Origin: an uncultured Armatimonadota bacterium | GTDB taxonomy: Bacteria > Armatimonadota > Fimbriimonadia > Fimbriimonadales > Fimbriimonadaceae | DNA: 64,000 nt | Assembly: GCA_903927025.1 (NCBI GenBank) | Contig: CAIYLG010000033.1 | Coordinates: 1-64,000 of the forward strand | Reading direction: 5' to 3' | Part shown: piece by piece, positions 1 through 64,000 of the stretch | How the letters are laid out: each line of letters starts with the position of its first letter | Position numbering within the stretch: position 1 is the stretch's first letter | Made by a program: the position numbers and the translations under genes | Notes under the pieces: model-generated | The model's input: the letters and a program-made list of their open reading frames with translations, nothing else | Databases searched by the model: none | What the model was told of the DNA's origin: nothing

Positions 1-180
1 AGAGACGAGCTTCTCAATATGGAGATCTTCCTCACCGGCAAAGATCTTCAATCTCACCTGGACGACTTCTCGGAGTTCTACAACAACCGTCGTCCTCACT
101 CGGCACTCGGAGGGCTCTCTCCCGCGACCTATAAGGCAAATCTAAAGACTAAAATGGAGGCAGAGGCACTAACACTCTAG
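1..180 (+). CDS. IS3-family transposase, C-terminal end (cut by window edge)
   Basis: The reading frame is open from the first base and ends with TAG at 178-180, giving the last 59 residues of a larger protein. The stretch YNNRRPHSALGGLSPATY is the hallmark C-terminal end of the rve (DDE) integrase core of IS3-type transposases (OrfB), so this is the DNA-strand-transfer subunit of an insertion sequence. The catalytic DDE residues lie upstream, outside the window. A candidate terminal inverted repeat follows a few bases after the stop. Whether the element is intact cannot be judged from here. Confidence 0.85.
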   Translation, partial: RDELLNMEIFLTGKDLQSHLDDFSEFYNNRRPHSALGGLSPATYKANLKTKMEAEALTL

Positions 181-183
181 GAG

Positions 184-206
184 GGTCAGAATTCGGGGAC
201 TAGTCA
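184..206 (+). mobile_element. Putative right inverted repeat of the IS3-type element
   Basis: Four bases after the transposase stop lies GGTCAGAATTCGGGGAC followed by TAGTCA. IS3-family elements commonly end in ...CA and carry GTCAGAATTCGGGGAC-like terminal repeats, so the element probably ends at 206. The matching left end is outside the window, so this is inference from family convention. Confidence 0.55.
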
Positions 207-718
207 ATTCAGTACCTGTCTTGGGAGCGGCTCCTGCGAATTGACCTTGCTAGTTGCTCGTTCATTGTTCATACGCAAAAGTGCCTTGCCAATCAAAGAA
301 GTCCTGAAGTTTGGCAGGTTGTCTACCGGCAGGCTCAAGACGGTGAAGTTATATGAACGTCGGCATCTTGGAGAGGATCGATCTTGGCACAGCGGGTTCG
401 AAGTTGAAATTGACGCCGACAGTCACCGGCGATGGCTTCAAATCTCAAGGATTAGGAAGAAGCTGTATATCGTTGAGAGAATCCCTTCCAGAAACCAGGT
501 CTGTTAATGGATCGACGGTTGGCCGTTCGTGCCACTAAAAGGAATCCGGTAGGTTTTGCCACGTCGTGGGGGCCCGCGTTGCGGCCCTTGGCATTTGGGT
601 TTTCATCTTTGTATCCACGGATAAGCCGCTCGCGCGTCTAGCCCGTGGCTAGTTTGCGTAACCTCTCCGAGGTATTTTCGGAACTCTGACTTGACCTGGT
701 TTCCTGGCTGCGCTCAGC
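207..718. other. Gene-free stretch with no convincing feature
   Basis: Short open frames exist here (for example a TTG-started frame at 241-507), but none has a ribosome binding site, a recognisable domain or a credible amino-acid composition. It separates the IS end from the beta-barrel gene and may be decayed sequence next to an insertion site. Confidence 0.5.
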
Positions 719-1822
719 TCAGTAGAAGAAGCCCTTGTACCAGCCACCAGAGAGGATGACGGTTGGGTTGAAGTAGCTTCGGTCTCCGCCGTTGTCGATA
801 CCGCTTCTAAAGGCGTAGCCGCCTCGGAGTTCGACGTTGAGGGAGATTGCCTGGGCGTACACGTAGCCGATGCCAAGACCCAGCTCGGCGCGGTTTTCAG
901 TGCCGGATTCGGTTTGGCCCGAGACCCAGAACTGGCCGACCACGTAATCCCACAGGTAGCCCTTTTTGTCTTCGTGAAGCTTTTGGCCGCTTCGCAGTCG
1001 GACGTCGAAGAACGTGTCGGCGGCGACGGCGATATAGTACAGCTCGCCGTACAGGTCGCTGAACCACTTGTTGTGAGTCCAGTTGGTGTAGCCGACGAGG
1101 CCGTATCGGAAGTCTGCCTTGCGGTTGTTGTAACCGCCGATGCCCTCACCGTAGGAGACGGCCGCGTACATCTTGTTGCCGGGGAACCAGTGCCGAGCTT
1201 CCAGCCCGACGCTGGTACCGGTAACGGCCTGCGGATAGGGAAGGCCGGTGCCGTTGGTGTTCAGCGTTTCGTTTCGGAAGTAGGCATGAAGGTCGTCTTG
1301 GCCGTATCGAACGCCGTAACGAATAATCTGCGTGGAGAAGGTGCCGAGCAGGCGCTCATAGCCAGCGTCGAAATAGCCCTCACTTACCCAGCGCAGCTTC
1401 AGCTTTTTCGCGGCCGCCTGCGCATCGGTTGGGTCGATCACGGGTGCGGCGGGTTCTGGCATCTCTAGCTCAATGCTCTTCGGGTCCACCATGGGTCCCG
1501 AGATGTGAAGCTCGCGCAGGTCCCGAGCAGCCTCTTCGTCCGTCGGCGCCTTTGGTGTCACTGCGGCCAGTACGACGGGAGGAGCGGTCTCGACAGCCTG
1601 AGGTCGGATGATGGGAGCGACGGGGGCCGCATCCACTTTGGGAGCAACAACAGCGGCGGTCAGAATCGCGGGGGTCTTCGGCGCGACCTTGACGCCGTGG
1701 AACTTCGACATCGCGTTGGCGAACATCGAAGAGGAAAACGAACTGCGCGACATCGATTGCGCGTGACCGAGGGTCACAACGCTAAGGACGGCGGTGGCGA
1801 TGGAGGCGCGGTACGTATTCAC
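719..1822 (-). CDS. Predicted outer-membrane beta-barrel protein
   Basis: A 367-residue protein with a Sec-type signal peptide (residues 1-21, ending near GHAQ). It continues with an Ala/Pro/Val-rich linker (about 45-130) and a C-terminal region (about 140-367) of alternating aromatic and polar residues with many Tyr, Trp and Gly. It ends in an aromatic residue (GFFY), as outer-membrane barrels do. Segments such as RYGVRYGQDDLHAYFR and VSYGEGIGGYNNR look like amphipathic barrel strands. The C-terminal region faintly resembles the barrel of the phage N4 receptor NfrA, but this cannot be settled by eye. It is a single gene with no clear operon partners. The role is unknown; the outer-membrane location is inferred. 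Confidence 0.6.
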   Translation of the reverse strand: MNTYRASIATAVLSVVTLGHAQSMSRSSFSSSMFANAMSKFHGVKVAPKTPAILTAAVVAPKVDAAPVAPIIRPQAVETAPPVVLAAVTPKAPTDEEAARDLRELHISGPMVDPKSIELEMPEPAAPVIDPTDAQAAAKKLKLRWVSEGYFDAGYERLLGTFSTQIIRYGVRYGQDDLHAYFRNETLNTNGTGLPYPQAVTGTSVGLEARHWFPGNKMYAAVSYGEGIGGYNNRKADFRYGLVGYTNWTHNKWFSDLYGELYYIAVAADTFFDVRLRSGQKLHEDKKGYLWDYVVGQFWVSGQTESGTENRAELGLGIGYVYAQAISLNVELRGGYAFRSGIDNGGDRSYFNPTVILSGGWYKGFFY

Positions 1823-1930
1823 GGTTTGATTTCTTCCCTAGACGAATCGCTAATGGATCAATCTATGTTACCAGCGGTTTAAATTGTACGGATTCTCCAA
1901 GTGAGACGGCTTTCCGTGACTTGACGATGC

Positions 1931-3637
1931 CTACTTAGAGTCGTAAAACCGCCAAGTTGGCGAATAACCGGGCGTCACCGGCAGGTTTTCCAGGCTCGCA
2001 CGAAGCAGCTCGATTGGGATCGAGTTCTCATGGAGGATGGCGTCGTGGAACTGCTTGTCCGTCATTTTTCCGCTTGTCACAAGCTCTTTTCGCAGGGAAC
2101 GGATCTGGAGTCCGCCCAACATGTATGCGGCCTGATACAGCGGCTCATAGTTTCCGGCAAAGGATCGCCGGACCTCGGCGCTGGCATTGTCTCGCTCGTG
2201 CCCGACGCGGTCCACCAGGAAGTCGACACACTCCTGCGGAGACATCTTGCCGGTGTGGAACCCGAATGAGAAGATGATGCGCGCGCAGCGGTGCATTCGC
2301 CAAAACAGCATTCCAACCCTATCTTCGGGGCTCTTGGGGAAGTCCATGCTGTACAGCAGCATCTCCCAATACAGCGCCCAGCCTTCGATCCAGAACGGAG
2401 TATCGAAAAGCTGGCGGTAGGGGCGATAGCGCTCCTGCATGAACCCCTGCAGGTGATGCCCAGGGATCAATTCGTGGAACACGGTGGCCCGCGCGAAATG
2501 TCGGTTGTTCCCACGCATGCTCATCAGCTTCTGCTCGTGAGTCATCGTATCCGTGGGGTATGAGACTTGGATCTCCTCGCCGCCGAGGAAGAATGGGTTG
2601 ATCAGCTGACGCTCCGGGGACATCATGCTCATTCGATACGTCTCCACCGCGAGATCGGGGACGGTGACGAGGTCCTTCTCCTTCACAAACCGGATCGCCT
2701 CTTCCGCCAGGTTTCGAATCAGTTCAGGCTGTTTGCCGGGGGCGACGTACTGCTGCTTCACATGCTCCAGCGCCTTCTTCCAGTCATCGCCGTAGCCAAG
2801 TTCGTGGGAGGCCTTCTTCATCTCAGCCTCGCACCAAGCAAACTCACTGTTGGCGATATCCAGGATCTCCTGGGGTGTGTAGGGAATCAGGGAGCGGCGG
2901 AGCTCTTCGTGGAGCGCTTCGGTGCCGATGGGGTCACCGATGATGGTGGTCTTGTCATCGGAGCGGATACCGACAAGGTGGTCCCGTACGGCATCCTGAT
3001 AGGAAGCCAGCGCCTGAGACGCCTCCTTATAAGGTTCGCCGACCCACCAGCTGAACAGTGGGTCGTACCCATCATAAAACTTGAACCATGATTCAAAGGC
3101 GCGCCGCATTCGGTCGAGGGTGCCGACGGCACGATTCGCCACCACGCGATCCACCTTCATGCCAGCCTCGGCCTTCTTTTGCGCGGCAAGGATCTCTTTC
3201 GTCAGCGCGTTCAGCTTTTCAGCGGTGGGCTGAGGATCGACGCTCTCCATCCGCTGCCATGCCTCTTCAAGGTCCGTCAGGGTTTTGGCGAACGGAAGGA
3301 TGGAGGACATCTCCGCTTCTTTTCGCTCGGTGAGGTCCAGCGATTTGAGCTGGCGATTGAGGAAATTCTCAAACAGAACGTAGTCGATCTTTCCCGGCTG
3401 GCTCATCGAGGCGAACGGCATCTTGCCGATGGACGTGAGCCAAGACTTATAGAACTCGCGCATCCGTACATGAGCCGAGTGAGAGAGCGGCACTTCGTAC
3501 TTGCGGCTGAGTCCGCCGAAATCGGCCTGAAACCGCTCGATGGAAAAGCGCAGTTCACTCGCCGAAGGGTCGGCTGCGGGAGCCTGGGAGGTCATTGCTG
3601 CGAACGATACCAGAAGCGAAAGGGGCAAAAGGGACAC
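1931..3637 (-). CDS. DUF885 family metallopeptidase, secreted
   Basis: A 568-residue protein with an N-terminal signal-like stretch (MSLLPLSLLVSFAAMTSQAPA) followed by a long helical domain. The zinc-binding motif HELIPGHH (residues 388-395) and the downstream EGWALYWE, which probably gives the third ligand Glu, are characteristic of the DUF885 family of M32/M3-like gluzincins. Family members are thought to be carboxypeptidases or oligopeptidases; the substrate here is unknown. Length is normal for the family. It lies 16 bases downstream of the Nudix gene's stop on the same strand, so the two may be co-transcribed. Confidence 0.88.
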   Translation of the reverse strand: MSLLPLSLLVSFAAMTSQAPAADPSASELRFSIERFQADFGGLSRKYEVPLSHSAHVRMREFYKSWLTSIGKMPFASMSQPGKIDYVLFENFLNRQLKSLDLTERKEAEMSSILPFAKTLTDLEEAWQRMESVDPQPTAEKLNALTKEILAAQKKAEAGMKVDRVVANRAVGTLDRMRRAFESWFKFYDGYDPLFSWWVGEPYKEASQALASYQDAVRDHLVGIRSDDKTTIIGDPIGTEALHEELRRSLIPYTPQEILDIANSEFAWCEAEMKKASHELGYGDDWKKALEHVKQQYVAPGKQPELIRNLAEEAIRFVKEKDLVTVPDLAVETYRMSMMSPERQLINPFFLGGEEIQVSYPTDTMTHEQKLMSMRGNNRHFARATVFHELIPGHHLQGFMQERYRPYRQLFDTPFWIEGWALYWEMLLYSMDFPKSPEDRVGMLFWRMHRCARIIFSFGFHTGKMSPQECVDFLVDRVGHERDNASAEVRRSFAGNYEPLYQAAYMLGGLQIRSLRKELVTSGKMTDKQFHDAILHENSIPIELLRASLENLPVTPGYSPTWRFYDSK

Positions 3638-3653
3638 GCCCGATTATAGGCGG

Positions 3654-4097
3654 TTAGGAGATAAGGCCCTGCTCTTTCACAATCCGCATCGCCGCTTTGG
3701 AAAGCGAGACCAACGGCAGCTTGCGAGCTTCCTCTGGCGTGAACCACTCGCACAGGTCGGTTGTGCCGTCCTTCTCATAGGACAGGGTTCCGCCTTCGAC
3801 CTGCACCTTGTAGATCAGCCGTACAGCGTGCATGCGATTTCCCGAGAAGTGAAACAGCTCCGAGTTGACGGTGACCAGGCTCTTAATGCTGACCTTCAGT
3901 CCGGTCTCTTCGAAAACCTCGCGAACCACGGCGTGGTCTGGGTGTTCGCCAAACTCAACTTTGCCACCAGGAAGGGTCCACATTCCGACGGAACCCGTGA
4001 GCGCGGTGAGGCGGCAGAGAAGAATCTTGCCTTCGTTGATCACGAGTCCGTAGGCAGCCAGACGCTGAGTTTCTAATTTTGCGGCGGTCTCGGACAC
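3654..4097 (-). CDS. Nudix hydrolase
   Basis: A 147-residue single-domain protein. The Nudix box GKVEFGEHPDHAVVREVFEE followed by TGL (residues 45-67) matches GX5EX7REUXEEXGU exactly, including the Mg2+-binding Glu cluster REVFEE. It follows the substrate-side strand GMWTLPGG typical of MutT/ADP-ribose pyrophosphatase-like enzymes, which cleave nucleoside diphosphates linked to another moiety. The substrate cannot be assigned. It lies just upstream of the DUF885 peptidase gene on the same strand and is divergent from rpsF. Confidence 0.92.
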   Translation of the reverse strand: MSETAAKLETQRLAAYGLVINEGKILLCRLTALTGSVGMWTLPGGKVEFGEHPDHAVVREVFEETGLKVSIKSLVTVNSELFHFSGNRMHAVRLIYKVQVEGGTLSYEKDGTTDLCEWFTPEEARKLPLVSLSKAAMRIVKEQGLIS

Positions 4098-4172
4098 TCT
4101 AGGTTAAGGATACCCACCGAGGGACGACACGCGAATGCGGCGGGGGTTATAGGGTGTTTACTCACGGTGAGG

Positions 4173-4196
4173 TACAATTCACCCTTGCCGAAAGGC
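4173..4196 (+). promoter_or_regulatory. Possible -10 element and leader hairpin before rpsF
   Basis: TACAAT at 4173-4178 is a good -10-like hexamer, but no clear -35 lies at the usual spacing. A GCC-GAAA-GGC tetraloop hairpin follows at 4187-4196 in the presumed leader, about 65 bases before rpsF. S6 leaders in some bacteria bind S6:S18, but I cannot show that motif here. Confidence 0.3.
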
Positions 4197-4259
4197 TCTC
4201 TGCTTCTCTTCGCGCCTCATGCGTGCTCGAGATGCCTAATGCCCATAGGGAGCAAACAT

Positions 4260-4568
4260 ATGTCAAACCGAAAATACGAAGCCTTTTATATTGTTAAACC
4301 AGACCTCACAGATGCAGACGTTCAGAAGATAGCCGATCGATTCAAGGGAATCGTTGAGGATAAGGGCGGCACGGTTGAGAAGGCTGGCAAGTGGGACAAG
4401 CGCAAGCTCGCTTACGAAGTCGCCGGCTACAAAGAGGGCAACTACGTCCTCATGAACTTTGAGGCAGATGCAAAGCTTCCTGCTGAGCTCAACCGATTGA
4501 TGCGCATCAGCGACGACATCGTTCGACACCGAATTTTCAAGGTTGAGGATCGTCCCGCAGCGGAGTAA
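4260..4568 (+). CDS. rpsF: 30S ribosomal protein S6
   Basis: A 102-residue protein starting MSNRKYEAFYIVKPDLTD. It has the ferredoxin-like fold sequence of S6 and the conserved segment WDKRKLAYEVAGYKEGNYVL; it ends in a short acidic tail. The ATG at 4260 is chosen over an in-frame ATG at 4167 because GGGAG (4248-4252) sits seven bases upstream and family members start here. S6 binds S18 on the small-subunit platform. It is followed after nine bases by ssb, the usual rpsF-ssb order. The customary third gene rpsR is absent; a sugar-phosphate isomerase follows instead. Confidence 0.96.
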   Translation: MSNRKYEAFYIVKPDLTDADVQKIADRFKGIVEDKGGTVEKAGKWDKRKLAYEVAGYKEGNYVLMNFEADAKLPAELNRLMRISDDIVRHRIFKVEDRPAAE

Positions 4569-4577
4569 GATAGGCCC

Positions 4578-5000
4578 GTGGTTAACCGCGTTGTACTCAT
4601 TGGCCGCCTGACTCGGGATCCCGAGCTTCGAACGACTAGCACCGGAAAGAGTGTTGTCTCGTTCTCTATTGCCGTTAATAAGAGGATCAAGCCTCAAAAC
4701 GCCAATGAGCCAGACGCAGACTTTTTCCGGATCAAGGCTTGGAACCAGACTGCGGAGTACGTCTCCAACTATCTGACGAAGGGCCGACTTGTAGCTGTGG
4801 ATGGTCGACTCGAGACCAGCAAGTACACGGACAACACTGGCAACAACCGAGAGGTTGTTGAGATTGTCGCCGACAACGTTCACGGATTGGATCGACCTCG
4901 TGACGATGACGGTGGCGGCAGCTCGCGACCCAGTGCCGCAAAGCCCTCCACAACCGTCGCACCCAGTGCGGACGAATATGATCCGTTCGCGGATAACTAA
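4578..5000 (+). CDS. ssb: Single-stranded DNA-binding protein
   Basis: A 140-residue protein with an N-terminal OB fold (NRVVLIGRLTRDPELRTT, FFRIKAWNQTAEYVSNYLTKG, LVAVDGRLET) and a disordered Gly/Ser/Pro linker from about residue 112. It coats single-stranded DNA during replication, repair and recombination. The start is GTG at 4578, nine bases after the rpsF stop, with a purine-rich stretch (GGAGTAAGATAGG) overlapping the rpsF end as the ribosome binding site. The acidic tail ends EYDPFADN, not the usual DDIPF terminus. The Pro-Phe is kept but four residues from the end rather than terminal, which is atypical. Confidence 0.95.
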   Translation: MVNRVVLIGRLTRDPELRTTSTGKSVVSFSIAVNKRIKPQNANEPDADFFRIKAWNQTAEYVSNYLTKGRLVAVDGRLETSKYTDNTGNNREVVEIVADNVHGLDRPRDDDGGGSSRPSAAKPSTTVAPSADEYDPFADN

Positions 5001-5016
5001 GGGGCCCTTCGGCCCC
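5001..5016 (+). other. Small intercistronic hairpin after ssb
   Basis: GGGGCC-CTTC-GGCCCC forms a perfect six-pair stem immediately after the ssb stop. No T-run follows and the next gene starts 12 bases later on the same strand. It may be an attenuating or mRNA-processing hairpin rather than a full terminator. Confidence 0.5.
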
Positions 5017-5027
5017 ACCCCACCAAT

Positions 5028-6086
5028 ATGGCGATAAACCTCGACGATCGTTCTGTCGTGACTGAGCTTGACCCCAAAGGCATGCTCGCTCTTACTGAAG
5101 GCTTTCCCAAGCAGTGCCGAGAGGCCTTGGAAATCGCCAATGCCGTTCCTCTTCCTGCGCCAGACCGGCGACCCGGATTGGTGATCGTCACCGGAATGGG
5201 CGGTTCCGCCGCTGGCGGAGATTTCGTCCGCGCGCTCTTTGATGCCCAAGGCGCCACGCCGATGGTGGTCAATCGCGACTATCACCTGCCCGCCTATGTG
5301 GGCCACGGCGATATCGTGTTCTGCACCAGCTACAGCGGCAACACTGAAGAGACCCTGACTGCCTACGCGGATGCCAAGAAAGCTGGCGCGACCATCATCG
5401 CGGTCACCAGCGGCGGAAAGCTTAAGGAGCAGTGCCTGGCAGATGGCTACACGGTCTACACCGTTCCTGGCGGCCAGCCTCCGCGAACCGCTCTGGGCTA
5501 CATGCTCATCCCCGTCATCGTCGCGTGCGAGAAGCTGAAGCTCATTCACCCGCAGCATCTTGAGAGTGCGATTGACCTCTTGGACGAATGCGCCAAAGAG
5601 TGGACGGTTGAGGCGGTAGACAATCCCACCAAGCAGCTTGCTCGCCAGCTTCATGGCGCGCTGCCGATTATTTACGGGCTGGGTATTTGGCAGGGACTCA
5701 TCGCAAACCGATGGCGAAGCCAGATCAACGAGAATGCCAAGGAACTCACGTTCTTCAACAGCTTCCCAGAACTGAACCACAACGAGATTCTCGGCTGGGT
5801 TGAAGCTTCCAAGCTTGGCGTTGCCCGCTTCGCCGGTGTAATCCTGGAAGATGGCAGCGAAAGCACCAAGATGAAGAAGCGCGCGGAAGTCAGCGAAAAG
5901 CTGATCGGCGACATCTGCCCCTTTACCCACGTGCAGGCCAAGGGCGACACGCTCATCAAGAAGCTGCTGAGTCTAGCCTTCTTCGGCGACTTCGTCTCAA
6001 TCTACCTAGCCCGCCTCAACGAGGTTGATCCAGAGAATATCGACTGGCTGATTCACCTCAAAGACGAACTCGGCAAGATCGCCTAA
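5028..6086 (+). CDS. Bifunctional phosphoglucose/phosphomannose isomerase
   Basis: A 352-residue protein with two SIS (sugar isomerase) domains. The first contains VTGMGGSAAGGDFVRALF (about 53-70) and the phosphate-binding loop TSYSGNTEET. The second includes the catalytic-Glu segment FPELNHNEI, as in archaeal and bacterial bifunctional PGI/PMI enzymes. It interconverts glucose-6-P or mannose-6-P with fructose-6-P in the cytoplasm. Length fits the family (about 300-350). It lies 27 bases downstream of ssb, so it may be partly read from the rpsF promoter, although a hairpin lies between. Confidence 0.9.
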   Translation: MAINLDDRSVVTELDPKGMLALTEGFPKQCREALEIANAVPLPAPDRRPGLVIVTGMGGSAAGGDFVRALFDAQGATPMVVNRDYHLPAYVGHGDIVFCTSYSGNTEETLTAYADAKKAGATIIAVTSGGKLKEQCLADGYTVYTVPGGQPPRTALGYMLIPVIVACEKLKLIHPQHLESAIDLLDECAKEWTVEAVDNPTKQLARQLHGALPIIYGLGIWQGLIANRWRSQINENAKELTFFNSFPELNHNEILGWVEASKLGVARFAGVILEDGSESTKMKKRAEVSEKLIGDICPFTHVQAKGDTLIKKLLSLAFFGDFVSIYLARLNEVDPENIDWLIHLKDELGKIA

Positions 6087-6096
6087 TCTAATCCCA

Positions 6097-6124
6097 CCCT
6101 CCCTTCGCTTTGGCGAAGGGAGGG
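6097..6124 (+). terminator. Strong hairpin after the isomerase gene (repeat-type)
   Basis: CCCTCCCTTCGC-TTTG-GCGAAGGGAGGG is a perfect 12-pair stem starting 10 bases after the stop. There is no T-run. A diverged relative (CCTTCC...GGAAGG with AAGCGAA inside) lies at about 6245-6285, so this is also a dispersed repeat. It sits between convergent genes and could stop transcription from both sides. Confidence 0.6.
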
Positions 6125-6287
6125 GGAGAGAGAGCCGGGCCGTTTAGGTCCGGGTTCATGACAAGGGCCCCCGGATGAGAATTTCCTTATTGCCAATTTA
6201 GGTCCATGCGACCAACGCTGAACGCGTTGGCCCTCCATCCCCGGCCCTTCCTCTCGCCAAGCCAAGCGAAAGGAAGGGAGAGGTGGC

Positions 6288-6698
6288 CTAGATCGTTCCT
6301 TCTGGGAACCAGAGAGCGAGCTCTCGTGCGGCGGCTTCTGGATCGCTGCTGCTGTGGGTGAGGTTGTCCTCAATCGTCAGGGCGAGGTCGCCTCGGACGG
6401 TGCCGGGGGCGGCGTCGACTGGGTTGGTGGCGCCCATCATGGCTCGAATCGCCTTGACGGCGTTGTCGCCCTGAACCGCGATCGCGACGATCGGGCCGCT
6501 GGTCAGATAGTCCACCACGCTGGTGAAGAACGGTCGCTCTTTGTGCTCGGCGTAGTGCTCCTCGACGGTGGTGCGAGGGGCATTGATCAGCTTGAGACCG
6601 GTGACTTTAAGGTTTCGTGCCTCGATCCTTCGAGTGATCTCTCCGATGAGATTGCGCTGGACCCCGCCGGGCTTGATAAGAACAAGTGTAGTTTCCAT
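6288..6698 (-). CDS. ndk: Nucleoside diphosphate kinase
   Basis: A 136-residue protein starting METTLVLIKPGGVQRNLIGE, the conserved NDK N-terminus with the nucleotide-binding KPGGVQR. It also shows GATNPVDAAPGTVRGDLA and the active-site segment NLTHSSSDPEAA, whose His becomes phosphorylated. It transfers gamma-phosphate between nucleoside triphosphates and diphosphates in the cytoplasm. Family consensus around the catalytic His is N-x-x-H-G-S-D; here Gly is Ser. Length is normal. Convergent with the isomerase gene; the gap holds hairpin repeats. Confidence 0.97.
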   Translation of the reverse strand: METTLVLIKPGGVQRNLIGEITRRIEARNLKVTGLKLINAPRTTVEEHYAEHKERPFFTSVVDYLTSGPIVAIAVQGDNAVKAIRAMMGATNPVDAAPGTVRGDLALTIEDNLTHSSSDPEAAARELALWFPEGTI

Positions 6699-6802
6699 AT
6701 TTGAGTAAAGAGTTTACCGGGTGGCCCTACAAAGACTCTTCTTGCACTGTTAAGCGATTGTGCTAGGCAATCGCAACCATTTTCGAGAAGTCGCAGTAAT
6801 CT

Positions 6803-7795
6803 ATGGTCTCCGTGAAGATCGCTACCGTCGAAAACCTCGTTGTCCGCTACGGCAGCTTTACGGCCCTTAATGGCCTCTCCTGCGAAATACTGGAGGGCTG
6901 TACTGGCCTGCTGGGTCCTAACGGAGCCGGCAAAACCACCTTGATCAAAACGATTTTGGGGTTCGTAAAGCCGACCAGCGGCACCGCCAATGTTTTAGGA
7001 ATGGACATCCATGAAACCGGAGCCAAGATCCGCCAACAGGTGGGTTTGATGCCGGAGCAGGATTGCCACATCCCTGGGATGACGGCGGTCCACTTTGTGG
7101 CCTATGCGGGCGAGTTGGCGGGAATGCCGCCTGCTCAAGCGCTTAGGCGCGCCCATGAGGTGCTGGACTACTGCGGCCTTGGAGAAGCACGTTACCGAAA
7201 CGTGGAAACCTTCTCCACCGGTATGAAGCAGCGCATCAAACTTGCCCAGGCCCTGGTACACGGCCCCAAGCTCCTGTTGCTGGACGAACCAACAAACGGA
7301 CTGGACCCGGCAGGTCGAGAGGACATGCTGGAACTGGTCAAGTCGGTTTCGCATGGCAAGGGGCTCAACGTCATCGTAAGCTCCCATCTCCTCCCCGACA
7401 TTGAGCGCATTTGCGATCGCGTCGTGGTCGTGATGAAAGGCCAGCTCCGAGCGCAGGGGGCGATCAAGGACCTCAAGAAGATTGAGGGGCAGCCCATCGA
7501 TATTGAACTGCGAGAGCTGAGCAGCGCTTTCGTTGCCGCGCTCCAATCGAAAGGCGCCAACGTGATGCCGCCCAAGCGGACGACCTATAGAATTCTCATG
7601 CCGGGACGCGTCGAGGAAACCGCCCGAGTTGCCATGGAGGCGGCTCGAGAGACAGGTGCCCAAATTCGCGGCTACGCCGAGGCCGAACGATCTCTGGAAG
7701 ATGCGTTCCTCGATGCGATCGGCGACGTGCCTCCCCCGCCTCCCCAGGCTGTCCCTCCTGCCCAAGTTGTCCCACCCGTCGGAGGTGTTGCGTAA
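6803..7795 (+). CDS. ABC exporter ATP-binding protein (first of two)
   Basis: A 330-residue ATPase. It has Walker A GPNGAGKT (38-45), a Q-loop region, signature FSTGMKQR (137-144), Walker B LLLLDEP (157-163) and the switch His in SSHLLPD (195). It belongs to the CcmA/YhaQ-like ABC-2 export family and presumably energises the permease encoded directly after it (TAA then ATG, no gap). The C-terminal region ends in a Pro/Val-rich tail of about 20 residues (PPPPPQAVPPAQVVPP) that is unusual for an ABC ATPase. First gene of a four-gene operon reaching 10440. The substrate is unknown. Confidence 0.93.
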   Translation: MVSVKIATVENLVVRYGSFTALNGLSCEILEGCTGLLGPNGAGKTTLIKTILGFVKPTSGTANVLGMDIHETGAKIRQQVGLMPEQDCHIPGMTAVHFVAYAGELAGMPPAQALRRAHEVLDYCGLGEARYRNVETFSTGMKQRIKLAQALVHGPKLLLLDEPTNGLDPAGREDMLELVKSVSHGKGLNVIVSSHLLPDIERICDRVVVVMKGQLRAQGAIKDLKKIEGQPIDIELRELSSAFVAALQSKGANVMPPKRTTYRILMPGRVEETARVAMEAARETGAQIRGYAEAERSLEDAFLDAIGDVPPPPPQAVPPAQVVPPVGGVA

Positions 7796-8755
7796 ATGGC
7801 TTCCCCAATTGCTGATCTTTCCTATCGCAACTACGACGGACCTCTGGACCCGCCGATCAACCGCTGGTGGGCCATCGCCAAGATGTCCATGCGCCTTTCG
7901 ATTAAGAAGAAGGGTTTCTGGGTCTGGGCGGTCATGTCCGGCTACTGGTATCTGATCCTGCTCGCGATCTTCTACTTTGCGGATCAGAGCACCCAGCTTG
8001 GAAACGCGGTCGGACGCAAGAACCCGTTCTTCAGCAATATCGTTTGGAAGGACCTGTTCGTCAATGGCTTCTCCGTGAGCCAGCTCTTCTTCCTGATCCT
8101 GGCGCTTTTGATAGGAGCGGGCACGATTGCAAACGACAACCGGGCGAATGCGCTCCTCGTCTATCTCAGCAAGCCGTGTACCAAGCTGGATTACGTCATG
8201 GGCAAATGGCTGGGGATCTTCATTCCGATGACGATCGTGACCGCCGTCCCCACGCTTATCTTCTACCTCTACTGCCTCATGAGCTACCGAACCTACGGAT
8301 TCCTCTCTCAGGACCCATGGCTGATTCTGAAGCTCCTTGGCATGGTGCTCGTTCCTGGAGCGCTCCATTCGAGTCTTGCCCTCGGAGTGAGTTCGATGTT
8401 TCAGCAGGGGCGTCTGGCCGGTGCAACCTACGCGGGCGTTTACTTCTTCGGAGTCTTCTTCACAAAGGCCATGCAGAGCATCGGCGTCATGAGCGCCATG
8501 AACGGGTCGGAAGGGCCCTCCGGAACAGTGAACAGCCTCTATTACTGCTCAATCGACGGTATCCAGATCGCCCTCGCAAAGATCCTTCTGCATACCGACG
8601 GCAGTCAGCTGATTCCCGGGCAACCGGCAACCCCGATGAAATTGGTGATGCCTGCGCCCTCGGGCTGGATTTTCGTCCCTGCTTTCTTTGGCATCTGCGC
8701 GCTGGCCATGTTGCTTGCCTGGAGCCGCATTAAGGCTGTTGAGGTGGTGGGTTGA
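7796..8755 (+). CDS. ABC-2 type permease (first of two)
   Basis: A 319-residue membrane protein. Hydrophobic segments are visible at about 42-60 (FWVWAVMSGYWYLILLAIF), 95-112 (FFLILALLIGAGTIA), 140-165, 180-205, 210-225 and at the C-terminus (PAFFGICALAMLLAW). This gives roughly six helices, as in ABC-2 membrane subunits. It starts immediately after the stop of the ATPase gene and its stop overlaps the next ATPase start (TGATG), indicating tight translational coupling. It forms the translocation pore with the preceding ATPase. Substrate not predictable. Confidence 0.85.
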   Translation: MASPIADLSYRNYDGPLDPPINRWWAIAKMSMRLSIKKKGFWVWAVMSGYWYLILLAIFYFADQSTQLGNAVGRKNPFFSNIVWKDLFVNGFSVSQLFFLILALLIGAGTIANDNRANALLVYLSKPCTKLDYVMGKWLGIFIPMTIVTAVPTLIFYLYCLMSYRTYGFLSQDPWLILKLLGMVLVPGALHSSLALGVSSMFQQGRLAGATYAGVYFFGVFFTKAMQSIGVMSAMNGSEGPSGTVNSLYYCSIDGIQIALAKILLHTDGSQLIPGQPATPMKLVMPAPSGWIFVPAFFGICALAMLLAWSRIKAVEVVG

Positions 8756-9675
8756 TGATGGTTTCTGCGACAAACGTCTCTCGCTGGTACGGCCAGGTGA
8801 TTGGTCTCAACGACATCACCTGCGAGATCGGCCCAGGGATCACGGCTCTCCTCGGCATGAACGGCGCGGGCAAAACTACGCTGATTCGGCTTATTACCGG
8901 CCAGCTTCGCCCCACCACCGGCGACCTCAAGGTCTTTGGAGAAGCGCCGTTTGCCAACGCGAACGTCTATCGACGGCTGGGCTACTGCCCCGAGATCGAC
9001 AACTTTTATGAGCATTACACCGGTCGAGAGTTCGTTAAGTTCCTTGCTCGACTAGATGGTCTCAGTGCGGATCAGGCCAAGAAGCGAACGGAAGAAGTTC
9101 TTGAGCTGGTCGGCATGTCTGACCGGGCGGGCAGAAAGATTGCTGGCTACTCCAAGGGCATGCGGCAGCGCATCAAGCTCGCGCAGGCGATGCTTCACGA
9201 CCCAGACATGATCCTGCTCGACGAGCCGCTGAACGGCCTCGACCCTGTCGGTCGCCGCGAACTGATCGATATCCTCGGGTCCCTTGCCAACCAGGGCAAG
9301 GCGATTCTGGTCAGCTCTCACATCCTCTTTGAAGTGGAGCAGATGACGCGCTCTCTTCTCCTGCTTCATCGGGGCCGGCTTCTGGCGACGGGTGACCTCG
9401 GAGTGATTCGGTCACTCATCGACAAACACCCGCACCAAATACGAATAGAGACAGACGACCCCCGAAAGGCAGCTGCGCTCCTGGCGCCGCTTCCCAATGT
9501 GGTCAGCATGCGGTTTGACCGCTCGGGAGATGCGATCCAACTCGAAGTGAGAGAGCCAGACAGCTTCTACGATGCCCTTTCGCTGGCTGTGCTGGAGCAA
9601 GGTCTTTCGATTCGGGGATTCAGCAGCCCGGACAACAACCTGGAATCCGTGTTCAAGTATCTGGTGGAGGCATAG
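8755..9675 (+). CDS. ABC exporter ATP-binding protein (second of two)
   Basis: A 306-residue ATPase starting MMVSATNVSRWYGQV. It has Walker A GMNGAGKT (34-41), signature YSKGMRQR, Walker B MILLDEP followed by LNGLDPVGRRE, and the switch segment SSHILFE. ATG 8755 overlaps the permease stop by one base; ATG 8758 is the alternative start. It is related to the first ATPase but clearly diverged and lacks the Pro-rich tail. It probably pairs with the permease at 9676. Two complete exporter pairs in one operon suggest a four-subunit complex or two co-regulated exporters. Confidence 0.93.
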   Translation: MMVSATNVSRWYGQVIGLNDITCEIGPGITALLGMNGAGKTTLIRLITGQLRPTTGDLKVFGEAPFANANVYRRLGYCPEIDNFYEHYTGREFVKFLARLDGLSADQAKKRTEEVLELVGMSDRAGRKIAGYSKGMRQRIKLAQAMLHDPDMILLDEPLNGLDPVGRRELIDILGSLANQGKAILVSSHILFEVEQMTRSLLLLHRGRLLATGDLGVIRSLIDKHPHQIRIETDDPRKAAALLAPLPNVVSMRFDRSGDAIQLEVREPDSFYDALSLAVLEQGLSIRGFSSPDNNLESVFKYLVEA

Positions 9676-10440
9676 ATGGAAGGCGCAATCTTTTCTCAGG
9701 CCATTCGCGAGTACTTCCGCCCGCGCAGGTTTTTGCCCTGGGTGTTCCTGGCGGTCATCTGCATGGTCATCGCTATGCAGTGGAAGTCTCTCCAGGTGGA
9801 TGCCGATTCGGCAGAAAGCTACACCAAGGTTTCCTCGATCTTCGTGTTCCACATCCTCGCGCTGGCTTCTGCCATTTTCACAACTGCGATCATTAGCCAG
9901 GAAGTTGAGCAGAAGACGATTGTCTATCTTCTCACCCGTCCTGTTCCGCGCTGGAAGCTGCTCCTCATTCGGTATGTGGCCTCCGTTATCGTGGTGTCCA
10001 CCGTGGGCATTCTCTGCACGGTGCTCTCCTCGGTAGGGGCGTACCACGGTTGGGGTTCCAACCCGCTCCTTCTCAAGGACTGTATTGCTCTGATCGTCGG
10101 TGCCTTTGCCTACGGGGCTCTGTTCCTGGTGGTCAGCCTGATGTTCAATAGGGCGATGATCATCTGCCTCCTCTTCGCCTTTGGCTGGGAGACGGCGGTG
10201 CCGAATATGCCGGGGCAGATGTACCTGGTGTCAATCTATAGCTATCTGCAGGGCATTGCCGAGCATCCGTCGGCAGGTGCGAACAAGCTGCTGAGCTTGT
10301 TAACTGCATCCAATGGCGACAACGTCTTGAGTGCAAGCACAAGCTACATGGCGATGACAGGGTTCGTTGCAGTCCTGCTGGGGTTGGCTTCGTGGTGGTT
10401 TACCAACTTCGAATACCTGCCTCGAGAAGACGCTGAGTAG
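9676..10440 (+). CDS. ABC-2 type permease (second of two)
   Basis: A 254-residue membrane protein. Predicted helices are at about 21-36 (VFLAVICMVIAMQW), 55-72 (FVFHILALASAIFTTAI), 98-122 (YVASVIVVSTVGILCTVLSS), 135-155 (IALIVGAFAYGALFLVVSL), 158-175 and 227-243 (TGFVAVLLGLASWWF). The loop QEVEQKTIVYLLTRPVPRW is typical of NosY/ABC-2 family permeases, where the coupling helix contacts the ATPase. It begins directly after the stop of the second ATPase. Last gene of the exporter operon; a strong hairpin follows its stop. Confidence 0.85.
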   Translation: MEGAIFSQAIREYFRPRRFLPWVFLAVICMVIAMQWKSLQVDADSAESYTKVSSIFVFHILALASAIFTTAIISQEVEQKTIVYLLTRPVPRWKLLLIRYVASVIVVSTVGILCTVLSSVGAYHGWGSNPLLLKDCIALIVGAFAYGALFLVVSLMFNRAMIICLLFAFGWETAVPNMPGQMYLVSIYSYLQGIAEHPSAGANKLLSLLTASNGDNVLSASTSYMAMTGFVAVLLGLASWWFTNFEYLPREDAE

Positions 10441-10442
10441 GC

Positions 10443-10467
10443 CAGTTGGCCCCATGCGGGCCAACTG
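10443..10467 (+). terminator. Hairpin at the end of the exporter operon
   Basis: CAGTTGGCCC-CATGC-GGGCCAACTG is a perfect ten-pair stem two bases after the operon stop. No T-run follows, so factor-assisted termination or 3'-end protection is as likely as classical intrinsic termination. Confidence 0.6.
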
Positions 10468-10485
10468 ATATGCCCAGAATAGGGA

Positions 10486-10836
10486 ATGCCGCACATTCAC
10501 CTGGAAACCACATCGGACCTGGAAGAGAACGCCAAGCTGCCAGACATCCTTGAGGCGCTCACCATTGAGCTAAGCCGACATGAGACGATTGCCAGCAAGG
10601 CGGTTAAGTCCTATCACACTCTCCGATCCGTTTGGGTGATGGGCGAGGGCGCACCCGCCGGGTTTGCCCATTGTGAAGTGGCGATTTTGGAAGGTCGCCC
10701 CCATGACCTCAAGCTTAGTATTGCCACGTCGATGATGGCCGTCCTGCGGGAGCAGTTCGCCGAGTCGGTTGCGGCGGGGGCTGTCTCACTCACCCTAGAG
10801 CTGAGAGAGATGGAAAAGGATACTTACCAAAAGTAA
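10486..10836 (+). CDS. 5-carboxymethyl-2-hydroxymuconate isomerase-like tautomerase
   Basis: A 116-residue protein beginning MPHIHLETTSDL. After Met removal Pro1 would be the catalytic base, as in the tautomerase superfamily. The segment VWVMGEGAPAGFAHCEVAI and the end SLTLELREMEKDTYQK fit the CHMI (HpaF) family, which isomerises 5-carboxymethyl-2-hydroxymuconate in homoprotocatechuate degradation. No other genes of that pathway are nearby, so the physiological substrate may differ. It lies 45 bases after the exporter operon, with a hairpin between. Confidence 0.85.
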   Translation: MPHIHLETTSDLEENAKLPDILEALTIELSRHETIASKAVKSYHTLRSVWVMGEGAPAGFAHCEVAILEGRPHDLKLSIATSMMAVLREQFAESVAAGAVSLTLELREMEKDTYQK

Positions 10837-10854
10837 GCCAGCTTTAAGGCTGGC
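10837..10854. terminator. Bidirectional hairpin between convergent genes
   Basis: GCCAGC-TTTAAG-GCTGGC starts at the base after the TAA of the isomerase gene and lies 14 bases before the end of the convergent gene. It is flanked by AA and CTT, giving a stem that can act on both strands. Confidence 0.6.
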
Positions 10855-10868
10855 CTTAGGTTCGGCTG

Positions 10869-11453
10869 CTAGTTGCGCACGATCGTAATCTTTCCAACGT
10901 TTTCGTATACACCTGGCCCGACGGTTGGGGTGATGGTGATCTGTCGACCAAACTGCAGTCGAAGAACGCCGTTGGTCTGAGCCACCTGGAAGTTCGGGCC
11001 GCTTGCCGTGAACATCTCATTGAGGTTGTCTATCGGCACCATTCCGCTGTCGTAGATTCGTGCTCCGGTCTTGTCGTTGTACAGACCGAACTGTCCCCTG
11101 AGTGCGATCGACTGTGCCCCAGTTCTCGTGCCTTGGATCTTCTCTGGATTATCAAAGGCATCGCAGACCAGCGTCAGCGTTTCGGTGTGATAGAACTTGA
11201 TCTGGTTCACTTCCGTATCAGAGCCTTTGCCCCAACCGTTGACAACCCAGTTTGCACCTAGGTTTCCTGTGATGTAGAGGTAGCTGCCCACGTTGACGTC
11301 AGTAACGACCTTCAGCCTTGTGTTGCCCGCTGCAGAGTAGTTGCCATCTGCGGCGTCAAAGCTTGTGTACTTGAAGGTTCGGACGGGATCCTGAGCGCAA
11401 GCTATAGCGACTATCCCGAGAGCCGCTATAGGAAGAAGAGTTCGAAGTTTCAT
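10869..11453 (-). CDS. Secreted protein of unknown function
   Basis: A 194-residue protein with a clear signal peptide (MKLRTLLPIAALGIVAIACA, cleavage near CAQD). The remainder is beta-rich: TFKYTSFDAADGNYSAAG, GSYLYITGNLGANWVVNG, VLRLQFGRQITITPTVGPG. I recognise no family. An export role is supported only by the signal peptide. Its Cys at the end of the hydrophobic stretch (IACAQ) does not form a good lipobox. Single gene, convergent with the isomerase. Confidence 0.7.
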   Translation of the reverse strand: MKLRTLLPIAALGIVAIACAQDPVRTFKYTSFDAADGNYSAAGNTRLKVVTDVNVGSYLYITGNLGANWVVNGWGKGSDTEVNQIKFYHTETLTLVCDAFDNPEKIQGTRTGAQSIALRGQFGLYNDKTGARIYDSGMVPIDNLNEMFTASGPNFQVAQTNGVLRLQFGRQITITPTVGPGVYENVGKITIVRN

Positions 11454-11669
11454 GGCGTATTCCTTTTACTGAATACATGGTGGTCGCGGTTGTCAGGATC
11501 GTGAAATCCCGTGTTGTCGTTTCCACCTATCCATGAATCTGGCAGAGGTAGCCGATTCAGTCCACGGTAATTTGCTGGGTTTTGTGAAATTTGCCCCAAT
11601 TGCGGGCCTTCGCGTGGGTTGAGCTTTGTGAATGCGTCTCAACGACGGATAGCTGATTCCTAGCAACCT

Positions 11670-12065
11670 ATGAAGCACCTGCTTTTCACCTTTGCTGAAA
11701 TCGCTGCGATTGTTGGCTATGTTTGGCTGTATCACTGGGCAACCCGCGCCCAATCGCTTCATCTGGGCAAGTTCGTGGGAGGTTTTCCGGCGCGAAAGGC
11801 AATCGTGACTCTTGAGATGGCGGCTATCAGCTTCGTCGCGGTGGATCTTCCGTTCGAGACAGTCGCGATCCTCGCCGTGCCGATCGCCCTTTGGAAAGGC
11901 GTGTTGTTTCTTCTCCTCCTTCTCCTGCTTCAGGTGGCGATTGCGGAGACGGTGACCCGACAAACGGCCGGGTGGCGTCGGCTTCGAATCTCCCACATGG
12001 TGATTTCCGTTTTCGTCATCTTTCTACCCATTGAGCTGACCATTCAAAGGATCCCGTGGCGATGA
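11670..12065 (+). CDS. Small integral membrane protein, unknown function
   Basis: A 131-residue protein with predicted membrane helices at about 5-22 (LFTFAEIAAIVGYVWLYH), 45-70 (IVTLEMAAISFVAVDLPFETVAILAVPI), 75-92 (GVLFLLLLLLLQVAIA) and 107-123 (MVISVFVIFLPIEL). No family recognised. The start ATG at 11670 lacks a strong ribosome binding site. The next gene on this strand, also a membrane protein, lies about 50 bases downstream, so the two may be expressed together. Confidence 0.6.
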   Translation: MKHLLFTFAEIAAIVGYVWLYHWATRAQSLHLGKFVGGFPARKAIVTLEMAAISFVAVDLPFETVAILAVPIALWKGVLFLLLLLLLQVAIAETVTRQTAGWRRLRISHMVISVFVIFLPIELTIQRIPWR

Positions 12066-12112
12066 TTCGGGGGTTGTGCCATCTCGTTGTATGATTGAGG
12101 CAGAGCGGTTGG

Positions 12113-12538
12113 ATGCCAATGGAACGTTTCGAAATAATTGTTTTCGGATTCGGAGTCGGCCTGGTGTACACGTGGAACGTCCTGGCCTCCTTCAAGTGGA
12201 AGTCAAAACACGCCGGTGAGCCAAGTCAGAAGCGACGAGCCACTGCTTGGCTGTTTCGGTGCGTAGCGGTCCTGTTTGCGGTCGTCCTCATCGGTTCGCT
12301 GACCGCCAACGCCTATTTGGACAAGCCAGCGATGGCGGCAGAGTTATGCGGCGGCATCGTCGCCGTGCTGACCATCGAGCCCTATCGGCGGTGGTTCGAA
12401 AGTGGCTTCGGCCTCCGCCGTTTCTTATCCCGCTACCCGGTTGAGGTGGATGCGCAGGGGAAGTGTTGGTACCAAGTGGGACGACACCTGCGATTCGGCA
12501 TGATCGCCGAGAAAGATTCGGAGCTGACCAGAAATTAA
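12113..12538 (+). CDS. Small membrane protein, unknown function
   Basis: About 141 residues beginning MPMERFEIIVFGFGVGLVY. Two or three hydrophobic segments are visible: about 6-24, about 50-66 (LFRCVAVLFAVVLIGSL) and a weaker one around 78-90. A soluble C-terminal part follows (RYPVEVDAQGKCWYQVG). I chose the ATG at 12113 over an in-frame TTG at 12095 because GAGG lies upstream of it; ATG 12119 is also possible. No known domain. A hairpin-repeat block follows the stop. Confidence 0.5.
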   Translation: MPMERFEIIVFGFGVGLVYTWNVLASFKWKSKHAGEPSQKRRATAWLFRCVAVLFAVVLIGSLTANAYLDKPAMAAELCGGIVAVLTIEPYRRWFESGFGLRRFLSRYPVEVDAQGKCWYQVGRHLRFGMIAEKDSELTRN

Positions 12539-12601
12539 GGCCTTGGCAGGACGGGGCGATTGAGCCCGCCATGCCCGTTTCGATAGCCTGAAGGGCTTGC
12601 C

Positions 12602-12673
12602 TGATCCAGCGAAGCGTCCGACGAGCAAAGCTCGGCTTACCCTGGGCTGGATCAAAGAATCCCTTTGGGATTC
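12602..12673. repeat. Composite intergenic hairpin repeat
   Basis: An outer stem TGATCCAG (12602-12609)/CTGGATCA (12647-12654) encloses CGAGC-AAA-GCTCG (12622-12634). ACCCTGGG (12639-12646) follows, then ten bases later the hairpin GAATCCC-TTT-GGGATTC (12657-12673). The same order, ACCCTGGG then a TTT-loop hairpin, recurs at 43691-43726. It lies between the ends of convergent genes. Confidence 0.7.
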
Positions 12674-12686
12674 GCGCCGAATCGCC

Positions 12687-13694
12687 CTACTGATAGCCAG
12701 CAAGCTTGTAGTACAGCTTGATAACCTTCTTCACGTAGTTCTGCGTCTCCCGGTAGGGAGGGATGCCGCCGTGGCGCTTTACGGCGCCTTCGCCGGCGTT
12801 ATAGGCGGCTAGGCCGAGCTCAAGGGCTCGGAAGTCGTCTCCGGTCTCGTTTTGGTACTTATCCAGGTGGCCCCGAATCTCGCGGACGGTGCCGTAGAGG
12901 TTCTGCACGCTGTCAAACGGGTTCGTGATGCCGTAGTCCTGCACGGTGTCTGGCATGAGCTGGCCGAGGCCCATAGCGCCAGCGTGGCTGATCTCCTTGG
13001 GGTTGAAGTCGCTTTCGCAGATGATCATCGCAACGATCAGCCTTGCGTCGACACCGTAGCGTCGACCGAAGCCTAGAATTCCTTCCGCGATGCGATACGA
13101 CTCACTGTCGCTCAGCTTGGGATTGTGGTGCTTGATGAACGATGCGTAGTACGGGGTCGCCTCATCGCTTGGGAGTGTCCAAACTCGAGTTGGACCCTTT
13201 CCGCTGACAACTGACCGATCGGATTCGGACGTGTGGCGATTGGTGGCGTACTGCTTGTGACGCAGGTTGGCCGCTCGGGCGACTGCGGCCATCAGCTTCG
13301 CCTCGACTGGCTGGACATCATCCTCACGGGCGATCGAAATCAGAGTCGCCTGAATCTCCTCGTTCTCTTCCGTGCGAGTGGCGCGAACGATGAGACGTGC
13401 GGCGGCTTCGGTACCCACTGCCCAATCAGGGACGGAATTCGCGTCAATCGACTGCGTCTGCCCGTCCGTTCGCTCAAGCAGCACCATCGTGTGTCCGCCA
13501 GCGCGGAGGGTGCCTTTGACGATGCCCTTGATTTCAAAAATACGGGTGCCGACAAGGGTTTCGAGAGCAGGGACGCCTACTGACTCCACAATTCCGTGAG
13601 ACTTTCGGACCTGAAGATAGTTTTTGAGCTCCGCGTCTGGCGCTTGAAAGCCAAAGAGAAAGGGAACAGCTGCGGCTAAAAGGAGTCGATTCAT
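12687..13694 (-). CDS. Lytic transglycosylase (SLT domain)
   Basis: A 335-residue protein with a signal-like N-terminus (MNRLLLAAAVPFLFGFQAP). An N-terminal region of about 180 residues has no recognised fold. The C-terminal SLT/goose-lysozyme-type domain is at about 200-330. The catalytic Glu is in ICESDFNP (E227), followed by the conserved SHAGAMGLGQLMP and LGLAAYNAGEGAVKRHGGIPPYRET motifs. It cleaves peptidoglycan glycan strands to 1,6-anhydro-muropeptides in the periplasm. Monocistronic; its start is about 25 bases from the end of the tRNA-Ser gene on the same strand. Confidence 0.93.
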   Translation of the reverse strand: MNRLLLAAAVPFLFGFQAPDAELKNYLQVRKSHGIVESVGVPALETLVGTRIFEIKGIVKGTLRAGGHTMVLLERTDGQTQSIDANSVPDWAVGTEAAARLIVRATRTEENEEIQATLISIAREDDVQPVEAKLMAAVARAANLRHKQYATNRHTSESDRSVVSGKGPTRVWTLPSDEATPYYASFIKHHNPKLSDSESYRIAEGILGFGRRYGVDARLIVAMIICESDFNPKEISHAGAMGLGQLMPDTVQDYGITNPFDSVQNLYGTVREIRGHLDKYQNETGDDFRALELGLAAYNAGEGAVKRHGGIPPYRETQNYVKKVIKLYYKLAGYQ

Positions 13695-13717
13695 CAGGTG
13701 ATGCCTAGAATCGGAGC

Positions 13718-13810
13718 TGGCGGAGAGATCGGGATTCGAACCCGAGAACAGGTTTATAGCCCGTTACCCACTTAGCAGGCGGGCGCTTTCGTCCACTCAG
13801 CCATCTCTCC
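13718..13810 (-). tRNA. tRNA-Ser (anticodon GCT)
   Basis: On the minus strand the gene starts GGAGAGATGGCTGAGTGG and shows a seven-pair acceptor stem (GGAGAGA/TCTCTCC), a D-arm, and an anticodon stem CCCGC/GTGGG with loop CTGCTAA. It has a long variable arm and a T-arm with GTTCGAATC. The anticodon occupies 13774-13776. The long variable arm is the serine hallmark. The discriminator base is G, and CCA (13718-13720) is encoded. Total 93 bases including CCA. Confidence 0.97.
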
Positions 13811-13844
13811 GCAACGAGAAACATTATATCCAGATTCTGCACAG

Positions 13845-14591
13845 ATGCGTCGGACCGACGAGACAATCCCGTACGTCTCTTCACCAGAGAACCCAATGGA
13901 GAGCATGAGCAAGGCCAAAAACAGTGCGATTTCAGTGCTTGGGTGGACCTACATCGGTCTGGTCGTGTTCTCACTCTGCGGAACCCTGCTCTCAAAGCTG
14001 ACCGGCCTCAAGCCGGGACCTATTGCGCCAGTGGCTTCGGCGCTTACCATTCTCCTTGGCTTTCTCGCCGTTTTTGAGCCCGCTTTACGGATCAAAGAGC
14101 CTCACGCCAAAACAACGCTTTTCGCCTGTCTGCTGCTGGCGGGGCTCATCGAGTGCATCGGCATCGTGACGGGCTTTCCTTTCGGGAGCTACACGTACAC
14201 GGACAAGTGGGTACCCACCGTTCTGTTTGACACGTTCCGTTTCCCGGTGATGCTCCCCTTTGCGTGGCTCCTGGTTGTAGGCGGGGCCACCGTGATCTGC
14301 AACAAGGCAAGGTTTCCCCTTCTGGCGGCGGCTTCGATTGCCACGGCGATCGACTTCATCATGGAGCCGGTGATGGTTCGGAAGCTTGGGTACTGGCAGT
14401 GGACCTATCCCGGTCCCTTGCCCGGCGGAGCCTCGGCCCTGAATCCGATTGGTTGGCTGCTCACTTCGTGGATCATCGCAAGACTGGTTTCTCTGACACC
14501 ACAGGAAAATCGAATCACCTGCGCGGCGGTCTTAACCGGACACGTCGCCCTGACCTTAGGCATCGGCGCAATGGCCGCCATTCCCAGGTAA
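13845..14591 (+). CDS. Carotenoid biosynthesis membrane protein (DUF422/CruF family)
   Basis: A 248-residue protein with about six or seven membrane helices (for example ISVLGWTYIGLVVFSLCG, APVASALTILLGFLAVF, LFACLLLAGLIECIGIV). The conserved motifs GFPFGSYTYTDKWVPT and DFIMEPVMVRKLGYWQW are typical of DUF422. Members include the C50/gamma-carotene 1',2'-hydratase CruF, which adds water to the psi end of acyclic carotenoids. ATG 13845 is the longest start; 13896 and 13905 are in-frame alternatives and the first helix begins only after them. It heads a carotenoid locus that includes crtI and crtB 1.3-4.4 kb downstream. Confidence 0.82.
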   Translation: MRRTDETIPYVSSPENPMESMSKAKNSAISVLGWTYIGLVVFSLCGTLLSKLTGLKPGPIAPVASALTILLGFLAVFEPALRIKEPHAKTTLFACLLLAGLIECIGIVTGFPFGSYTYTDKWVPTVLFDTFRFPVMLPFAWLLVVGGATVICNKARFPLLAAASIATAIDFIMEPVMVRKLGYWQWTYPGPLPGGASALNPIGWLLTSWIIARLVSLTPQENRITCAAVLTGHVALTLGIGAMAAIPR

Positions 14592-14600
14592 ACACAACTC

Positions 14601-15014
14601 ATGGCCAATGTACGACCTTATGGTCCCGGATTTCATCATATCGCCATTCGCGCGCTCGACTTTGAGGCAACGGTTCGGTTCTACGAAGAGGGCCTCGGGA
14701 TGACCCGACATTTCGGTTGGGGTGAGGGAGATAGCCGCGCCGCGCTCATGGACACGGGCGATGGAAACTACATCGAAATCTTCACCGGCCGAAAAGAGGG
14801 GGATATCCCCGAAGGCGGCATCCTTCACTACGCCCTGCGAACCTCCACCCTAGATGCGGACTATGCCCGTGCCGTCGCCGCAGGGGCGACGCCCGTCATC
14901 GAGCCCAAAGACGTGAGCCCTCCCAATGCCGACCGGCCGATCACGTTCCGAGTCGCCTTCGTGCGAGGCCTCGCCGGCGAGACCATCGAGTTCTTCCAAA
15001 ACGACGAGCTCTAG
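14601..15014 (+). CDS. Glyoxalase/VOC family protein
   Basis: A 137-residue vicinal-oxygen-chelate domain: GFHHIAIRALDFEATVRFYEEGLGM is the first beta-alpha-beta module with a metal His. NYIEIFTG carries a metal Glu, LHYALRT the second-module His, and GETIEFFQ the last Glu. VOC proteins include glyoxalase I, dioxygenases and antibiotic-resistance proteins; no specific reaction can be assigned. It starts nine bases after the CruF-like gene and is probably co-transcribed with it. Confidence 0.88.
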   Translation: MANVRPYGPGFHHIAIRALDFEATVRFYEEGLGMTRHFGWGEGDSRAALMDTGDGNYIEIFTGRKEGDIPEGGILHYALRTSTLDADYARAVAAGATPVIEPKDVSPPNADRPITFRVAFVRGLAGETIEFFQNDEL

Positions 15015-15034
15015 TCTCAGCAGGAGCGCAGAGA

Positions 15035-15201
15035 TTCAGCCCAATGCCATCCCGTTTGAGAATTGCCACTTGGTGAGGTTCTGTATTCCCAAGCCTAGGT
15101 GAGTCAGGGGAGGGAACCGATCCCGGAAACTGGGTCGTTTGAACCTAAGTGCAGGGCGATAGACCTGCTTCAAATCTCAAACTGGATCGCATTGGGCTGA
15201 A
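15035..15201. repeat. Inverted-repeat element (27-base arms), MITE-like or bidirectional terminator
   Basis: The arms 15035-15061 (TTCAGCCCAATGC...) and 15175-15201 (...GCATTGGGCTGAA) are reverse complements with two mismatches in 27 bases, enclosing 113 bases. They lie between the ends of two convergent genes. A sequence close to part of the arm (CATTGCCATCCAGTTTGAG) recurs near 43225-43245, suggesting a dispersed element. No obvious target-site duplication is seen. Confidence 0.7.
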
Positions 15202-15223
15202 GCCAGCGCTCCAGTCGTTGGAT

Positions 15224-15733
15224 TCAGTCGACGTTTTTAAGCCTTAAACTAGTTTGCCCAACCAGCCCTGCCTTTACTAAAGCAACCTTGGCCGTGGGCT
15301 CTCCAGATGCCGTTGCCAACCAGAGCGACATCGCGTCTGCGCTCGCCCATCTTAGGTTTGCGGTGCCATCTGCAGCGAACATCGTTTGGTTGACGAAGGT
15401 GTGGGCTTCTGCGACTCTGCCCTTCGACAGGAGAAACTTGGCTGCCCGGACGCGCAGGGTGGCGTCTTCCGAATAGGATGAGCTGGCTTGGAATCTCTTC
15501 CAGGCGACGTCAAAGCGGGCGAGATCTCGGTGAGAAATCGCCTCGTAAATCGGATCGATATACGACTGCTCGCGAGCGTTGAAGAGGAGGTTGTCGGCGC
15601 GTCTCTGATACACCGTGGGTTTGCCGACTATCTTTGCCTGGGCGAAGATGGGGAAGAGGAGGCACGCTGGCAGGGCAAAGGTCGCCAGACCCAAGGCAAT
15701 CAACGCAGTTTTTACGACAGGTCGTGCGGTCAT
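15224..15733 (-). CDS. Secreted or membrane-anchored protein with prepilin-like motif, unknown function
   Basis: A 169-residue protein. An N-terminal hydrophobic helix (about 9-33) ends in LLFPIFAQAK. This nearly matches the LFPVFAQAK that follows the pilin helix of the DUF1559-type prepilin at 50111, but the cleavage/methylation motif FTLIE is missing. The rest is helical and Ala-rich (EDATLRVRAAKFLLSKGRVAEAHTFV), reminiscent of a TPR-like helical hairpin. Function unknown. It could be a degenerate pilin-like protein or a signal-anchored helical protein. Upstream is crtI, divergent. Confidence 0.6.
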   Translation of the reverse strand: MTARPVVKTALIALGLATFALPACLLFPIFAQAKIVGKPTVYQRRADNLLFNAREQSYIDPIYEAISHRDLARFDVAWKRFQASSSYSEDATLRVRAAKFLLSKGRVAEAHTFVNQTMFAADGTANLRWASADAMSLWLATASGEPTAKVALVKAGLVGQTSLRLKNVD

Positions 15734-15878
15734 TGCGAAGCTCCAGCGTGATTATATGACGGATTTCTTCTGCACCAGCGGTGTCAAACTCAAGGGATAC
15801 AAAGCCCATGTTGCTCAAAGCGCGATATCGTTCACGGATCTGCGACCATATTCCCATGTCAGTCGGTAGATCAAAGGC

Positions 15879-17336
15879 GTGAATCGTCGTTCGTTTATCG
15901 TGGTTGGGGCAGGTTTTGGCGGGCTCGCCATCGCCCTACGTCTCTCTCATCTCGGCCATCAGGTCACCATTCTTGAGAAGACAGACCAAGTTGGTGGCCG
16001 AAATCGCAGCCTCAAGGTGAATGAATGCACCTTCGACGTTGGACCAACCTTGCTGATGATGCTGGACCCGTTCCAGAAGCTCTTCTCAGACGTCGGCGAG
16101 AAGTTTGAGGAGCACCTGCCGATTACTCTGTGCGACCCCAACTACCGCACGTTTCTTTCGGACGGAAACCGGATCAACTGCACCACCAATGTTGCTCAGA
16201 TGATTCGGCAGATCGAAAAGCTCTCCGGGCCCGAGGATGCGGCCGCGTATCCCAAGATGCTCGGCAAGCTCGCGGAGCTTTATCACGCCAGCATGCCCGC
16301 GTTTGTCCGAAGGAACTACAACTCGCCACTCGACCTTGCCACCCCTGCTGCGGCCAGCCTCGCCCTAAAGCATGGCATGCTGGGGAACCTGGCCAAAGGG
16401 ATGGAGGGGTTCTTCAAAGACCCTCGCCTTCAGATGCTGTTCTGCATCCAGACGATGTACCTTGGCCTCTCCCCATACGATGCTCCGTGGGTCTACGCGG
16501 TGCTTGTCTACATGGAGTACGGAGAAGGGATCTGGTACCCAAAGGGCGGGCTCTCGGAAATCAGCCGTGTGGTGGCAAAGCTCGCAGAGGCACGTGGAAC
16601 GGAAATTCGCTTGAACACCAGCGTCAGCAAGGTGGGCTCCAAGCACGTGATCCTCGAATCCGGCGAGAGGCTAGAAGCTGATGCGGTGATCTGCAACGCC
16701 GACCTCCCCTATGCGGAAGATGCCCTTATCGAAGCGATATCCAAGCATCCTGCCTCCAGCAAGCGCCATTCCTGCAGCTCTTACACGCTTTATATCGACT
16801 ATGAAGGTGAGCTGCCCGGGATGCTCCACCACAATATCGTTATGGGCGCCAATTTCCAGGAGAATCTTGATCAGATCTTCCACAAGGCGCAAATTCCGGA
16901 TGACCCCGCCTTCTACCTGGCGGCAAGCTGCCTCACGGACTCCACCAAGGCTCCTGCCGGGCATCTGAACCTTCAGATTCTCATTCCTTGCCCCAATCTG
17001 GATCACCCTTGGACGGATCAAGACAGCGAAGTGCTCAAGCATCGGGTGTTTGCACGTCTTGAAAAAGAGGTGGGATTTGATAAGTCGAAGATCCGAGGGA
17101 TGGCAGAGTGGACGCCGCATGAGTGGCAGTCCGAGCTGAACCTTAGCCGTGGCGCCACCTTTGGCCTGAGTCACGATTTCATGCAGAGCGCCTGCTTCCG
17201 GCCCTCCAATAAGAGTGCGACGGTGCCTGGTCTCTACTTCGTCGGTGCCAGCACCGTGCCTGGAAACGGCCTGCCGATGGTGCTTATTTCGGCGGAACTT
17301 GCCGAAGAACGATTGAGGAGGGACGGCTGCCTGTAG
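15879..17336 (+). CDS. crtI: Phytoene desaturase (CrtI family)
   Basis: A 485-residue FAD enzyme. The N-terminal dinucleotide-binding motif VVGAGFGGLAIALRLSHLGHQVTILEK lies at 8-34, with QVGGRNRS and FDVGPTLLMM following as in carotenoid desaturases. The C-terminal motif GLYFVGASTVPGNGLPMVLIS is the conserved CrtI signature. It introduces double bases of conjugation into phytoene to give lycopene-type carotenoids at the membrane. The start is GTG 15879. It precedes the acyltransferase gene by 16 bases and the phytoene synthase gene, forming an operon. Whether it acts on C40 phytoene or another chain length is not visible. Confidence 0.9.
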   Translation: MNRRSFIVVGAGFGGLAIALRLSHLGHQVTILEKTDQVGGRNRSLKVNECTFDVGPTLLMMLDPFQKLFSDVGEKFEEHLPITLCDPNYRTFLSDGNRINCTTNVAQMIRQIEKLSGPEDAAAYPKMLGKLAELYHASMPAFVRRNYNSPLDLATPAAASLALKHGMLGNLAKGMEGFFKDPRLQMLFCIQTMYLGLSPYDAPWVYAVLVYMEYGEGIWYPKGGLSEISRVVAKLAEARGTEIRLNTSVSKVGSKHVILESGERLEADAVICNADLPYAEDALIEAISKHPASSKRHSCSSYTLYIDYEGELPGMLHHNIVMGANFQENLDQIFHKAQIPDDPAFYLAASCLTDSTKAPAGHLNLQILIPCPNLDHPWTDQDSEVLKHRVFARLEKEVGFDKSKIRGMAEWTPHEWQSELNLSRGATFGLSHDFMQSACFRPSNKSATVPGLYFVGASTVPGNGLPMVLISAELAEERLRRDGCL

Positions 17337-17352
17337 CCGCCGATCCATTCTG

Positions 17353-18045
17353 ATGGGACACGCCCAGGCACAGGGACTCGCAGGGCGGGCGGTGGATGCG
17401 ATGATTCGCCGAAGCGTCCGAAAGGGGTTTCGAGGCGTGTACTGGATTCCGCCATCAGAGCCGCTCAATCAGCCCTCGATCCTGGTTCCCAACCATCACG
17501 GCTGGCACGACGGTTACGTGATGTACCACGCCATCACCAAGCTGGGGCTCCCCACACTCGATTGGATTCAGGAATTCGACACCTTTCCCCTCTTTGCCAG
17601 CATCGGTGGAATGCCGTTTCCCGCGGACGATCCGACGCGGAGGGCTCAGACCATCCGAAGAACGATTCGCCTCATGAAGGAAGAGAAGCGGAATCTTCTT
17701 CTGTTCGCGGAGCAGCAGCTCCATCGGCCCCCTGAGATTCTGCGGTTTGGAAAAGCCCTGCAGACCGTGGTCAAGCACGTTCCAGGGGTGGAAGTGGTCC
17801 CAGTCGCGATTCGGTACGAACTTTCGATGCACGAGCGCCCGGAATGCTTTCTGATGTTCGGCAAACCTCTGAAGGCAGAAGCCGCCACGCCGGACGCCAC
17901 CCGCCTGGCTGTAAAGGCGCTCTTGGATGTTCTCGCCGTAAAGGTCAGCTTTGCGCGGGAGGAGTTTGAGGAGCTGGCGAAGGGGACGCGCGACGTCAAC
18001 GAGCGGATGGATATGCGGCAAATTCCAGGATTTCGACCTAAATAA
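17353..18045 (+). CDS. PlsC-type acyltransferase in carotenoid operon
   Basis: A 230-residue protein with the acyltransferase HX4D motif NHHGWHDG (about 47-54). The family's second motif, usually FPEGTR, appears as LLLFAEQQLHRPPE and is substantially altered. PlsC-like enzymes transfer fatty acyl groups to glycerol-phosphate; relatives in carotenoid gene clusters acylate glycosylated carotenoids. Its place between crtI and crtB favours carotenoid acylation, an inference. It starts 16 bases after crtI and is followed 38 bases later by crtB. No signal peptide or clear membrane helix is seen. Confidence 0.8.
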   Translation: MGHAQAQGLAGRAVDAMIRRSVRKGFRGVYWIPPSEPLNQPSILVPNHHGWHDGYVMYHAITKLGLPTLDWIQEFDTFPLFASIGGMPFPADDPTRRAQTIRRTIRLMKEEKRNLLLFAEQQLHRPPEILRFGKALQTVVKHVPGVEVVPVAIRYELSMHERPECFLMFGKPLKAEAATPDATRLAVKALLDVLAVKVSFAREEFEELAKGTRDVNERMDMRQIPGFRPK

Positions 18046-18083
18046 CGGATGCTTGGACTTGTGACCTCGTATGGGATAAGTGG

Positions 18084-18998
18084 ATGAGTCGCTTAGGTAG
18101 GAAAGCTCCTCATATGGAATTAGAGACAACGGCCGGAGTTCCGTCTCTCGCGTCTGCGCTGGACCACAAGGAATGCCGTCGACTCCATCGCAAGTACGGC
18201 ACCACCTACTACTTCGCCACTCAGCGCCTTCCCAAGCGACTTCGCCGCCGAGTGCACGCGCTTTATGGCTTTGTGAGGGTGCCCGATGAGTGGATGGACA
18301 ACTTCCATTCCGACACCGTTACGGAGCGCGATCTCAAGATCAACGCCTACCGAAACGAGTTCCTGCGAGGGATGGATGGCGTTCGCCCTTCCCAACCGGT
18401 CGTGCGAGCCTTCTGCGATGTCGCTCGCGAAGTGACGCTTCCGCTCGAAGAGCCGTTGCTGTTTCTCGATGCGATGGCGATGGATATTTATAAGTCTCGA
18501 TATGAAACTTATGAAGATCTTCGGGAATATATGCGGGGAAGCGCGGCCTCTGTTGGTCTGATGATGTGCGACCTCCTTGAGGTTCCCACCAACGACCGGA
18601 TGCGGGCAGGAGCGGTCGCGCTCGGTGAGGCGATGCAGCTCACCAATTTCCTTCGGGACATTGGCGAAGATATGCGCCGCGGACGAATCTACATTCCTCA
18701 GGAAGATATCGACCGCTTCCATGGCGCGGATGAGGCGATTTCAACTGGGGAGACCAATCAGGCGTTCATCGATCTAATGAAGTTCGAGATCGACCGAGCG
18801 CGCAGCCTCTACTGTGAATCTGATAACGGGATCAGCCAACTTCCCACCCATGTTCGCAAGCCGGTACGTCTCGCCCGGATCCTCTACTCTCGCATTCTTG
18901 ATCGAATTGAGGACCAGGGCTACGACGTTTTTACGAAGCGTGCAAGAACGTCCCGCATGGAGAAATTCCTCACGGCGTGGCGAACGCTGCGCCCCTAG
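18084..18998 (+). CDS. crtB: Phytoene synthase
   Basis: A 304-residue trans-isoprenyl diphosphate synthase. The first Asp-rich motif is DEWMD in FVRVPDEWMDNF; the second is in LTNFLRDIGEDMRRGRIYIP, the diagnostic signature of squalene/phytoene synthases. It condenses two geranylgeranyl diphosphates to phytoene, the first committed carotenoid step. ATG 18084 is the longest start; ATG 18114 (MELETTAG) is equally plausible. Last gene of the crtI-acyltransferase-crtB run. Its 3' end overlaps the convergent peptidase gene by four bases. Confidence 0.93.
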   Translation: MSRLGRKAPHMELETTAGVPSLASALDHKECRRLHRKYGTTYYFATQRLPKRLRRRVHALYGFVRVPDEWMDNFHSDTVTERDLKINAYRNEFLRGMDGVRPSQPVVRAFCDVAREVTLPLEEPLLFLDAMAMDIYKSRYETYEDLREYMRGSAASVGLMMCDLLEVPTNDRMRAGAVALGEAMQLTNFLRDIGEDMRRGRIYIPQEDIDRFHGADEAISTGETNQAFIDLMKFEIDRARSLYCESDNGISQLPTHVRKPVRLARILYSRILDRIEDQGYDVFTKRARTSRMEKFLTAWRTLRP

Positions 18999-19837
18999 TT
19001 TTGCGAATCAATCCCGATAAACGAGAGGGACATCAGGTTCCAAACCACTCGGTGAGCTTCGACGTAGGAGGGATATTCTGCCTCCACGCTGTACCCATCT
19101 GCCCTTGAGATTCCGATCATGCGGGCGCACTGGTCGGCCTCTTCGGCACGGTTGAATTCCACGCGAATCTTGGTCGGCTCGTCAAACAGGTACGGCTTCA
19201 GCTCTGCCCGCCTTTCGACTCCCAGCTGCGCGGCCGCCTCAATCGCCGGTCCCGTTTCGCTTGGGTGAAGCAGGCGCCCCATGTATCGGCCGATCCCTTC
19301 CTTGGTGGAGTTGGTGACAATGCCATCGACCAGCGTTTCCGCCTCTCGGCACCCGGCCACGTCAGAACTCACCATCACGAGCGGCACTCCGTAGCGTCCG
19401 GCCACGCCGGCACTGAGCCCCATCTCCCCGGTCTCGATTCCGTTGACAAACAGGCGATGGACGCCCCCGGTGATGGTGTGCTCCATGATTCCGCCGTGAG
19501 TCCCCGCCATGGCGTGATAACCCACCAGGATGGCGGCGTCGAAGGTGCTGTCGATCCCCATCATCATTCCGTCAATGCCGCTGCCATGGCCGCTGACCAG
19601 TTCGATCCCGGGCTCCAGGTCCTCAATCAGAAGGTTCTTACTGTTGCCGTGGGAGTCCTTCACTACAATCCGAGTCGCCCCTGCCGCCCGAGCCCCCCGA
19701 ATCGCCGCGTTCACGTCATGCGACATCATCCGCCGGGCAAACGCGTAGTCATAAGACTTCCCATCGGGTCGACTGCACTGCGACCAAGAAACAAGCCCCG
19801 TAATGCCCTCAATATCGGCAGAGATATAGACGTTCAC
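18995..19837 (-). CDS. D-aminopeptidase DppA-like (M55 family)
   Basis: A 280-residue protein starting at GTG 19837 (MNVYISADIEGITGLVSW). The zinc ligands Asp8 and Glu10 sit at the conserved N-terminal strand. Further motifs are VVKDSHGNSKNLL and GYHAMAGTHGGIMEHT, typical of DppA-type D-aminopeptidases of family M55, which form ring-shaped decamers. An upstream in-frame ATG (19909) lies in repeat sequence and would add 24 residues absent from the family, so I reject it. It probably cleaves D-amino-acid peptides or related amides. Monocistronic. Confidence 0.9.
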   Translation of the reverse strand: MNVYISADIEGITGLVSWSQCSRPDGKSYDYAFARRMMSHDVNAAIRGARAAGATRIVVKDSHGNSKNLLIEDLEPGIELVSGHGSGIDGMMMGIDSTFDAAILVGYHAMAGTHGGIMEHTITGGVHRLFVNGIETGEMGLSAGVAGRYGVPLVMVSSDVAGCREAETLVDGIVTNSTKEGIGRYMGRLLHPSETGPAIEAAAQLGVERRAELKPYLFDEPTKIRVEFNRAEEADQCARMIGISRADGYSVEAEYPSYVEAHRVVWNLMSLSFIGIDSQN

Positions 19838-20195
19838 CCCAGAAGGGTACCGCCATTGGGAAGATGGAACGCCGGGTTTACGTGGCCTGCCGAGCCAGCC
19901 GTCAGGCAACGAGAATTGGCCGTATCACCCCAACGGGGTGGATTCTGCGGAGCGAAGGGTCGCCGCTCCCGCGGCCACCCTTGAACATGAACCCGACTGG
20001 TAACCCGGAATCATCGATCCATGTTGGTTTATGCAGAATCAACCGGTTGTGCTTCCACCTTCCCGGAGAAACAACGCCTTTGGCGTTGGGGTCGTTGGTA
20101 ACCCATATTTCCAGGGAAGCCCTGGTTTCACCAGCGCATCCCTTCCCTTTGCAGAAACAACCGCTTTGCGGTTAGAGGTTCGTCCGCGGAGCCGG
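19838..20195. repeat. Block of variable-stem hairpin repeats
   Basis: This gene-free 358-base stretch contains at least four hairpins with three-base loops: CACCCC-AAC-GGGGTG (19926-19940), CAACGCC-TTT-GGCGTTG (20072-20088), CCAGGG-AAG-CCCTGG (20111-20125) and AACCGC-TTT-GCGGTT (20159-20173). The phrases CCCGGAGAA before the second and GAGCGAAGG after the first recur elsewhere in the window. No gene is visible. Confidence 0.75.
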
Positions 20196-21176
20196 CTAGT
20201 ACGACAGGTAGCACTTATAGATCGCTTCGCCGATCGTGTTGCAGCGCTCTTGGACGTCTTCGAGGAACTCGTGGAGGCCGCCGGAGATAATGTCTTCGGC
20301 TCGCATGTAGTTCAGCTCGTTGTACAGACGCCCGATTTCCCGCTCGGCGTCGTTGATCGGAGCGAGGTCGCGGTTGCCGCTGACGCGGCGGACGCATCCC
20401 TCTACCCGTCCGACGGAGTGGCGAACCGAGGCGGGGAACTTGGGGTTGAGGAGCAGAAACTGCGCGACGCGGGCAGGGGTGACGCCCTCGTGGTACGTCT
20501 TTCGGAACGCCTCGTAGGCGCCCACCGACTTGAGCACCGCGATCCACCCGTGTACGTCCACCGGACCTCCCACGGAGCCTGCCTCGGTGGGAATCAGCGG
20601 ACCGCCTGGCGCAAAGCTGGGGAGCAGGTCGTGATACTTGACGTCCAGAATTCTCGCCGTTTGGTCGGCCCGCTCGAGGAACCGGCCGGCGTCGTGGAAG
20701 TCTCGGGTCTCCCCCATCATCAGGGTGCGGTTGGCCACGCCTTGGAACAGCTGCGAACTCTCCTTCACCTTCTCGAAGAACGTAAACGGCGACCCGGTGA
20801 GCACGCGGTCAACATCCCACTCCAGGAACTCCAGATACATCTGGTTGAGGCACTTCCACATCTCGCTGGAGATCTGGTCTCGGATGCTTCGCCCGTTCTC
20901 TCTCGCAAGCCGAATCGCGGAAAAGATCGAGGAGGTGTTCCGCTCGTCAAACCCAAAGAAGTGCAGGATATTCCGCTCGTCTTCGGTGGAATAGAGCTTG
21001 CGGTACAGCTTTTCCTGACCCGAAATCGCAAGAATCGACGACCACCGGAGCGCTTCGCCGAGGGCGGGGCTCTCCAGGCCGAAGTGGTAGTGGACGTCGA
21101 TCATCCGCGCGGTGGCTTCCGCGCGTTCGATGTACCGACCAATCCAGAACGCTGCATCAGCGTGGCGTGACAGCAT
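20196..21176 (-). CDS. Alpha-E domain protein (DUF403)
   Basis: A 326-residue, almost entirely helical protein beginning MLSRHADAAFWIGRYIERAE, the conserved start of the alpha-E family. FRKTYHEGVTPARVAQFLLLNP and EFLEDVQERCNTIGEAIYKCYL are further conserved segments. These proteins are encoded next to circularly permuted ATP-grasp enzymes and are predicted to act in a peptide-synthesis or tagging system with them. Here the ATG follows the stop of the ATP-grasp gene directly (TAGATG), so the two are translationally coupled. The biochemical role is not established in the family. Confidence 0.92.
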   Translation of the reverse strand: MLSRHADAAFWIGRYIERAEATARMIDVHYHFGLESPALGEALRWSSILAISGQEKLYRKLYSTEDERNILHFFGFDERNTSSIFSAIRLARENGRSIRDQISSEMWKCLNQMYLEFLEWDVDRVLTGSPFTFFEKVKESSQLFQGVANRTLMMGETRDFHDAGRFLERADQTARILDVKYHDLLPSFAPGGPLIPTEAGSVGGPVDVHGWIAVLKSVGAYEAFRKTYHEGVTPARVAQFLLLNPKFPASVRHSVGRVEGCVRRVSGNRDLAPINDAEREIGRLYNELNYMRAEDIISGGLHEFLEDVQERCNTIGEAIYKCYLSY

Positions 21177-22745
21177 CTACTGATTCCCTCCCGTCCGGGT
21201 TGGAAACTCGACCTTGCCCATGGTCTGTGACTGGGACATCTCGCCCATCGTTTGTGTCTGTCTCATCGCTTCGGCGGGCGTTTCCCCAAGCACCCAGGTG
21301 TCTTTGCTTCCACCGCCCTGCGAGGAGTTCACCACGTAGGAGCCCTTCCGAAGGGCGACTCGCGTGAGCCCTCCCGGCACAATCGTGACGTCGTCCTTTC
21401 CGCAAAGGATGTAGGGGCGAAGGTCCACATGCCGACCCTCAAACCCAGAATCAAAAAAGCACGGCGAGCGCGATAGCGAGATCAGTGGCTGCCCGATAAA
21501 GCCGCGCGGGTTGGCTCGTACCTTGACCACAAACTCCTCAATCTCTGCCTGCGTGGATTGCGGACCCATCAGCATTCCATAGCCGCCCGATTCGTTCGTC
21601 GCCTTGATCACCAGCTTGGAGGCGTTTTCGCAGATGTACTCAAGGTCATCCGGCTTCCAACCCATATAAGTCTCTACCTGCTCAAGGATCGGCTCCTGAT
21701 CCAGGTAGTAGCGAATCATCGCCGGCACGTAAGGATAAACGGCCTTGTCGTCGGCGACACCGGTGCCAATTCCGTTGGCCAGGGAGACGTTGCCCGTTCG
21801 GTGGGCATTCACGAGACCAGGAACGCCCAGAACGCTGTCCGGACGGAATACCAGCGGATCCAGAAAGTCGTCGTCGACGCGTCGATAAACCACGTCCACC
21901 CGCTTGGGGCCCCGCGTGGTCTTCATGTAGACGATGTTGTCCTCCACAAAGAGGTCGCGCCCTTCGACAAGTTCAATGCCCATCTGCTGAGCGAGGAAGC
22001 TGTGCTCAAAGTAGGCGGAGTTGAACACACCCGGCGTCAGCAGCACGACGTTCGGTTCGTCGCGGCCGGGCGGCGCCAATTCCCGCAGGTTGTGAAGCAG
22101 GTGTGCGGTGTAGGTGTCGTTGGGCAGCACGCGGTTCTCCCCAAAGAGGCTGGGGAACATCCGCATGAGGATGATCCGGTTTTCCAGCATGTAGGAAACG
22201 CCCGATGGGGTGCGGCAGTTGTCTTCCAGCACACGGTACGTGCCGTCTGCATCGCGAATCAGGTCGGTTCCGCAGATGTGCACATAGATGTCGCCAGGAA
22301 CATCAGCGCCGATAAAGCTCCGTCGAAAATTGGGGGCGTTGACGATGAGTTCGCGGGGAACCACGCCATCCTTGAGGATCTTGCCCTCGTGGTAGACGTC
22401 GTGCAAAAACAGGTTCAGCGCCCTCACGCGCTGGGCAAGCCCTTTCTCCACATGTCGCCACTCATCGGGCGGAATAATGCGTGGGACCAGGTCAATCGGG
22501 AACGGCTTTTCTACGCCGCGGTTGTCTCCATAGACCGTAAAGGTGATCCCCTGGCTGATAAGGGTGAGGTCGGCCAGTTCGCACCGAGCGCGGAACTCGC
22601 TCGCAGTGAGATTGCCCAACGTGCGGCACAAGTTGGCGTAGTGGGGGCGCGGACCGTTGGCGTCGAACATCTCGTCGTAGAACGAGCCGATGTCGTAGCC
22701 GTCGAACAATCCGGAGTTGTGGATTTGGACGTGCTTCTCGTTCAT
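21177..22745 (-). CDS. Circularly permuted ATP-grasp protein (DUF404/DUF407)
   Basis: A 522-residue protein from ATG 22745 ([10 protein letters not shown]). The segment [15 protein letters not shown] and later [25 protein letters not shown]-type residues ([22 protein letters not shown]) are hallmarks of the family. ATP-binding residues lie in [20 protein letters not shown] and [13 protein letters not shown]. It is a predicted ATP-dependent carboxylate-amine ligase that makes an amide bond. The longer frame starts at a TTG (22787) and is rejected. The gene is paired with the alpha-E gene, the standard arrangement. A transglutaminase gene, often third in this system, is not present here. Confidence 0.93.
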
Positions 22746-22826
22746 AGGCGAAGCCGTTGGTCCACACTGACTGTCTCGGCCAGACAATTATATAGCAGCA
22801 CCTTAACAGTGCATAGTGCCTAGCAA

Positions 22827-23285
22827 TTAGGCGGAGCGCTGGAGCTCTTCCCGGATCTTTCGCATCAGCCCGGTGTGCTTGCCCATATCGAACATCGCGG
22901 CGGGATTTTCCCGTGCTTCCACCGGAATCGAGAGGGGCGGCAGGGTGCGGTAGATCTCCTCTTCCCAAAGGTAGCGCGGCCACACGTGGGCATGCAGGAA
23001 CGGGTCCAGGTTGCCGTAGATGCTGTAGTTGATGCGCACCGCACCGGTCACTGACTTCACCGCGTCGCCCAGCGCCGTCATGTCCCGCAGGAACTGATCT
23101 CGCTGGGAACCGCGGAGGTCGTTGAGGGATGCCGCCTCAGGGTAGGCGAGGAGCAAGGCGTAGCCAGGAAGGAACTGGGTGTCTCCCATCACGGCAAAGC
23201 CGCTCTTCATTCTGAGAATGAGTTTGGGGTTCTCCCCACGGTCAAGCTGCAGCAGTCGCTCCGTTCCTGTCATGCACGCAAGCAT
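22827..23285 (-). CDS. HIT-like protein with altered His triad
   Basis: A 152-residue protein. YSIYGNLDPFLHAHVWPRYLW aligns with the HIT-family H-x-H-x-H-x-x-P-R signature, but the first His of the triad is Phe (FLHAHVWPR); the middle (catalytic) and third His remain. Upstream NPKLILRMKSGFAVMGDTQFLPGYALLLAY fits the HIT beta-sheet core. HIT proteins hydrolyse nucleotide phosphoanhydride or phosphoramidate bonds. In-frame ATGs at 23285 and 23273 are both possible starts. It lies about 80 bases upstream of the ATP-grasp gene on the same strand. Confidence 0.75.
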   Translation of the reverse strand: MLACMTGTERLLQLDRGENPKLILRMKSGFAVMGDTQFLPGYALLLAYPEAASLNDLRGSQRDQFLRDMTALGDAVKSVTGAVRINYSIYGNLDPFLHAHVWPRYLWEEEIYRTLPPLSIPVEARENPAAMFDMGKHTGLMRKIREELQRSA

Positions 23286-23318
23286 ACCGGCCTTGCATCG
23301 TTGCCTTATAATCTCCGG

Positions 23319-24548
23319 GTGGCATCAGAGTCGATCACAAAGACACAGCGCAGCGCGTTTATTGCTGCATGGCTAGGGTGGGGATTTGACGGTCTCGACG
23401 GGACCCTCTATCTCCTTGTTGCGGCCCCTTTCGTCAAACAGCTTTTGGGGGCGATGGCTACCCAGTCGGATGTCGCCAAGAAGGCGGCGATTATCCAGGG
23501 AGTCTTCCTCTTTGGTTGGGCGTTGGGCGGCACGGTTTTTGGCCGCATCGGCGACCGCCTTGGCCGATCCAAAACTCTGACCCTCACCATCATCACCTAT
23601 GCGGTGTTCACCGGGCTTTCGTTCTTTGCCCACGAGTGGTGGCATCTGCTGATCTTCCGCTTCATGGCGGCGCTTGGTATCGGCGGTGAGTGGGCGGCGG
23701 GGTCGGCGCTCGTCTCGGAGACCCTTCCCAAAAAGTACAGCCACTTTGCCAGCGCTACCCTGCAGAACGGCTACAACCTCGGCATGATCGTGGCGGCCCT
23801 CACGGTGGGGGCGCTTGGCAGTTGGGACTATCGCTACGTCTTCCTCATCGGTGTCATTCCCGCGTTCGCCACCATCTGGATTCGAAAGGCGGTGCCCGAG
23901 CCAGAAGAGTGGGCAGGTGAGCGCGAAACTCGCCAGATGCCCAAGATCACAGACCTGTTCAAGGGTCAGGTCCTCAGGGTGACGGTGTTCACGATGTGCC
24001 TCACCAGCATCGCCCTCTCCAGCGTTTGGGCGTTGCTGTACTACGGCCCTGCGCTGGTGCGCAGCCTGCCTGAGGTCAAGGCGCTTCCCAAAGCGGATGC
24101 CGATTCGCTCCTGCGCAGCGTCACCGTGGTCTACTGCCTCTGGAACATTGTGGGCTGCTACTTTGCCGCCATCCTTGCAAAGACCATCGGGTACCGCCGA
24201 GCGTTCGCGACCCTCATTGCCTGCTCGATGCTGACCTATCTCTTCGGGTTCAACAACATCACCACGCTGGATTCGGCGCGGATGTGGCTCAACACCGCGT
24301 TCTTCTTCAGCTCTGGCATCTTCGCCCTGTTCCCGCTATACGTTCCACCCCTCTTTCCAACCCTGCTGCGCACCACCGGAGCCGGGTTCTCCTACAATGT
24401 CGGTCGGCTCATCGCCGGCATTGCCACCATCCTGCTCGCGTTCTCTACGACGAAGGTGTCTCCGTCCCACGCCATCTGGCTCGCCGGCTTTATCTACATC
24501 CCCGGAGTCGTGCTCGCGCTGTTTATCCCGGTGCCAAAGGCGGAGTAG
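23319..24548 (+). CDS. MFS transporter
   Basis: About 409 residues with 12 predicted helices. The N-terminus AAWLGWGFDGLDGTLYLLVAAPF and the loop GRIGDRLGRSKTLTLTI (motif A-like G-x-x-x-D-R-x-G-R) identify the major facilitator superfamily. Its pattern resembles the sialate/lactate or aromatic-acid:H+ symporter groups. GTG 23319 is preferred to the upstream TTG 23301, which adds an unlikely MPYNLR. It sits in the inner membrane; the substrate is unknown. The methyltransferase gene begins six bases after its stop, so the two are co-transcribed. Confidence 0.88.
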   Translation: MASESITKTQRSAFIAAWLGWGFDGLDGTLYLLVAAPFVKQLLGAMATQSDVAKKAAIIQGVFLFGWALGGTVFGRIGDRLGRSKTLTLTIITYAVFTGLSFFAHEWWHLLIFRFMAALGIGGEWAAGSALVSETLPKKYSHFASATLQNGYNLGMIVAALTVGALGSWDYRYVFLIGVIPAFATIWIRKAVPEPEEWAGERETRQMPKITDLFKGQVLRVTVFTMCLTSIALSSVWALLYYGPALVRSLPEVKALPKADADSLLRSVTVVYCLWNIVGCYFAAILAKTIGYRRAFATLIACSMLTYLFGFNNITTLDSARMWLNTAFFFSSGIFALFPLYVPPLFPTLLRTTGAGFSYNVGRLIAGIATILLAFSTTKVSPSHAIWLAGFIYIPGVVLALFIPVPKAE

Positions 24549-24554
24549 AGGCAG

Positions 24555-25397
24555 ATGAGCTCGACGGGAAGATATCAGCCTGAGATGCCGGAAGACGAGG
24601 CTTGCGCCGCCGAATTCGGCGCGTACGCCAGCTACGAAACCAGCGACGCGCCAACCCGCTTCGACTTTCACGGCCAAAGCCCCAGCGAGGAGATCGACCG
24701 GCTTCTCGACCAGTACGTGAACCCAAATGCCAGCCTTTTGGATATTGGGTGCGGAGCCGGATTCACCCTCTGCCGCGTTGCTGCAGCAGCGAAACAGGTC
24801 TGCGGGATTGACCTGAGTGAAAAGCTCGTTATGGCGGCTCAGGCTCGTATTCTGAAGCGGGGTCTCACCAACGCCCAGGCATCCGTCGCGAACGTCTCCG
24901 ATCCGGATTGCGCCGCGAGTTTGCCGCTCGACACCTTCAACCTCGTCCTTAGCCGTAGGGGGCCCTTTCTCACAAGCCACCTCATGCCGACGCTGAGGCA
25001 AGACGCGCTCTTCGTCGTCGAGATGTTTCAGGACTACCTGGGTCTGAAGACACTTTTCGGGCGCACACCCATCTTGCCCACTACGGGAGCCGAAGCCGAC
25101 CCCGCCGTTTCCCACATGGCAAGCCTGGACATGGTCCCCGTCAGCATCCGGACCTTCTGGTTTGAAGAGTGGTTCCAGGACGAAGACCACCTTGGTCGCT
25201 ACCTGAGCCAGGGCGCCAACCTCAGCAACTGGTGGATGGACCCCTGCCCGTTCGACCCAATCCGAGACCGCGAGGCGCTCCACCTGTATGCGAAGTACAT
25301 GAGGTCGAGCGAAGGGATTCGCCTACAGGCATGCCGCAAAATCTACGTCTTCCGTCGTCAAAAGACGCAGTTCTATCCTATCGCTATGCAACTTTAA
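24555..25397 (+). CDS. SAM-dependent methyltransferase
   Basis: A 280-residue class I methyltransferase. Motif I is SLLDIGCGAGFTLCRVAA (about 60-77), followed by the acidic ribose-binding Asp in CGIDLSEKLV and motif IV-like DTFNLVLSR. The C-terminal half (about 150-280) is less typical and contains many aromatic residues (FWFEEWFQDEDHL). The acceptor substrate is unknown. It is transcribed with the upstream MFS gene. A repeat-rich stretch follows it. Confidence 0.82.
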   Translation: MSSTGRYQPEMPEDEACAAEFGAYASYETSDAPTRFDFHGQSPSEEIDRLLDQYVNPNASLLDIGCGAGFTLCRVAAAAKQVCGIDLSEKLVMAAQARILKRGLTNAQASVANVSDPDCAASLPLDTFNLVLSRRGPFLTSHLMPTLRQDALFVVEMFQDYLGLKTLFGRTPILPTTGAEADPAVSHMASLDMVPVSIRTFWFEEWFQDEDHLGRYLSQGANLSNWWMDPCPFDPIRDREALHLYAKYMRSSEGIRLQACRKIYVFRRQKTQFYPIAMQL

Positions 25398-25746
25398 GTC
25401 TAGGCGTCCAACTGGGCTGGACGGCCGATCTCTTCTGAGCAAGCCATAAGCTTTCGTATCGGTTCCCTCGCCTGCCTGCGGCGGGAGTGTGCAGGGTGAG
25501 GGTGGAGCTGATAAACGCGCCCCTGGCCCCTTATTTGGTTCGGAAAGACGCAAGATTTGAGTCTGGACGGACCTTACCAAGCAACGTTTTGCACCTTGCA
25601 AACAGGAGCAGATTTATCCGATCCGTGTGGTGATTGAATCACTTCCTCATTCCCAGATTCAGCATCGCCCTGCAAGCTGCACTGGAGTGGTCTGTCTGAT
25701 GGAATTCTCGCGACAACCTCGCAAGTTTCATACAGAATAATGGGCG
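25398..25746. repeat. Gene-free stretch with a REP-like repeat
   Basis: At 25463-25570 lies a GC-rich unit: TTCCCTCGCC...GGCGGGAG, then GGGTGAGGGTG, then GCCCCTGGCCCCTTATTTGG followed by GGAAAG and AGATTTGAGTCT. The same unit recurs at 43317-43418 with the same order and high identity. The rest of the stretch holds nothing recognisable. Confidence 0.7.
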
Positions 25747-26568
25747 ATGATGCTGCACACCCTTCTGGCTGCGTTTCTTGTTTCTGCTCACACGCCTATC
25801 GGCGCGCCCAAACAGGTTTCTCCAAAGCACCGGGAAGCGGTGGCTTTTGCACGGGTGAACCCCGCGAAGATGCTCAAAACCGATCCGCTGTGGGTTGACG
25901 CCTCACGGGAGGTTCATGCCGACCAGGGCAGAATTGATCAGCAGCTTCGACGCCTCGCCCAAGCCGAGCTGGACCGATATGTGGTGCGGCGCGGTTCCAG
26001 AAAGGGGCAAAAGCTGTCTCTAACCTTCGATGATGGCCCGCATCCTGATTTCACCCCCAAGCTCGTCAAGATCCTCAAGGATGCCAAGATTCCTGCCACC
26101 TTCTTCATGATCGGGCACATGGCGGATACCTATCCCGACATGGTGAAGCTGGTCGCGTCAAACGGCTTTGAAATCGCAAACCACACCTACAGCCATGTGA
26201 CGCTTACCAAGCTGACCAACTCAGAGGCAGACATTGAGTATCGCGCCACAAACGATATCCTCAAGAAGCTCACGGGCAAAACCCCACGATACTGCCGCCC
26301 ACCCGGCGGAGACTTTGACCTGAACGTTTTGGAGGCCGGATATGCCTCAGGGATGTCCACTGTGCTGTGGACCGACGACCCCGGCGACTACAACAACCCC
26401 GGTGATGAGATTCTGCTTGAGACTGAGACCGTCCGCCTCTCCCCAGGAGGAATCGTACTCCTCCACGACGGCTCCCAAGACACCCTCGACACCCTCATGA
26501 AGTTCATCACGAGCTGCAGGCGAAGAGGCTTCGAATTCGTAACCCTCGACGAGCTCAGAAAGAAATAG
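25747..26568 (+). CDS. Polysaccharide deacetylase (NodB domain), secreted
   Basis: A 273-residue protein with a signal peptide (MMLHTLLAAFLVSAHTPIGA). The NodB domain is at about 88-270. Motif 1 is LTFDDGPHPD (catalytic and metal Asp), motif 2 is HTYSH (metal His pair), motif 3 is RPPGGDFD, with DDPGD and IVLLHDG further on (catalytic His). CE4 enzymes remove N-acetyl groups from peptidoglycan, chitin or exopolysaccharide in the envelope. All key residues are present, so it is likely active. Monocistronic; followed by repeats. Confidence 0.93.
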   Translation: MMLHTLLAAFLVSAHTPIGAPKQVSPKHREAVAFARVNPAKMLKTDPLWVDASREVHADQGRIDQQLRRLAQAELDRYVVRRGSRKGQKLSLTFDDGPHPDFTPKLVKILKDAKIPATFFMIGHMADTYPDMVKLVASNGFEIANHTYSHVTLTKLTNSEADIEYRATNDILKKLTGKTPRYCRPPGGDFDLNVLEAGYASGMSTVLWTDDPGDYNNPGDEILLETETVRLSPGGIVLLHDGSQDTLDTLMKFITSCRRRGFEFVTLDELRKK

Positions 26569-26938
26569 CAGAATCCATGCCAACCAGGCTGGAATTGCGA
26601 TTCCCTCCCCTTCAGTAAGGGAGAAGGTGGGGTGAGGGAGAGGGTGAGGTGAGGGTGCACCGCAATGCGCCCCTCGCGCCTCACCCAATCCAGTTTGCGG
26701 TGAGAACCACGTTTGTAAAACCCTCACAACGATCGCCAACCACGAATTCCCGGAGAACCAACTCCTTTTGGGGTTGAACCGATGCCCGCTCATCAAACGG
26801 ATGAATCCGAAATGGGCTTTTTGTCCGGAATTTGGAATCGTCCGTTCGCGATGAATCGGTCTTCGCCCGTGCAACCCTCGTAAGCTTCAACAGCAACAAT
26901 CCCATTGGGAATGTGCCCGTATCCGCACAACAAATCGC
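26569..26938. repeat. Gene-free stretch with hairpin repeats
   Basis: CTCCCCTT-CAGT-AAGGGAG with following GGTGGGGTGAGGGAGAGGG lies at about 26604-26655, then GCGCCCCTCGCGCCTCA, like the repeats at 25.5 and 43.3 kb. Further on, CCCGGAGAAC precedes the hairpin CAACTCC-TTTT-GGGGTTG (26759-26776). The rest shows AATCCCATTGGGAAT near 26896. No coding signal. Confidence 0.65.
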
Positions 26939-28363
26939 CTAGCCGCGAACCGCCCGCCAGCCCCGAATAATCGCTTCCGCCGATTCTCGGGCGCTGACCT
27001 CGCTGATGCTGTAACCGATCACGGACAGCCGCATGATCCAGTGCCCTTTCCATTTCGCCCCACCCGCAAAGCACACTCCCTCTGCCTGAACGGCGGCAAT
27101 CGTCTTCCGGGTCAGGTCATCTCCTAATTCAGAGGGCTCGGACGGCCCGAACCGGACGGCGATCTGGTTGAGCACCACATCGTTCATCACCGTGATCCCC
27201 TCTTCCGCGGCAAGCAGGCTGGCCATGAGCCGGGACAGATGGCAGTGGCGATCCACCATCTCCCCCACCCCCTGCCGACCGAGGCAGCGCAGCATCGCCC
27301 AGGTGGAAAAGCCTCTCGCCCGTCGGGACAGCTCCGGAACATAGTGGGAAGGATCCCGTTCTCCAGCTTCAATCGGAGGCAGATAGCTGGCGGCAATCGT
27401 CATCGCGCGACGGTGCGCCTCGGGGTCTCGAACGATGGCGTAGCCGCTGTCGTAAGGCGTCTGAAGCCACTTGTGCCCGTCTGTCGCCCATGAGTCTGCC
27501 CCATCCACTCCCTCGGCAAGAAAGGCTCGGTCCGGACAGGCGCGGGCCCATAGCCCGAATGCGCCATCGACGTGGTGCCAACAGTTCGGATGCTTTCGTG
27601 CCGATTCAACGATGGCGGTATGGGGATCGAACGCTCCCGAGTTGATCTGACCCGCCTGAGAGATGACGATCACCGCAGGTGCCGTCTGCAGCTCCTCCAT
27701 CACCTGTGCAAACGCATCCGGCAACATCGAACCGTTCGTGTCGGCGGGAACCTTGCGGATCGACGCATGCCCAAATCCAATGTACTGAAGCGCAGAGAAA
27801 ACGGTAGAGTGGGCATCCTCGCCAAGCACGATCGTGATGGGAGGCGCGCCATACAGGCCCAGCTGCTCCACATCCCATCCAAGCCGCCGCAGCACCTCGC
27901 CTCGCGCTGCCGCCAGACAGACAAAGTTGGCCATGGTGGCACCGGTGACAAATCCAACCGAAGCCGAAGGAGGAAGTCGAAGGATATCCAGCAGCCACCG
28001 CGCGGAGATGGCTTCCGCCGCCGCTGCCGCCGGAGTCGCCGAGTGGTTGCCCGCATTCTGACCCCAAGCCGAGGTCAGCCAGTCCGCCGCCACCCCCACT
28101 TCATGCGAGTTCCCAATGACCCACCCAAAAAAGTGCGCCCCCGTCATTGCATGCAGCCCCGGCTCCGCCAGCCGAGCCAGTTCCTCCACGATAGCCACCC
28201 CGTCTGACCCAGTCTCCGGAGTAGGCGCCTCAAAGGTCGCAAGCGATTCGGAATAAGTTTGAAGCGGCCGCTGAACGCGATCCCCAATCCCAACCCGAAA
28301 CGCAGAAGCAAGCTCAGAAGCCCGCTCCCAAACAGGAATCAATTCATACGGACGTTCTAGCAT
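26939..28363 (-). CDS. PLP-dependent decarboxylase (group II, aromatic amino acid type)
   Basis: A 474-residue fold-type I PLP enzyme. The PLP-binding Lys is in SWATDGHKWLQTPYDSG, with the preceding HVDGAFGLWA carrying the Asp that pairs with the pyridine nitrogen. GFVTGATMANFVCLAAAR is the phosphate-binding region, and TGAHFFGWVIGNSHEVGVAADW resembles the substrate loop. The family includes aromatic-L-amino-acid, tyrosine and glutamate decarboxylases. The substrate is not decided by sequence alone. Monocistronic between two repeat-rich stretches. Confidence 0.88.
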   Translation of the reverse strand: MLERPYELIPVWERASELASAFRVGIGDRVQRPLQTYSESLATFEAPTPETGSDGVAIVEELARLAEPGLHAMTGAHFFGWVIGNSHEVGVAADWLTSAWGQNAGNHSATPAAAAAEAISARWLLDILRLPPSASVGFVTGATMANFVCLAAARGEVLRRLGWDVEQLGLYGAPPITIVLGEDAHSTVFSALQYIGFGHASIRKVPADTNGSMLPDAFAQVMEELQTAPAVIVISQAGQINSGAFDPHTAIVESARKHPNCWHHVDGAFGLWARACPDRAFLAEGVDGADSWATDGHKWLQTPYDSGYAIVRDPEAHRRAMTIAASYLPPIEAGERDPSHYVPELSRRARGFSTWAMLRCLGRQGVGEMVDRHCHLSRLMASLLAAEEGITVMNDVVLNQIAVRFGPSEPSELGDDLTRKTIAAVQAEGVCFAGGAKWKGHWIMRLSVIGYSISEVSARESAEAIIRGWRAVRG

Positions 28364-29023
28364 AGTGCTAGCCGAGAGTGTACTAACCTGGAAACAACGC
28401 GGCCCGTCCCGAATGCCCCCAACGGGGGTGTTTCTGTGAAGCGAAGGTTTGGAACGATGAAATCGGTTCTAACCTTGTATCAAGGTGCCCCACCTCGCGC
28501 ATTCCAGCAACCGGAGAGAAACAAGTGTGGATCAACCACCACCCGGCAGCTGCCAATTCCCAGAGCACCAACTCGCTTCAGGGTTGAAACGATGCCAGTC
28601 AGCCAACCCCAAGGTAGCCCGACCGTCGTGCGTGCAACCTTGGGCGATACGGAACCAAGCCCTTGAGGCTTGAGACACGGCATCCCATTCCGGTGCCAAA
28701 CCAACCCTCAGTTCAAGCCAGCCAGACGCCAATTCAGGTGGCGGACTGAAAATGCGCCCATGGCGCCGAATCCATAACCAGCCCTCGGCTAGAACCCAAA
28801 TCATCCAAATCCCAACCGAGCAAGTCAAAACCCAAACCCCCACCGCGAACAAAAAGTCGCCCTAAAGCCCCAACTTCATCGTTAAGCTTCTGTCAAAAAC
28901 GACAATTCAACACACAGATTCACGAAATCTGCCGTATCATCAATGAAAGTTTTTGGCTTTTTGGTGTGTTGCAAAATTTTACCGATTGAGAACTTCTGAG
29001 AGAAGTAAGTCGGTCTAAGTCTT
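28364..29023. repeat. Long gene-free stretch with hairpin repeats
   Basis: CCCCC-AAC-GGGGG (28416-28428) is followed by TTTCTGTGAAGCGAAGG, the counterpart of the unit at 19926. CAACTC...GGGTTG (28569-28586), a decayed copy of the CAACNCC hairpin, is followed by AAACGATGCC as at 26.8 kb. Small frames here are translations of repeats. From about 28870 the sequence turns AT-rich (GTTTTTGGCTTTTTGGTG) and probably holds the promoter of the zinc-ribbon gene. Confidence 0.65.
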
Positions 29024-29038
29024 AAAAGGAGGTCGCCA

Positions 29039-29788
29039 ATGCTTGATAGAATCTGTAGTCACTGCGGCTCGACCGTCCTTGTAGGCCTCCAATACTGCCC
29101 AGGTTGCCTTCGCGCGATCGAAAAGACCAATTTTCTGGGTAAACCGGCAACCCCAGCCGACAACGCAGATTCCGGCGTCGGTGCCGATACCGTTGGCTCG
29201 GACCTCAGCCTGTCCCTGGCGCATACGTTCTATCCGCTGAAGTCCAACCTCGCGATTCTGCTTCGGCGTCCCGTCCCACCCGAACCGCCTCCCATCCCTG
29301 TCGGATACAAAGAGGACGAAAGCCGTTTTGGCAAGCGCAGGCAGGTCGAGCCCTCCCGAATGGCGCTGTCGCTCGGCTACACGCGGGTGGTCTGTCCCAA
29401 GTGTCAAAGCGTTCAGCGCTGCGCCATGGACGTGTCCCCGTCCGACATCATCAAGTGCCGCGCCTGCCACCATCGGTTCCCCGGCTCCTTCGCCTCCGAG
29501 TTCCGAAAAGGTGCCGACCTCGAATGCTACCGATGCGGCGTTACCACCTTCTGCGTCACCGGCCTCCACGAACCCAGTTGCCCCAACTGTAGAAATCGGG
29601 AGCAGCGCGTCCGTGCCAAGACCCGCGTGAAGCCAGGCATTGTAGTCGCTGTAGTAGCCGCGATACTGTTCGTCGTCCTCAGCCTCACCACCGTTACCCA
29701 CACGACACCGCAATTCCTCGTGTGGCTGAGCCTAACCTGCATCGGCAGCATCATCGGCTTCGTCACCCTCGCCGCGCTTGGCTTCTAG
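29039..29788 (+). CDS. Membrane protein with three zinc ribbons
   Basis: A 249-residue protein. It has Cys pairs CSHCG...CPGC (about 6-23), CPKC...CRAC (about 119-142) and CYRC...CPNC (about 163-184), each a likely zinc ribbon. Two C-terminal membrane helices follow (PGIVVAVVAAILFVVLSLTTV and FLVWLSLTCIGSIIGFVTLAAL). No specific family recognised. The ATG at 29039 has an exceptionally strong ribosome binding site, AAAAGGAGGT at 29024-29033, five bases upstream, suggesting high expression. Possibly a sensor or scaffold at the inner membrane, but this is speculation. Confidence 0.72.
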   Translation: MLDRICSHCGSTVLVGLQYCPGCLRAIEKTNFLGKPATPADNADSGVGADTVGSDLSLSLAHTFYPLKSNLAILLRRPVPPEPPPIPVGYKEDESRFGKRRQVEPSRMALSLGYTRVVCPKCQSVQRCAMDVSPSDIIKCRACHHRFPGSFASEFRKGADLECYRCGVTTFCVTGLHEPSCPNCRNREQRVRAKTRVKPGIVVAVVAAILFVVLSLTTVTHTTPQFLVWLSLTCIGSIIGFVTLAALGF

Positions 29789-29812
29789 GCGATTCTGGAA
29801 TCTAAGTCGACG

Positions 29813-30730
29813 TTACTGTCCGACTCGGGTCTGCTTAGGATCGTTCGCTACCGGCTCCGGAGCGATTTGAAAGAGGACGCTTTCCTGGCCCTTGGCTGTT
29901 ATTTGGTCGAGGGTCACCTGCCCGTCCTTGTGCATCATAAACAGCACACTTGACCGGTCTGGGGCAAAAAGTGGCCACTCGGAACCGTAGCCTAACTTAC
30001 CGACCATTGTGGAGGATCCGGTCTTAGCCTCAATGCTCCAACACTCGTAACCACCACGTACCGACGTGATCAAAGCCAGGCGACTTCCATCCAGCGAGGC
30101 TGATATTTCCCACGGATCCGCAAAGCTTGGAAAAACCTGAGTGACGCTGTAGGGAAATTTTAGACTCAACTTCATCACGGCCGCATCTGGAGTCCGGCTC
30201 ACTTCGGGAGAGTCCCCAACAAAATAGAGTGAGCCACCTGAGAATGGGCGAGTCGAGATTCGCGAGAAGTGCCAGCCTAATGTCGTGTGGCGAACAAGGT
30301 CGGAGCTGTCCATCCGGCACGAATAGATGTCGTAGCGGCTTGGCCGCAACCAACCGTCTTCTATGTGTCTGTTGAAGTAGATCCTGCCATCCGCCGGGTT
30401 ATAAGCTGCCTGCCTGTCCTCTTCGTGATCCCCTGGATTAGTAAGTTGCCTGCCGCTCCCGGTGGCTAAATCATAAAGCCAAAGGGCCCCGCCGCGGGCA
30501 CAGCAGAGATAACCAGTCCTGCCGACGAAGGAAGGGAACTCCCCTTCAGTCAATCGCTTGGACGGGTTAGTTCCGGACAAGTTTGCCAGCCATACCCACC
30601 CGTCGACCGAATAGGTCATCGCCCCGGTCTTCGAATCAAGATCCCACTGGGACGAGTGGTAATTTGAATTCGAACATCCAGAATTAAGCACCGCGACGAT
30701 AGAGACCGCCCAAACGACCTTTGCCTTCAT
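29813..30730 (-). CDS. Lipoprotein with TolB-like beta-propeller repeats
   Basis: About 305 residues from ATG 30730. The N-terminus MKAKVVWAVSIVAVLNSGCS has a lipobox (LNSGC), so the mature protein is lipid-anchored. The body shows propeller-like repeats such as TGYLCCARGGALWLYDLATGSGRQLT, DGRIYFNRHIEDG and DGSRLALITSVRGGYECWSIEAKTG, similar to TolB/PD40 blades. An upstream in-frame ATG (30874) would bury the lipobox and is rejected. Possibly a binding or scaffold protein of the envelope. It is divergent from the small membrane protein at 30970. Confidence 0.72.
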   Translation of the reverse strand: MKAKVVWAVSIVAVLNSGCSNSNYHSSQWDLDSKTGAMTYSVDGWVWLANLSGTNPSKRLTEGEFPSFVGRTGYLCCARGGALWLYDLATGSGRQLTNPGDHEEDRQAAYNPADGRIYFNRHIEDGWLRPSRYDIYSCRMDSSDLVRHTTLGWHFSRISTRPFSGGSLYFVGDSPEVSRTPDAAVMKLSLKFPYSVTQVFPSFADPWEISASLDGSRLALITSVRGGYECWSIEAKTGSSTMVGKLGYGSEWPLFAPDRSSVLFMMHKDGQVTLDQITAKGQESVLFQIAPEPVANDPKQTRVGQ

Positions 30731-30969
30731 AGGACACCGATAATGTTCACGCAGCCAATGCAGGCCCAAGCGATGATCGCCGCTCTTTCCTTTGCTCCGG
30801 TCTAGCGGCCCAAACAGAGAGAAGTCGGCTGTGGTTATAGGAAACGTGGCTCCGAATTTGAGAGCAACTTTCAACGCGATTCCAAAGCACGCCTTGTTCC
30901 TGGATTCTTCACTTGCTCTACTTGTGGTCGAGATCTCATTATCGTGATGCGAAGAAGCTGGGGTTCAGC

Positions 30970-31329
30970 ATGAAGAGAGTAACGAATCTGTTGCAGTTAT
31001 CGATTTTCACATTTTCCTCACTGTTAACTGCCGCATCCTTCCTTGGCATTTGCTTCCTCTTCTTTACGACATACCCTGCCAGTGAATTGCCGTCAAAGCT
31101 TTTTGAAGTTTTTACATCACTGGGGTGTCTTTTCTATTGGGTGCTCTTCAGCGGCTATTGCCTCCGCCTCTATCTTCTTTGGAATTCACGGATCCCAAAT
31201 GTGTTGGGGATCTTCATGTGGTTTGTGGTCGCGGTGTATCTGACCCCCACGTTTGCCTTTAATGAGCCCATTCTCCAGCAGACGCGATGGGCTGCCAATC
31301 CCGAGTTTCAGCAGCTATATTCTTTTTAG
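30970..31329 (+). CDS. Small membrane protein, unknown function
   Basis: About 119 residues from ATG 30970 (MKRVTNLLQLSIFTFSSLL), with predicted helices at about 8-34, 50-70 (FTSLGCLFYWVLFSGYCLRLYLL) and 75-95 (NVLGIFMWFVVAVYLTPTFAF). A longer frame begins at a TTG (30913) but without a binding site. No family recognised. It stands alone between the divergent lipoprotein gene and the large esterase gene. The 250 bases after it hold no recognisable feature. Confidence 0.5.
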   Translation: MKRVTNLLQLSIFTFSSLLTAASFLGICFLFFTTYPASELPSKLFEVFTSLGCLFYWVLFSGYCLRLYLLWNSRIPNVLGIFMWFVVAVYLTPTFAFNEPILQQTRWAANPEFQQLYSF

Positions 31330-31580
31330 GCAGAGGGCATCCTCCTCTCGCTTTTTTGCCCCCGGGGTGGGATTTACCCTCCATCAATTGCCGAGCCAGA
31401 ACAGCCGCAAGCGGCGGCCCACACTTAGTCACGTGACGGGCCTCTTTGCGTAACGCTCCATCCCCAGTCGCCCTGCAAAGGGCCCGGTGTTAATGGGTGC
31501 CCTTCGCTCCCAAAAGCCCTGCGTAACCAAAGCGACGTGCTTGATGACCGCACCGATCTCAAAGCGGTAGTGTAGCGAGC

Positions 31581-34500
31581 ATGAAGCGCATGTTTGTGCT
31601 GTTGTTGCTTGCCTCGCTCGTAGGGGTTGCCGTTGCCGGGGCTCCTGGTCAAAAGCCGGTGAGGGTTTTTGTTCTTTGCGGGCAGTCCAACATGCAGGGG
31701 CAGGCGGTGGCGGACCTTGCTGGGAAGGATTACAACGACGGGAAAGGAACGCTGAGGGCGGCGCTGGCGGACCCGGACAAGTTCTCGACTTACAGCCATC
31801 TCGTCAACCCCGACGGGTCCTGGAGGGTGCGGAACGATGTCTTTGTGCGGTACCAGCGGGAAGAGGAACCGCTCTTGGCGGGGCCGCTGGGGCTAGGGTT
31901 CTCGGTCTATGGCGACACCCACCACTTTGGGGTGGAGCTGCAGTTCGGCCACGTGGTGGGCGATGCACTGGGCGGGCCGGTGCTGCTCATCAAGACGGCG
32001 TGGGGAGGCAAGAGCCTCTATACGGATTTCCGACCGCCCTCCTCCGGCGGCGAGGTGGGCAAGTACTACAAGCTGACCATCCAACAGATTCAAGATGGAC
32101 TTGGCAAGATGGGCACCGACTTTCCGCAGCTCAAAGGTCGCAGGACCGAGCTGGCGGGCTTTGTGTGGTGGCAGGGATGGAACGATGGCGTGGACCCCAA
32201 ACACGCGGTGCCGGAGTACGAGCAGAACCTGGTGAACTTCATTCACGACGTTCGCCACGACCTCCATTCCCCCAAACTGCCGTTCGTGGTCGGAGAACTG
32301 ACGGGACCTTGGGTGAAGGCACCCGGAGAGTGGGACACACTGCGCAGGGCGCAGGCCGCCGCCGCTCAGCGGCCAGAGTTTAAGGGGACCGTCCTCTTTG
32401 TTCCCACTCACGACTTTGTCCGAAAGCCGGAGGATTCCCCGAATCCCACTCACGGTCACCATGAGTTTGGAAACGCGGAGACCTACTTCCTGGTAGGCGA
32501 CGCGCTTGGCAAAGGCGCCCTCAAGCTGATGGGAATCAGCGACGAAATCCAGATGAAGGATTACGGCCTCAAGCACTACGTTCGCCTGTCCAAGGCCCTG
32601 CCGCACATGGAGGATCGCAGCTGGCGGCTGGTGTGCAAAATGCCCTACAACTGCCAGAGTCAGCCCTGGATTCGGGTGAAGGGGCGAGGCGGCGAGCAGC
32701 TCCAGTTCAACTCCACCAATCCGCTGGTGCAGTACCTGACGCCGACGGAGACCTGCACCCTGAGCCCGGGGCGGCATGACTACGAGGCGAAGAATTGGGT
32801 GAGCGGTGAAGGCTCCGTCTACACGATTCCGGCAGGGGTGACGGTTGAGGACGTGCAGTATCGCGAGACCGGCTTTCCAACCTCCGTTACCGGCTCCTTT
32901 GAATGCAGCGACCCGGACTTCAACACCCTTTGGAACCGCGCCGCACGCACCGCATACCTGTGCATGCGGGATCACTTCTACGACTGTCCGGACCGAGAGC
33001 GGGTGGGCTTTTGGGGCGACGGCACCCCAGAGCTGGACCAGTGCTTTTACATCTTTGATTCCAATTCCCACCGCCTCTGCCGCGACCTCGTGCGGCGCAA
33101 GCTGGAGCCCACGTTCTATCCCGGCCAGCATCTCGAGTTCCTGGGGGAATACGGGCTGTGGTTCTACTACATGCAGACCGGTGACCTCGATTCGCTTCGC
33201 GCCGTGTATCCCGCCACCAAGAACTTCCTCTTGAAGACCTACGCGTTTGGCAACAAGGGAACCTGGTTCGACTGGGGCAAGGATATCAAGGACACCAGCG
33301 TCATCGAGAACTGCTTTGAGTACATCGACCTCGGCACCCTTGAGAAGATCGCCAAGGTGACGGGGCATGCCGCGGACATTCCGGAGATCGAAGCCCGCCG
33401 AGCCGCGATCCAGGCATCGTTCAACCAGAAGTATTGGAAGGGCAAGTGGTATCAGTCCTCCGATGTGGCGACACCGGATGACCGCGCCAATGCAATGGCG
33501 GTGAACGCGGGGCTGGCCGAGCCGGAGAAGTGGGAATCCATTTATCGAAACGTGCTCTCCACAACCACCTACTCAAGCAGCTTTTTTGACCGCTGGGTGG
33601 TGGAGGCGCTGTGCAAAATGGGGAAGCGGGAGAAGGCGCTCGCGCGGATGTCCACCCGGTACCGAACGATGATCCAAAGCCCCATCACCACGCTGTGGGA
33701 GCACTACGACCGATGGTGGGCCTCCTGGATCGATGCGTTCGACGAGGGCAGCTCCCTCAACCACGGCTGGAACCCACCTGCGATTGTGCTGAGCAAAGAT
33801 ATCGCCGGAATTCAGCCCACCGAGCCGGGGTGGACCCAATTCGAGGTGATGCCCGGGGAGGCGCACCTCACCTCGATCAAAGTGGTGGTCCCTACCGTTA
33901 AGGGAAAGATTCCGGTCGAGATCGCCAAGTCCGGCACCGAGTACCGGGTGACGGTGACGGCACCTGCGGGGACCACCGCCATCGTCGGAATTCCGATGGG
34001 CTCCTTCTCGCGTTTGGATTCCATTTCTGCCAACGGAAGGCTGGTGTGGGACGGCCAATATGCCGGGGGACCCAAGGGTGTGAAGGCAGTTGGGATTGAG
34101 GATGACTACGTGAAGTTCAGCGTGCCTACAGGGACTTGGAGCTTCATCGCAAAAGGCCTGCTCCCGGTGGCGGCGCCAAAGGTGATTCCGATAACGGAAG
34201 CCCCGGAAGTCTGCCTCGATACCCATCGCTGGGTCGCGAGCGCTTCGGTTCCGGATGCGATGTTCACCTTCAGCGGTGCCAACCTGCCAGTAGACGGCTC
34301 CGCCGCAAACGCCTTGGACGGCGACCATTGGACCGGCTGGCGAGACAAGACAAAGACCCAGTACCCCGGCCAATGGTTCCAGGTGGACATGCAGCGGCGA
34401 GAGACGTTTAACAAGATCGAACTGGAGAACGCCTGGGCAGTGTGGGATTCTCCCAAAGCGTACGCAGTGACCGTCTCCAAAGACGGCCAGCACTGGAGCC

Positions 34501-34652
34501 AGCCCATCGCCACCGGCAAGGGGCAACTCGGCCTCACCGTCATCCGCTTCCCATCCCAAACCGCCCGGTTCATCCGAGTGACCCAAACCGCCTCCGACCC
34601 GACGTATTTTTGGTCGATTTACGAGTTCAGCGTATATCGGAAGAAATCATGA
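31581..34652 (+). CDS. Secreted three-part enzyme: SASA esterase, GH78-like domain, CBM32
   Basis: A 1023-residue protein with a signal peptide (1-20). Domain 1 (about 25-310) is a sialate-O-acetylesterase/CE6-type SGNH esterase: nucleophile Ser36 in GQSNMQGQ, then TAWGGKSL, WWQGWND and the His of THGHHEFGN. Domain 2 (about 410-790) is an alpha-L-rhamnosidase-like (GH78) six-hairpin domain: FECSDPDFNTLWNRAARTA, DCPDRERVGFWGDGTPELDQ and SLNHGWNPPAIVLSKDI. Domain 3 (about 895-1020) is an F5/8C (CBM32) carbohydrate-binding module. It would deacetylate and cleave rhamnose-containing polysaccharide. Its stop overlaps the start of the next gene (ATGA). Confidence 0.85.
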   Translation: MKRMFVLLLLASLVGVAVAGAPGQKPVRVFVLCGQSNMQGQAVADLAGKDYNDGKGTLRAALADPDKFSTYSHLVNPDGSWRVRNDVFVRYQREEEPLLAGPLGLGFSVYGDTHHFGVELQFGHVVGDALGGPVLLIKTAWGGKSLYTDFRPPSSGGEVGKYYKLTIQQIQDGLGKMGTDFPQLKGRRTELAGFVWWQGWNDGVDPKHAVPEYEQNLVNFIHDVRHDLHSPKLPFVVGELTGPWVKAPGEWDTLRRAQAAAAQRPEFKGTVLFVPTHDFVRKPEDSPNPTHGHHEFGNAETYFLVGDALGKGALKLMGISDEIQMKDYGLKHYVRLSKALPHMEDRSWRLVCKMPYNCQSQPWIRVKGRGGEQLQFNSTNPLVQYLTPTETCTLSPGRHDYEAKNWVSGEGSVYTIPAGVTVEDVQYRETGFPTSVTGSFECSDPDFNTLWNRAARTAYLCMRDHFYDCPDRERVGFWGDGTPELDQCFYIFDSNSHRLCRDLVRRKLEPTFYPGQHLEFLGEYGLWFYYMQTGDLDSLRAVYPATKNFLLKTYAFGNKGTWFDWGKDIKDTSVIENCFEYIDLGTLEKIAKVTGHAADIPEIEARRAAIQASFNQKYWKGKWYQSSDVATPDDRANAMAVNAGLAEPEKWESIYRNVLSTTTYSSSFFDRWVVEALCKMGKREKALARMSTRYRTMIQSPITTLWEHYDRWWASWIDAFDEGSSLNHGWNPPAIVLSKDIAGIQPTEPGWTQFEVMPGEAHLTSIKVVVPTVKGKIPVEIAKSGTEYRVTVTAPAGTTAIVGIPMGSFSRLDSISANGRLVWDGQYAGGPKGVKAVGIEDDYVKFSVPTGTWSFIAKGLLPVAAPKVIPITEAPEVCLDTHRWVASASVPDAMFTFSGANLPVDGSAANALDGDHWTGWRDKTKTQYPGQWFQVDMQRRETFNKIELENAWAVWDSPKAYAVTVSKDGQHWSQPIATGKGQLGLTVIRFPSQTARFIRVTQTASDPTYFWSIYEFSVYRKKS

Positions 34653-37108
34653 TCACTCTTCTTGCTGGCTGGCTCATCGCCGGTTGTGCTGCTCAGGACC
34701 GCTCGCCGATCGATCAGCCGTACGCCTACCTTTGCGGTGGAGCGTTCTCTGGCACCCCGGTGCCAGAGTCACCGGACCCGCTCGTTTCATACCGTTGGAA
34801 TCGGGTGAAGGCGGACGACCCTCTCCAAGTTTTCGTGCGTCGACCGGTAGCCGTTGTGGCAACTCCGCCTAAAGCTTTTAGAAACACCGACTCGGCGAGG
34901 AAGAGCTCGGCAGACATTACGGTCAAGGATGCAGGCACCCTCCGCCTAGACTTTGGTGCAGAACTTCCCGCTTGGATTGAGTTCGACAGTCCAGATGGTC
35001 CGGGTTCGGTCGAAATGAGCATCGGCGAATCCAGCGAACCGGGCGTGGATAAAACTGCGATGGCAACCAAGCATGGCGGCACCTATCGCCTTGAGCTTAA
35101 CCCGGAGCTGTACGATGGAGTTCGGTTTGCCTGGATCCGATCTTCTAAGCCCCAACAACCGTGGCATATCACCGCGATCCGAGCGATGTGCCAGGTGAAG
35201 CCAGTCAACTATCTCGGCTCGTTCCATTGCAGCGACCCTGAACTCACCAAGATTTGGTATATGGCTGCTTACGGAGTCAAGGCAGCCCTCTGCAAGGACT
35301 ATTTCGGTTCGATTCTGATGGATCGGGGTGATCGCATGTCTTGGACCGGCGATGCCCACCCAACCCAGGCGGCGGCACTGGTGGCGTTCGGCAACTACGA
35401 CTTTGTTCGCCAGAACCTTGAGAGGACGTCCGGGCAGGACAATGGGATCCGAAGCTATTCGCTCTACTGGATTCTCAGCCTCTTGGACTACTACTATTAT
35501 ACTGGCGATGCCGACTTTGTGGAGAAGTGCATACCCACCGCCTGCAAGAAGCTTGACAGTGCCTTTGCAGAGTTCGACAAGAAACCTGGGCTTGGGTTTT
35601 ACGGTTGGGACGAGCGACTTGGTGCTGGGTTTGAGCTCTGGTTCCGGCCGTGTGACGAAGCTCAGCGTGCGTACCGAATGCTGGCAATACGAGCTTGGAG
35701 CGACTTCGCAACAGCGATGGGAACACTTGGACACAAAGACCTGCTGTATAAATATCGGGTCGAGGCTGCCGCTAAAGTGGCGCAACTGACGGCGACTGCC
35801 GATTGGCACAAGGAGTACGGCCCCCACGCGATAGCCGATGCCATTAACACCGGGCGGATGAACCTGGACACGATGGAGAAGGTCTACGAAAGGGAGCTCA
35901 AGGATCGGGTGGATAGGCTCTCCTTTTCTCCGTTCAATGAGTTCTTCATTCTGCAGGCCCTTGCCACTTTGGGCAAATGGGATGAGGCGCTGGATACCAC
36001 CAAAGATATGTGGGGCGGAATGCTGCGATATGGCGGAACCACGCCTTTTGAGGTCTATCGCCCCTCCTGGAACCCGTTTTTGGCGAAGAACGAGCCGGTT
36101 CCAAACACCCAATGTGGCCTTACCAGCCTCTGCCACCCTTGGGGCGCAGGGATCATAAAGTGGCTCAGTGAAAATATTCTCGGTGTCACGCCCACCGCGC
36201 CTGGCTTCAGAACCTTTGATGTGAGGATGGCGTTTGGTTCCAAGCTGAACGACGTTAGCGGTTCCGTTCCCACCCCACACGGCCCGATCCGAGTTTCCTA
36301 CAACCTGGCTGCAGGTAGCGGTGAGCTAGAGGTGCCTCCTCAAAGCGTCGGCAAATTCTTCATCCCAACCGAGGGGCGGGGCATTCGTCGGGTCTGGATG
36401 GATGGGAAGCTTGTGGTCGATCCGGTTCACTTTTCAAAACTCTCTCCGGGCTGGGCGGAGGCGGTGACCGTTCCTTCTCTGCTGCCGGGTATCCACCGCT
36501 TCAAGGTGGAGTATGTCGGCCACCGAAACAAGTCTGTTGACTCTAAACTCGCCTACCAAACGCACCTAATGGCAGTTGACTCGAAGACAAGGGGGAACTG
36601 GGGCGGCATCTACGGTCGAGAGGGTTACGTGCTGTGTGGCGGCAATGGGGTTTTCCAGGACGTTGAACGCCTCCCCTCTTATGTCGATTCGATCGACTTC
36701 TTCAGAGCCTTTCCGAAGAATGGCCGACCGGACACCACGATTTGGGCAGATGCAACTAGTGATGCCCGAGCCCTTGCCTTTACCCACGAGAATCAGATGA
36801 TTCGAAGGGCAGCGAGCGTGTCCAACACAGACCAGACCATGACGGCGACGATTCACCTCAAGTCGCCCAGAAAGGTGAGGATCGCCCTCTACTTTGTGGA
36901 TTGGAACAGGGAAGGGACGAGGTCAGCGGTTGAACTCTTCGATGCGAAGTCCCTGCGCTTGTTGGCACCGGTGAGTCTCGTTTGCGACCATGGGAACGGA
37001 CGGTATCTGATCTATGAAGTTGACCGATCGGTTAAATTTCGATTCGACAAGATTCGCGGAAAGCTTGTCTCACTAAGCGGCATCTTCTTCGACCCCGTGG
37101 GCCGATAG
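34649..37108 (+). CDS. GH78-like alpha-L-rhamnosidase-type protein, secreted
   Basis: An 819-residue protein starting at ATG 34649, which overlaps the preceding stop; the longer frame from 34442 lies inside the upstream gene. The signal MITLLAGWLIAGCAAQ includes IAGC, a possible lipobox. The six-hairpin domain (about 190-570) shows FHCSDPELTKIWYMAAYGVK, LMDRGDRMSWTGDAHPTQ and TSLCHPWGAGIIKWLSENI, parallel to the rhamnosidase part of the preceding gene. The C-terminus (about 640-819) carries a separate module starting VDSKTRGNWGGIYGREGY, which I associate with a module recurring in secreted proteins of soil bacteria. The two genes form one polysaccharide-degrading unit. Confidence 0.78.
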   Translation: MITLLAGWLIAGCAAQDRSPIDQPYAYLCGGAFSGTPVPESPDPLVSYRWNRVKADDPLQVFVRRPVAVVATPPKAFRNTDSARKSSADITVKDAGTLRLDFGAELPAWIEFDSPDGPGSVEMSIGESSEPGVDKTAMATKHGGTYRLELNPELYDGVRFAWIRSSKPQQPWHITAIRAMCQVKPVNYLGSFHCSDPELTKIWYMAAYGVKAALCKDYFGSILMDRGDRMSWTGDAHPTQAAALVAFGNYDFVRQNLERTSGQDNGIRSYSLYWILSLLDYYYYTGDADFVEKCIPTACKKLDSAFAEFDKKPGLGFYGWDERLGAGFELWFRPCDEAQRAYRMLAIRAWSDFATAMGTLGHKDLLYKYRVEAAAKVAQLTATADWHKEYGPHAIADAINTGRMNLDTMEKVYERELKDRVDRLSFSPFNEFFILQALATLGKWDEALDTTKDMWGGMLRYGGTTPFEVYRPSWNPFLAKNEPVPNTQCGLTSLCHPWGAGIIKWLSENILGVTPTAPGFRTFDVRMAFGSKLNDVSGSVPTPHGPIRVSYNLAAGSGELEVPPQSVGKFFIPTEGRGIRRVWMDGKLVVDPVHFSKLSPGWAEAVTVPSLLPGIHRFKVEYVGHRNKSVDSKLAYQTHLMAVDSKTRGNWGGIYGREGYVLCGGNGVFQDVERLPSYVDSIDFFRAFPKNGRPDTTIWADATSDARALAFTHENQMIRRAASVSNTDQTMTATIHLKSPRKVRIALYFVDWNREGTRSAVELFDAKSLRLLAPVSLVCDHGNGRYLIYEVDRSVKFRFDKIRGKLVSLSGIFFDPVGR

Positions 37109-37188
37109 AGCAAGGGCCGTCAGGCGTAATCAGGACACAAAGTCGCCGACTTGATCTCAGCGTCATAGTTGAATAGTCTGAAGCTACT

Positions 37189-39072
37189 TTGACACTCCCT
37201 GCCGTAAGGGATTGGAAGCTTAGTCGTGAGTCGATCATCGCCGCTTTGGCGCTGGTCGCGATCGCTTTGTGTCTGATCCTGCGAGTCGTCGTTCCGTCTG
37301 CTAAAACCTACGGAGGATTTTCTGTATCGGATTGGCCCCTGATCATTGGGTTGGCTTTTGGGGGTACGCCGCTGGTCTACCAGCTGCTCAATCAGGCGCT
37401 CCACAAGGAGTTCGGGTCCGACCTGCTTGCCGGAATCTCCATTGTCACCTCGGTGTTCCTGCATCAGTACCTGGCAGGCACGCTTGTGGTTCTGATGCTG
37501 TCGGGCGGCCAGACGCTTGAGAACTACGCGGTGGGAAGTGCTTCCTCCGTCCTGCAGGCGCTGGCGAAGCGTATGCCATCGGTCGCCCACCTGAAGCAGG
37601 GGGAGAAGGTGGTGGATACGACGGTGGATGCGGTGAAGATTGGCGATCACCTCACCGTGTTTCCTCACGAACTTTGCCCGATTGACGGCTCGGTGGTGGA
37701 GGGGCACGGCACCATGGACGAGTCTTACCTCACCGGTGAGCCGTACCTGATTGAGAAGGCCCCGGGCTCGGAAGTGCTGTCTGGCGCGATCAACGGCGAC
37801 AGCGCGATTGTGATCAGCGCGACCAAGCTCGCGAGCGATTCTCGCTACGCGAAGATCATGGAAGTGATGCGGGCCTCCGCCCAGCGTCGCCCAAGGATGA
37901 GGCGTATCGCCGACCAGCTTGGCGCGATCTACACTCCTCTCGCGGTGACGATTGGTCTTGCGGCATGGGCGGTTTCGCACGATCCGATGCGGTTCCTCGC
38001 CGTACTGGTGATTGCCACCCCCTGCCCACTTCTCATCGGTATCCCAGTGGCCATCATCGGGTCGATCTCCCTTGCCGCCAAGCGCGGCATTGTGATCAAA
38101 GATCCTTCCGTGCTGGAAAAGCTGAGCACATGTCGAGTGATGATCTTTGACAAGACGGGCACGCTCACCTACGGAAAGCCGCTCCTCACGGAAGTCGCCA
38201 TTGCACCGGGATTGACGGAAGACGATGTCCTCATGCTGGTGGCAAGCCTCGAGCGCTACTCCAAGCACCCCTTAGCAGGGGCGATTGTGGAAGCGGCGAA
38301 GGACCGAAAGATTGGGCTCAGGGAAGTCGCCGAGCTTAGCGAGCGACCCGGCCAAGGGCTCACTGGCGTGATTGATGGCCGAAAGGTGATGGTCACTGGA
38401 CGGAGTCAGGTCAACGAAGCGGAACTTGGCGGAAAGTTTGCGCGGGCGGAAGGCGGGTTGGAGTGCATCGTGGTTATCGATGGCACCGTCGCTGGAGTGC
38501 TGCGATTTAGGGATCAGCCGCGAACGGATGGGAAGGCATTCGTCCGACATCTCGATGCAAAGCACCAATTCTCCCGTGTCCTTCTCGTCTCGGGAGACCG
38601 GGATGTCGAGGTGAGAAACCTTGCCTCCCAAGTCGGCATCACAGAGATCTTTGCAAGCCAATCTCCAGAGCAGAAGCTGGACCTGGTGCGGGCAGAAACT
38701 CTGAAGGCAAACACCGTTTTCGTGGGAGATGGCATCAACGATGCCCCCGCCCTCACCGCCGCCACCGTTGGGATCGCGTTCGGCCAAAAGAGCGACATCA
38801 CCTCAGAAGCGGCCGGCGCCGTCGTCATGGACAGCACCCTGGAGCGAGTCGACGAACTCCTCCACATCAGCCACCGCATGCGATCCATCGCCCTTCAGAC
38901 CGCGCTGGGAGGCATGGCCGTCAGCATCATCGGCATGATTATCGCCAGCGTCGGAATTCTCACGCCAGTGGCGGGAGCCGTCAGTCAGGAAGTGATCGAC
39001 GTCCTGGCCGTCCTGAACGCGCTACGCGTCGCGTTTCCGCCGAAGGCGCTTACGGATTACTCAGCTTCCTGA
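37189..39072 (+). CDS. P1B-type metal-transporting ATPase, TPC type
   Basis: A 627-residue P-type ATPase. It has the actuator-domain TGEP (182-185), phosphorylation site DKTGT (321-325), the heavy-metal HP motif in YSKHPLAG and the hinge [10 protein letters not shown]. The membrane metal site reads TPCPLL (277-282). A TPC motif is reported for the P1B-5 (Ni/Fe-type) group, distinct from CPC copper/zinc pumps. No N-terminal HMA domain or His-rich tail is present. The start is TTG 37189. It exports a metal ion across the inner membrane; which one is undecided. It converges on the arsenic genes and overlaps the aquaporin gene end by 12 bases. Confidence 0.87.
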
Positions 39073-39783
39073 TATCTCTTCCAGCGCCTCCAGGAGCTCA
39101 TTCGGTGCGCCGACGGCGTGCTCGTGGTCGATCCTGATGCGTTCGTAAACCAGAGCGGCGATCACGGCTCCGATGGGAGGAGCGACTAGGTAGAGCCAGT
39201 AGTTGGAGAGGGCTGCGCCGCCAGCGAAGAGGGCTGGGCCCAGGGAGCGCGCGGGGTTCATGGAACCGCCGGTGATCGGTCCGCCGATCAGGACTCCCAC
39301 CACAACCGTCAGGCCGATTGCCAGCGCAGGGACTGCGTTTGAGACTCTGCGATCCGTCGCCACCGCGATGATGACAAGCATGAGGAGGAACGAGATCAGG
39401 ACCTCAGTGCCGAAGTTTCGGGGGATCAGCGAAGGGTCGGCTGGGACGTGGACGCCGGCTCCGCTTTGAAAGAGGATGGAGACGATTCCCGCCGCAACCG
39501 CTCCACCCAGAAACTGAGCCAGCCAATAAGGCACCGTGAACCTCCACGGAAATCGACCAGCGGCGGCAAAGGCGAGGGTGACGGCGGGGTTGAAATGGGC
39601 AGCCGAAATGGGCCCGAGCGTGTAGATCATCGCCAGCACCGAGAGGCCAGATACCAAAGCCGCCGTCAGCAGAGTTGAATCGCCGCTAGGCAGATGCGAG
39701 GTCGCGGAGACAAACACTGGAGCGAACACGATGAAGAACGTGCCGATGAACTCAGCCAACAGGCGCTTGGGAAGTTGGAGCAT
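39061..39783 (-). CDS. Aquaporin/MIP channel in arsenic cluster
   Basis: A 240-residue six-helix channel with both NPA motifs, [12 protein letters not shown] and [13 protein letters not shown]. Glycerol or water channels of this type also pass arsenite. In Sinorhizobium meliloti the ars operon aquaporin AqpS exports arsenite. Here the gene lies directly downstream (six bases) of the phosphoesterase gene and behind arsR, supporting an arsenite or methylarsenical channel role; this is an inference from context. It is the last gene of the run and overlaps the ATPase 3' end. Confidence 0.88.
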
Positions 39784-39789
39784 GGAAAG

Positions 39790-40545
39790 TTATTCGGCAG
39801 GTGTGACGACATTGCCGCCGGTTCTCAAATACTCGGCGAAATAGCTCGGCAGACCTGCTTCCACGAGGCGAGTGGCTGCAAGTTCCACGTCATAGTCCAG
39901 CCGCACCTGATGCGAGCTCACGGCTTTTCCGTCGAGGGTCAGCACGCAGTAACCCGCGCGAGGGTCACCGTCTTTGGGACGGCCAACGCTTCCGGTATTG
40001 ATAAAGTGGACTCCATTCACTTCTCGGTGGAACGGCACATGGGTGTGGCCGAACACGATGACATCGGCCTCGGCGTCTGCAACGCCTCCGGCGGTGAACT
40101 GCTTCAGGTACCCATCGGATCGGTTCTCAAAGAGGTATTCCGTGGTCTCTCGAGGGGAGCCGTGACACAGAAGGATTCTCAGCCCATCCACTTCAAACCG
40201 AATCTCTCGTGGGAGTTCCTGCAGCCAAGCTTTGTGCTCAGGAGTCGTGTTTTCCCGCGTCCAGAGGAAGGAGACGTTGGACATCTCGATATCAAAAGGC
40301 TTGATGTACTTGCAGCCGCAGTCTTCTCGCTCGAACCCAACGCCCTCATCGTAGTTGCCGAGGATGGTTGGGCATCCCATCGCCATGATCTCGTCCTGAA
40401 CTTCGTTGGGCTGGCTGGCGTAGCCGCCTAAGTCGCCAAGGCAATAGACAGCTTCGAATGCCTGAACTTCGATGTGCCTTCGTACTGCCTGCATTGCAGG
40501 CAGGTTGGCATGGATGTCGCTGAAGATGGCAAATCGGGCAGCCAT
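39790..40545 (-). CDS. Calcineurin-like metallophosphoesterase in arsenic cluster
   Basis: A 251-residue protein starting at ATG 40545, overlapping the arsR stop by one base. The metal motifs are all visible: FSDIHAN (motif I), CLGDLGGY (II), GNYDE (III, with Tyr where His is usual), LLCHGSPRE (IV) and GHTHVPF (V). YfcE/MJ0936-like relatives hydrolyse phosphodiesters. Two Cys sit in EREDCGCKY. Tight coupling to arsR suggests an arsenic-linked function, perhaps hydrolysis of an arsenate-containing or nucleotide product, which is speculative. Confidence 0.88.
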   Translation of the reverse strand: MAARFAIFSDIHANLPAMQAVRRHIEVQAFEAVYCLGDLGGYASQPNEVQDEIMAMGCPTILGNYDEGVGFEREDCGCKYIKPFDIEMSNVSFLWTRENTTPEHKAWLQELPREIRFEVDGLRILLCHGSPRETTEYLFENRSDGYLKQFTAGGVADAEADVIVFGHTHVPFHREVNGVHFINTGSVGRPKDGDPRAGYCVLTLDGKAVSSHQVRLDYDVELAATRLVEAGLPSYFAEYLRTGGNVVTPAE

Positions 40546-40904
40546 CAGCAGCACTCATCCCGTTGTGGCTCGGGTTGGCCGAGGTATTCAGCGAGATGGG
40601 CGACCGTCGGCCTGTTCACGCTACAGATCATGTACTTGCCCTGCTTTTCGACAGAGATGAGGCCCGCATCTTTCAGCTCGTTGAGGTGAAAGGAGATGGT
40701 GGAGGTGATTCGATCCTTCCCAGTAATGTGACAGCACACTTCGCCAAACGAAGGTCCCTGCACGGGCATCACGTCGCCCTCTTCGCCAATTGCGACGTCG
40801 CAACATCTCTCGCGCAAGAAGTCGAAAATCTGCACCCGGGTACGGTCGCCAAGTGCCTTAAACATCTTTGCTCGCGCTGCGGCGATATCCTCAGTGACGA
40901 TCAT
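40545..40904 (-). CDS. arsR: ArsR-family metalloregulator (first copy)
   Basis: A 119-residue winged-helix repressor. The start of the fold is MFKALGDRTRVQIFDFL, and the recognition helix region is TSTISFHLNELKDAGLI. Cys34, Cys35, Cys57, Cys58 and Cys94 and the C-terminal CysCys (118-119) are candidate As(III) ligands. Known ArsR proteins leave DNA when three Cys bind arsenite. A perfect palindrome 21 bases upstream of its start (40926-40945) is a strong candidate operator. It is a paralogue of the regulator at 41891, with a shared arrangement CC...GEVCC. Confidence 0.93.
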   Translation of the reverse strand: MIVTEDIAAARAKMFKALGDRTRVQIFDFLRERCCDVAIGEEGDVMPVQGPSFGEVCCHITGKDRITSTISFHLNELKDAGLISVEKQGKYMICSVNRPTVAHLAEYLGQPEPQRDECC

Positions 40905-40925
40905 GCCCCGAGGATACCGACATTT

Positions 40926-40945
40926 CGATATTCATAGGAATATCG
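40926..40945. promoter_or_regulatory. Candidate ArsR operator upstream of first arsR
   Basis: CGATATTC-ATAG-GAATATCG is a perfect 8+8 palindrome with a four-base spacer, 21 bases upstream of the arsR start at 40904. Its arms match the operator at 42244 apart from central changes. The ATTC...GAAT core resembles known ArsR operators. No biochemical proof. Confidence 0.7.
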
Positions 40946-40951
40946 CTTTGA

Positions 40952-41842
40952 TTAAGGTTTTGCTGCTCTTATGAAGGCACCCATGATCACTCCGTCCAGA
41001 GAGCGCTTCTCCTCTGCAGTCATCGCGGCAACTCCTTTGGGCGCCCATGCTCCCTCAAGGTTCGAAAACTCGTAGCGCCGGGTGGGTTCGATGCTCACGT
41101 CGATGAAGCCGGCAGATTGCAGCCGATGGATGTAGTCGTTCCGCTCCAGCGCACCGGCGACGCATCCCACGTACATTTCCATATCCTTGCGCACAGATTC
41201 CGGCAGAGTGTGTTCCACCACCACGTCCGAGACGGCGAATCGGCCGCCTGGCTTCAGGACTCGAAATGCTTCAGCGAGAACTTGGTCTTTCTCGGCGGAG
41301 AGGTTGATGACGCAGTTGGAGATGATCACATCGACCGAGGCATCGGGGAGGGGGATCTCTTCGATGTGTCCCTTTAGGAAGCGTACGTTTTCGGCGCCTG
41401 CCTCAGCCCTGTTCTTTTCTGCAAGGGCGAGCATCTCGTCAGTCATATCCAGCCCGTAAGCAAACCCGGTTGGGCCAACGCGTCGTGCTGAAAGGAGAAC
41501 GTCGATGCCGCCGCCGCTGCCAAGGTCCAGCACGGTCTCGCCAGGGTTCAGTTGAGCGAGAGCGGTGGGGTTGCCGCAGCCGAGGCTCGCTAGGAGTGCC
41601 GCCTCTGGGATTTCGGAGGCTTCAAGGTCGGAGTAGAGGTTGCTCGTGATTGGATCTTTCACATTGGAGCAGCAAGAAGCTTCTGCATCCTCAGCTCCTC
41701 CGCAACAGGCTGCGGCCGACTGAGCGGCGCCGCCGCAGCAAGATCCACCTTCGCTGTTCAGCACCTTGAGGGCGGCTTCTCCGTATCGCTGGCGAACCAG
41801 TTCACGAACGTCATTGCGATCGGTTAGGTTTTGGTTTGACAT
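40952..41842 (-). CDS. arsM: Arsenite S-adenosylmethionine methyltransferase
   Basis: A 296-residue ArsM. The SAM motif VLDLGSGGGIDVLL starts at 104. The conserved catalytic cysteines are Cys89 (SLGCGNP), Cys177 (SNCVINLS) and Cys227 (VGCVAGAL). It methylates As(III) to methylated, partly volatile forms in the cytoplasm. The N-terminus carries three extra CysCys pairs (35-36, 46-47, 57-58) in a Gly/Ala-rich segment, which is more than the enzyme needs and may gather arsenite. The palindrome at 40926 lies between its end and the next arsR. Upstream, 48 bases away, is the second arsR. Confidence 0.96.
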   Translation of the reverse strand: MSNQNLTDRNDVRELVRQRYGEAALKVLNSEGGSCCGGAAQSAAACCGGAEDAEASCCSNVKDPITSNLYSDLEASEIPEAALLASLGCGNPTALAQLNPGETVLDLGSGGGIDVLLSARRVGPTGFAYGLDMTDEMLALAEKNRAEAGAENVRFLKGHIEEIPLPDASVDVIISNCVINLSAEKDQVLAEAFRVLKPGGRFAVSDVVVEHTLPESVRKDMEMYVGCVAGALERNDYIHRLQSAGFIDVSIEPTRRYEFSNLEGAWAPKGVAAMTAEEKRSLDGVIMGAFIRAAKP

Positions 41843-41890
41843 ATTGATTTCGCTCCATGTTGGATAAGAGATAACTTTGATTCGAAAGAG

Positions 41891-42229
41891 TTATTGAAAA
41901 CGTTGGGATTGCTGGTCGCCGAAATAGGAGGCGAGGTCTGCAATCGCGAAGGGATCGACCGCGCAGACCATATTCTTTCCGCGCCGCTCCATCGTAATGA
42001 GTCCGGCGTTGCGCAACTCTTTGAGATGAAAGCTCATGGTCGAGGAGACCTTCACCGCCCCCGTCACACTGCAGCACACCTCACCGACTGTCGGTCCAGA
42101 GACGGGCCGCACATCGCCGAAGTCGTCAATGGCGATCGGACAGCAACAGCTCCGCAGGAACTCGAAGATCCGCAAGCGGGTGGGATCTCCCAACGCTTTG
42201 AAGATCGCGGCTCTCTGCTGTTTGTCCAT
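41891..42229 (-). CDS. arsR: ArsR-family metalloregulator (second copy)
   Basis: A 112-residue paralogue of the regulator at 40545: AIFKALGDPTRLRIFEFL, then STMSFHLKELRNAGLI. Cysteines are at 28-30 (a CCC run), 52-53 (GEVCC) and 89. It lacks the C-terminal CysCys. It precedes arsM and probably controls it and the gene run behind. Its upstream palindrome (42244-42263) is almost identical to that before the first arsR, implying mutual or common regulation. The start is ATG 42229. Confidence 0.93.
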   Translation of the reverse strand: MDKQQRAAIFKALGDPTRLRIFEFLRSCCCPIAIDDFGDVRPVSGPTVGEVCCSVTGAVKVSSTMSFHLKELRNAGLITMERRGKNMVCAVDPFAIADLASYFGDQQSQRFQ

Positions 42230-42243
42230 TGATCTATTCTACG

Positions 42244-42263
42244 CGATAATTCTAGAAATATCG
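42244..42263. promoter_or_regulatory. Candidate ArsR operator upstream of second arsR
   Basis: CGATAATTCTAGAAATATCG is a 20-base near-palindrome; all but one base pair match (position six against position fifteen). It lies 14 bases before the arsR start at 42229 and 67 bases before the divergent gene, so it could also influence that gene. It shares CGATA, TTC/GAA and TATCG with the site at 40926-40945. Confidence 0.65.
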
Positions 42264-42330
42264 AAATGAAAACCGAATTCGTCGACGCAAAAAGTTGGCA
42301 CAAGCGCTGAATTTGGCTGATAATAGGTTC

Positions 42331-43206
42331 GTGGCCAAGAAGACGGCAGAGCAGTTGAAGCGAGAAATCTATATCGGGATCGGCTATTCTGTGGCCATTC
42401 TCATACCGGTAGCTGTCATCGGCCCGATCTTCTTCACCAGTCAGGGAAAGGATCACCGTGGGGCAGTCCTGAGGTGGGCGAATAACTCGAATCTGATGCG
42501 AGGGAGTGCCGCTCTAGAAGCGGGTGACACACGCCGTGCCAAGGCCTACTCGCAGGCGGTTCTTCAGTTCGCCGGGACAGACAATGGCGCCCAATTGTTG
42601 ATGGCGGATGCGCTGCAAGCCGAAGGGAAGTCGGCCCGAGCTTACGCCATCTATCATCGCTTGGTCTATCCAAATCAAACTTCAAGCAACGACGACGAAC
42701 ATTTGCTCCGCTTTGGGGCCGTGGCGGAGGCTGTAGGGAAGCCGAAGGAGGCGTTGGTCGCCTACCGCCGAGTCATCAACAACTTTTCGTTTTACGTCGA
42801 CAAAGAGGTCGTGAATCCATACTTGGATGGTCAGCCAGAACTAGCTGATGCGCGCGCGGTGGCCAACATGATGCCCGCCGTTCTTTACAAGAGAAAGGGA
42901 TACCTTTTGGCGCTCAGCAAAGCTCTCCACCAATTCCCGAACGATCCTTGTCTTCACTATTTGCATGCCTACATCCTTTCAAGCTTCAGGCATTGGGGCG
43001 AGGCAAAGGAAGAGATCGACCGCGCCGCATCGGAACTTTCTCCCGAAGCGGGAGCTCGTCTCCAATTCGCCGCCGGATCGCGGTTCGGGTTTGACCGCCT
43101 CGACCACGGCTCCCGAGGTGTCATCGACAAGAACGGCAAGTTCACGGTTACCCGATACAAAATGGCGTTGCCGAACCGAGACGTGCCGATCCAAGAAGGC
43201 CGATAG
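42331..43206 (+). CDS. Membrane-anchored TPR-like protein
   Basis: About 291 residues from GTG 42331 (MAKKTAEQLKREIY). One membrane helix is at about 16-35 (IGYSVAILIPVAVIGPIFF), with a C-terminal helical region of TPR-like pairs: MRGSAALEAGDTRRAKAYSQAVLQF, AQLLMADALQAEGKSARAYAIYHRL and RFGAVAEAVGKPKEALVAYRRVI. A longer TTG start (42295) lacks support. It is probably periplasmic or cytoplasmic scaffolding; no family name. It is divergent from the second arsR, so it may share the regulatory region. Followed by a repeat block. Confidence 0.65.
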   Translation: MAKKTAEQLKREIYIGIGYSVAILIPVAVIGPIFFTSQGKDHRGAVLRWANNSNLMRGSAALEAGDTRRAKAYSQAVLQFAGTDNGAQLLMADALQAEGKSARAYAIYHRLVYPNQTSSNDDEHLLRFGAVAEAVGKPKEALVAYRRVINNFSFYVDKEVVNPYLDGQPELADARAVANMMPAVLYKRKGYLLALSKALHQFPNDPCLHYLHAYILSSFRHWGEAKEEIDRAASELSPEAGARLQFAAGSRFGFDRLDHGSRGVIDKNGKFTVTRYKMALPNRDVPIQEGR

Positions 43207-43742
43207 CCAAACCGGAGCGCTGCCTTTAGGCCATTGCCATCCAGTTTGAGGGCTCCAGTGTAGGAGCGGCCGGACACCCAACGCTAGTTCGGCGAGTCAA
43301 GGCATTTTGGAGCGGTTCCCTCGCCCTCATGAGGGAGAGGGTGGGGTAGGGTGCAACGAAAATGGGCCCCTGGCCCCTTAATTTGGTATGGAAACCCGGA
43401 AGAGTTGAATCTAAGCGGCCTAGCTTCGGGCGGAAAACGGGCCATAAGAGAAGAGAGCTGTTTCTTCAGATCAGCACCTTGAATGGCTCCTTTCCAGGTT
43501 CCCGGAATGAGCAGGGAGCCAGGGGCGCGCCAATCAGGCCAATCCTCAACCTACCTTCTCCCGCCGCGGGAAGGAGAAGGAGTCGTCGCCAAGAATTCTA
43601 TGGCTTGAACACAATTCCAAGACTGAACATATCCCTCGGACTTCAAACCGTATTGCATCCCTAACCCAGGGTGGGCCGCTGGAGCGCCCAACCCTGGGCT
43701 GCGCACAGGCAACACCTTTGGTGTTGAGACTGAGTCAACACG
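43207..43742. repeat. Long gene-free stretch with several repeat units
   Basis: This 536-base stretch holds CATTGCCATCCAGTTTGAG near 43225-43245 (like the arm at 15035) and a REP-like unit at 43317-43418 (CCCTCATGAGGGAGAGGG, then GCCCCTGGCCCCTTAATTTGG). A nested stem CCCAGGGT (43665-43672)/ACCCTGGG (43691-43698) encloses GGGC...GCCC, and CAACACC-TTT-GGTGTTG (43710-43726) follows. No gene. Confidence 0.7.
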
Positions 43743-44366
43743 TCAGGCCCCGGTCACGGCGGCGGCCTTGGAGACGTGTGCGAGGAACTCCTCGCGCGTG
43801 TTTGTAACGGGAAACGGCTCTTCTGGAACCGGTACGCCGAGGGCTTTGCATAGAGGCTCCCAACCGTCGGACGCTTGCCAAATCACTAGGCGCTCAGCAG
43901 GGATGGCCTGGATCACCTCATCGTTGTGCTTCTTGAAAGCCGCGATACAGCTTTCCTTACATGCACGGTTCATTTGTGTTTTTGAACTGAAGATCGACTG
44001 GATCATGTCCTGCCAGTGAGGATCCGGCATTCGATCGATGGAGGCAAAGATCGTTTGGCTCGCACTCTCCCACCACTTCTCGGGGTCACGGACGGAGAGG
44101 ACGACCACCGCGTCGGGCAGTGCATCGCTCATCTCCTGCCAAAAGGCGGCCGACGGCCAGTCCACCGCGCTGCCGTAGCCGGCCAACAAGGAGTCCCAGT
44201 CAGGCAGGTTGCCTCTGCCGGCTTCTGCCCAGATCGAGCAGTGGTCCATGTGCTTAAACACCTCAACCATGTGATAGCATGGCTCTCCAGTGAGTCGCTC
44301 TAGGGCAAGTTTGAGAGAGTGAGTCCCTGTTCGGCCCAACCCTGCGCCGATTACTCGAATGCTCAT
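43743..44366 (-). CDS. Sulfotransferase family protein
   Basis: A 207-residue protein with the PAPS-binding P-loop GAGLGRTGTHSLKLALERL near the N-terminus (7-25) and VVLSVRDPEKWWES as the second 3'-phosphate-binding segment. This places it in the Sulfotransfer_4 group, which transfers sulfate from PAPS to a hydroxyl acceptor. The acceptor cannot be assigned. All core residues seem intact. Monocistronic; upstream lies the end of the TetR gene on the same strand, separated by a hairpin. Confidence 0.83.
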   Translation of the reverse strand: MSIRVIGAGLGRTGTHSLKLALERLTGEPCYHMVEVFKHMDHCSIWAEAGRGNLPDWDSLLAGYGSAVDWPSAAFWQEMSDALPDAVVVLSVRDPEKWWESASQTIFASIDRMPDPHWQDMIQSIFSSKTQMNRACKESCIAAFKKHNDEVIQAIPAERLVIWQASDGWEPLCKALGVPVPEEPFPVTNTREEFLAHVSKAAAVTGA

Positions 44367-44465
44367 CCCGGCAATTTACCTAATGGTATTTGTGCAAGGG
44401 AGTGTCTGACATGCAAACAAGCGTGAAAAGTGGGTCGCTTGCTTACGTTTGTGAGGCTGGTCGAC

Positions 44466-44483
44466 AGGCAGGATGGTCTGCCT
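44466..44483 (-). terminator. Hairpin downstream of the TetR gene
   Basis: AGGCAG-GATGGT-CTGCCT, 17 bases beyond the tetR-type gene end on the minus strand. A modest six-pair stem without a T-run; a weak terminator candidate. Confidence 0.4.
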
Positions 44484-44499
44484 AATGCGGTAGACGACC

Positions 44500-45123
44500 T
44501 TAGGCTGCCTTCGAGCAGAACAGAAGCTTCGTGAGCCCGTCCTTGATTTCGGCGGGAGAGGTTTTGCCTTCTTGAACCAGGCGGTTGAAGGTGAGGCTCT
44601 TCATGGCTCCGAGGATGACCTCGGACAGGATGGTGGCGCTGACATCGCTTCTCACGCCTCCCTCTGCTTGAGCCAAGGAAACAAGCTCCTCCAGCTTCTT
44701 AATGAAGGCGCCCTGTGGCCCCGCGTAGCGCGGATCGTTTCCACACGACATCACCAAGCGGGTCATGTCGTAGAACATCTCACGATGCTCCCCAAACTTG
44801 CGATCGATGCACCAGCCCATGAACAGGCAGAGCCGGTCCGTTGCGGACATTGCAGGGTCCATCGCGGCAAGCTGCTCGGCGGCGTACTTCAGGTTGCGGA
44901 TGCCGACGTGGATGAGAACATCCTCCTTGGAGCTGAAATGCTGATACAAGGTGGGGCGAGAGATTCCGATTGCCTCGGTGATGTCCTCAAGGGTCATCGC
45001 GTTGAATCCCTTTGTCTGGATGAACTCAACCGCGGCGTCAAGGATTGCATCCTCGCGCAACTGTCTCTGTCGCTCCTTCATGCTGGGCCGAATCAACCCT
45101 GTTTCCACATCAGCGATGTTCAT
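44500..45123 (-). CDS. TetR-family transcriptional regulator
   Basis: A 207-residue regulator. The TetR helix-turn-helix is at about 25-70: ILDAAVEFIQTKGFNAMTLEDI, then TEAIGISRPTLYQHFSSKEDVL, a textbook match. The C-terminal ligand domain is divergent, with Cys at 104 and 127. It lies head-to-head with the TolC-EmrA-EmrB operon, 197 bases apart, the usual layout for a repressor controlling a multidrug efflux system. Confidence 0.93.
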   Translation of the reverse strand: MNIADVETGLIRPSMKERQRQLREDAILDAAVEFIQTKGFNAMTLEDITEAIGISRPTLYQHFSSKEDVLIHVGIRNLKYAAEQLAAMDPAMSATDRLCLFMGWCIDRKFGEHREMFYDMTRLVMSCGNDPRYAGPQGAFIKKLEELVSLAQAEGGVRSDVSATILSEVILGAMKSLTFNRLVQEGKTSPAEIKDGLTKLLFCSKAA

Positions 45124-45185
45124 TTTGTTTTCTCATCCGTTAAGACGTCGGCGTCGTTAACTTTGTAGTCTCATTGTATCTTATT

Positions 45186-45225
45186 TTTACTCCGTGTAAA
45201 TTTTTCTGACTAGATTGCGTATAAT
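45186..45225. promoter_or_regulatory. Operator-like repeat and -10 element in the divergent promoter region
   Basis: TTTAC-TCCGT-GTAAA (45186-45200) is a perfect five-base inverted repeat in a T-rich context and could be the TetR operator. TATAAT at 45220-45225 is a consensus -10 reading toward the efflux operon, with no good -35 at 17 bases, consistent with a regulated promoter. Confidence 0.45.
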
Positions 45226-45252
45226 CTTTTACATTGGAAACGAAAGAGACGC

Positions 45253-45324
45253 ATGATAAGAAAAGGTGAACAGATGTATAGAACTGCAGGCGTAGGAGAA
45301 TCACAACAGGGAGGGAGCCGATGA
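45253..45324 (+). CDS. Possible short upstream ORF coupled to tolC-like gene
   Basis: A 23-codon frame starting ATG 45253 (MIRKGEQMYRTAGVGESQQG...) whose TGA overlaps the ATG of the TolC gene (ATGA at 45321). An AAAGAGA stretch lies about six bases upstream. It could act as a leader peptide that couples or attenuates translation. It may equally be a chance frame; nothing at the protein level supports it. Confidence 0.25.
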   Translation: MIRKGEQMYRTAGVGESQQGGSR

Positions 45325-46634
45325 CCGGTCCCTTCGGTTTATTTGCCCTGGCTGCCGTCCTCCAAGGCAATGCCGCGTCCATCCAGGCGCCTCTCACCTT
45401 GGAACAGGCGATCCATCAGGCGGAGCAGGGAAGCACCTCCGTCAAAGTCGCGCAGAGCGAACTTGAGGCAGCAAGAGCCCGTGCGGGTCAGGGACAAGCT
45501 CACAGAAAGCCCCAGGTGGGATTCAAAGGGTCAGCCACTCGGTACGACAACCGAACCACCGTTAGCTTCCCAGGGTCCACCACCCCATTTGAGCTCCAGC
45601 CGAACAACGAAGAGCAGCTCGCACTGGAGGTCACCCAAGATCTGGATGTTTCCGGTCAGCTTGGAATGGTCGTGGCCCAGGCCAAACTCTCTGCCCTCGC
45701 TGCCTCTTACCGGCTTCGGTCAGTCACGGAAGATCAAGACCTCACCACCACTACCGCGTACTATGCAGTGCTTCGCAGTGAGCAGAACGTGGGCGTAGCT
45801 GAAGCCTCTCTCAAGGCTTACCAAGAGCAGTCCACGATCGCAGATCGACTTTATAAGGGCGGTGTCGGCCAGAAGATCGACACCCTTCGTGCCCAGAGCC
45901 AGGTGGCTCAGGCAGAGCGAGAACTGGTGAGACGACAGAATGAGCTGGACTCAGCTCGCAGCGCTCTCAATGACCAGCTTCGACGGCCGCTCGATTCGCC
46001 ACTCGTCCTCGTCGACCCCGCCAAGTCCCCCGCGGCGATGGCGAAAGATGAGCCGGCAGATAGGCCCAAGCTGATTCTGGAAGCTCTCGACCGTAGACCT
46101 GAGGCGCTTGCCGCTTCGATGGAAGTGCTTGCTGCCCAGAAGGGCGTCAGCATTGCGAGAACCGGCAACTCGCTCGGGGCATTCATTTCCGTTTCCGGTA
46201 CCCGATATCCCACCACCTCCTTTGCACTGCCGAGGCAGGAAGTTGGAGCGCTCACGTTTGGCGTTTCCATCCCAATCTTTGACGGCGGCCTCACTCGAGA
46301 GCGGGTGAAGGAAGCCAAGGCGGGAGTTGAAGGAGCCAAGGCGAGGCAGGAGCAGACGCGACGCGGCATTGCTCTGCAAGTTCAAAACGCGGCGCTCGAC
46401 GTCGAGACCCAGCGAAAGAGGCTGGACGCCGCAACGGTGGCGCTCACCGCCGCAACGGCTGCCCGAAAGCTAGCGCAGCAGCGATTCGAATCCCAAGTCG
46501 GCCTGTACATTGAAGTCACCGACGCCCAATCCGAGTTGACAGCGGCTCAGGCCGCCCAGGTTGAAGCAACCTACGACCTCCTCACTGCCAAGGCTCAACT
46601 TGCCCGAGCCCTTAGCCTTTCTCTCGTCCCCTAA
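45321..46634 (+). CDS. TolC-family outer-membrane efflux protein
   Basis: A 437-residue protein with a short signal (MTGPFGLFALAAVLQGNAA). Two repeated halves of long helical hairpins are visible (LTLEQAIHQAEQGSTSVKVAQ and later PKLILEALDRRPEALAASMEVLAAQKGVS), as in TolC trimeric tunnels. Ala/Gln/Glu-rich coils and LGAFISVSGTRYPTTS (barrel strand) agree. It has GGGAGGGAG as ribosome binding site just before the ATG. First gene of the efflux operon; its stop overlaps an alternate start of the next gene. It carries substrates across the outer membrane with the EmrA/EmrB pair. Confidence 0.88.
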   Translation: MTGPFGLFALAAVLQGNAASIQAPLTLEQAIHQAEQGSTSVKVAQSELEAARARAGQGQAHRKPQVGFKGSATRYDNRTTVSFPGSTTPFELQPNNEEQLALEVTQDLDVSGQLGMVVAQAKLSALAASYRLRSVTEDQDLTTTTAYYAVLRSEQNVGVAEASLKAYQEQSTIADRLYKGGVGQKIDTLRAQSQVAQAERELVRRQNELDSARSALNDQLRRPLDSPLVLVDPAKSPAAMAKDEPADRPKLILEALDRRPEALAASMEVLAAQKGVSIARTGNSLGAFISVSGTRYPTTSFALPRQEVGALTFGVSIPIFDGGLTRERVKEAKAGVEGAKARQEQTRRGIALQVQNAALDVETQRKRLDAATVALTAATAARKLAQQRFESQVGLYIEVTDAQSELTAAQAAQVEATYDLLTAKAQLARALSLSLVP

Positions 46635-46651
46635 TGCCTTTAGAGGAGAAC

Positions 46652-48244
46652 ATGACCAAAGAACAAGAAAATTCTAAAGCCGATCTCGCGGGATCTCTTC
46701 CTTCAGAGCCAGCGTCCCCGGCCGCCACCGCAAAGCCAGCAGCCGGACGAAAAGCAGTTATCGGCATCGTCGTTGGAGTCGTTGCCCTCGTGGTGCTCGT
46801 AAAGGGCTACGGCGGCTACGTTTTCGGGCAGACCCATGTGTCTACCGACGACGCCTACGCCACCGGTGACCTCGTCAACATCAGCCCTTCTGTTTCTGGA
46901 ACCCTCACCGAGCTCAAGGTGGCAGATGGTGATTTCGTGAAAAAAGGCCAGCTCATAGCGAGACTGGATACCGATGGCTCCAGCGCGGAGCTGAAGCAGG
47001 CCGAGGCCACCCTTGAGGCGGCCAAATCCCAGGTTCCTCAGGCGGAAGCGTCTTTGGAATTCACCAAGCTCTCGACTGCCGCGGCGATTCGAGCATCCCA
47101 GGCAACCATCGAGACTCAGATCGCCAAAACGAAGGGATCTCGTCTCCAGGTGCAGATGAGCTCCGATACCATCAAGAGTCAGGAGCGCCTGGCGGAAGAC
47201 CAGGTTGCCGCAGCAAAGTCCCAGGCATCTCAGGGCCAAGCGGCCGTCGCCGGCGCCAGAGCAGGATTGCTGAATGCGCGCCAAGCGGTTGAAACCGCGA
47301 CTCGAAACGCCGCTGCCGCCCGGTCGTCGGTGGACTCTGCCAAGGCAGAAGCGGACCGAGCCGCGCAGGACTTGGAGCGATACACCAAGCTCTACTCAGA
47401 TGAAGCAGTCTCCAAGCAGCAATACGATGCCGCTGTAGCTACCAGCACCACCGCCAAGGCCAATCTCGAATCGGCAAAGCAGCGTGCTGGCGCCGCTGAT
47501 TCTCAGGTTGCCCAAGCGAGGTCAGCCGTCGTGCAGTCCGAGGCTCAGCTTCGCGCCACCCAGGACCAGGCCGACTATGCAGCCAAGCAGGTTGTGGTCG
47601 CCCAGCAGAGCCTTCAGGTGGTCAAAGCCGGAGAAACGCAGGTGAACATCCAGGATTCCAACGTTCAGACGAACGAGGGCCAGGGTGCCAAGGCGAGTGC
47701 AGACCTCCAAAGCGCCCAAGCGGGAACGGAAGAGATCTCCCTTCGCGAAAAGCAGATTGCGACGGCGAAGGCTCAGATGATGCAGGCGGAAGCTGCGGTT
47801 GAGCGTGCCAAGGTCACCGTAGGGGATGCGTACCTGTACGCCCCTTGCGACGGCTATGTGGTCAAGCACACCGCCAACGTAGGTACCGCCATCAGCCCTG
47901 GCCAGACGGTTGTGACGATCACTCGTGGAAATGGCATTTGGGTGATGGCCAACTTCAAGGAGACTCAGCTTGCAGACGTGAAGGAAGGCCAGTCGGCGGA
48001 AGTCGAAGTGGATGCCCTCCCTGGTCTTAAGTTCCATGGCAAGGTGGGCAGCGTGATCCGAGCAACTGGCTCCGCCACAACCCTTCTGCCTCCAGACAAC
48101 TCCACCGGCAACTTCACCAAAGTGGTTCAGCGCGTTCCCGTGAAGATCGTATTTGATGGAATCGAGAACAAGGATATCGACAAGCTCCGCCAGGGACTTT
48201 CTGTCGTTGCGACCATCGATACGGCGAGCAAAGGAGCCCAGTAA
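46652..48244 (+). CDS. EmrA/HlyD-family membrane fusion protein
   Basis: About 530 residues from ATG 46652, preferred over ATG 46634 because AGGAG lies just upstream. One membrane helix is at about 35-54 (VIGIVVGVVALVVLVKGY). The HlyD barrel-sandwich segments are TDDAYATGDLVNISPSVSGTL and, at the other end, LYAPCDGYVVKHTANVGT with ITRGNGIWVMANFKETQLADV. Between them lies a very long Ala/Gln/Lys-rich alpha-hairpin (about 95-400), longer than in the typical 390-residue EmrA. It bridges inner-membrane pump and TolC. Confidence 0.9.
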   Translation: MTKEQENSKADLAGSLPSEPASPAATAKPAAGRKAVIGIVVGVVALVVLVKGYGGYVFGQTHVSTDDAYATGDLVNISPSVSGTLTELKVADGDFVKKGQLIARLDTDGSSAELKQAEATLEAAKSQVPQAEASLEFTKLSTAAAIRASQATIETQIAKTKGSRLQVQMSSDTIKSQERLAEDQVAAAKSQASQGQAAVAGARAGLLNARQAVETATRNAAAARSSVDSAKAEADRAAQDLERYTKLYSDEAVSKQQYDAAVATSTTAKANLESAKQRAGAADSQVAQARSAVVQSEAQLRATQDQADYAAKQVVVAQQSLQVVKAGETQVNIQDSNVQTNEGQGAKASADLQSAQAGTEEISLREKQIATAKAQMMQAEAAVERAKVTVGDAYLYAPCDGYVVKHTANVGTAISPGQTVVTITRGNGIWVMANFKETQLADVKEGQSAEVEVDALPGLKFHGKVGSVIRATGSATTLLPPDNSTGNFTKVVQRVPVKIVFDGIENKDIDKLRQGLSVVATIDTASKGAQ

Positions 48245-48247
48245 ATC

Positions 48248-49855
48248 ATGGCGGCAAGCGCGGCGCTTAAGGCTCCAACCGCGAGACTCGAGCCGCTGAA
48301 AGAATTGGGTGCCTACGGAGCCACCCGCTGGATTCTTCTCGCAGGCTTTGTTCTCAGCGCGGTTCTCGAAGTGCTGGATACCAGCATCATCAACCCGGTC
48401 CTGCCGACGATGGCAGGAAACCTGGGGTGCACCTTTCAAGAGATTGGATGGGTCAGCACCTCCTACATTCTTGCCAACGTCATCGTGCTCCCAATGACTG
48501 CTTGGTTGGCTCAGCGGTTTGGGCTGAGGCAGTACCTGCTTGTCAGCATCGGCGCGTTCATCGCTGCTTCGGCCTTGTGCGGCATCGCGACGAATCTGAA
48601 CGAGATGATCCTGTTTAGGCTCATCCAGGGTGCGGCCGGAGCACCTCTCATCTCAATGACTCAGGCCGGTATCGCCGAGGTTTTTCCCCCTCACGAAGTC
48701 ACCAAGTCACAGAGTATCTGGGCTTTGGGCATCACCGTTGCCCCTGCGCTGGCCCCAACCCTTGGCGGATGGATCACTGACAACTACGCCTGGCCATGGA
48801 TATTCTTCATCAATATCCCAACCGGCCTGCTCGCCATGTTCCTCATCGGCCGCTATTACAAGGGCGCGCTTGGACAGCTTGGAGGGAGGGTCGACTGGCT
48901 TGGAATCGGCCTGCTCGCGGCGGGACTTGGCTCCATTCAGTACGTGCTGGAGGAGGGACAGCAGAACGACTGGCTCGCCGATGCGATGATTTTCAAACTA
49001 ACGGTCATCGGTATCTCTGCCACGGTTGGCTTCGTCCTCTGGCAGCTCTCAGCAAGAAACAAGGCTCCGATTGTGGACCTTCGCGTGCTTAAGGATCGCG
49101 GACTCAGTGGTGCGACGGTCGTGATGTTTGTGGCTGGGTTTGGGCTGTACGGGGGACTGTATCTGTTCCCGCTATTCGCGCAGACCGTGCTTGGCTTCAC
49201 TGCATCGAAGAGCGGACTGTTCATGTTCGATCCGGGCCTGGTCCTGGCGTTCACGATGATGACCACAGGCATCCTCATGCAGCGACGAGTCCCCGGAAGG
49301 GACCTGGCGATGTGCGGCGCGGTGGTGATGATGACTTCGATGTGGCTGCTGGGACACATGACGAGTTCCAGCAATGAGAGCGACGCGCAGTTTGCGCTGG
49401 AGCTCAGTCGAGTGGGTATCGGCCTGTTGATGCTGTCTGTCATCGTCGCCGGTGTTGCGGGCCTAAAACCGCAGGCGATGAAGCAGGGAGCGGCGCTCCT
49501 CGGGCTTGCCCGTCAGCTCGGGGGCTCGTTCGGCATCGCCGCCCTGTCCACCTACGTGACCCGGATGACCGACTTTCATCGGTACGATCTCGCCGCAAGA
49601 ATGTACAGTGGCAATTCGATTGCTGCGGACCGCGCTCACCTCATGACCGGCGCCCTCTACGCGAAGGGTTACGACATGAGTCGTGCCACAGCAGGTGCGC
49701 AGACCATCCTCGATGGCCAGGTCACCCGTCAGGCATACACCATGGCAATCAACAACGCCCATGTGCTGATTGGCGTTTTGTTTGCCCTCACCATTCCATG
49801 TCTGATGCTGATGAAGCGAAGGGCAGGCGGTGGCGACGCGGCGGCGGCGCACTAG
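48248..49855 (+). CDS. EmrB/QacA-type MFS drug exporter (DHA2)
   Basis: A 535-residue, 14-helix proton antiporter. The motif LDTSIINPVLPTMAGNLGCT at helix 1 and the GWVSTSYILANVIVLPMTAWLAQRFG stretch are typical of DHA2 (EmrB) transporters. LAPTLGGWITDNYAWPWIFFINIP is the antiporter motif C region. Start three bases after the EmrA stop. Together with the TolC and EmrA genes it forms a complete tripartite multidrug exporter. A very strong hairpin follows the stop. Confidence 0.94.
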   Translation: MAASAALKAPTARLEPLKELGAYGATRWILLAGFVLSAVLEVLDTSIINPVLPTMAGNLGCTFQEIGWVSTSYILANVIVLPMTAWLAQRFGLRQYLLVSIGAFIAASALCGIATNLNEMILFRLIQGAAGAPLISMTQAGIAEVFPPHEVTKSQSIWALGITVAPALAPTLGGWITDNYAWPWIFFINIPTGLLAMFLIGRYYKGALGQLGGRVDWLGIGLLAAGLGSIQYVLEEGQQNDWLADAMIFKLTVIGISATVGFVLWQLSARNKAPIVDLRVLKDRGLSGATVVMFVAGFGLYGGLYLFPLFAQTVLGFTASKSGLFMFDPGLVLAFTMMTTGILMQRRVPGRDLAMCGAVVMMTSMWLLGHMTSSSNESDAQFALELSRVGIGLLMLSVIVAGVAGLKPQAMKQGAALLGLARQLGGSFGIAALSTYVTRMTDFHRYDLAARMYSGNSIAADRAHLMTGALYAKGYDMSRATAGAQTILDGQVTRQAYTMAINNAHVLIGVLFALTIPCLMLMKRRAGGGDAAAAH

Positions 49856-49884
49856 CACGGATAGAGCCCCAGTGAAGGTCACTC

Positions 49885-49921
49885 GAGATTCCCATCGTTC
49901 AGGGTGAACGATGGGAATCTC
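49885..49921 (+). terminator. Very strong hairpin after the efflux operon
   Basis: GAGATTCCCATCGTTCA and its exact reverse complement form a 17-pair perfect stem around a GGG loop, starting 30 bases after the EmrB stop. No T-run, but the stem is among the longest in the window. Confidence 0.75.
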
Positions 49922-49990
49922 AACTTCTAAAGGTTCGCTACGAAGCCCTCGAATGATTTGAACATACAATTACTAGTATTAATTAACGTG

Positions 49991-50061
49991 ATGTTATGGC
50001 TTTCATGAAGCTTAACGCGCGAAATATATAGTATCTATTTTAGTTAATCAGACCATAACAT
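49991..50061. promoter_or_regulatory. AT-rich region with 9-base inverted repeat before the prepilin gene
   Basis: ATGTTATGG (49991-49999) and CCATAACAT (50053-50061) are perfect inverted arms about 53 bases apart in the most AT-rich sequence of the window, 50 bases upstream of the prepilin start. The position suits a promoter with paired regulator sites. No named regulator can be inferred. Confidence 0.4.
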
Positions 50062-50110
50062 GAGACCTGTAAGTTAATTCCAGATGGGTTCGCCCACAAC
50101 AGGAATTCTT

Positions 50111-51085
50111 ATGAACAGACGAGCTTTTACACTCATTGAGCTACTGGTGGTTATCGCCATTATCGCGATCCTCGCAGCAATCCTCTTCCCCGTATTCGCC
50201 CAGGCGAAGGTCGCGGCGAAGTCCACCGCCGATTTGAGCAATGTGAAGCAGCTCGGACTGAGCACGATCATGTACAGCGCGGACTACGACGACTACTTTC
50301 CGGCAGCCTACGGTCGGGACTGTAGCGAGAATTGGAACATTGACTCAAGAATGGCCGAGCCTGCAACTTGGTCCGCATCCGCTACGGCCCAGTACAACTT
50401 GGCAAACGGAGGCTGCAGCGGGAATGGAAAGCGAGTGAAGTCATCGCTCGTCTCGGCACCGAACACCCTGTTCCCCTACAACAAGAGCTGGGCAATGATG
50501 CAGATGCCCGGGGCAACTCTCCAGGCAGGATTCATCGCTCCCGCCCCCGGGGACGGCACGCCTGCAAACGTGTCCTACAACATGAACGGTCTTGTAAGTT
50601 CCTTCAGCCAGACGGCGGTTGCCGACCCAGTTGGAACGCCAACCTGGTGGCCAGCATTCGGTCAGCTCGCTCGAGTAGGCGACACTTACGCTGAGCCGTT
50701 TCTCATCTGCCCAGATCCGACTCAAGCCTGCGTCTTCAACGGTGGCGGTGTCCTGATCAATGATGCGCAAAAGTGCCACAACGACTCGCAATCATCCAAC
50801 ACCCTTGAAGCAGGGAACACGAACGGAAGCCAGTCGGGCATGGGCAACATCCACGCCACCTCCTTCTGCTTTGGCAAGCGAGAGAACTGGGCATTTGCCG
50901 ATGGTCACGCCAAGAACCGACCGATGGGAACGGGCGACCAGCTTCTTGATCCATGGCCGATCAACGGATACGATTCCAATGGCATTCCGGACAATGCGGC
51001 AGGCTACGAGGGTCACGAGGCAGTGTGGGACCAGTACTGCCACACGCCATTGTTCCGCCCAGACATCTCCCACCAGAACCACTAA
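50111..51085 (+). CDS. DUF1559-type prepilin (type II/IV pilin-like)
   Basis: A 324-residue protein starting at ATG 50111 ([18 protein letters not shown]). RRA-FTLIE is the prepilin peptidase site, with Ala instead of Gly before the Phe, then a hydrophobic helix ending [31 protein letters not shown] and the C-terminal ...FADGHAKN (His-X-DG type) are typical of DUF1559 and Armatimonadota prepilins. ATG 50084 would add nine residues without a binding site and is rejected. It is processed at the inner membrane and assembled into a pilus-like or pseudopilus structure. A terminator hairpin follows. Confidence 0.92.
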
Positions 51086-51094
51086 TATAGGTAC

Positions 51095-51118
51095 GGCCCC
51101 TCCCGTTTGGGAGGGGCC
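51095..51118 (+). terminator. Terminator-like hairpin after the prepilin gene
   Basis: GGCCCCTCCC-GTTT-GGGAGGGGCC is a perfect ten-pair stem followed by ATCTACTTT. Its right arm (AGGGG) is also the best ribosome binding site for the small lipoprotein gene that begins at 51128, so folding may limit that gene's translation. Confidence 0.7.
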
Positions 51119-51127
51119 ATCTACTTT

Positions 51128-51280
51128 ATGAAAAGACTGCTATTTCTTCTCGCTATCGTGTGCGGACTCGTTTTGGCCGGGTGCGCGAACAACACCGTTG
51201 AGCCAGATCCAACCGTCAACAAGAAGCCTTTGCCGCCAGGCACGAAGACGAAAGACGTGCTTCTGCCAATCAATAAATAG
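51128..51280 (+). CDS. Small lipoprotein (50 residues), unknown function
   Basis: The frame from ATG 51128 to TAG 51280 encodes a lipoprotein signal MKRLLFLLAIVCGLVLAGC with a perfect lipobox (LAGC). A short charged tail of about 30 residues follows (VEPDPTVNKKPLPPG, then TKTKDVLLPINK). The composition is too orderly to be random. It lies 43 bases after the prepilin gene, behind its hairpin, and probably is expressed with it. No family recognised. It would be anchored in a membrane by its lipidated Cys. Confidence 0.75.
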   Translation: MKRLLFLLAIVCGLVLAGCANNTVEPDPTVNKKPLPPGTKTKDVLLPINK

Positions 51281-51320
51281 AAATCTGAACTTCAGGATTC
51301 TGAACATCCTTCGCGAAGCC

Positions 51321-51356
51321 AGTAAGAGCGTCTCAACTTGTCGAGACGCTCTTACT
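51321..51356 (+). terminator. Hairpin after the small lipoprotein gene
   Basis: AGTAAGAGCGTCTC-AACTTGTC-GAGACGCTCTTACT is a 14-pair perfect stem about 40 bases past the lipoprotein stop. The rest of the gap to 51557 shows no other feature. Confidence 0.75.
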
Positions 51357-51557
51357 GCTTATCAGATACCCGAGGTCTGCGTTTCCCAAAGTGCTCATAA
51401 GACCTAGTGAAACGGTCAGGGTTTTGGGCCGGTGCAACAATCTGCTTGGCGATTGGGACTAATGAACATGGGATTGATCAGCGTCGTCAACAACCCCTTG
51501 TGGGAGAAGTGATATTTCCTCCCAATTTATTGAGCCAAAAATTTACAAGGAGAAACC

Positions 51558-53972
51558 ATGAAACAAGGAATAGTCAGATTCGGACTGGCGACTGCGTTTG
51601 CCTTAACGGCAGCCTTTGCCGCCGCGCAGTCCGCGATTTCAGTTTCCATCAACGGCCAGCCAGTCCAATTCGCGGGGACAGGTCCGCAGATGGTGGATGG
51701 AAGAGTCCTAGTGCCCCTGCGCGGAGTTTTTGAAAAGCTCGGGGCGTACGTTGAGTGGCACCCAGACAAGCGCGAAGTGGTCGCGAGTCGTGGCCAAAAC
51801 ACCGTCGATCTTCAAATCGGCAACCCCAACGCCACCGTCAATGGCCAGGCCGTCACGATGGACGTCCCCGCTCAGATCCTCGATGGATCCACGATGGTGC
51901 CGATTCGATTTGTAAGCGAAGCTATCGGCGCTCAAGTTCGATGGCAGGAGGCCGAGCAGCTGGTGATTATCACCGCCGACCAAGCTCAGGCCGCTCCTCC
52001 CGCACCGGTCGAGCCCGCTCAGCCCGCCCCATCTGCCGGCGAGGGCCCCATTCGCATGGCGCGCGTTTCGTACATCGACGGTGGCCTCATCTGGCGGCCA
52101 GGCGATGATGTTGATTGGTCTGATGCAGGAACCAATCTCCCTCTCAGACAGGGTGCCGAGCTGTGGCTCAACCCAGGCTCCCGAGCCGAAATCCAGTTTG
52201 ACGACGGAAGTCTGCTCCGACTCGGAAGCGGCGCTGTAGCCACCCTGCATACAATGTATTCGGATGATCGAGGTGAGTTCACCGAGATTCGTCTTAACAC
52301 TGGAACCGCAAGCTTCCGACTCACCAACGGGAATTCCTCTTATCAAATCGATACTCCGTTGGCATCGATCACCGCCTCTGGGCCATCCGGCTTCCGTGTG
52401 GATGCTTCCTCCGGCCTTCGACTCACGGTGCGAGATGGTCAGACTCACGTGCAGGGAGAAGCTGGCCAGATTGACGTTGGTCGCGGTGAATTCCTCCGAC
52501 TAACTGGGCCCAATGCCCGTTATGCTCTTGTTTCTGCCCCTGGTGGGGACGACTGGGATCGCTTCTGCGACGGTCGAGATCACGTCATCGTCCACCGCTC
52601 TTCCTACCTTCCGTCCAACATCGCCATCATGGGCGGCGAACTGGATGGCTATGGCACTTGGGTCCGAGACCCACAATATGGAAACTGCTGGCGTCCGAAC
52701 GGTGTCAGCCGAGACTGGGCACCCTATCGTGATGGTCACTGGGTGTGGGTTAGCCCGTTTGGCTGGACTTGGTGTGGCAACGAGCAGTGGGGCTGGGCTC
52801 CGTATCACTACGGCACGTGGTTCCCAAGCTCGAACGGATGGTGCTGGCGCCCGGGTCCAGCCCAGCAATGCTGGTCCCCCGCCGTCGTGCACTTCAGCAC
52901 CGATCGCGGATCGATTGCTTGGTGCCCACTGGCCCCATCCGAGGTTCGCTATCCGCCGGTTGTCTCCGTGAACTTCCGCGTCGGAAATTGGGCGGTGAAC
53001 TTCGCCATTGGTGGAGCCGCTTGCTACTATCCGGACGGCAGGGACTCCTGTTCGCCTAGACCTTGGAGAAACTCCGAGATCAACCGAACGACCAACGTTT
53101 ACAACATCACTCGAGTGACGAACATCACGAACGTGTATGTGAACAACAACGGCTTTGTCCCCCGCAACTCTCGGGTTGCCGGAGGTGCCACCGTGACTAC
53201 CACAAGTGGATTCGCGGGAAGAGATCGATTCAATGCTGGTGGTGCCAACGCCACCCAGATCTTTACACGCGGCAAGATGTTTGCCTCGCCGACTGAGGGT
53301 GGAGCCCGCTATGCTGGCCCGACAAACGTACGGCCGACGGCGCGCTCTTTTAGCCCCAGTGTTGGATTCTCGGGAGCTCGTCCCAACTCGGCGGTTCTCA
53401 ACCGACCGGTTATTCGGGCGGCAGCGCCGGCTCGTACGACCGGATGGGTTCAGCCCATGCAGGGCGCTCGAAGTCTGCCTGCCGTTGTCCGCGTCCCAAC
53501 CCGATCCGTTCCACCTCGCACCAATCCTGGTTTCCGAACACCTCCTGTGAACCCGGTTCACCCGCCGAACCGAAACGTTCCACCGGTAGTGCCAAATCGA
53601 CCACCTGTGCGAAACGCTCCTCCCGTCATCAACCCGAGGAATCGAGTTCCTGGCAGCTTCAATCCTAGAGGCACCCCGCCCGTGCCTGTCAACCCCCCAA
53701 TCGTAAGGCCAAACAACCCTCGACAACCACGTCGACCAGTGGCCCCACCCGTCATCACTCCAAGGCAGGTTCCCCCTCCCGCCGTAACCCGAGCCCGCCC
53801 AGCTCAGCCGCCGGTCAACACTCGCCCCCGCGTGGTGCCGCCCCCGGTTCAGCCTAGGCAGACTCCTCCCGCACGAGTGATCCCGCCCAAGCGGGTTCCG
53901 CCCCCCAAGGGCAAAACTCCGCCTCGCAAGCCCAACGATAAAGGCAAGAAGGGAGACAATACCGGCGGCTAA
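51558..53972 (+). CDS. Copper-amine-oxidase-N / FecR / Trp-rich / Pro-rich secreted protein
   Basis: An 804-residue protein with a signal peptide (ends near AAAQ). A copper-amine-oxidase-N (stalk) domain follows at about 31-138 (VDGRVLVPLRGVFEKLGAYVEW, then STMVPIRFVSEAIGAQVRW), then a FecR-type domain at about 165-335 (GSRAEIQFDDGSLLRLGSGAVATL). A Trp-rich segment spans about 355-460 (GTWVRDP, DGHWVWVSPFGWTW, WGWAPYHYGTW), and an Asn/Thr stretch spans 505-530. The Pro/Arg-rich tail from about 620 to the end is low complexity and ends in Lys/Gly. The AAGGAG before the ATG is strong. Probably an envelope or cell-surface protein. Confidence 0.85.
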   Translation: MKQGIVRFGLATAFALTAAFAAAQSAISVSINGQPVQFAGTGPQMVDGRVLVPLRGVFEKLGAYVEWHPDKREVVASRGQNTVDLQIGNPNATVNGQAVTMDVPAQILDGSTMVPIRFVSEAIGAQVRWQEAEQLVIITADQAQAAPPAPVEPAQPAPSAGEGPIRMARVSYIDGGLIWRPGDDVDWSDAGTNLPLRQGAELWLNPGSRAEIQFDDGSLLRLGSGAVATLHTMYSDDRGEFTEIRLNTGTASFRLTNGNSSYQIDTPLASITASGPSGFRVDASSGLRLTVRDGQTHVQGEAGQIDVGRGEFLRLTGPNARYALVSAPGGDDWDRFCDGRDHVIVHRSSYLPSNIAIMGGELDGYGTWVRDPQYGNCWRPNGVSRDWAPYRDGHWVWVSPFGWTWCGNEQWGWAPYHYGTWFPSSNGWCWRPGPAQQCWSPAVVHFSTDRGSIAWCPLAPSEVRYPPVVSVNFRVGNWAVNFAIGGAACYYPDGRDSCSPRPWRNSEINRTTNVYNITRVTNITNVYVNNNGFVPRNSRVAGGATVTTTSGFAGRDRFNAGGANATQIFTRGKMFASPTEGGARYAGPTNVRPTARSFSPSVGFSGARPNSAVLNRPVIRAAAPARTTGWVQPMQGARSLPAVVRVPTRSVPPRTNPGFRTPPVNPVHPPNRNVPPVVPNRPPVRNAPPVINPRNRVPGSFNPRGTPPVPVNPPIVRPNNPRQPRRPVAPPVITPRQVPPPAVTRARPAQPPVNTRPRVVPPPVQPRQTPPARVIPPKRVPPPKGKTPPRKPNDKGKKGDNTGG

Positions 53973-54027
53973 CGCCGGTTAGGTCCGAACAAACCTTCGA
54001 ATATTCTGTTGGGATTATCTCTACCAT

Positions 54028-54061
54028 CCCAGGGTTAGCCGCTCAGGCGGCTTACCCTGGG
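54028..54061. repeat. Nested hairpin repeat
   Basis: CCCAGGGT-TA-GCCGC-TCAG-GCGGC-TT-ACCCTGGG: two nested stems with exact outer arms CCCAGGGT/ACCCTGGG, the same pair as at 43665-43698. It lies 56 bases past the stop of the large secreted protein gene and may end its transcription. Confidence 0.75.
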
Positions 54062-54236
54062 GGAGGCGGCACTCTGAAACACTTAGTCTGCGTCTACCAC
54101 CCAGCCCCCGCGAAGGCTTACTTCGCCTGTGTTTCTAGCGAAAGTTGCCCTGCCTTATATCCCGATTTACCCTTGATCCCGTGCAATGCCTTGAAATGAT
54201 GACGGCAATAATGCTTTAGAAGGAATAAGGTGAATC

Positions 54237-54743
54237 ATGCCAACGGACTTCGAATCTGAATTAGTCTGCCCAGCTTGCGGGGGCAAGAACGACGCTCATG
54301 CGGTGTTCTGTCAAAACCCCAAGTGCCATAAGGCCTTAGGTGAATTTCGGTATGCCCTTGAGGAGTTGGGGAGGCAGAGCTTGTGGCACGAGGCTCTGGT
54401 CACGAAGATCGCTGGCTTCATTGGTAAGCCGCACTTTGTCGTGATTCACATTGTGTGGATCGGAGCTTGGATCGCTCTGAACACCGGCATCTTCATGATC
54501 GGTCGCACCTTTGACGCCTATCCATTCGGCTTGCTAGCCTTGGCTTTGTCAATTGAGGCGGTGCTGATCACGAGCATCCTCATCATCAGCAACAGTGGCC
54601 AGTCGAACCTCGCGAACACGCGCGCTACCCTGGACTATGAAGTCAATGTGCAGACGTACAGGGAAATCCAGCACATTCAGCAAACATTGGAAATGATCAG
54701 CGAGCGATTGAGTCTGCTTGAAAGCAGGCAAAGCGGTTCGTAG
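54237..54743 (+). CDS. DUF1003 membrane protein with N-terminal zinc ribbon
   Basis: A 168-residue protein. The N-terminal CPACGGKNDAHAVFCQNPKCHK is a zinc-binding cluster. The DUF1003 core follows: GFIGKPHFVVIHIVWIGAWIALN and FGLLALALSIEAVLITSILIISN give two helices. A polar helical tail (about 125-165) ends the protein. DUF1003 proteins are inner-membrane proteins of unknown role. AAGGAATAAGG a few bases before the ATG at 54237 is a good ribosome binding site. No operon partners. Confidence 0.9.
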   Translation: MPTDFESELVCPACGGKNDAHAVFCQNPKCHKALGEFRYALEELGRQSLWHEALVTKIAGFIGKPHFVVIHIVWIGAWIALNTGIFMIGRTFDAYPFGLLALALSIEAVLITSILIISNSGQSNLANTRATLDYEVNVQTYREIQHIQQTLEMISERLSLLESRQSGS

Positions 54744-54897
54744 CGAGCGAAGGGCCTGGATAAAAGTCCGGGCAGCAAGAGTGTTGAAACTGGCACTGTC
54801 CGGATAGTTGGCACCTGAAGGAGTGCGGCCTTCAACGCGGGACTTGAGGCCTTTGTTTTGTTGCTTGGCAGGCGGAGCCAAGCGATCTCGAGCGCGC

Positions 54898-55179
54898 TCA
54901 CTTGCGATCGCGGAAGTGTAATTCAATCGCCTCTATGGCGGAAGCAATCCAGTCGGCATCTCGGTTGGTGGCTACTTTTAGCCAGAAGCGCTGTTTGGAC
55001 GGCCACCACGTTGCCTCTAGGGTTCCTTTGACTCTGTGTTTGGAGATATGCCAGTGCTGGGCTCCGGGGTAGGAGGCGAGCTTCGTCGATGGGCCTAGGG
55101 TTGCGTCGACCTGCTCGCAGACATGCTCAAGCTGCTTGGTGGGGTCCTGCGGCGGATAGGTGAGGTCGACGGCTCTCAT
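54898..55179 (-). CDS. Small hypothetical protein
   Basis: About 93 residues from ATG 55179, which overlaps the stop of the gene before it by two bases (ATGA). It contains AQHWHISKHRVKGTLEATWW and NRDADWIASAIEAIELHF, with a cluster of Trp. The longer frame from 55221 lies in the upstream gene and is rejected. No domain recognised. Translational coupling implies a linked function with the 144-residue upstream protein. Confidence 0.6.
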   Translation of the reverse strand: MRAVDLTYPPQDPTKQLEHVCEQVDATLGPSTKLASYPGAQHWHISKHRVKGTLEATWWPSKQRFWLKVATNRDADWIASAIEAIELHFRDRK

Positions 55180-55610
55180 CCCGTTTCGGTTTCCCCCAGC
55201 AAGTGTGGCTCGCCCGTCCACTTCAGATCACAAGATTCTCCAGAGACGAAAATACAGGTGTTCCACGAGCCGATGTAGAGAGCCTGGGAGCAATTGCCTT
55301 TGGGCAGTACGCTCAGCTTCTCTCCGTATCGGTCGTCAATGGGGCCGTTGTTAGAGATGCAAACGGTGTCGGGCTCCGTGTAAGGGTAGACCGGGTGAGG
55401 TGGCTCGATGGCGAGGAAGTCCAAACCCCGAATCGTGATCGTCGCCTTTCGATAGCGCTCTCGAACGACGGGGTCCTTGGAGTTGAGATCGCCAATCCAC
55501 AGATCGATCTCAAACGTTGCGACGCGAAGGACGTAGTCGACCGAGATGCCGCTGATCTCACCATCGTGGACGCCGTTGGGAAGGCTGTTCTCAAGTTCTT
55601 CGAACGTCAT
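55176..55610 (-). CDS. Conserved hypothetical protein
   Basis: About 144 residues from ATG 55610 (MTFEELENSLPNGVHDGEIS). SVDYVLRVATFEIDLWIGDL and KATITIRGLDFLAIEPPHPVYPY form alternating beta strands. I know this sequence type as a conserved hypothetical in soil bacteria, but its function is not known to me. The preceding 204 bases of frame (to 55814) overlap the phosphoesterase gene and are not coding here. It overlaps the start of the following small gene by two bases. Confidence 0.65.
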   Translation of the reverse strand: MTFEELENSLPNGVHDGEISGISVDYVLRVATFEIDLWIGDLNSKDPVVRERYRKATITIRGLDFLAIEPPHPVYPYTEPDTVCISNNGPIDDRYGEKLSVLPKGNCSQALYIGSWNTCIFVSGESCDLKWTGEPHLLGETETG

Positions 55611-55641
55611 CGTGTTCGACTTTACTTCAGTGCCTGCCCAC

Positions 55642-56568
55642 CTAGTCCCGCTGAACCCAACCCCAGGGGATGTATTGCTCCTGGAAGGTGCCGTCGGAAT
55701 GAAGGTCCAGCACGCGGTAGCCAGGGGGGAAACCGTTGTTGGGGCCCTTCCACCAAGAGCCGCAGACAGCGCCTCCGCACAGGTAGGTGACGCCTCGCCA
55801 ATCCACGCGGTCAACTTCGTGAACGTGTCCGCTGAGGGCCAGCTTCACGTTTGGATGCTGACCAAATAGCTCCATCACCGCGTTCACATTCTTGGTCATC
55901 ACATTGCCGCCGACATTCCACTCGCCGCTCTTCGCATCGTATCCGCCGGCAAGCCCAGTGACGGAGAGGAGCGGGATGTGGGAGACCACTACCGTGGGCT
56001 TATGAGTTCCAGACAGATCTTCCTTGAGCCAATCCAGTTGCTCTTGGTCGACAAAGCCGTTGTAGCCGTCGGGAGTGAGGAGGACGTTGTCCAGCATCAC
56101 AAAGTGCCAGTCGGCATGGTCGAAGCTGTGATAGGTGCGCGAGTAGCCAAAGGCATCCATGAACCACTTTTTGGCCCACTGTCCTTCGTCACCTGATGTG
56201 TGGCTCTTGGCCCTATCGATGCCCCAGATATCGTGGTTTCCGATGGCGTGGTGAATCGGAAGGTCGGTGCCATCGTGAAGCGTCTTTTTATAAAGGTCCC
56301 ACTGAAGTTGGGTCCGCGACCTATTAGCCGACCAGGCGTCCATCACCATGTCGCCCCCAACGAGCACCAATTCCGGCCGCCGACTGAGAGACATCATGTG
56401 GTGCCATGCCTTCACAGATCCCTCCACCGCGTGAAGCTCTGGCTGGATGTGGAAGTCGGTCATGTGGGCGACCCGTAACGGCCGCTTTGCCGTCGCCGCC
56501 GCGAGGGCAGGCAACGGCAACAGTGACGCGGCCCCGGCCGCCAAGAGGTCCCGTCTGGAAATTGGCAT
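55642..56568 (-). CDS. Tat-exported metallophosphoesterase
   Basis: A 308-residue protein with an SRRDLLAAGAASLLPLPALA signal. The twin Arg and hydrophobic stretch suggest Tat export of a folded protein with metals. Phosphoesterase motifs are HMTDFHIQPE, VGGDMVMDAW, IGNHDIW, VVSHIPLL and SGHVHEVDR. All five are present, so a binuclear metal site is expected. The substrate is unknown; a periplasmic phosphodiesterase or purple-acid-phosphatase-like role is likely. The next gene downstream on this strand starts 31 bases beyond its stop, so the two may be co-transcribed. Confidence 0.9.
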   Translation of the reverse strand: MPISRRDLLAAGAASLLPLPALAAATAKRPLRVAHMTDFHIQPELHAVEGSVKAWHHMMSLSRRPELVLVGGDMVMDAWSANRSRTQLQWDLYKKTLHDGTDLPIHHAIGNHDIWGIDRAKSHTSGDEGQWAKKWFMDAFGYSRTYHSFDHADWHFVMLDNVLLTPDGYNGFVDQEQLDWLKEDLSGTHKPTVVVSHIPLLSVTGLAGGYDAKSGEWNVGGNVMTKNVNAVMELFGQHPNVKLALSGHVHEVDRVDWRGVTYLCGGAVCGSWWKGPNNGFPPGYRVLDLHSDGTFQEQYIPWGWVQRD

Positions 56569-56610
56569 TGATAGAGTTTATCAATGAAAGCCAGACGTTA
56601 ACAAAGCAAC

Positions 56611-57303
56611 CTACATGGCAGTCTTTTTAGGCAGCTCCAGCTCATGGAAGAACTCTTTCGCTTTGGCGGCGAAGTCGTGTTCGGTCATGTGGCTGATGTC
56701 GCAGATCTGTTTATCGACAATTCGGGATGCGAGATCTTTGTGGTGGTGGCTCATCAGCTCAGTCGTGAAATGGTCCATTTCACTGCTTGCGCCAGTCCCG
56801 TCACCCATCAACAGGATTCGGCCCGCGGATTCAAGCTTGGCTGCAAGCGCCTCATGGAAAAGCTTTCGCAGTGGACCCTGTTTGCCACCGGAGTCCCCCA
56901 TCGGGTTGTGAACCTGCTGGTCGTGACCGCTCGGATCGAGAGGTACCAGCATTTCGGGTTCACTGCCCTCCGCTCCAGCGCGGTAGATCCTAGCGCCTGC
57001 GTGGTCGAGAACTACGAGAACATCTCGGCGAGCGTCCAACGGAGACTGAGGTACCAGTTCGCTGGCCTGCAGGAAGTGTCGAAGCCGGAATACATCATCC
57101 ACATCCAGGTCTTTCTCTTTGCGATGGAGGGTGAGCGTCTGGCCGTTCCGGGTGAACTTAAGCTTATTGTTCTCCTGCTCTTCCAGCATCCCCAGGTGGT
57201 TGAAGATGTTGATGATGCCTGTCCACTCAAGGTTATGGGCCACCGGGTGGATGAAGATCAGATTGTAGGTTGCCTGGTCGGCATGGGAAAGTGTGGAATG
57301 CAT
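56611..57303 (-). CDS. eRF1 domain-3-like (baeRF-type) protein
   Basis: A 230-residue protein. The C-terminal half (about 92-225) reads DVLVVLDHAGARIYRAGAEG, then SAGRILLMGDGTGASSEMDHF and HHHKDLASRIVDKQICDISHM. This is a pattern I associate with bacterial eRF1-like (baeRF, 'translational machinery') proteins. The N-terminal 70 residues (IFIHPVAHNLEWTGIINIFNHLGM) are not recognised. Such proteins are suspected to act on ribosomes, but their function is unproven. A structured intergenic element lies 76 bases upstream. Confidence 0.5.
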   Translation of the reverse strand: MHSTLSHADQATYNLIFIHPVAHNLEWTGIINIFNHLGMLEEQENNKLKFTRNGQTLTLHRKEKDLDVDDVFRLRHFLQASELVPQSPLDARRDVLVVLDHAGARIYRAGAEGSEPEMLVPLDPSGHDQQVHNPMGDSGGKQGPLRKLFHEALAAKLESAGRILLMGDGTGASSEMDHFTTELMSHHHKDLASRIVDKQICDISHMTEHDFAAKAKEFFHELELPKKTAM

Positions 57304-57378
57304 TTGCGGTCTCCTCGAAAGCGCCCCGCAATCCCACCTTTCGCAGTCAGCTCAGATGCTGGGTGCCACTGTCGAAGG

Positions 57379-57441
57379 ATCGTGAAGCGTGCCCATCATT
57401 GGGACCTTCGAAGAAAGGTCAGGGTTCCCCCGCTTCACGAT
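57379..57441. other. Structured intergenic element with nested stems
   Basis: Outer arms ATCGTGAAGCG (57379-57389) and CGCTTCACGAT (57431-57441) pair perfectly over 11 bases. Inside lie GGGA/TCCC and GACCTT-CGAAGA-AAGGTC stems. It could be the terminator of the DUF1080 gene or the leader of the eRF1-like gene, both on the minus strand. Confidence 0.55.
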
Positions 57442-57466
57442 TGTTTGAAAAGGGGTCAAGTGCCGC

Positions 57467-58372
57467 TTACCGGCGCTTCCAAAGGATGATGTTTCGGAAG
57501 TCGATGGGCCCATGGTCTCCCTGCAGCTTGATAGGACCGGGAGCGGCCTCATCAGGGTCCAGCGCACCGCCGGTCGGACCTGGGATCTCCTGATTTTCAA
57601 TGATCTTGATGCCGTTGAGCGTCACCGACACGGTTCGGCCAACGAGAACGATGTCCATCGTCTGCCACTCGCCAGCGGGCTTGGCAGCGTTGACGCGAGG
57701 AGTGATGAGACCATAGAGTCCGCCGATGTGCTCATCATCGGCAGGAAGCCCATAAGCATCGTCAATCTGAACTTCGTATCGCCCTCGAAGGTAGATGCCG
57801 CTGTTGCTGTCCTTGGGATACCGAAACTCAGCATGAAGCTTGAAGTCCTTTACAAGCTCCTTGCTGTTGATGTCATGGCGGGGCGCTTTATCACGCAACA
57901 TCCCGTCTTCCAGACTCCAGCCCTCGGTCGGAACCCAATTGGTGTCCAGCGCTTTGCCAATCAGCCGTTGGCCAGGCCCCCAGGAAATCGGCCCGGTCAC
58001 GGGAAGGTCTGGCGCTGGCCCCCCTGAAACGGTGCAGCCGTCGAATACCGGACCCGAAAGCACTCCCTCCAGCTTTTTCCCGACCAAGTGTCCATCAAAT
58101 TTCAGGCTCCCCTTGTCGGACTCCCACTGGGCAGGGATGGCAAAGTGGATTCCGGTGTCGTCGCTGATCACTTCTGAAACAGGCCGAGCACTGCCAAAGG
58201 AGCACATAAATCGGCCCACAAGGGCGTTGCGGCCCGATGCTCTGACCTCGAGCCAGCCCACGGATTTGCGGGTGCCTCGTAGGATGGTGAGGTCCCATCG
58301 CCCGATAATCGGGTCTTTGCGGACACCTTGGAGGTGCAGAGATGCGATCGCGAGCGCGGCGACAGTGAACAT
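57467..58372 (-). CDS. DUF1080 (3-keto-disaccharide hydrolase) protein, secreted
   Basis: A 301-residue protein with a signal peptide (MFTVAALAIASLHLQG). An N-terminal beta-domain of unknown type occupies about 22-125. The DUF1080 domain (about 145-299) shows KDFKLHAEFRYPKDSNSGIYLRG, GRYEVQIDDAYG and EWQTMDIVLVGRTVSVTLNG, then FRNIILWKR. DUF1080 is a concanavalin-like fold that binds or hydrolyses sugars. An excreted saccharide-processing role is plausible. It is a single gene on the minus strand, 40 bases downstream of the propeller gene's end. Confidence 0.85.
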   Translation of the reverse strand: MFTVAALAIASLHLQGVRKDPIIGRWDLTILRGTRKSVGWLEVRASGRNALVGRFMCSFGSARPVSEVISDDTGIHFAIPAQWESDKGSLKFDGHLVGKKLEGVLSGPVFDGCTVSGGPAPDLPVTGPISWGPGQRLIGKALDTNWVPTEGWSLEDGMLRDKAPRHDINSKELVKDFKLHAEFRYPKDSNSGIYLRGRYEVQIDDAYGLPADDEHIGGLYGLITPRVNAAKPAGEWQTMDIVLVGRTVSVTLNGIKIIENQEIPGPTGGALDPDEAAPGPIKLQGDHGPIDFRNIILWKRR

Positions 58373-58412
58373 GACTCAACAATACTAGAAGATTCAGCTC
58401 AAACCCGCCTTA

Positions 58413-61253
58413 CTAGCCAGGTGGATTGACGGTCAGCTGTACTGTTTTGGTCGCGGTTCCAAGGGTCGCTGTGATCGTGACGACCTGGGGCGTCTTCACC
58501 AGCACGGTTCCAACCTGGAAGCTCACGGTTTTGACTCCAGCCGGAAAATCCGCCAAATACGGCACCACCACCACTGAGGGATTACTCGAGGTGAGCCAAA
58601 CGTAGGTGTCAAAGAGCCCGGGCGGGTTGGCCATGGTGACGGTGCCGGAGACGGCATTCCCACCCACTACACTTGAGGCGCTTAGTGTGAAGCTGGTCAA
58701 CACCGGTGGCGAGATCGTCAGGGATGTCGTGAGCGAGTTTGGACCGCTGATCACCGTGATCGGCACCGTGGTGACCGAATTCTCATCTTCGCTCATGACG
58801 GTGAAAGTCCCGGAAGTCGCTCCAGCCGGAATCACCAACGTGGTCGGCAACTGAAATGTGTACCAATATCCCAGGCCGGTCTGGATGCCTAACGTGACCC
58901 CTCCGCTGGGCGCTGGTGATTCCAATGTCACGGTTGCGGTGGTGGTTGTCCATGTGGGAATGGATGACTGACTCAGTTTGATGCTCTTAAGTGGCACGGA
59001 GACGAGGTTGGGCAGTTTTGCAACCGCGATGCCGATGTTGCTGTTGCAGATAGCAGCGGTGCCCCCGTCTTGTGAGAGTCCGAAATACGGTCCAGATCCG
59101 GTGGTGTAGTACCCCAGGAACAAGCTGTTTGCCCAGTTGAACACCTGAACGGCACCGGTTTCTCCCGATGAAGCCGCATACAACGCGCTGCCATCCGGAG
59201 AAAACCGAACCGAGTCAACCGAGATGGTATTCGTCAGGAGCGGCAAGATGGCTTTCCTGGTACCAGTTGTCAGGTTCCAATTTTCAAGGCTCCCAAGGTT
59301 CAATCCGCCAGTCGGGGATGAATAGCCTGCGGCGGCCAAAGACTTTCCGTCGGGGGAGATCGCAACCCCAGAGATGACCGATGCCTGGGTGGCAAGGCTG
59401 AACATCCGTCGTCCCTTCACCACATTCCAAACTTCAAGGATTCCAACTGAGCCAGCTGTCGATTTGTAGCTGCCGCCTAATGCTAGGGTCATGCCGTCGG
59501 CGGAGAAGGCGATGGAATTGATGCCACCGTTGGACCCGGTTGGATAAGTGGCGATGCGCTTCCCGGTCGAATAATCCCACAGTTCCACAGCTGCTGGACC
59601 CACACTCGCGGCAGGTCCTGCTACGGCAAGGAGGGTCGATTTGGGAGAAAATGCCAAAGTGCCAGGATAGACACTGCAGGAGAGTGTTTCCTTGATGCTC
59701 CCCGAGGGTAGATCCCAGATCAACACACTGCCCGGGCTGGAATAGTAATTGGTGACAGCCAGGAGTTTGTCGTCTGTCGAAAATGCAGCGGCAAAGTTTG
59801 CGGCAGAAATATGGGTCGGCACTGCCGCGGCAAGAGCTCCATCAGCAGTGTTCCAAATGTTCATGACCCCATTCTGAGAGTCGAACCCAGACACGCTGTA
59901 GTTGTTGCCACCTCCCAACACATACTTGCCGCTGGGAGAGAAGGTAGGTTTCACCGACGCGCTTTCGGGACCCCACCATCCGTATGCGGTAATTGAGGAT
60001 CCGTACAACAAGGCGCCAGTAGTGGTGCTGCCTACATTGAAGAAGCTCCCTGAGGGTTCCATTGCTCCCCCCATTCCCGTACCAAACCAGCTCACTGCAT
60101 TACCCGCAAACGCGATCTTGGAAGCGTCGTCTGAAAACGCCACCCCCGTCGCGGCACAACCAGAATAATATGTGACTCTCGGATAGGCCAGGTTGGAGAG
60201 GTTCCAGAGCGAAACGTAGGCATTCATGTACCGTTGCCCCATCTGAGACGCAGGGCTCAAAGTAACCACCGCAAACTGGTCCGCATCCGGTGAAAGAACC
60301 GCTCCGGAAGGGAGTGCAAGGATGTGGTTGATGGGCGAACTCAGGGTTCCATCCGACAAATGCCAGGTTCCGATCGCGCCTTCACTCCCGCTGCTGCCGG
60401 CGCACGCCACGGTTTTGCCGGAGGATGGGAATACGACGCTGTTGACGCTGGTCAGATCACTGACATTGAGGTTCTTGTACAGCGTGCTCGTGGAGGTGTT
60501 CCACAGCTCCAGGACTCCTACCTTGGTCCACTGGGCCGTATAAGCTTGGCCTCCAACTGCCAAATACTGACCAAACCGAGAATAGGCCACTGAAGCGACA
60601 GTTGCGGCAGATGTCTTGATACTGGACACCTTCGAGTTCGTGGAAACATTCCACTGCTCGACAAGACTAACGCCCTGGCTGCTCGCAAAGCCGCCTAAGG
60701 CAAGCGTTTTTCCATTTGGAGAGAAGACAAACGAATTGATCGTGGAGACCTTGGAGTTGATCGCCCCCAAGTAGGTGCCAGTCTCGTAGTTCCATAGCTC
60801 GATCCTCTGTGCCTGAGTTGGAGAAATGGACTCGATCGCCAGGGTTCTTCCGTCGGATGAGAAGATGAAATTTTGCGGATTTCCGAAGTGCGGAATGATC
60901 TCGCGCAAGGGGAGCTGGGTGCCTGTGAAATAGATGCAGATCCCGCCTGAAACGCCGACACCTACCAGGCTCTGATCGTGAGAGAGAGCGATCGAACCGG
61001 TGTAGTCCGTGGGAGAAAACTGCCACTTGAAATTTTCAGGTGTCTGCCCGCGCGTGAAGCTGGAAGCCGCGAGAAGGAACAGGATCGCCGCTGCCGAGCG
61101 GATGGATGTATGATCTTTTCTTCTGAAAACTTTAACAGATCCGCTTGAGTTCTTGGGCCAATTCACGTTTGCTTCCTCGCTTGAATTCACATTCAATCGC
61201 ATCTTGGCCAGACCCTGGATTTTGTGGGAAGTGAGAGTCGGAAAGGGAGTCAT
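58413..61253 (-). CDS. Secreted WD40-like beta-propeller protein (first of tandem pair)
   Basis: A 946-residue protein with a hydrophobic signal-like segment after a long basic N-terminus (about 52-69, AAAILFLLAASSFTRG). ATG 61202 is another possible start, giving 929 residues. The body carries many WD40/PQQ-like blades with repeating FSPNGKTLALGG, FSADGMTLALGGSY and ISPDGKSLAAAGY, each followed by LWNY-like or WNVSTN-type ends. The C-terminal 180 residues are Ig-like (VTLESPAPSGGVTLG, TSFTLSASSVVGGNAVSGTV, VVTITATLGTATKTV). A 9-base gap separates it from its paralogue upstream. Confidence 0.82.
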   Translation of the reverse strand: MTPFPTLTSHKIQGLAKMRLNVNSSEEANVNWPKNSSGSVKVFRRKDHTSIRSAAAILFLLAASSFTRGQTPENFKWQFSPTDYTGSIALSHDQSLVGVGVSGGICIYFTGTQLPLREIIPHFGNPQNFIFSSDGRTLAIESISPTQAQRIELWNYETGTYLGAINSKVSTINSFVFSPNGKTLALGGFASSQGVSLVEQWNVSTNSKVSSIKTSAATVASVAYSRFGQYLAVGGQAYTAQWTKVGVLELWNTSTSTLYKNLNVSDLTSVNSVVFPSSGKTVACAGSSGSEGAIGTWHLSDGTLSSPINHILALPSGAVLSPDADQFAVVTLSPASQMGQRYMNAYVSLWNLSNLAYPRVTYYSGCAATGVAFSDDASKIAFAGNAVSWFGTGMGGAMEPSGSFFNVGSTTTGALLYGSSITAYGWWGPESASVKPTFSPSGKYVLGGGNNYSVSGFDSQNGVMNIWNTADGALAAAVPTHISAANFAAAFSTDDKLLAVTNYYSSPGSVLIWDLPSGSIKETLSCSVYPGTLAFSPKSTLLAVAGPAASVGPAAVELWDYSTGKRIATYPTGSNGGINSIAFSADGMTLALGGSYKSTAGSVGILEVWNVVKGRRMFSLATQASVISGVAISPDGKSLAAAGYSSPTGGLNLGSLENWNLTTGTRKAILPLLTNTISVDSVRFSPDGSALYAASSGETGAVQVFNWANSLFLGYYTTGSGPYFGLSQDGGTAAICNSNIGIAVAKLPNLVSVPLKSIKLSQSSIPTWTTTTATVTLESPAPSGGVTLGIQTGLGYWYTFQLPTTLVIPAGATSGTFTVMSEDENSVTTVPITVISGPNSLTTSLTISPPVLTSFTLSASSVVGGNAVSGTVTMANPPGLFDTYVWLTSSNPSVVVVPYLADFPAGVKTVSFQVGTVLVKTPQVVTITATLGTATKTVQLTVNPPG

Positions 61254-61261
61254 GCTAGGGC

Positions 61262-63988
61262 CTATTTCTTGGGCGGTGTGATCTTGAGGGTCACTGTCCT
61301 CGTGGAACTGCCGATCTTGGCAGTAAGCGTGACGTGCTGAATCGCCGTCACCTTGTTGGTGGCGATAGAGAAGCTGGCGGTGGTTGTAGACGGGTTGAAC
61401 TGAGCAAAGGAAGGCGGCACCGCAATGTCAGGGTTGCTTGATGCAAGCCACACAATCTGGGTCGTCACCGGGGAACTGTTGATCAGCCTGATGGTTCCCG
61501 TGACAGTGCTCCCACCAACTACAGTTGCGCCGCTCAAGGTGAACGATTCGATTGTTGGTGGCAAAACGGTGAAGGACCTCGTCAGAGAGTAATTCCCGCT
61601 CATGGCCGTCACATTGACCGTTCCATCGAGGCCGGTACCTCCTCCCGAAATCTCAAAGAGACCTGAATTTGCACCTTCTGCGATGAAGACCGCCGAGGGA
61701 TAAGTGTATGCCTGCGCGATGTTGGCAGGCAACTCAACTTCCACCGTGAGCCCACCGGCTGGAGCCGGTTTCGACAGGGTCACCGTTGCCGTGGTTGAGA
61801 CACCTTCGACCACCTTTTCAGGACTAAACGTGATGCTCTTGATCGGCTCCGACGCAGGTGTAGGCACTTTGAAGACTCGAAGCCCAAGAATCTCAGAGGC
61901 CACCGCCCACTGGGTGCCGTCTGGAGACAGGGTGGACGTAGCGGTATCCGCTAGATTCGTGTTAGTGGTCAAGTAGCCAATTGGCTGATAGATCACAGTG
62001 TCGAAAAGTTGAACGGGTGCGGTCCCACCATAGGTCATCGCAAACAGGGTCTTACCGTTCGGCGAGAATTGGGTGGAGTTAACCTGCAGGGTCCCCGGCT
62101 CAATCAGCAGGTTCTTCGTCAGTTTCCCGGTTGCAGTTGACCAGATTTCGACTCGGCCAGAAAAGCTGCCGTGTGAATTTAGGTTTCCACTCGCAACTAA
62201 GGCTTTGCCATCTGGGGAAAACGTGACTCCATACACCGTTGTTTCCTGCGTTGGGAGTTCAAATATCAGTTTTCCATTGCTTGGATTCCAGAGTTCGGCT
62301 ACGCCATTGGGGGGCCAACTGTTGAGGTTGACCAGCGAGCTTCCAGCAACCGAGAGCTGTTTGCCGTCGGTTGAGTACGCAAGCCCTCCAATTCCATTGT
62401 TTGCGGCTGTGTTCAAGGTCTGGAGGAGTTTGTTCGCCGAGTAGTCCCACAATTCCACCAACCCGGCACCAGAAGCGGACGTACCTGAGATGGCAATAAC
62501 GGGCAAGTTTGGCGAAAAGGCAATGACGCCCGTTTTCAAGTCGGTTGTGATCGTGTTGACGAGGGTGTTTGACTTCGTACTCCAAAATTGGACCGCATTC
62601 GGTAGAGAATTGACGGCACTTAAGGCAATCATCTTCTCGTCGGGTGTGAACGCAGCCGTGAAGCTTCCGGCCCCTTGAGCGGGCAGCGTTGCAGAAAGGC
62701 TTCCGTCTTTCGCGTTCCAAACGTTGACCGATGGGAGCTGGGTGGCAGAATTGGCGTTCCCATAATTGGCTCCGCCGCCAAGTACCAGCTTTCCGCTGGG
62801 GGAAAAAAGAGGAGTCTGCCAGAAAACCCCACCCCACCAATTACTGTATCCGTTAAGTGTCAGGTGGATGTCGGCCTGAGAGTTTGTTAGATCCGAAATG
62901 ATCAGGAAACTGTCCGCTGCCTCGTAGGCTCCGCTCATTCCAGTGCCAAACCATTGATATTCAGTCCCTATCAACGCAATCTTTTTTCCATCTGGTGAGA
63001 AAGACACTCCATTCCCATTCCAGCCAACATTCCACGAACGCACCTTTCCTTGGAGCGCAGTGCCATAGAGGTTTGCTGTCGTGGCTTGGGAGTAGCGGTT
63101 GGCGTAATTCTCCGACTGAACTTCGTATTGAACGCTTTGGACTCCGTCGGGGGAAAGGAAAAACAGATTGCCATTGGGACCATTCGTCCAGGTCCGGTTC
63201 CAGTCGGAAAGGTTCCATGTGTTCAACGTCGATGTGGTTGAAGATTCGCCTGATGCGACTACGGTCTTCCCGCTCGGAGGGAAAACAACCGAGTCCAGAC
63301 TTGTGAGCTCAGGCAGGCTTAGATCTTTTGCCAACAGCTTCGTCTTCGTATTCCAAAGCTCTAGGGATGAGGTCTTGCCATCTGATCCTGCCTCCGCAAG
63401 AAGCTTGCCGTCCTGCGAGTAGGCGACTGAGGCAATGCCAGTGGCCTTCGTTTTGAGGATCGCAGTTCGCGTGCGGCTCACTGCATTCCACAACTCAAGG
63501 ACTCCGGTGTACGCCTTCGTCGTCTTGTTCTGATTGGATCCGCCAATTGCCAGGGTTTTACCATCGGGCGAATAGGCCATTGTCATGGAATTCTGAGCAC
63601 TGGGGAGGATCGAACCTTCATAGGTGCCAGTCGTGATATCCCAAATTTCGACGCGAATGGCGAATGTAGAACTAAGAGTTTCGATGGCCAACTTCTGGCT
63701 GTCGGGGGAAATTCGAAAGTCCGAGACGGATCCGGACGATGAGGAGATTTCCCTGTAAGGAAGATGAGTTGCAGCCGAATAAAGGCAGATCCCATCAGAA
63801 TCCTTAACTGCCCAAAGCTTTCCATCCGGTGAAAACGCCACCCCCATCGGGCCGGAGGCGGGCGAAAATTGCCAGTTGAGCGGCATCGGTGTCTGCGCGG
63901 ATGCGGAAGATTGCAGAGACCCTATAAGACTTAGGGACAAGAGTGATAGAAACGCTTTTTGCAGCCGTGCAAGAGGAGGGTGCATCAT
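61262..63988 (-). CDS. Secreted WD40-like beta-propeller protein (second of tandem pair)
   Basis: A 908-residue paralogue of the previous gene. The start is ATG 63988 (MMHPPLARLQKAFLSLLSLSL); the frame beyond it begins with TTG and is rejected. Signal peptide (ends near SSASA). Blades repeat ISPDSQKLAIETL, YSPDGKTLAIGG and FSPDGKALVASGN. The C-terminus has the same Ig-like modules (SKPAPAGGLTVEVELP, ESFTLSGATVVGGSTVTGT, HVTLTAKIGSSTRTV). Both begin with a similar W-Q-F-S-P stretch after the signal. A duplicated pair of surface proteins, substrates or partners unknown. Confidence 0.82.
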   Translation of the reverse strand: MMHPPLARLQKAFLSLLSLSLIGSLQSSASAQTPMPLNWQFSPASGPMGVAFSPDGKLWAVKDSDGICLYSAATHLPYREISSSSGSVSDFRISPDSQKLAIETLSSTFAIRVEIWDITTGTYEGSILPSAQNSMTMAYSPDGKTLAIGGSNQNKTTKAYTGVLELWNAVSRTRTAILKTKATGIASVAYSQDGKLLAEAGSDGKTSSLELWNTKTKLLAKDLSLPELTSLDSVVFPPSGKTVVASGESSTTSTLNTWNLSDWNRTWTNGPNGNLFFLSPDGVQSVQYEVQSENYANRYSQATTANLYGTALQGKVRSWNVGWNGNGVSFSPDGKKIALIGTEYQWFGTGMSGAYEAADSFLIISDLTNSQADIHLTLNGYSNWWGGVFWQTPLFSPSGKLVLGGGANYGNANSATQLPSVNVWNAKDGSLSATLPAQGAGSFTAAFTPDEKMIALSAVNSLPNAVQFWSTKSNTLVNTITTDLKTGVIAFSPNLPVIAISGTSASGAGLVELWDYSANKLLQTLNTAANNGIGGLAYSTDGKQLSVAGSSLVNLNSWPPNGVAELWNPSNGKLIFELPTQETTVYGVTFSPDGKALVASGNLNSHGSFSGRVEIWSTATGKLTKNLLIEPGTLQVNSTQFSPNGKTLFAMTYGGTAPVQLFDTVIYQPIGYLTTNTNLADTATSTLSPDGTQWAVASEILGLRVFKVPTPASEPIKSITFSPEKVVEGVSTTATVTLSKPAPAGGLTVEVELPANIAQAYTYPSAVFIAEGANSGLFEISGGGTGLDGTVNVTAMSGNYSLTRSFTVLPPTIESFTLSGATVVGGSTVTGTIRLINSSPVTTQIVWLASSNPDIAVPPSFAQFNPSTTTASFSIATNKVTAIQHVTLTAKIGSSTRTVTLKITPPKK

Positions 63989-64000
63989 GGAAATCAAAGA

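Follow-up and report, generated by a model that had tools for sequence, protein, structure and literature searches.

It is reasonably probable that two genes overlapping by four bases, here called P1 and P2, form a unit of exported enzymes which couples the deacetylation and the cleavage of one acetylated glycan. Both are located on the forward strand of a stretch of 64,000 nucleotides (the window), belonging to an uncultured Armatimonadota genome (G000) of 5.25 Mb that is 98.4% complete. According to this proposal, the SASA esterase domain of P1 would strip O-acetyl groups from the glycan; the GH78 domain of P1 would then cut an alpha-L-rhamnosyl (or close deoxy-sugar) linkage shielded by the acetyl, and the CBM32 of the same chain would anchor the enzyme to the polymer; P2, with its own accessory module, would cut this glycan at another linkage. 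The proposal is built on the domains, on their aligned catalytic residues, on the overlap of the two genes and on the repeated fusion or adjacency of the same parts in other phyla. If the coupling is real, P1 represents a natural combination of deacetylation and deglycosylation on one chain, rebuilt in several orders elsewhere, and it points to a glycan whose acetylation blocks the rhamnosidase.

The stop codon of P1 (TGA, 34650-34652) and the start codon of P2 (ATG, 34649-34651) share an ATGA junction (34649..34652, + strand), as given in a preliminary description of this DNA, and this overlap may couple the translation of the two genes. A GTG start at 34442 was also considered for P2 and is unlikely, giving a longer frame inside P1. 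Since P2 is followed on this strand by a gene for a P-type ATPase (37189-39072), the unit is taken to consist of two genes; a larger operon was rejected, and the Pfam-scanned frames upstream hold no glycosidases. A polysaccharide deacetylase is encoded upstream at 25747-26568, and no Rfam match reached the gathering threshold between 29000 and 39000.

P1 (31581..34652, + strand; 1023 aa) is probably secreted: its residues 1-20, MKRMFVLLLLASLVGVAVAG (31581..31640), read by eye, have the appearance of a Sec signal peptide. They are followed by a SASA-type esterase domain (residues 27-297; 31659..32471), by a GH78 region delimited with Pfam and PDB alignment (residues 325-870; 32553..34190) and by a CBM32 or F5/8 type C domain (residues 906-1015; 34296..34625), all on the + strand. 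The GH78 region is composed of an N-terminal beta part, the six-hairpin barrel (PF17389, 437-730) and a C-terminal domain (PF17390, 743-807). The reading of a single chain with esterase, GH78-like and CBM32 parts holds, all four Pfam matches lying above the curated cut-offs (E-values: SASA 8.7e-22, Bac_rhamnosid6H 1.5e-22, Bac_rhamnosid_C 5.5e-09, F5/8 type C 6.7e-16). The last of these reaches 59 bits against a cut-off of 28.2, which places it in CBM32 as a predicted carbohydrate-binding module; it also resembles the discoidin CBM32 of glucanase/chitosanase (4ZXE, 2RV9), with a profile match at E about 4e-12. A comparison with NCBIfam gave only matches far under the cut-off.

The esterase of P1 is a SASA domain by fold and family score, and by motif it is no typical CE6. 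The PF03629 match scores 78.3 bits against a cut-off of 24.8, a sequence profile finds 2apj at E 3.7e-11, and the best fold matches are SASA-type esterases (2apj, Z 22.8, 229 aligned residues, rmsd 3.4; 1zmb, Z 21.9; XAC1771, Z 20.8; CE20, NanS and SIAE). As in the SASA/CE6 and CE20 acetylesterases (2APJ, 1ZMB, XAC1771, Fl8CE20_II, NanS), an SGNH fold is combined with a GQSNM motif, here holding Ser36, and a catalytic His, here His294; both residues are present in 26/26 homologues, and the Ser-His pair is thus intact as had been stated. The whole string G34-Q35-S36-N37 is invariant in these 26 rows, as is G143. Unlike those acetylesterases, the clade carries [QH]GWND in place of the QGE of block III (QGWND at 198-202 in P1; W200, N201 and D202 in all 26), a Trp standing where the glutamate is expected, and it has no block V Asp (DxxH/DxH): position 291 or 292 is never Asp in the 26 rows, and is Glu in three rows at 291 and in one at 292. 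Because this block III lacks the glutamate that SASA/CE6 enzymes have in QGE, the CE6 half of the earlier label "CE6/SASA-type" is doubtful. Moreover, the domain is continuous and lacks the inserted ancillary domain carried by Fl8CE20_II; this absence alone does not separate it from CE20, since eukaryotic CE20 members also lack the insertion according to PMC12313940.

We consider the domain a putative deacetylase. An alternative, which we judge unlikely, is that it acts on another ester or has become a binding remnant: the (H)QGE motif replaced throughout the clade is described as universally conserved in SASA (PMC9487903), and no Asp occurs two or three residues ahead of His294. However, Gln35, Ser36, Gly143, Asn201 and His294 are all invariant, the best folds belong to esterases of the SASA type, and EcNanS likewise lacks the block V Asp in the account of PMC9487903. 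CE20 enzymes are reported in PMC12313940 to use a water-mediated triad, so that esterase sites of this kind can be rebuilt.

The GH78 domain of P1 is probably an alpha-L-rhamnosidase, a putative assignment made by fold and aligned catalytic residues. Residues were mapped by alignment to 2okx, 3cih and 4xhc together with motif spacing, and compared among 64 homologues (identity at least 40%, coverage at least 85%), in all of which E473 (acid), F477, D480, W565, E707 (base) and H728 are kept. In KoRha, as described in PMC4690510, Asp222 is the likely acid, Glu486 the putative base, Asp229 and His508 are rhamnose ligands, and Trp226 and Trp341 are stacking residues, the former conserved in four solved structures. 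D480 and H728 correspond to Asp229 and His508 by spacing and alignment; the position of Trp226 is taken by F477 according to motif spacing, with W478 coming next, and Trp226 is no absolute criterion for the GH78 family. The ten best fold matches of the P1 model are all solved GH78 rhamnosidases (Z 25-34), led by 3cih (Z 34.2, 484 aligned residues, rmsd 4.5).

P2 (34649..37108, + strand; 819 aa) was identified from Pfam and sequence as a second GH78-like enzyme. Its N-terminus, LLAGWLIAGC, contains a lipobox-like IAGC and, judged by eye, looks like a lipoprotein signal; the same holds for the P2 of locus L015 (LALGAC), and in L046, L131 and L132 the leader is longer and of the ordinary kind. 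The GH78-like part extends over about residues 91-597 (34919..36439, + strand), and its Pfam matches exceed the curated cut-offs (Bac_rhamnosid6H 2.5e-08, Bac_rhamnosid_C 7.7e-10), the PF17389 match being weak at 34.0 bits vs 24.5. Mapping by motif spacing and alignment to 3cih, 2okx and 4xhc gave D228 as acid and E468 as base. D228, W232 and D235 are found in 16/16 homologues, two further truncated rows lacking the region; E468, H496 and W498 are found in 18/18. W320 is kept in the 17 rows that cover it, and the alignments leave the counterpart of KoRha Trp341 unfixed. The ten best fold matches of the P2 model, a comparison covering the GH78-like part with the C-terminal module outside it, are GH78 structures (Z 21-29), the first being 6i60 (Z 29.4, 492 aligned residues, rmsd 4.5). 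P2 is therefore described here as a putative rhamnosidase of a clade other than that of P1.

Acid and base are thus aligned in both GH78 domains, and the objection foreseen in the preliminary description, namely that the catalytic acids might be missing, does not apply. Structure prediction, proposed there for verifying the active sites, returned GH78 folds for both proteins, but the loops with catalytic or binding residues fall under pLDDT 50 (469-476 and 722-727 in P1, mean of the model 83.0; 208-237 and 456-498 in P2, whose model, built on 8 aligned rows, has a mean of 59.9). For this reason the models were set aside as proof of the active sites and were not used for geometry.

The remainder of P2 is a distinct C-terminal module, as had been described, of about 210 aa (residues 610-819; 36476..37105, + strand), holding VDSKTRGNWGGIYGREGY and an invariant core D..T.G.W...YG..G. 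It stands outside the Pfam families: the module of the window protein had no match, and across 18 homologous modules no family was hit in more than one member, the best match being DUF5625 (E 0.0081, 1/18). Among PDB sequences no match was found at E up to 10. The module occurs in 3/85 genomes of the family, always within a P2, and a search of viral contigs and plasmids found no P2 relatives. At L148 (6444-10976) a P2 relative is extended at its N-terminus by about 670 residues, in which Pfam matched no family.

The two GH78 domains represent remote clades, neither of which has a close relative that has been characterised. They share with BT1001 (3CIH), BsRhaB (2OKX), KoRha (4XHC) and SaRha78A (3W5N) the six-hairpin fold, the acid and base and the Asp/His pair that binds O3/O4 of rhamnose; they differ from them in their low identity (14-23% in structural alignments) and, for P1, in the Phe that replaces the stacking Trp. 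Neither the esterase partner nor the C-terminal module of P2 was matched in these four enzymes. It is conceivable, if rather unlikely in our view, that one or both domains act on an L-sugar other than rhamnose and that the clades should be set apart as a subfamily or a separate family. In G000, PF17389 has 17 matches, with P1 counted twice; seven places elsewhere in the genome score 268-420 and the others 21-94, and the Bac_rhamnosid6H scores of P1 (80.8 bits) and P2 (34.0) are low beside the seven. The Phe at the Trp226 position throughout the P1 clade points the same way, but acid, base and the equivalents of Asp229 and His508 are kept in the clades of P1 and P2 alike, which argues for the rhamnosidase reading.

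For both GH78 domains the best PDB sequence match is BT1001 (3cih), which according to PMC7939467 cleaves Rha-alpha1,3-Api of rhamnogalacturonan-II (RG-II). The target could then be RG-II of pectin or a similar apiose/rhamnose glycan, with GH78 acting like BT1001. A single apiosidase-family gene (PF13204) in the window genome gives a hint of this, and genes of GH127, GH106, GH95 and GH2 adjoin relatives. We hold this to be quite improbable: the identity to 3cih in structural alignments is only 18% (P1) and 23% (P2), the window genes do not lie in a cluster of the RG-II type, and one apiosidase gene weighs little.

Evidence for cooperation also comes from relatives. Genome contigs were scanned with query peptides from all three modules of P1, and the best 80 of 89 related loci were kept; as SASA was among the queries, loci with fusions are over-represented in the counts that follow. 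P1-type GH78 is present in 67 of these 80 (L011-L077), the other 13 (L078-L090) having the SASA clade only. Across phyla, identity is 55-70% for the P1 GH78 and 42-59% for that of P2, and the recurrence of the former at this level in 67 loci from several phyla excludes a chance reading.

Within these 67 loci (among the best 80 of 89) the parts are found in several arrangements. Same-clade SASA is fused N-terminally to the GH78 in 5/67 (L011-L015), is the next gene in another 5/67 (L021, L025, L026, L030, L043) and lies two genes off in 1/67 (L032). In 4/67 (L025, L026, L030, L033) P2 precedes the GH78 in one continuous reading frame, giving P2-GH78-CBM32 chains of 1562-1610 aa in Akkermansiaceae MAGs, that is, a double-GH78 enzyme; in L025, L026 and L030 a separate SASA gene follows the fusion. 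P2 is adjacent to P1-type GH78 in 3/67, upstream in L036 and L046 and after P1 in L015. All three parts occur together in 4/67 of the loci among the best 80 of 89 (L015, L025, L026, L030), where L026 and L030, whose SASA rows are identical, cannot be regarded as independent. L015, from a Planctomycetota MAG, has the gene order of the window and the same ATGA junction, with a SASA of another subgroup. The trio, fused or side by side in other phyla, suggests that its parts cooperate on one acetylated sugar chain, and its reshuffling is good evidence for coupling between deacetylation and cleavage. Of the acetylated, rhamnose-rich system proposed in the preliminary description, the coupling is hence supported by the window, L015, L025, L026 and L030; a rhamnose-rich polymer or rhamnogalacturonan as substrate is not established.

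SASA genes of another kind are directly upstream of P1-type GH78 on the same strand in 3/67 loci (among the best 80 of 89, with part of the flank proteins scanned). These are Verrucomicrobiota genes (L051 2-1651; L063 1-2043; L071 1770-4751). One more such gene, in L017 (14926-17985, - strand), is some kilobases from the GH78, and those of L071 and L017 have DUF2341 and laminin-G-like domains. In L021 a SASA-GH95 fusion of 1335 aa (4977-8981) is directly downstream of the GH78-CBM32 gene.

Other genes recur around the set, and in this respect the earlier term trio, although its three parts do recur, was too narrow. Among the 67 loci (best 80 of 89), GH127 in five (L027, L036, L043, L046, L050) and DUF6288 in three (L021, L032, L038) are encoded in the direction of the GH78 and no more than 600 bases from it; DUF6288 is also found on the opposite strand in L031, and a sulfatase is near the GH78 in three. 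The neighbours of P2 include DUF6288 (L145), GH127 (L146), GH2 (L147), GH120 (L148) and GH106 (L149). G000 itself has 7 GH127 matches elsewhere in the genome and a single DUF6288 match, under the cut-off. DUF6288 genes were located at L021 196-2697, L032 1281-3767, L038 5186-7681 and L145 4412-6832; both members scanned with Pfam (L021, L145) contain HEAT repeats, and the literature search found no paper on this family. No SusCD-like pair was present among the 30 + 8 Pfam-scanned representatives of 613 clustered flank proteins.

These surroundings may also be read in a simpler way, in which the proteins are unremarkable debranching enzymes, encoded close together but with no substrate in common, and fusion does no more than keep exported activities together. 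Near the GH78, 56/67 loci lack a same-clade SASA and 60/67 lack a P2 (among the best 80 of 89, many of them on short contigs), and thus the parts also occur apart; the neighbours vary (GH127, sulfatase, other GH78, MocA-type oxidoreductase, peptidases, serine dehydratase), and the window genome has 17 PF17389 matches, P1 being included twice. We think this simpler reading rather improbable, because the same three uncommon families have been brought together by repeated and probably separate fusions or adjacencies, and because P1-type GH78 and P2 co-occur in Armatimonadota.

In a GH78 tree of 65 rows, made with a quick method, the fused proteins of the window, L011, L014 and L015 belong to a starred set of nine rows (Armatimonadota and L015) that includes unfused ones; the fused L012 and L013 are in a separate starred set of 13 rows, mostly Verrucomicrobiota. 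The position of the Planctomycetota L015 among Armatimonadota rows would be explained either by transfer or by misbinning of its 15.9 kb contig. In a SASA tree of 33 rows, made with a careful method, the fused domains form three pairs (window and L011, 96/91; L012 and L013, 97/93; L014 and L015, 100/98) with unfused rows between them, and the starred branches force at least two changes between fused and adjacent rows. Given these supported pairs, the forced changes and the split placement in the GH78 tree, SASA was probably fused on two or three separate occasions, domain exchange being an alternative.

P2 and P1-type GH78 were also counted by genome, with no more than 2-4 candidates scored in each. 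P1-type GH78 at an identity of at least 60% is present in 15/291 Armatimonadota genomes (the match in G013 being partial), five of which have it fused to SASA (G000, G091, G085, G096, G093); the GH78 part alone as query confirmed this with 16/291, a figure that includes one distant match at 36% (G010), which we did not retain. P2 is present in 6/291, a seventh match (G079), again distant at 36%, having been left out. The two are found together in 4/291 (G000, G094, G033, G032; Fisher p 6.6e-5, uncorrected for kinship, G032 and G033 being of one genus), and in G094, G033 and G032 they are on different contigs. In the phylum of G291, 2/337 genomes have P2 with an E-value no higher than 1e-80, G291 being one of them; in that of G295, 1/296 has P1-type GH78 with an E-value no higher than 1e-100, namely G295 itself. 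P2 and P1-type GH78 are thus both uncommon.

What appears new is how the domains are combined, how far the clades diverge, and the C-terminal module of P2; every domain family is already known. According to PMC9487903, a small and mainly bacterial fraction of SASA proteins carries an attached glycoside hydrolase domain; P1 likewise has esterase and glycosidase on a single chain, here with GH78 and CBM32 as partners and reshuffled with P2. XpoGH78 is reported to be a GH78 that acts on glycosides and esters (PMC9705965), with no mention of a SASA-GH78-CBM32 architecture in the listed entry. No paper on such a fusion appeared among the top literature matches, a search limited to papers, so the architecture, which the preliminary description asked to be checked for this, may still be a common one.

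Several relatives (among the best 80 of 89) come from lakes according to their records (Baikal, LacPavin), and Armatimonadetes are mentioned together with Microcystis (PMC5629041) and with duckweed (PMC6308005, PMC7511783). By analogy with these reports, cyanobacterial mucilage and aquatic plant pectin are equally possible substrates. A wider and doubtful extension, which we offer tentatively, is that the two GH78-like clades, so far unrecognised, the [QH]GWND SASA clade and a new carbohydrate-binding module might constitute a transferable kit for one acetylated deoxy-sugar glycan of aquatic environments, repeatedly fused at the gene level in Armatimonadota, Planctomycetota and Verrucomicrobiota. 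If the substrate were found, a function could be assigned to both GH78 clades, which are spread over several phyla, as well as to the SASA clade whose block III motif has changed and to the unnamed C-terminal module.

Other features were observed in the window. Two nearby frames of 207 aa are on the - strand (43743-44366 and 44500-45123), the first of which matches Sulfotransfer_4 (E 9.6e-61). An 804 aa protein (51558-53972, + strand) combines a copper amine oxidase N-terminal domain with FecR and DUF6600, and tandem large WD40-repeat proteins of 946 and 911 aa are encoded at 58413-63997 (- strand).
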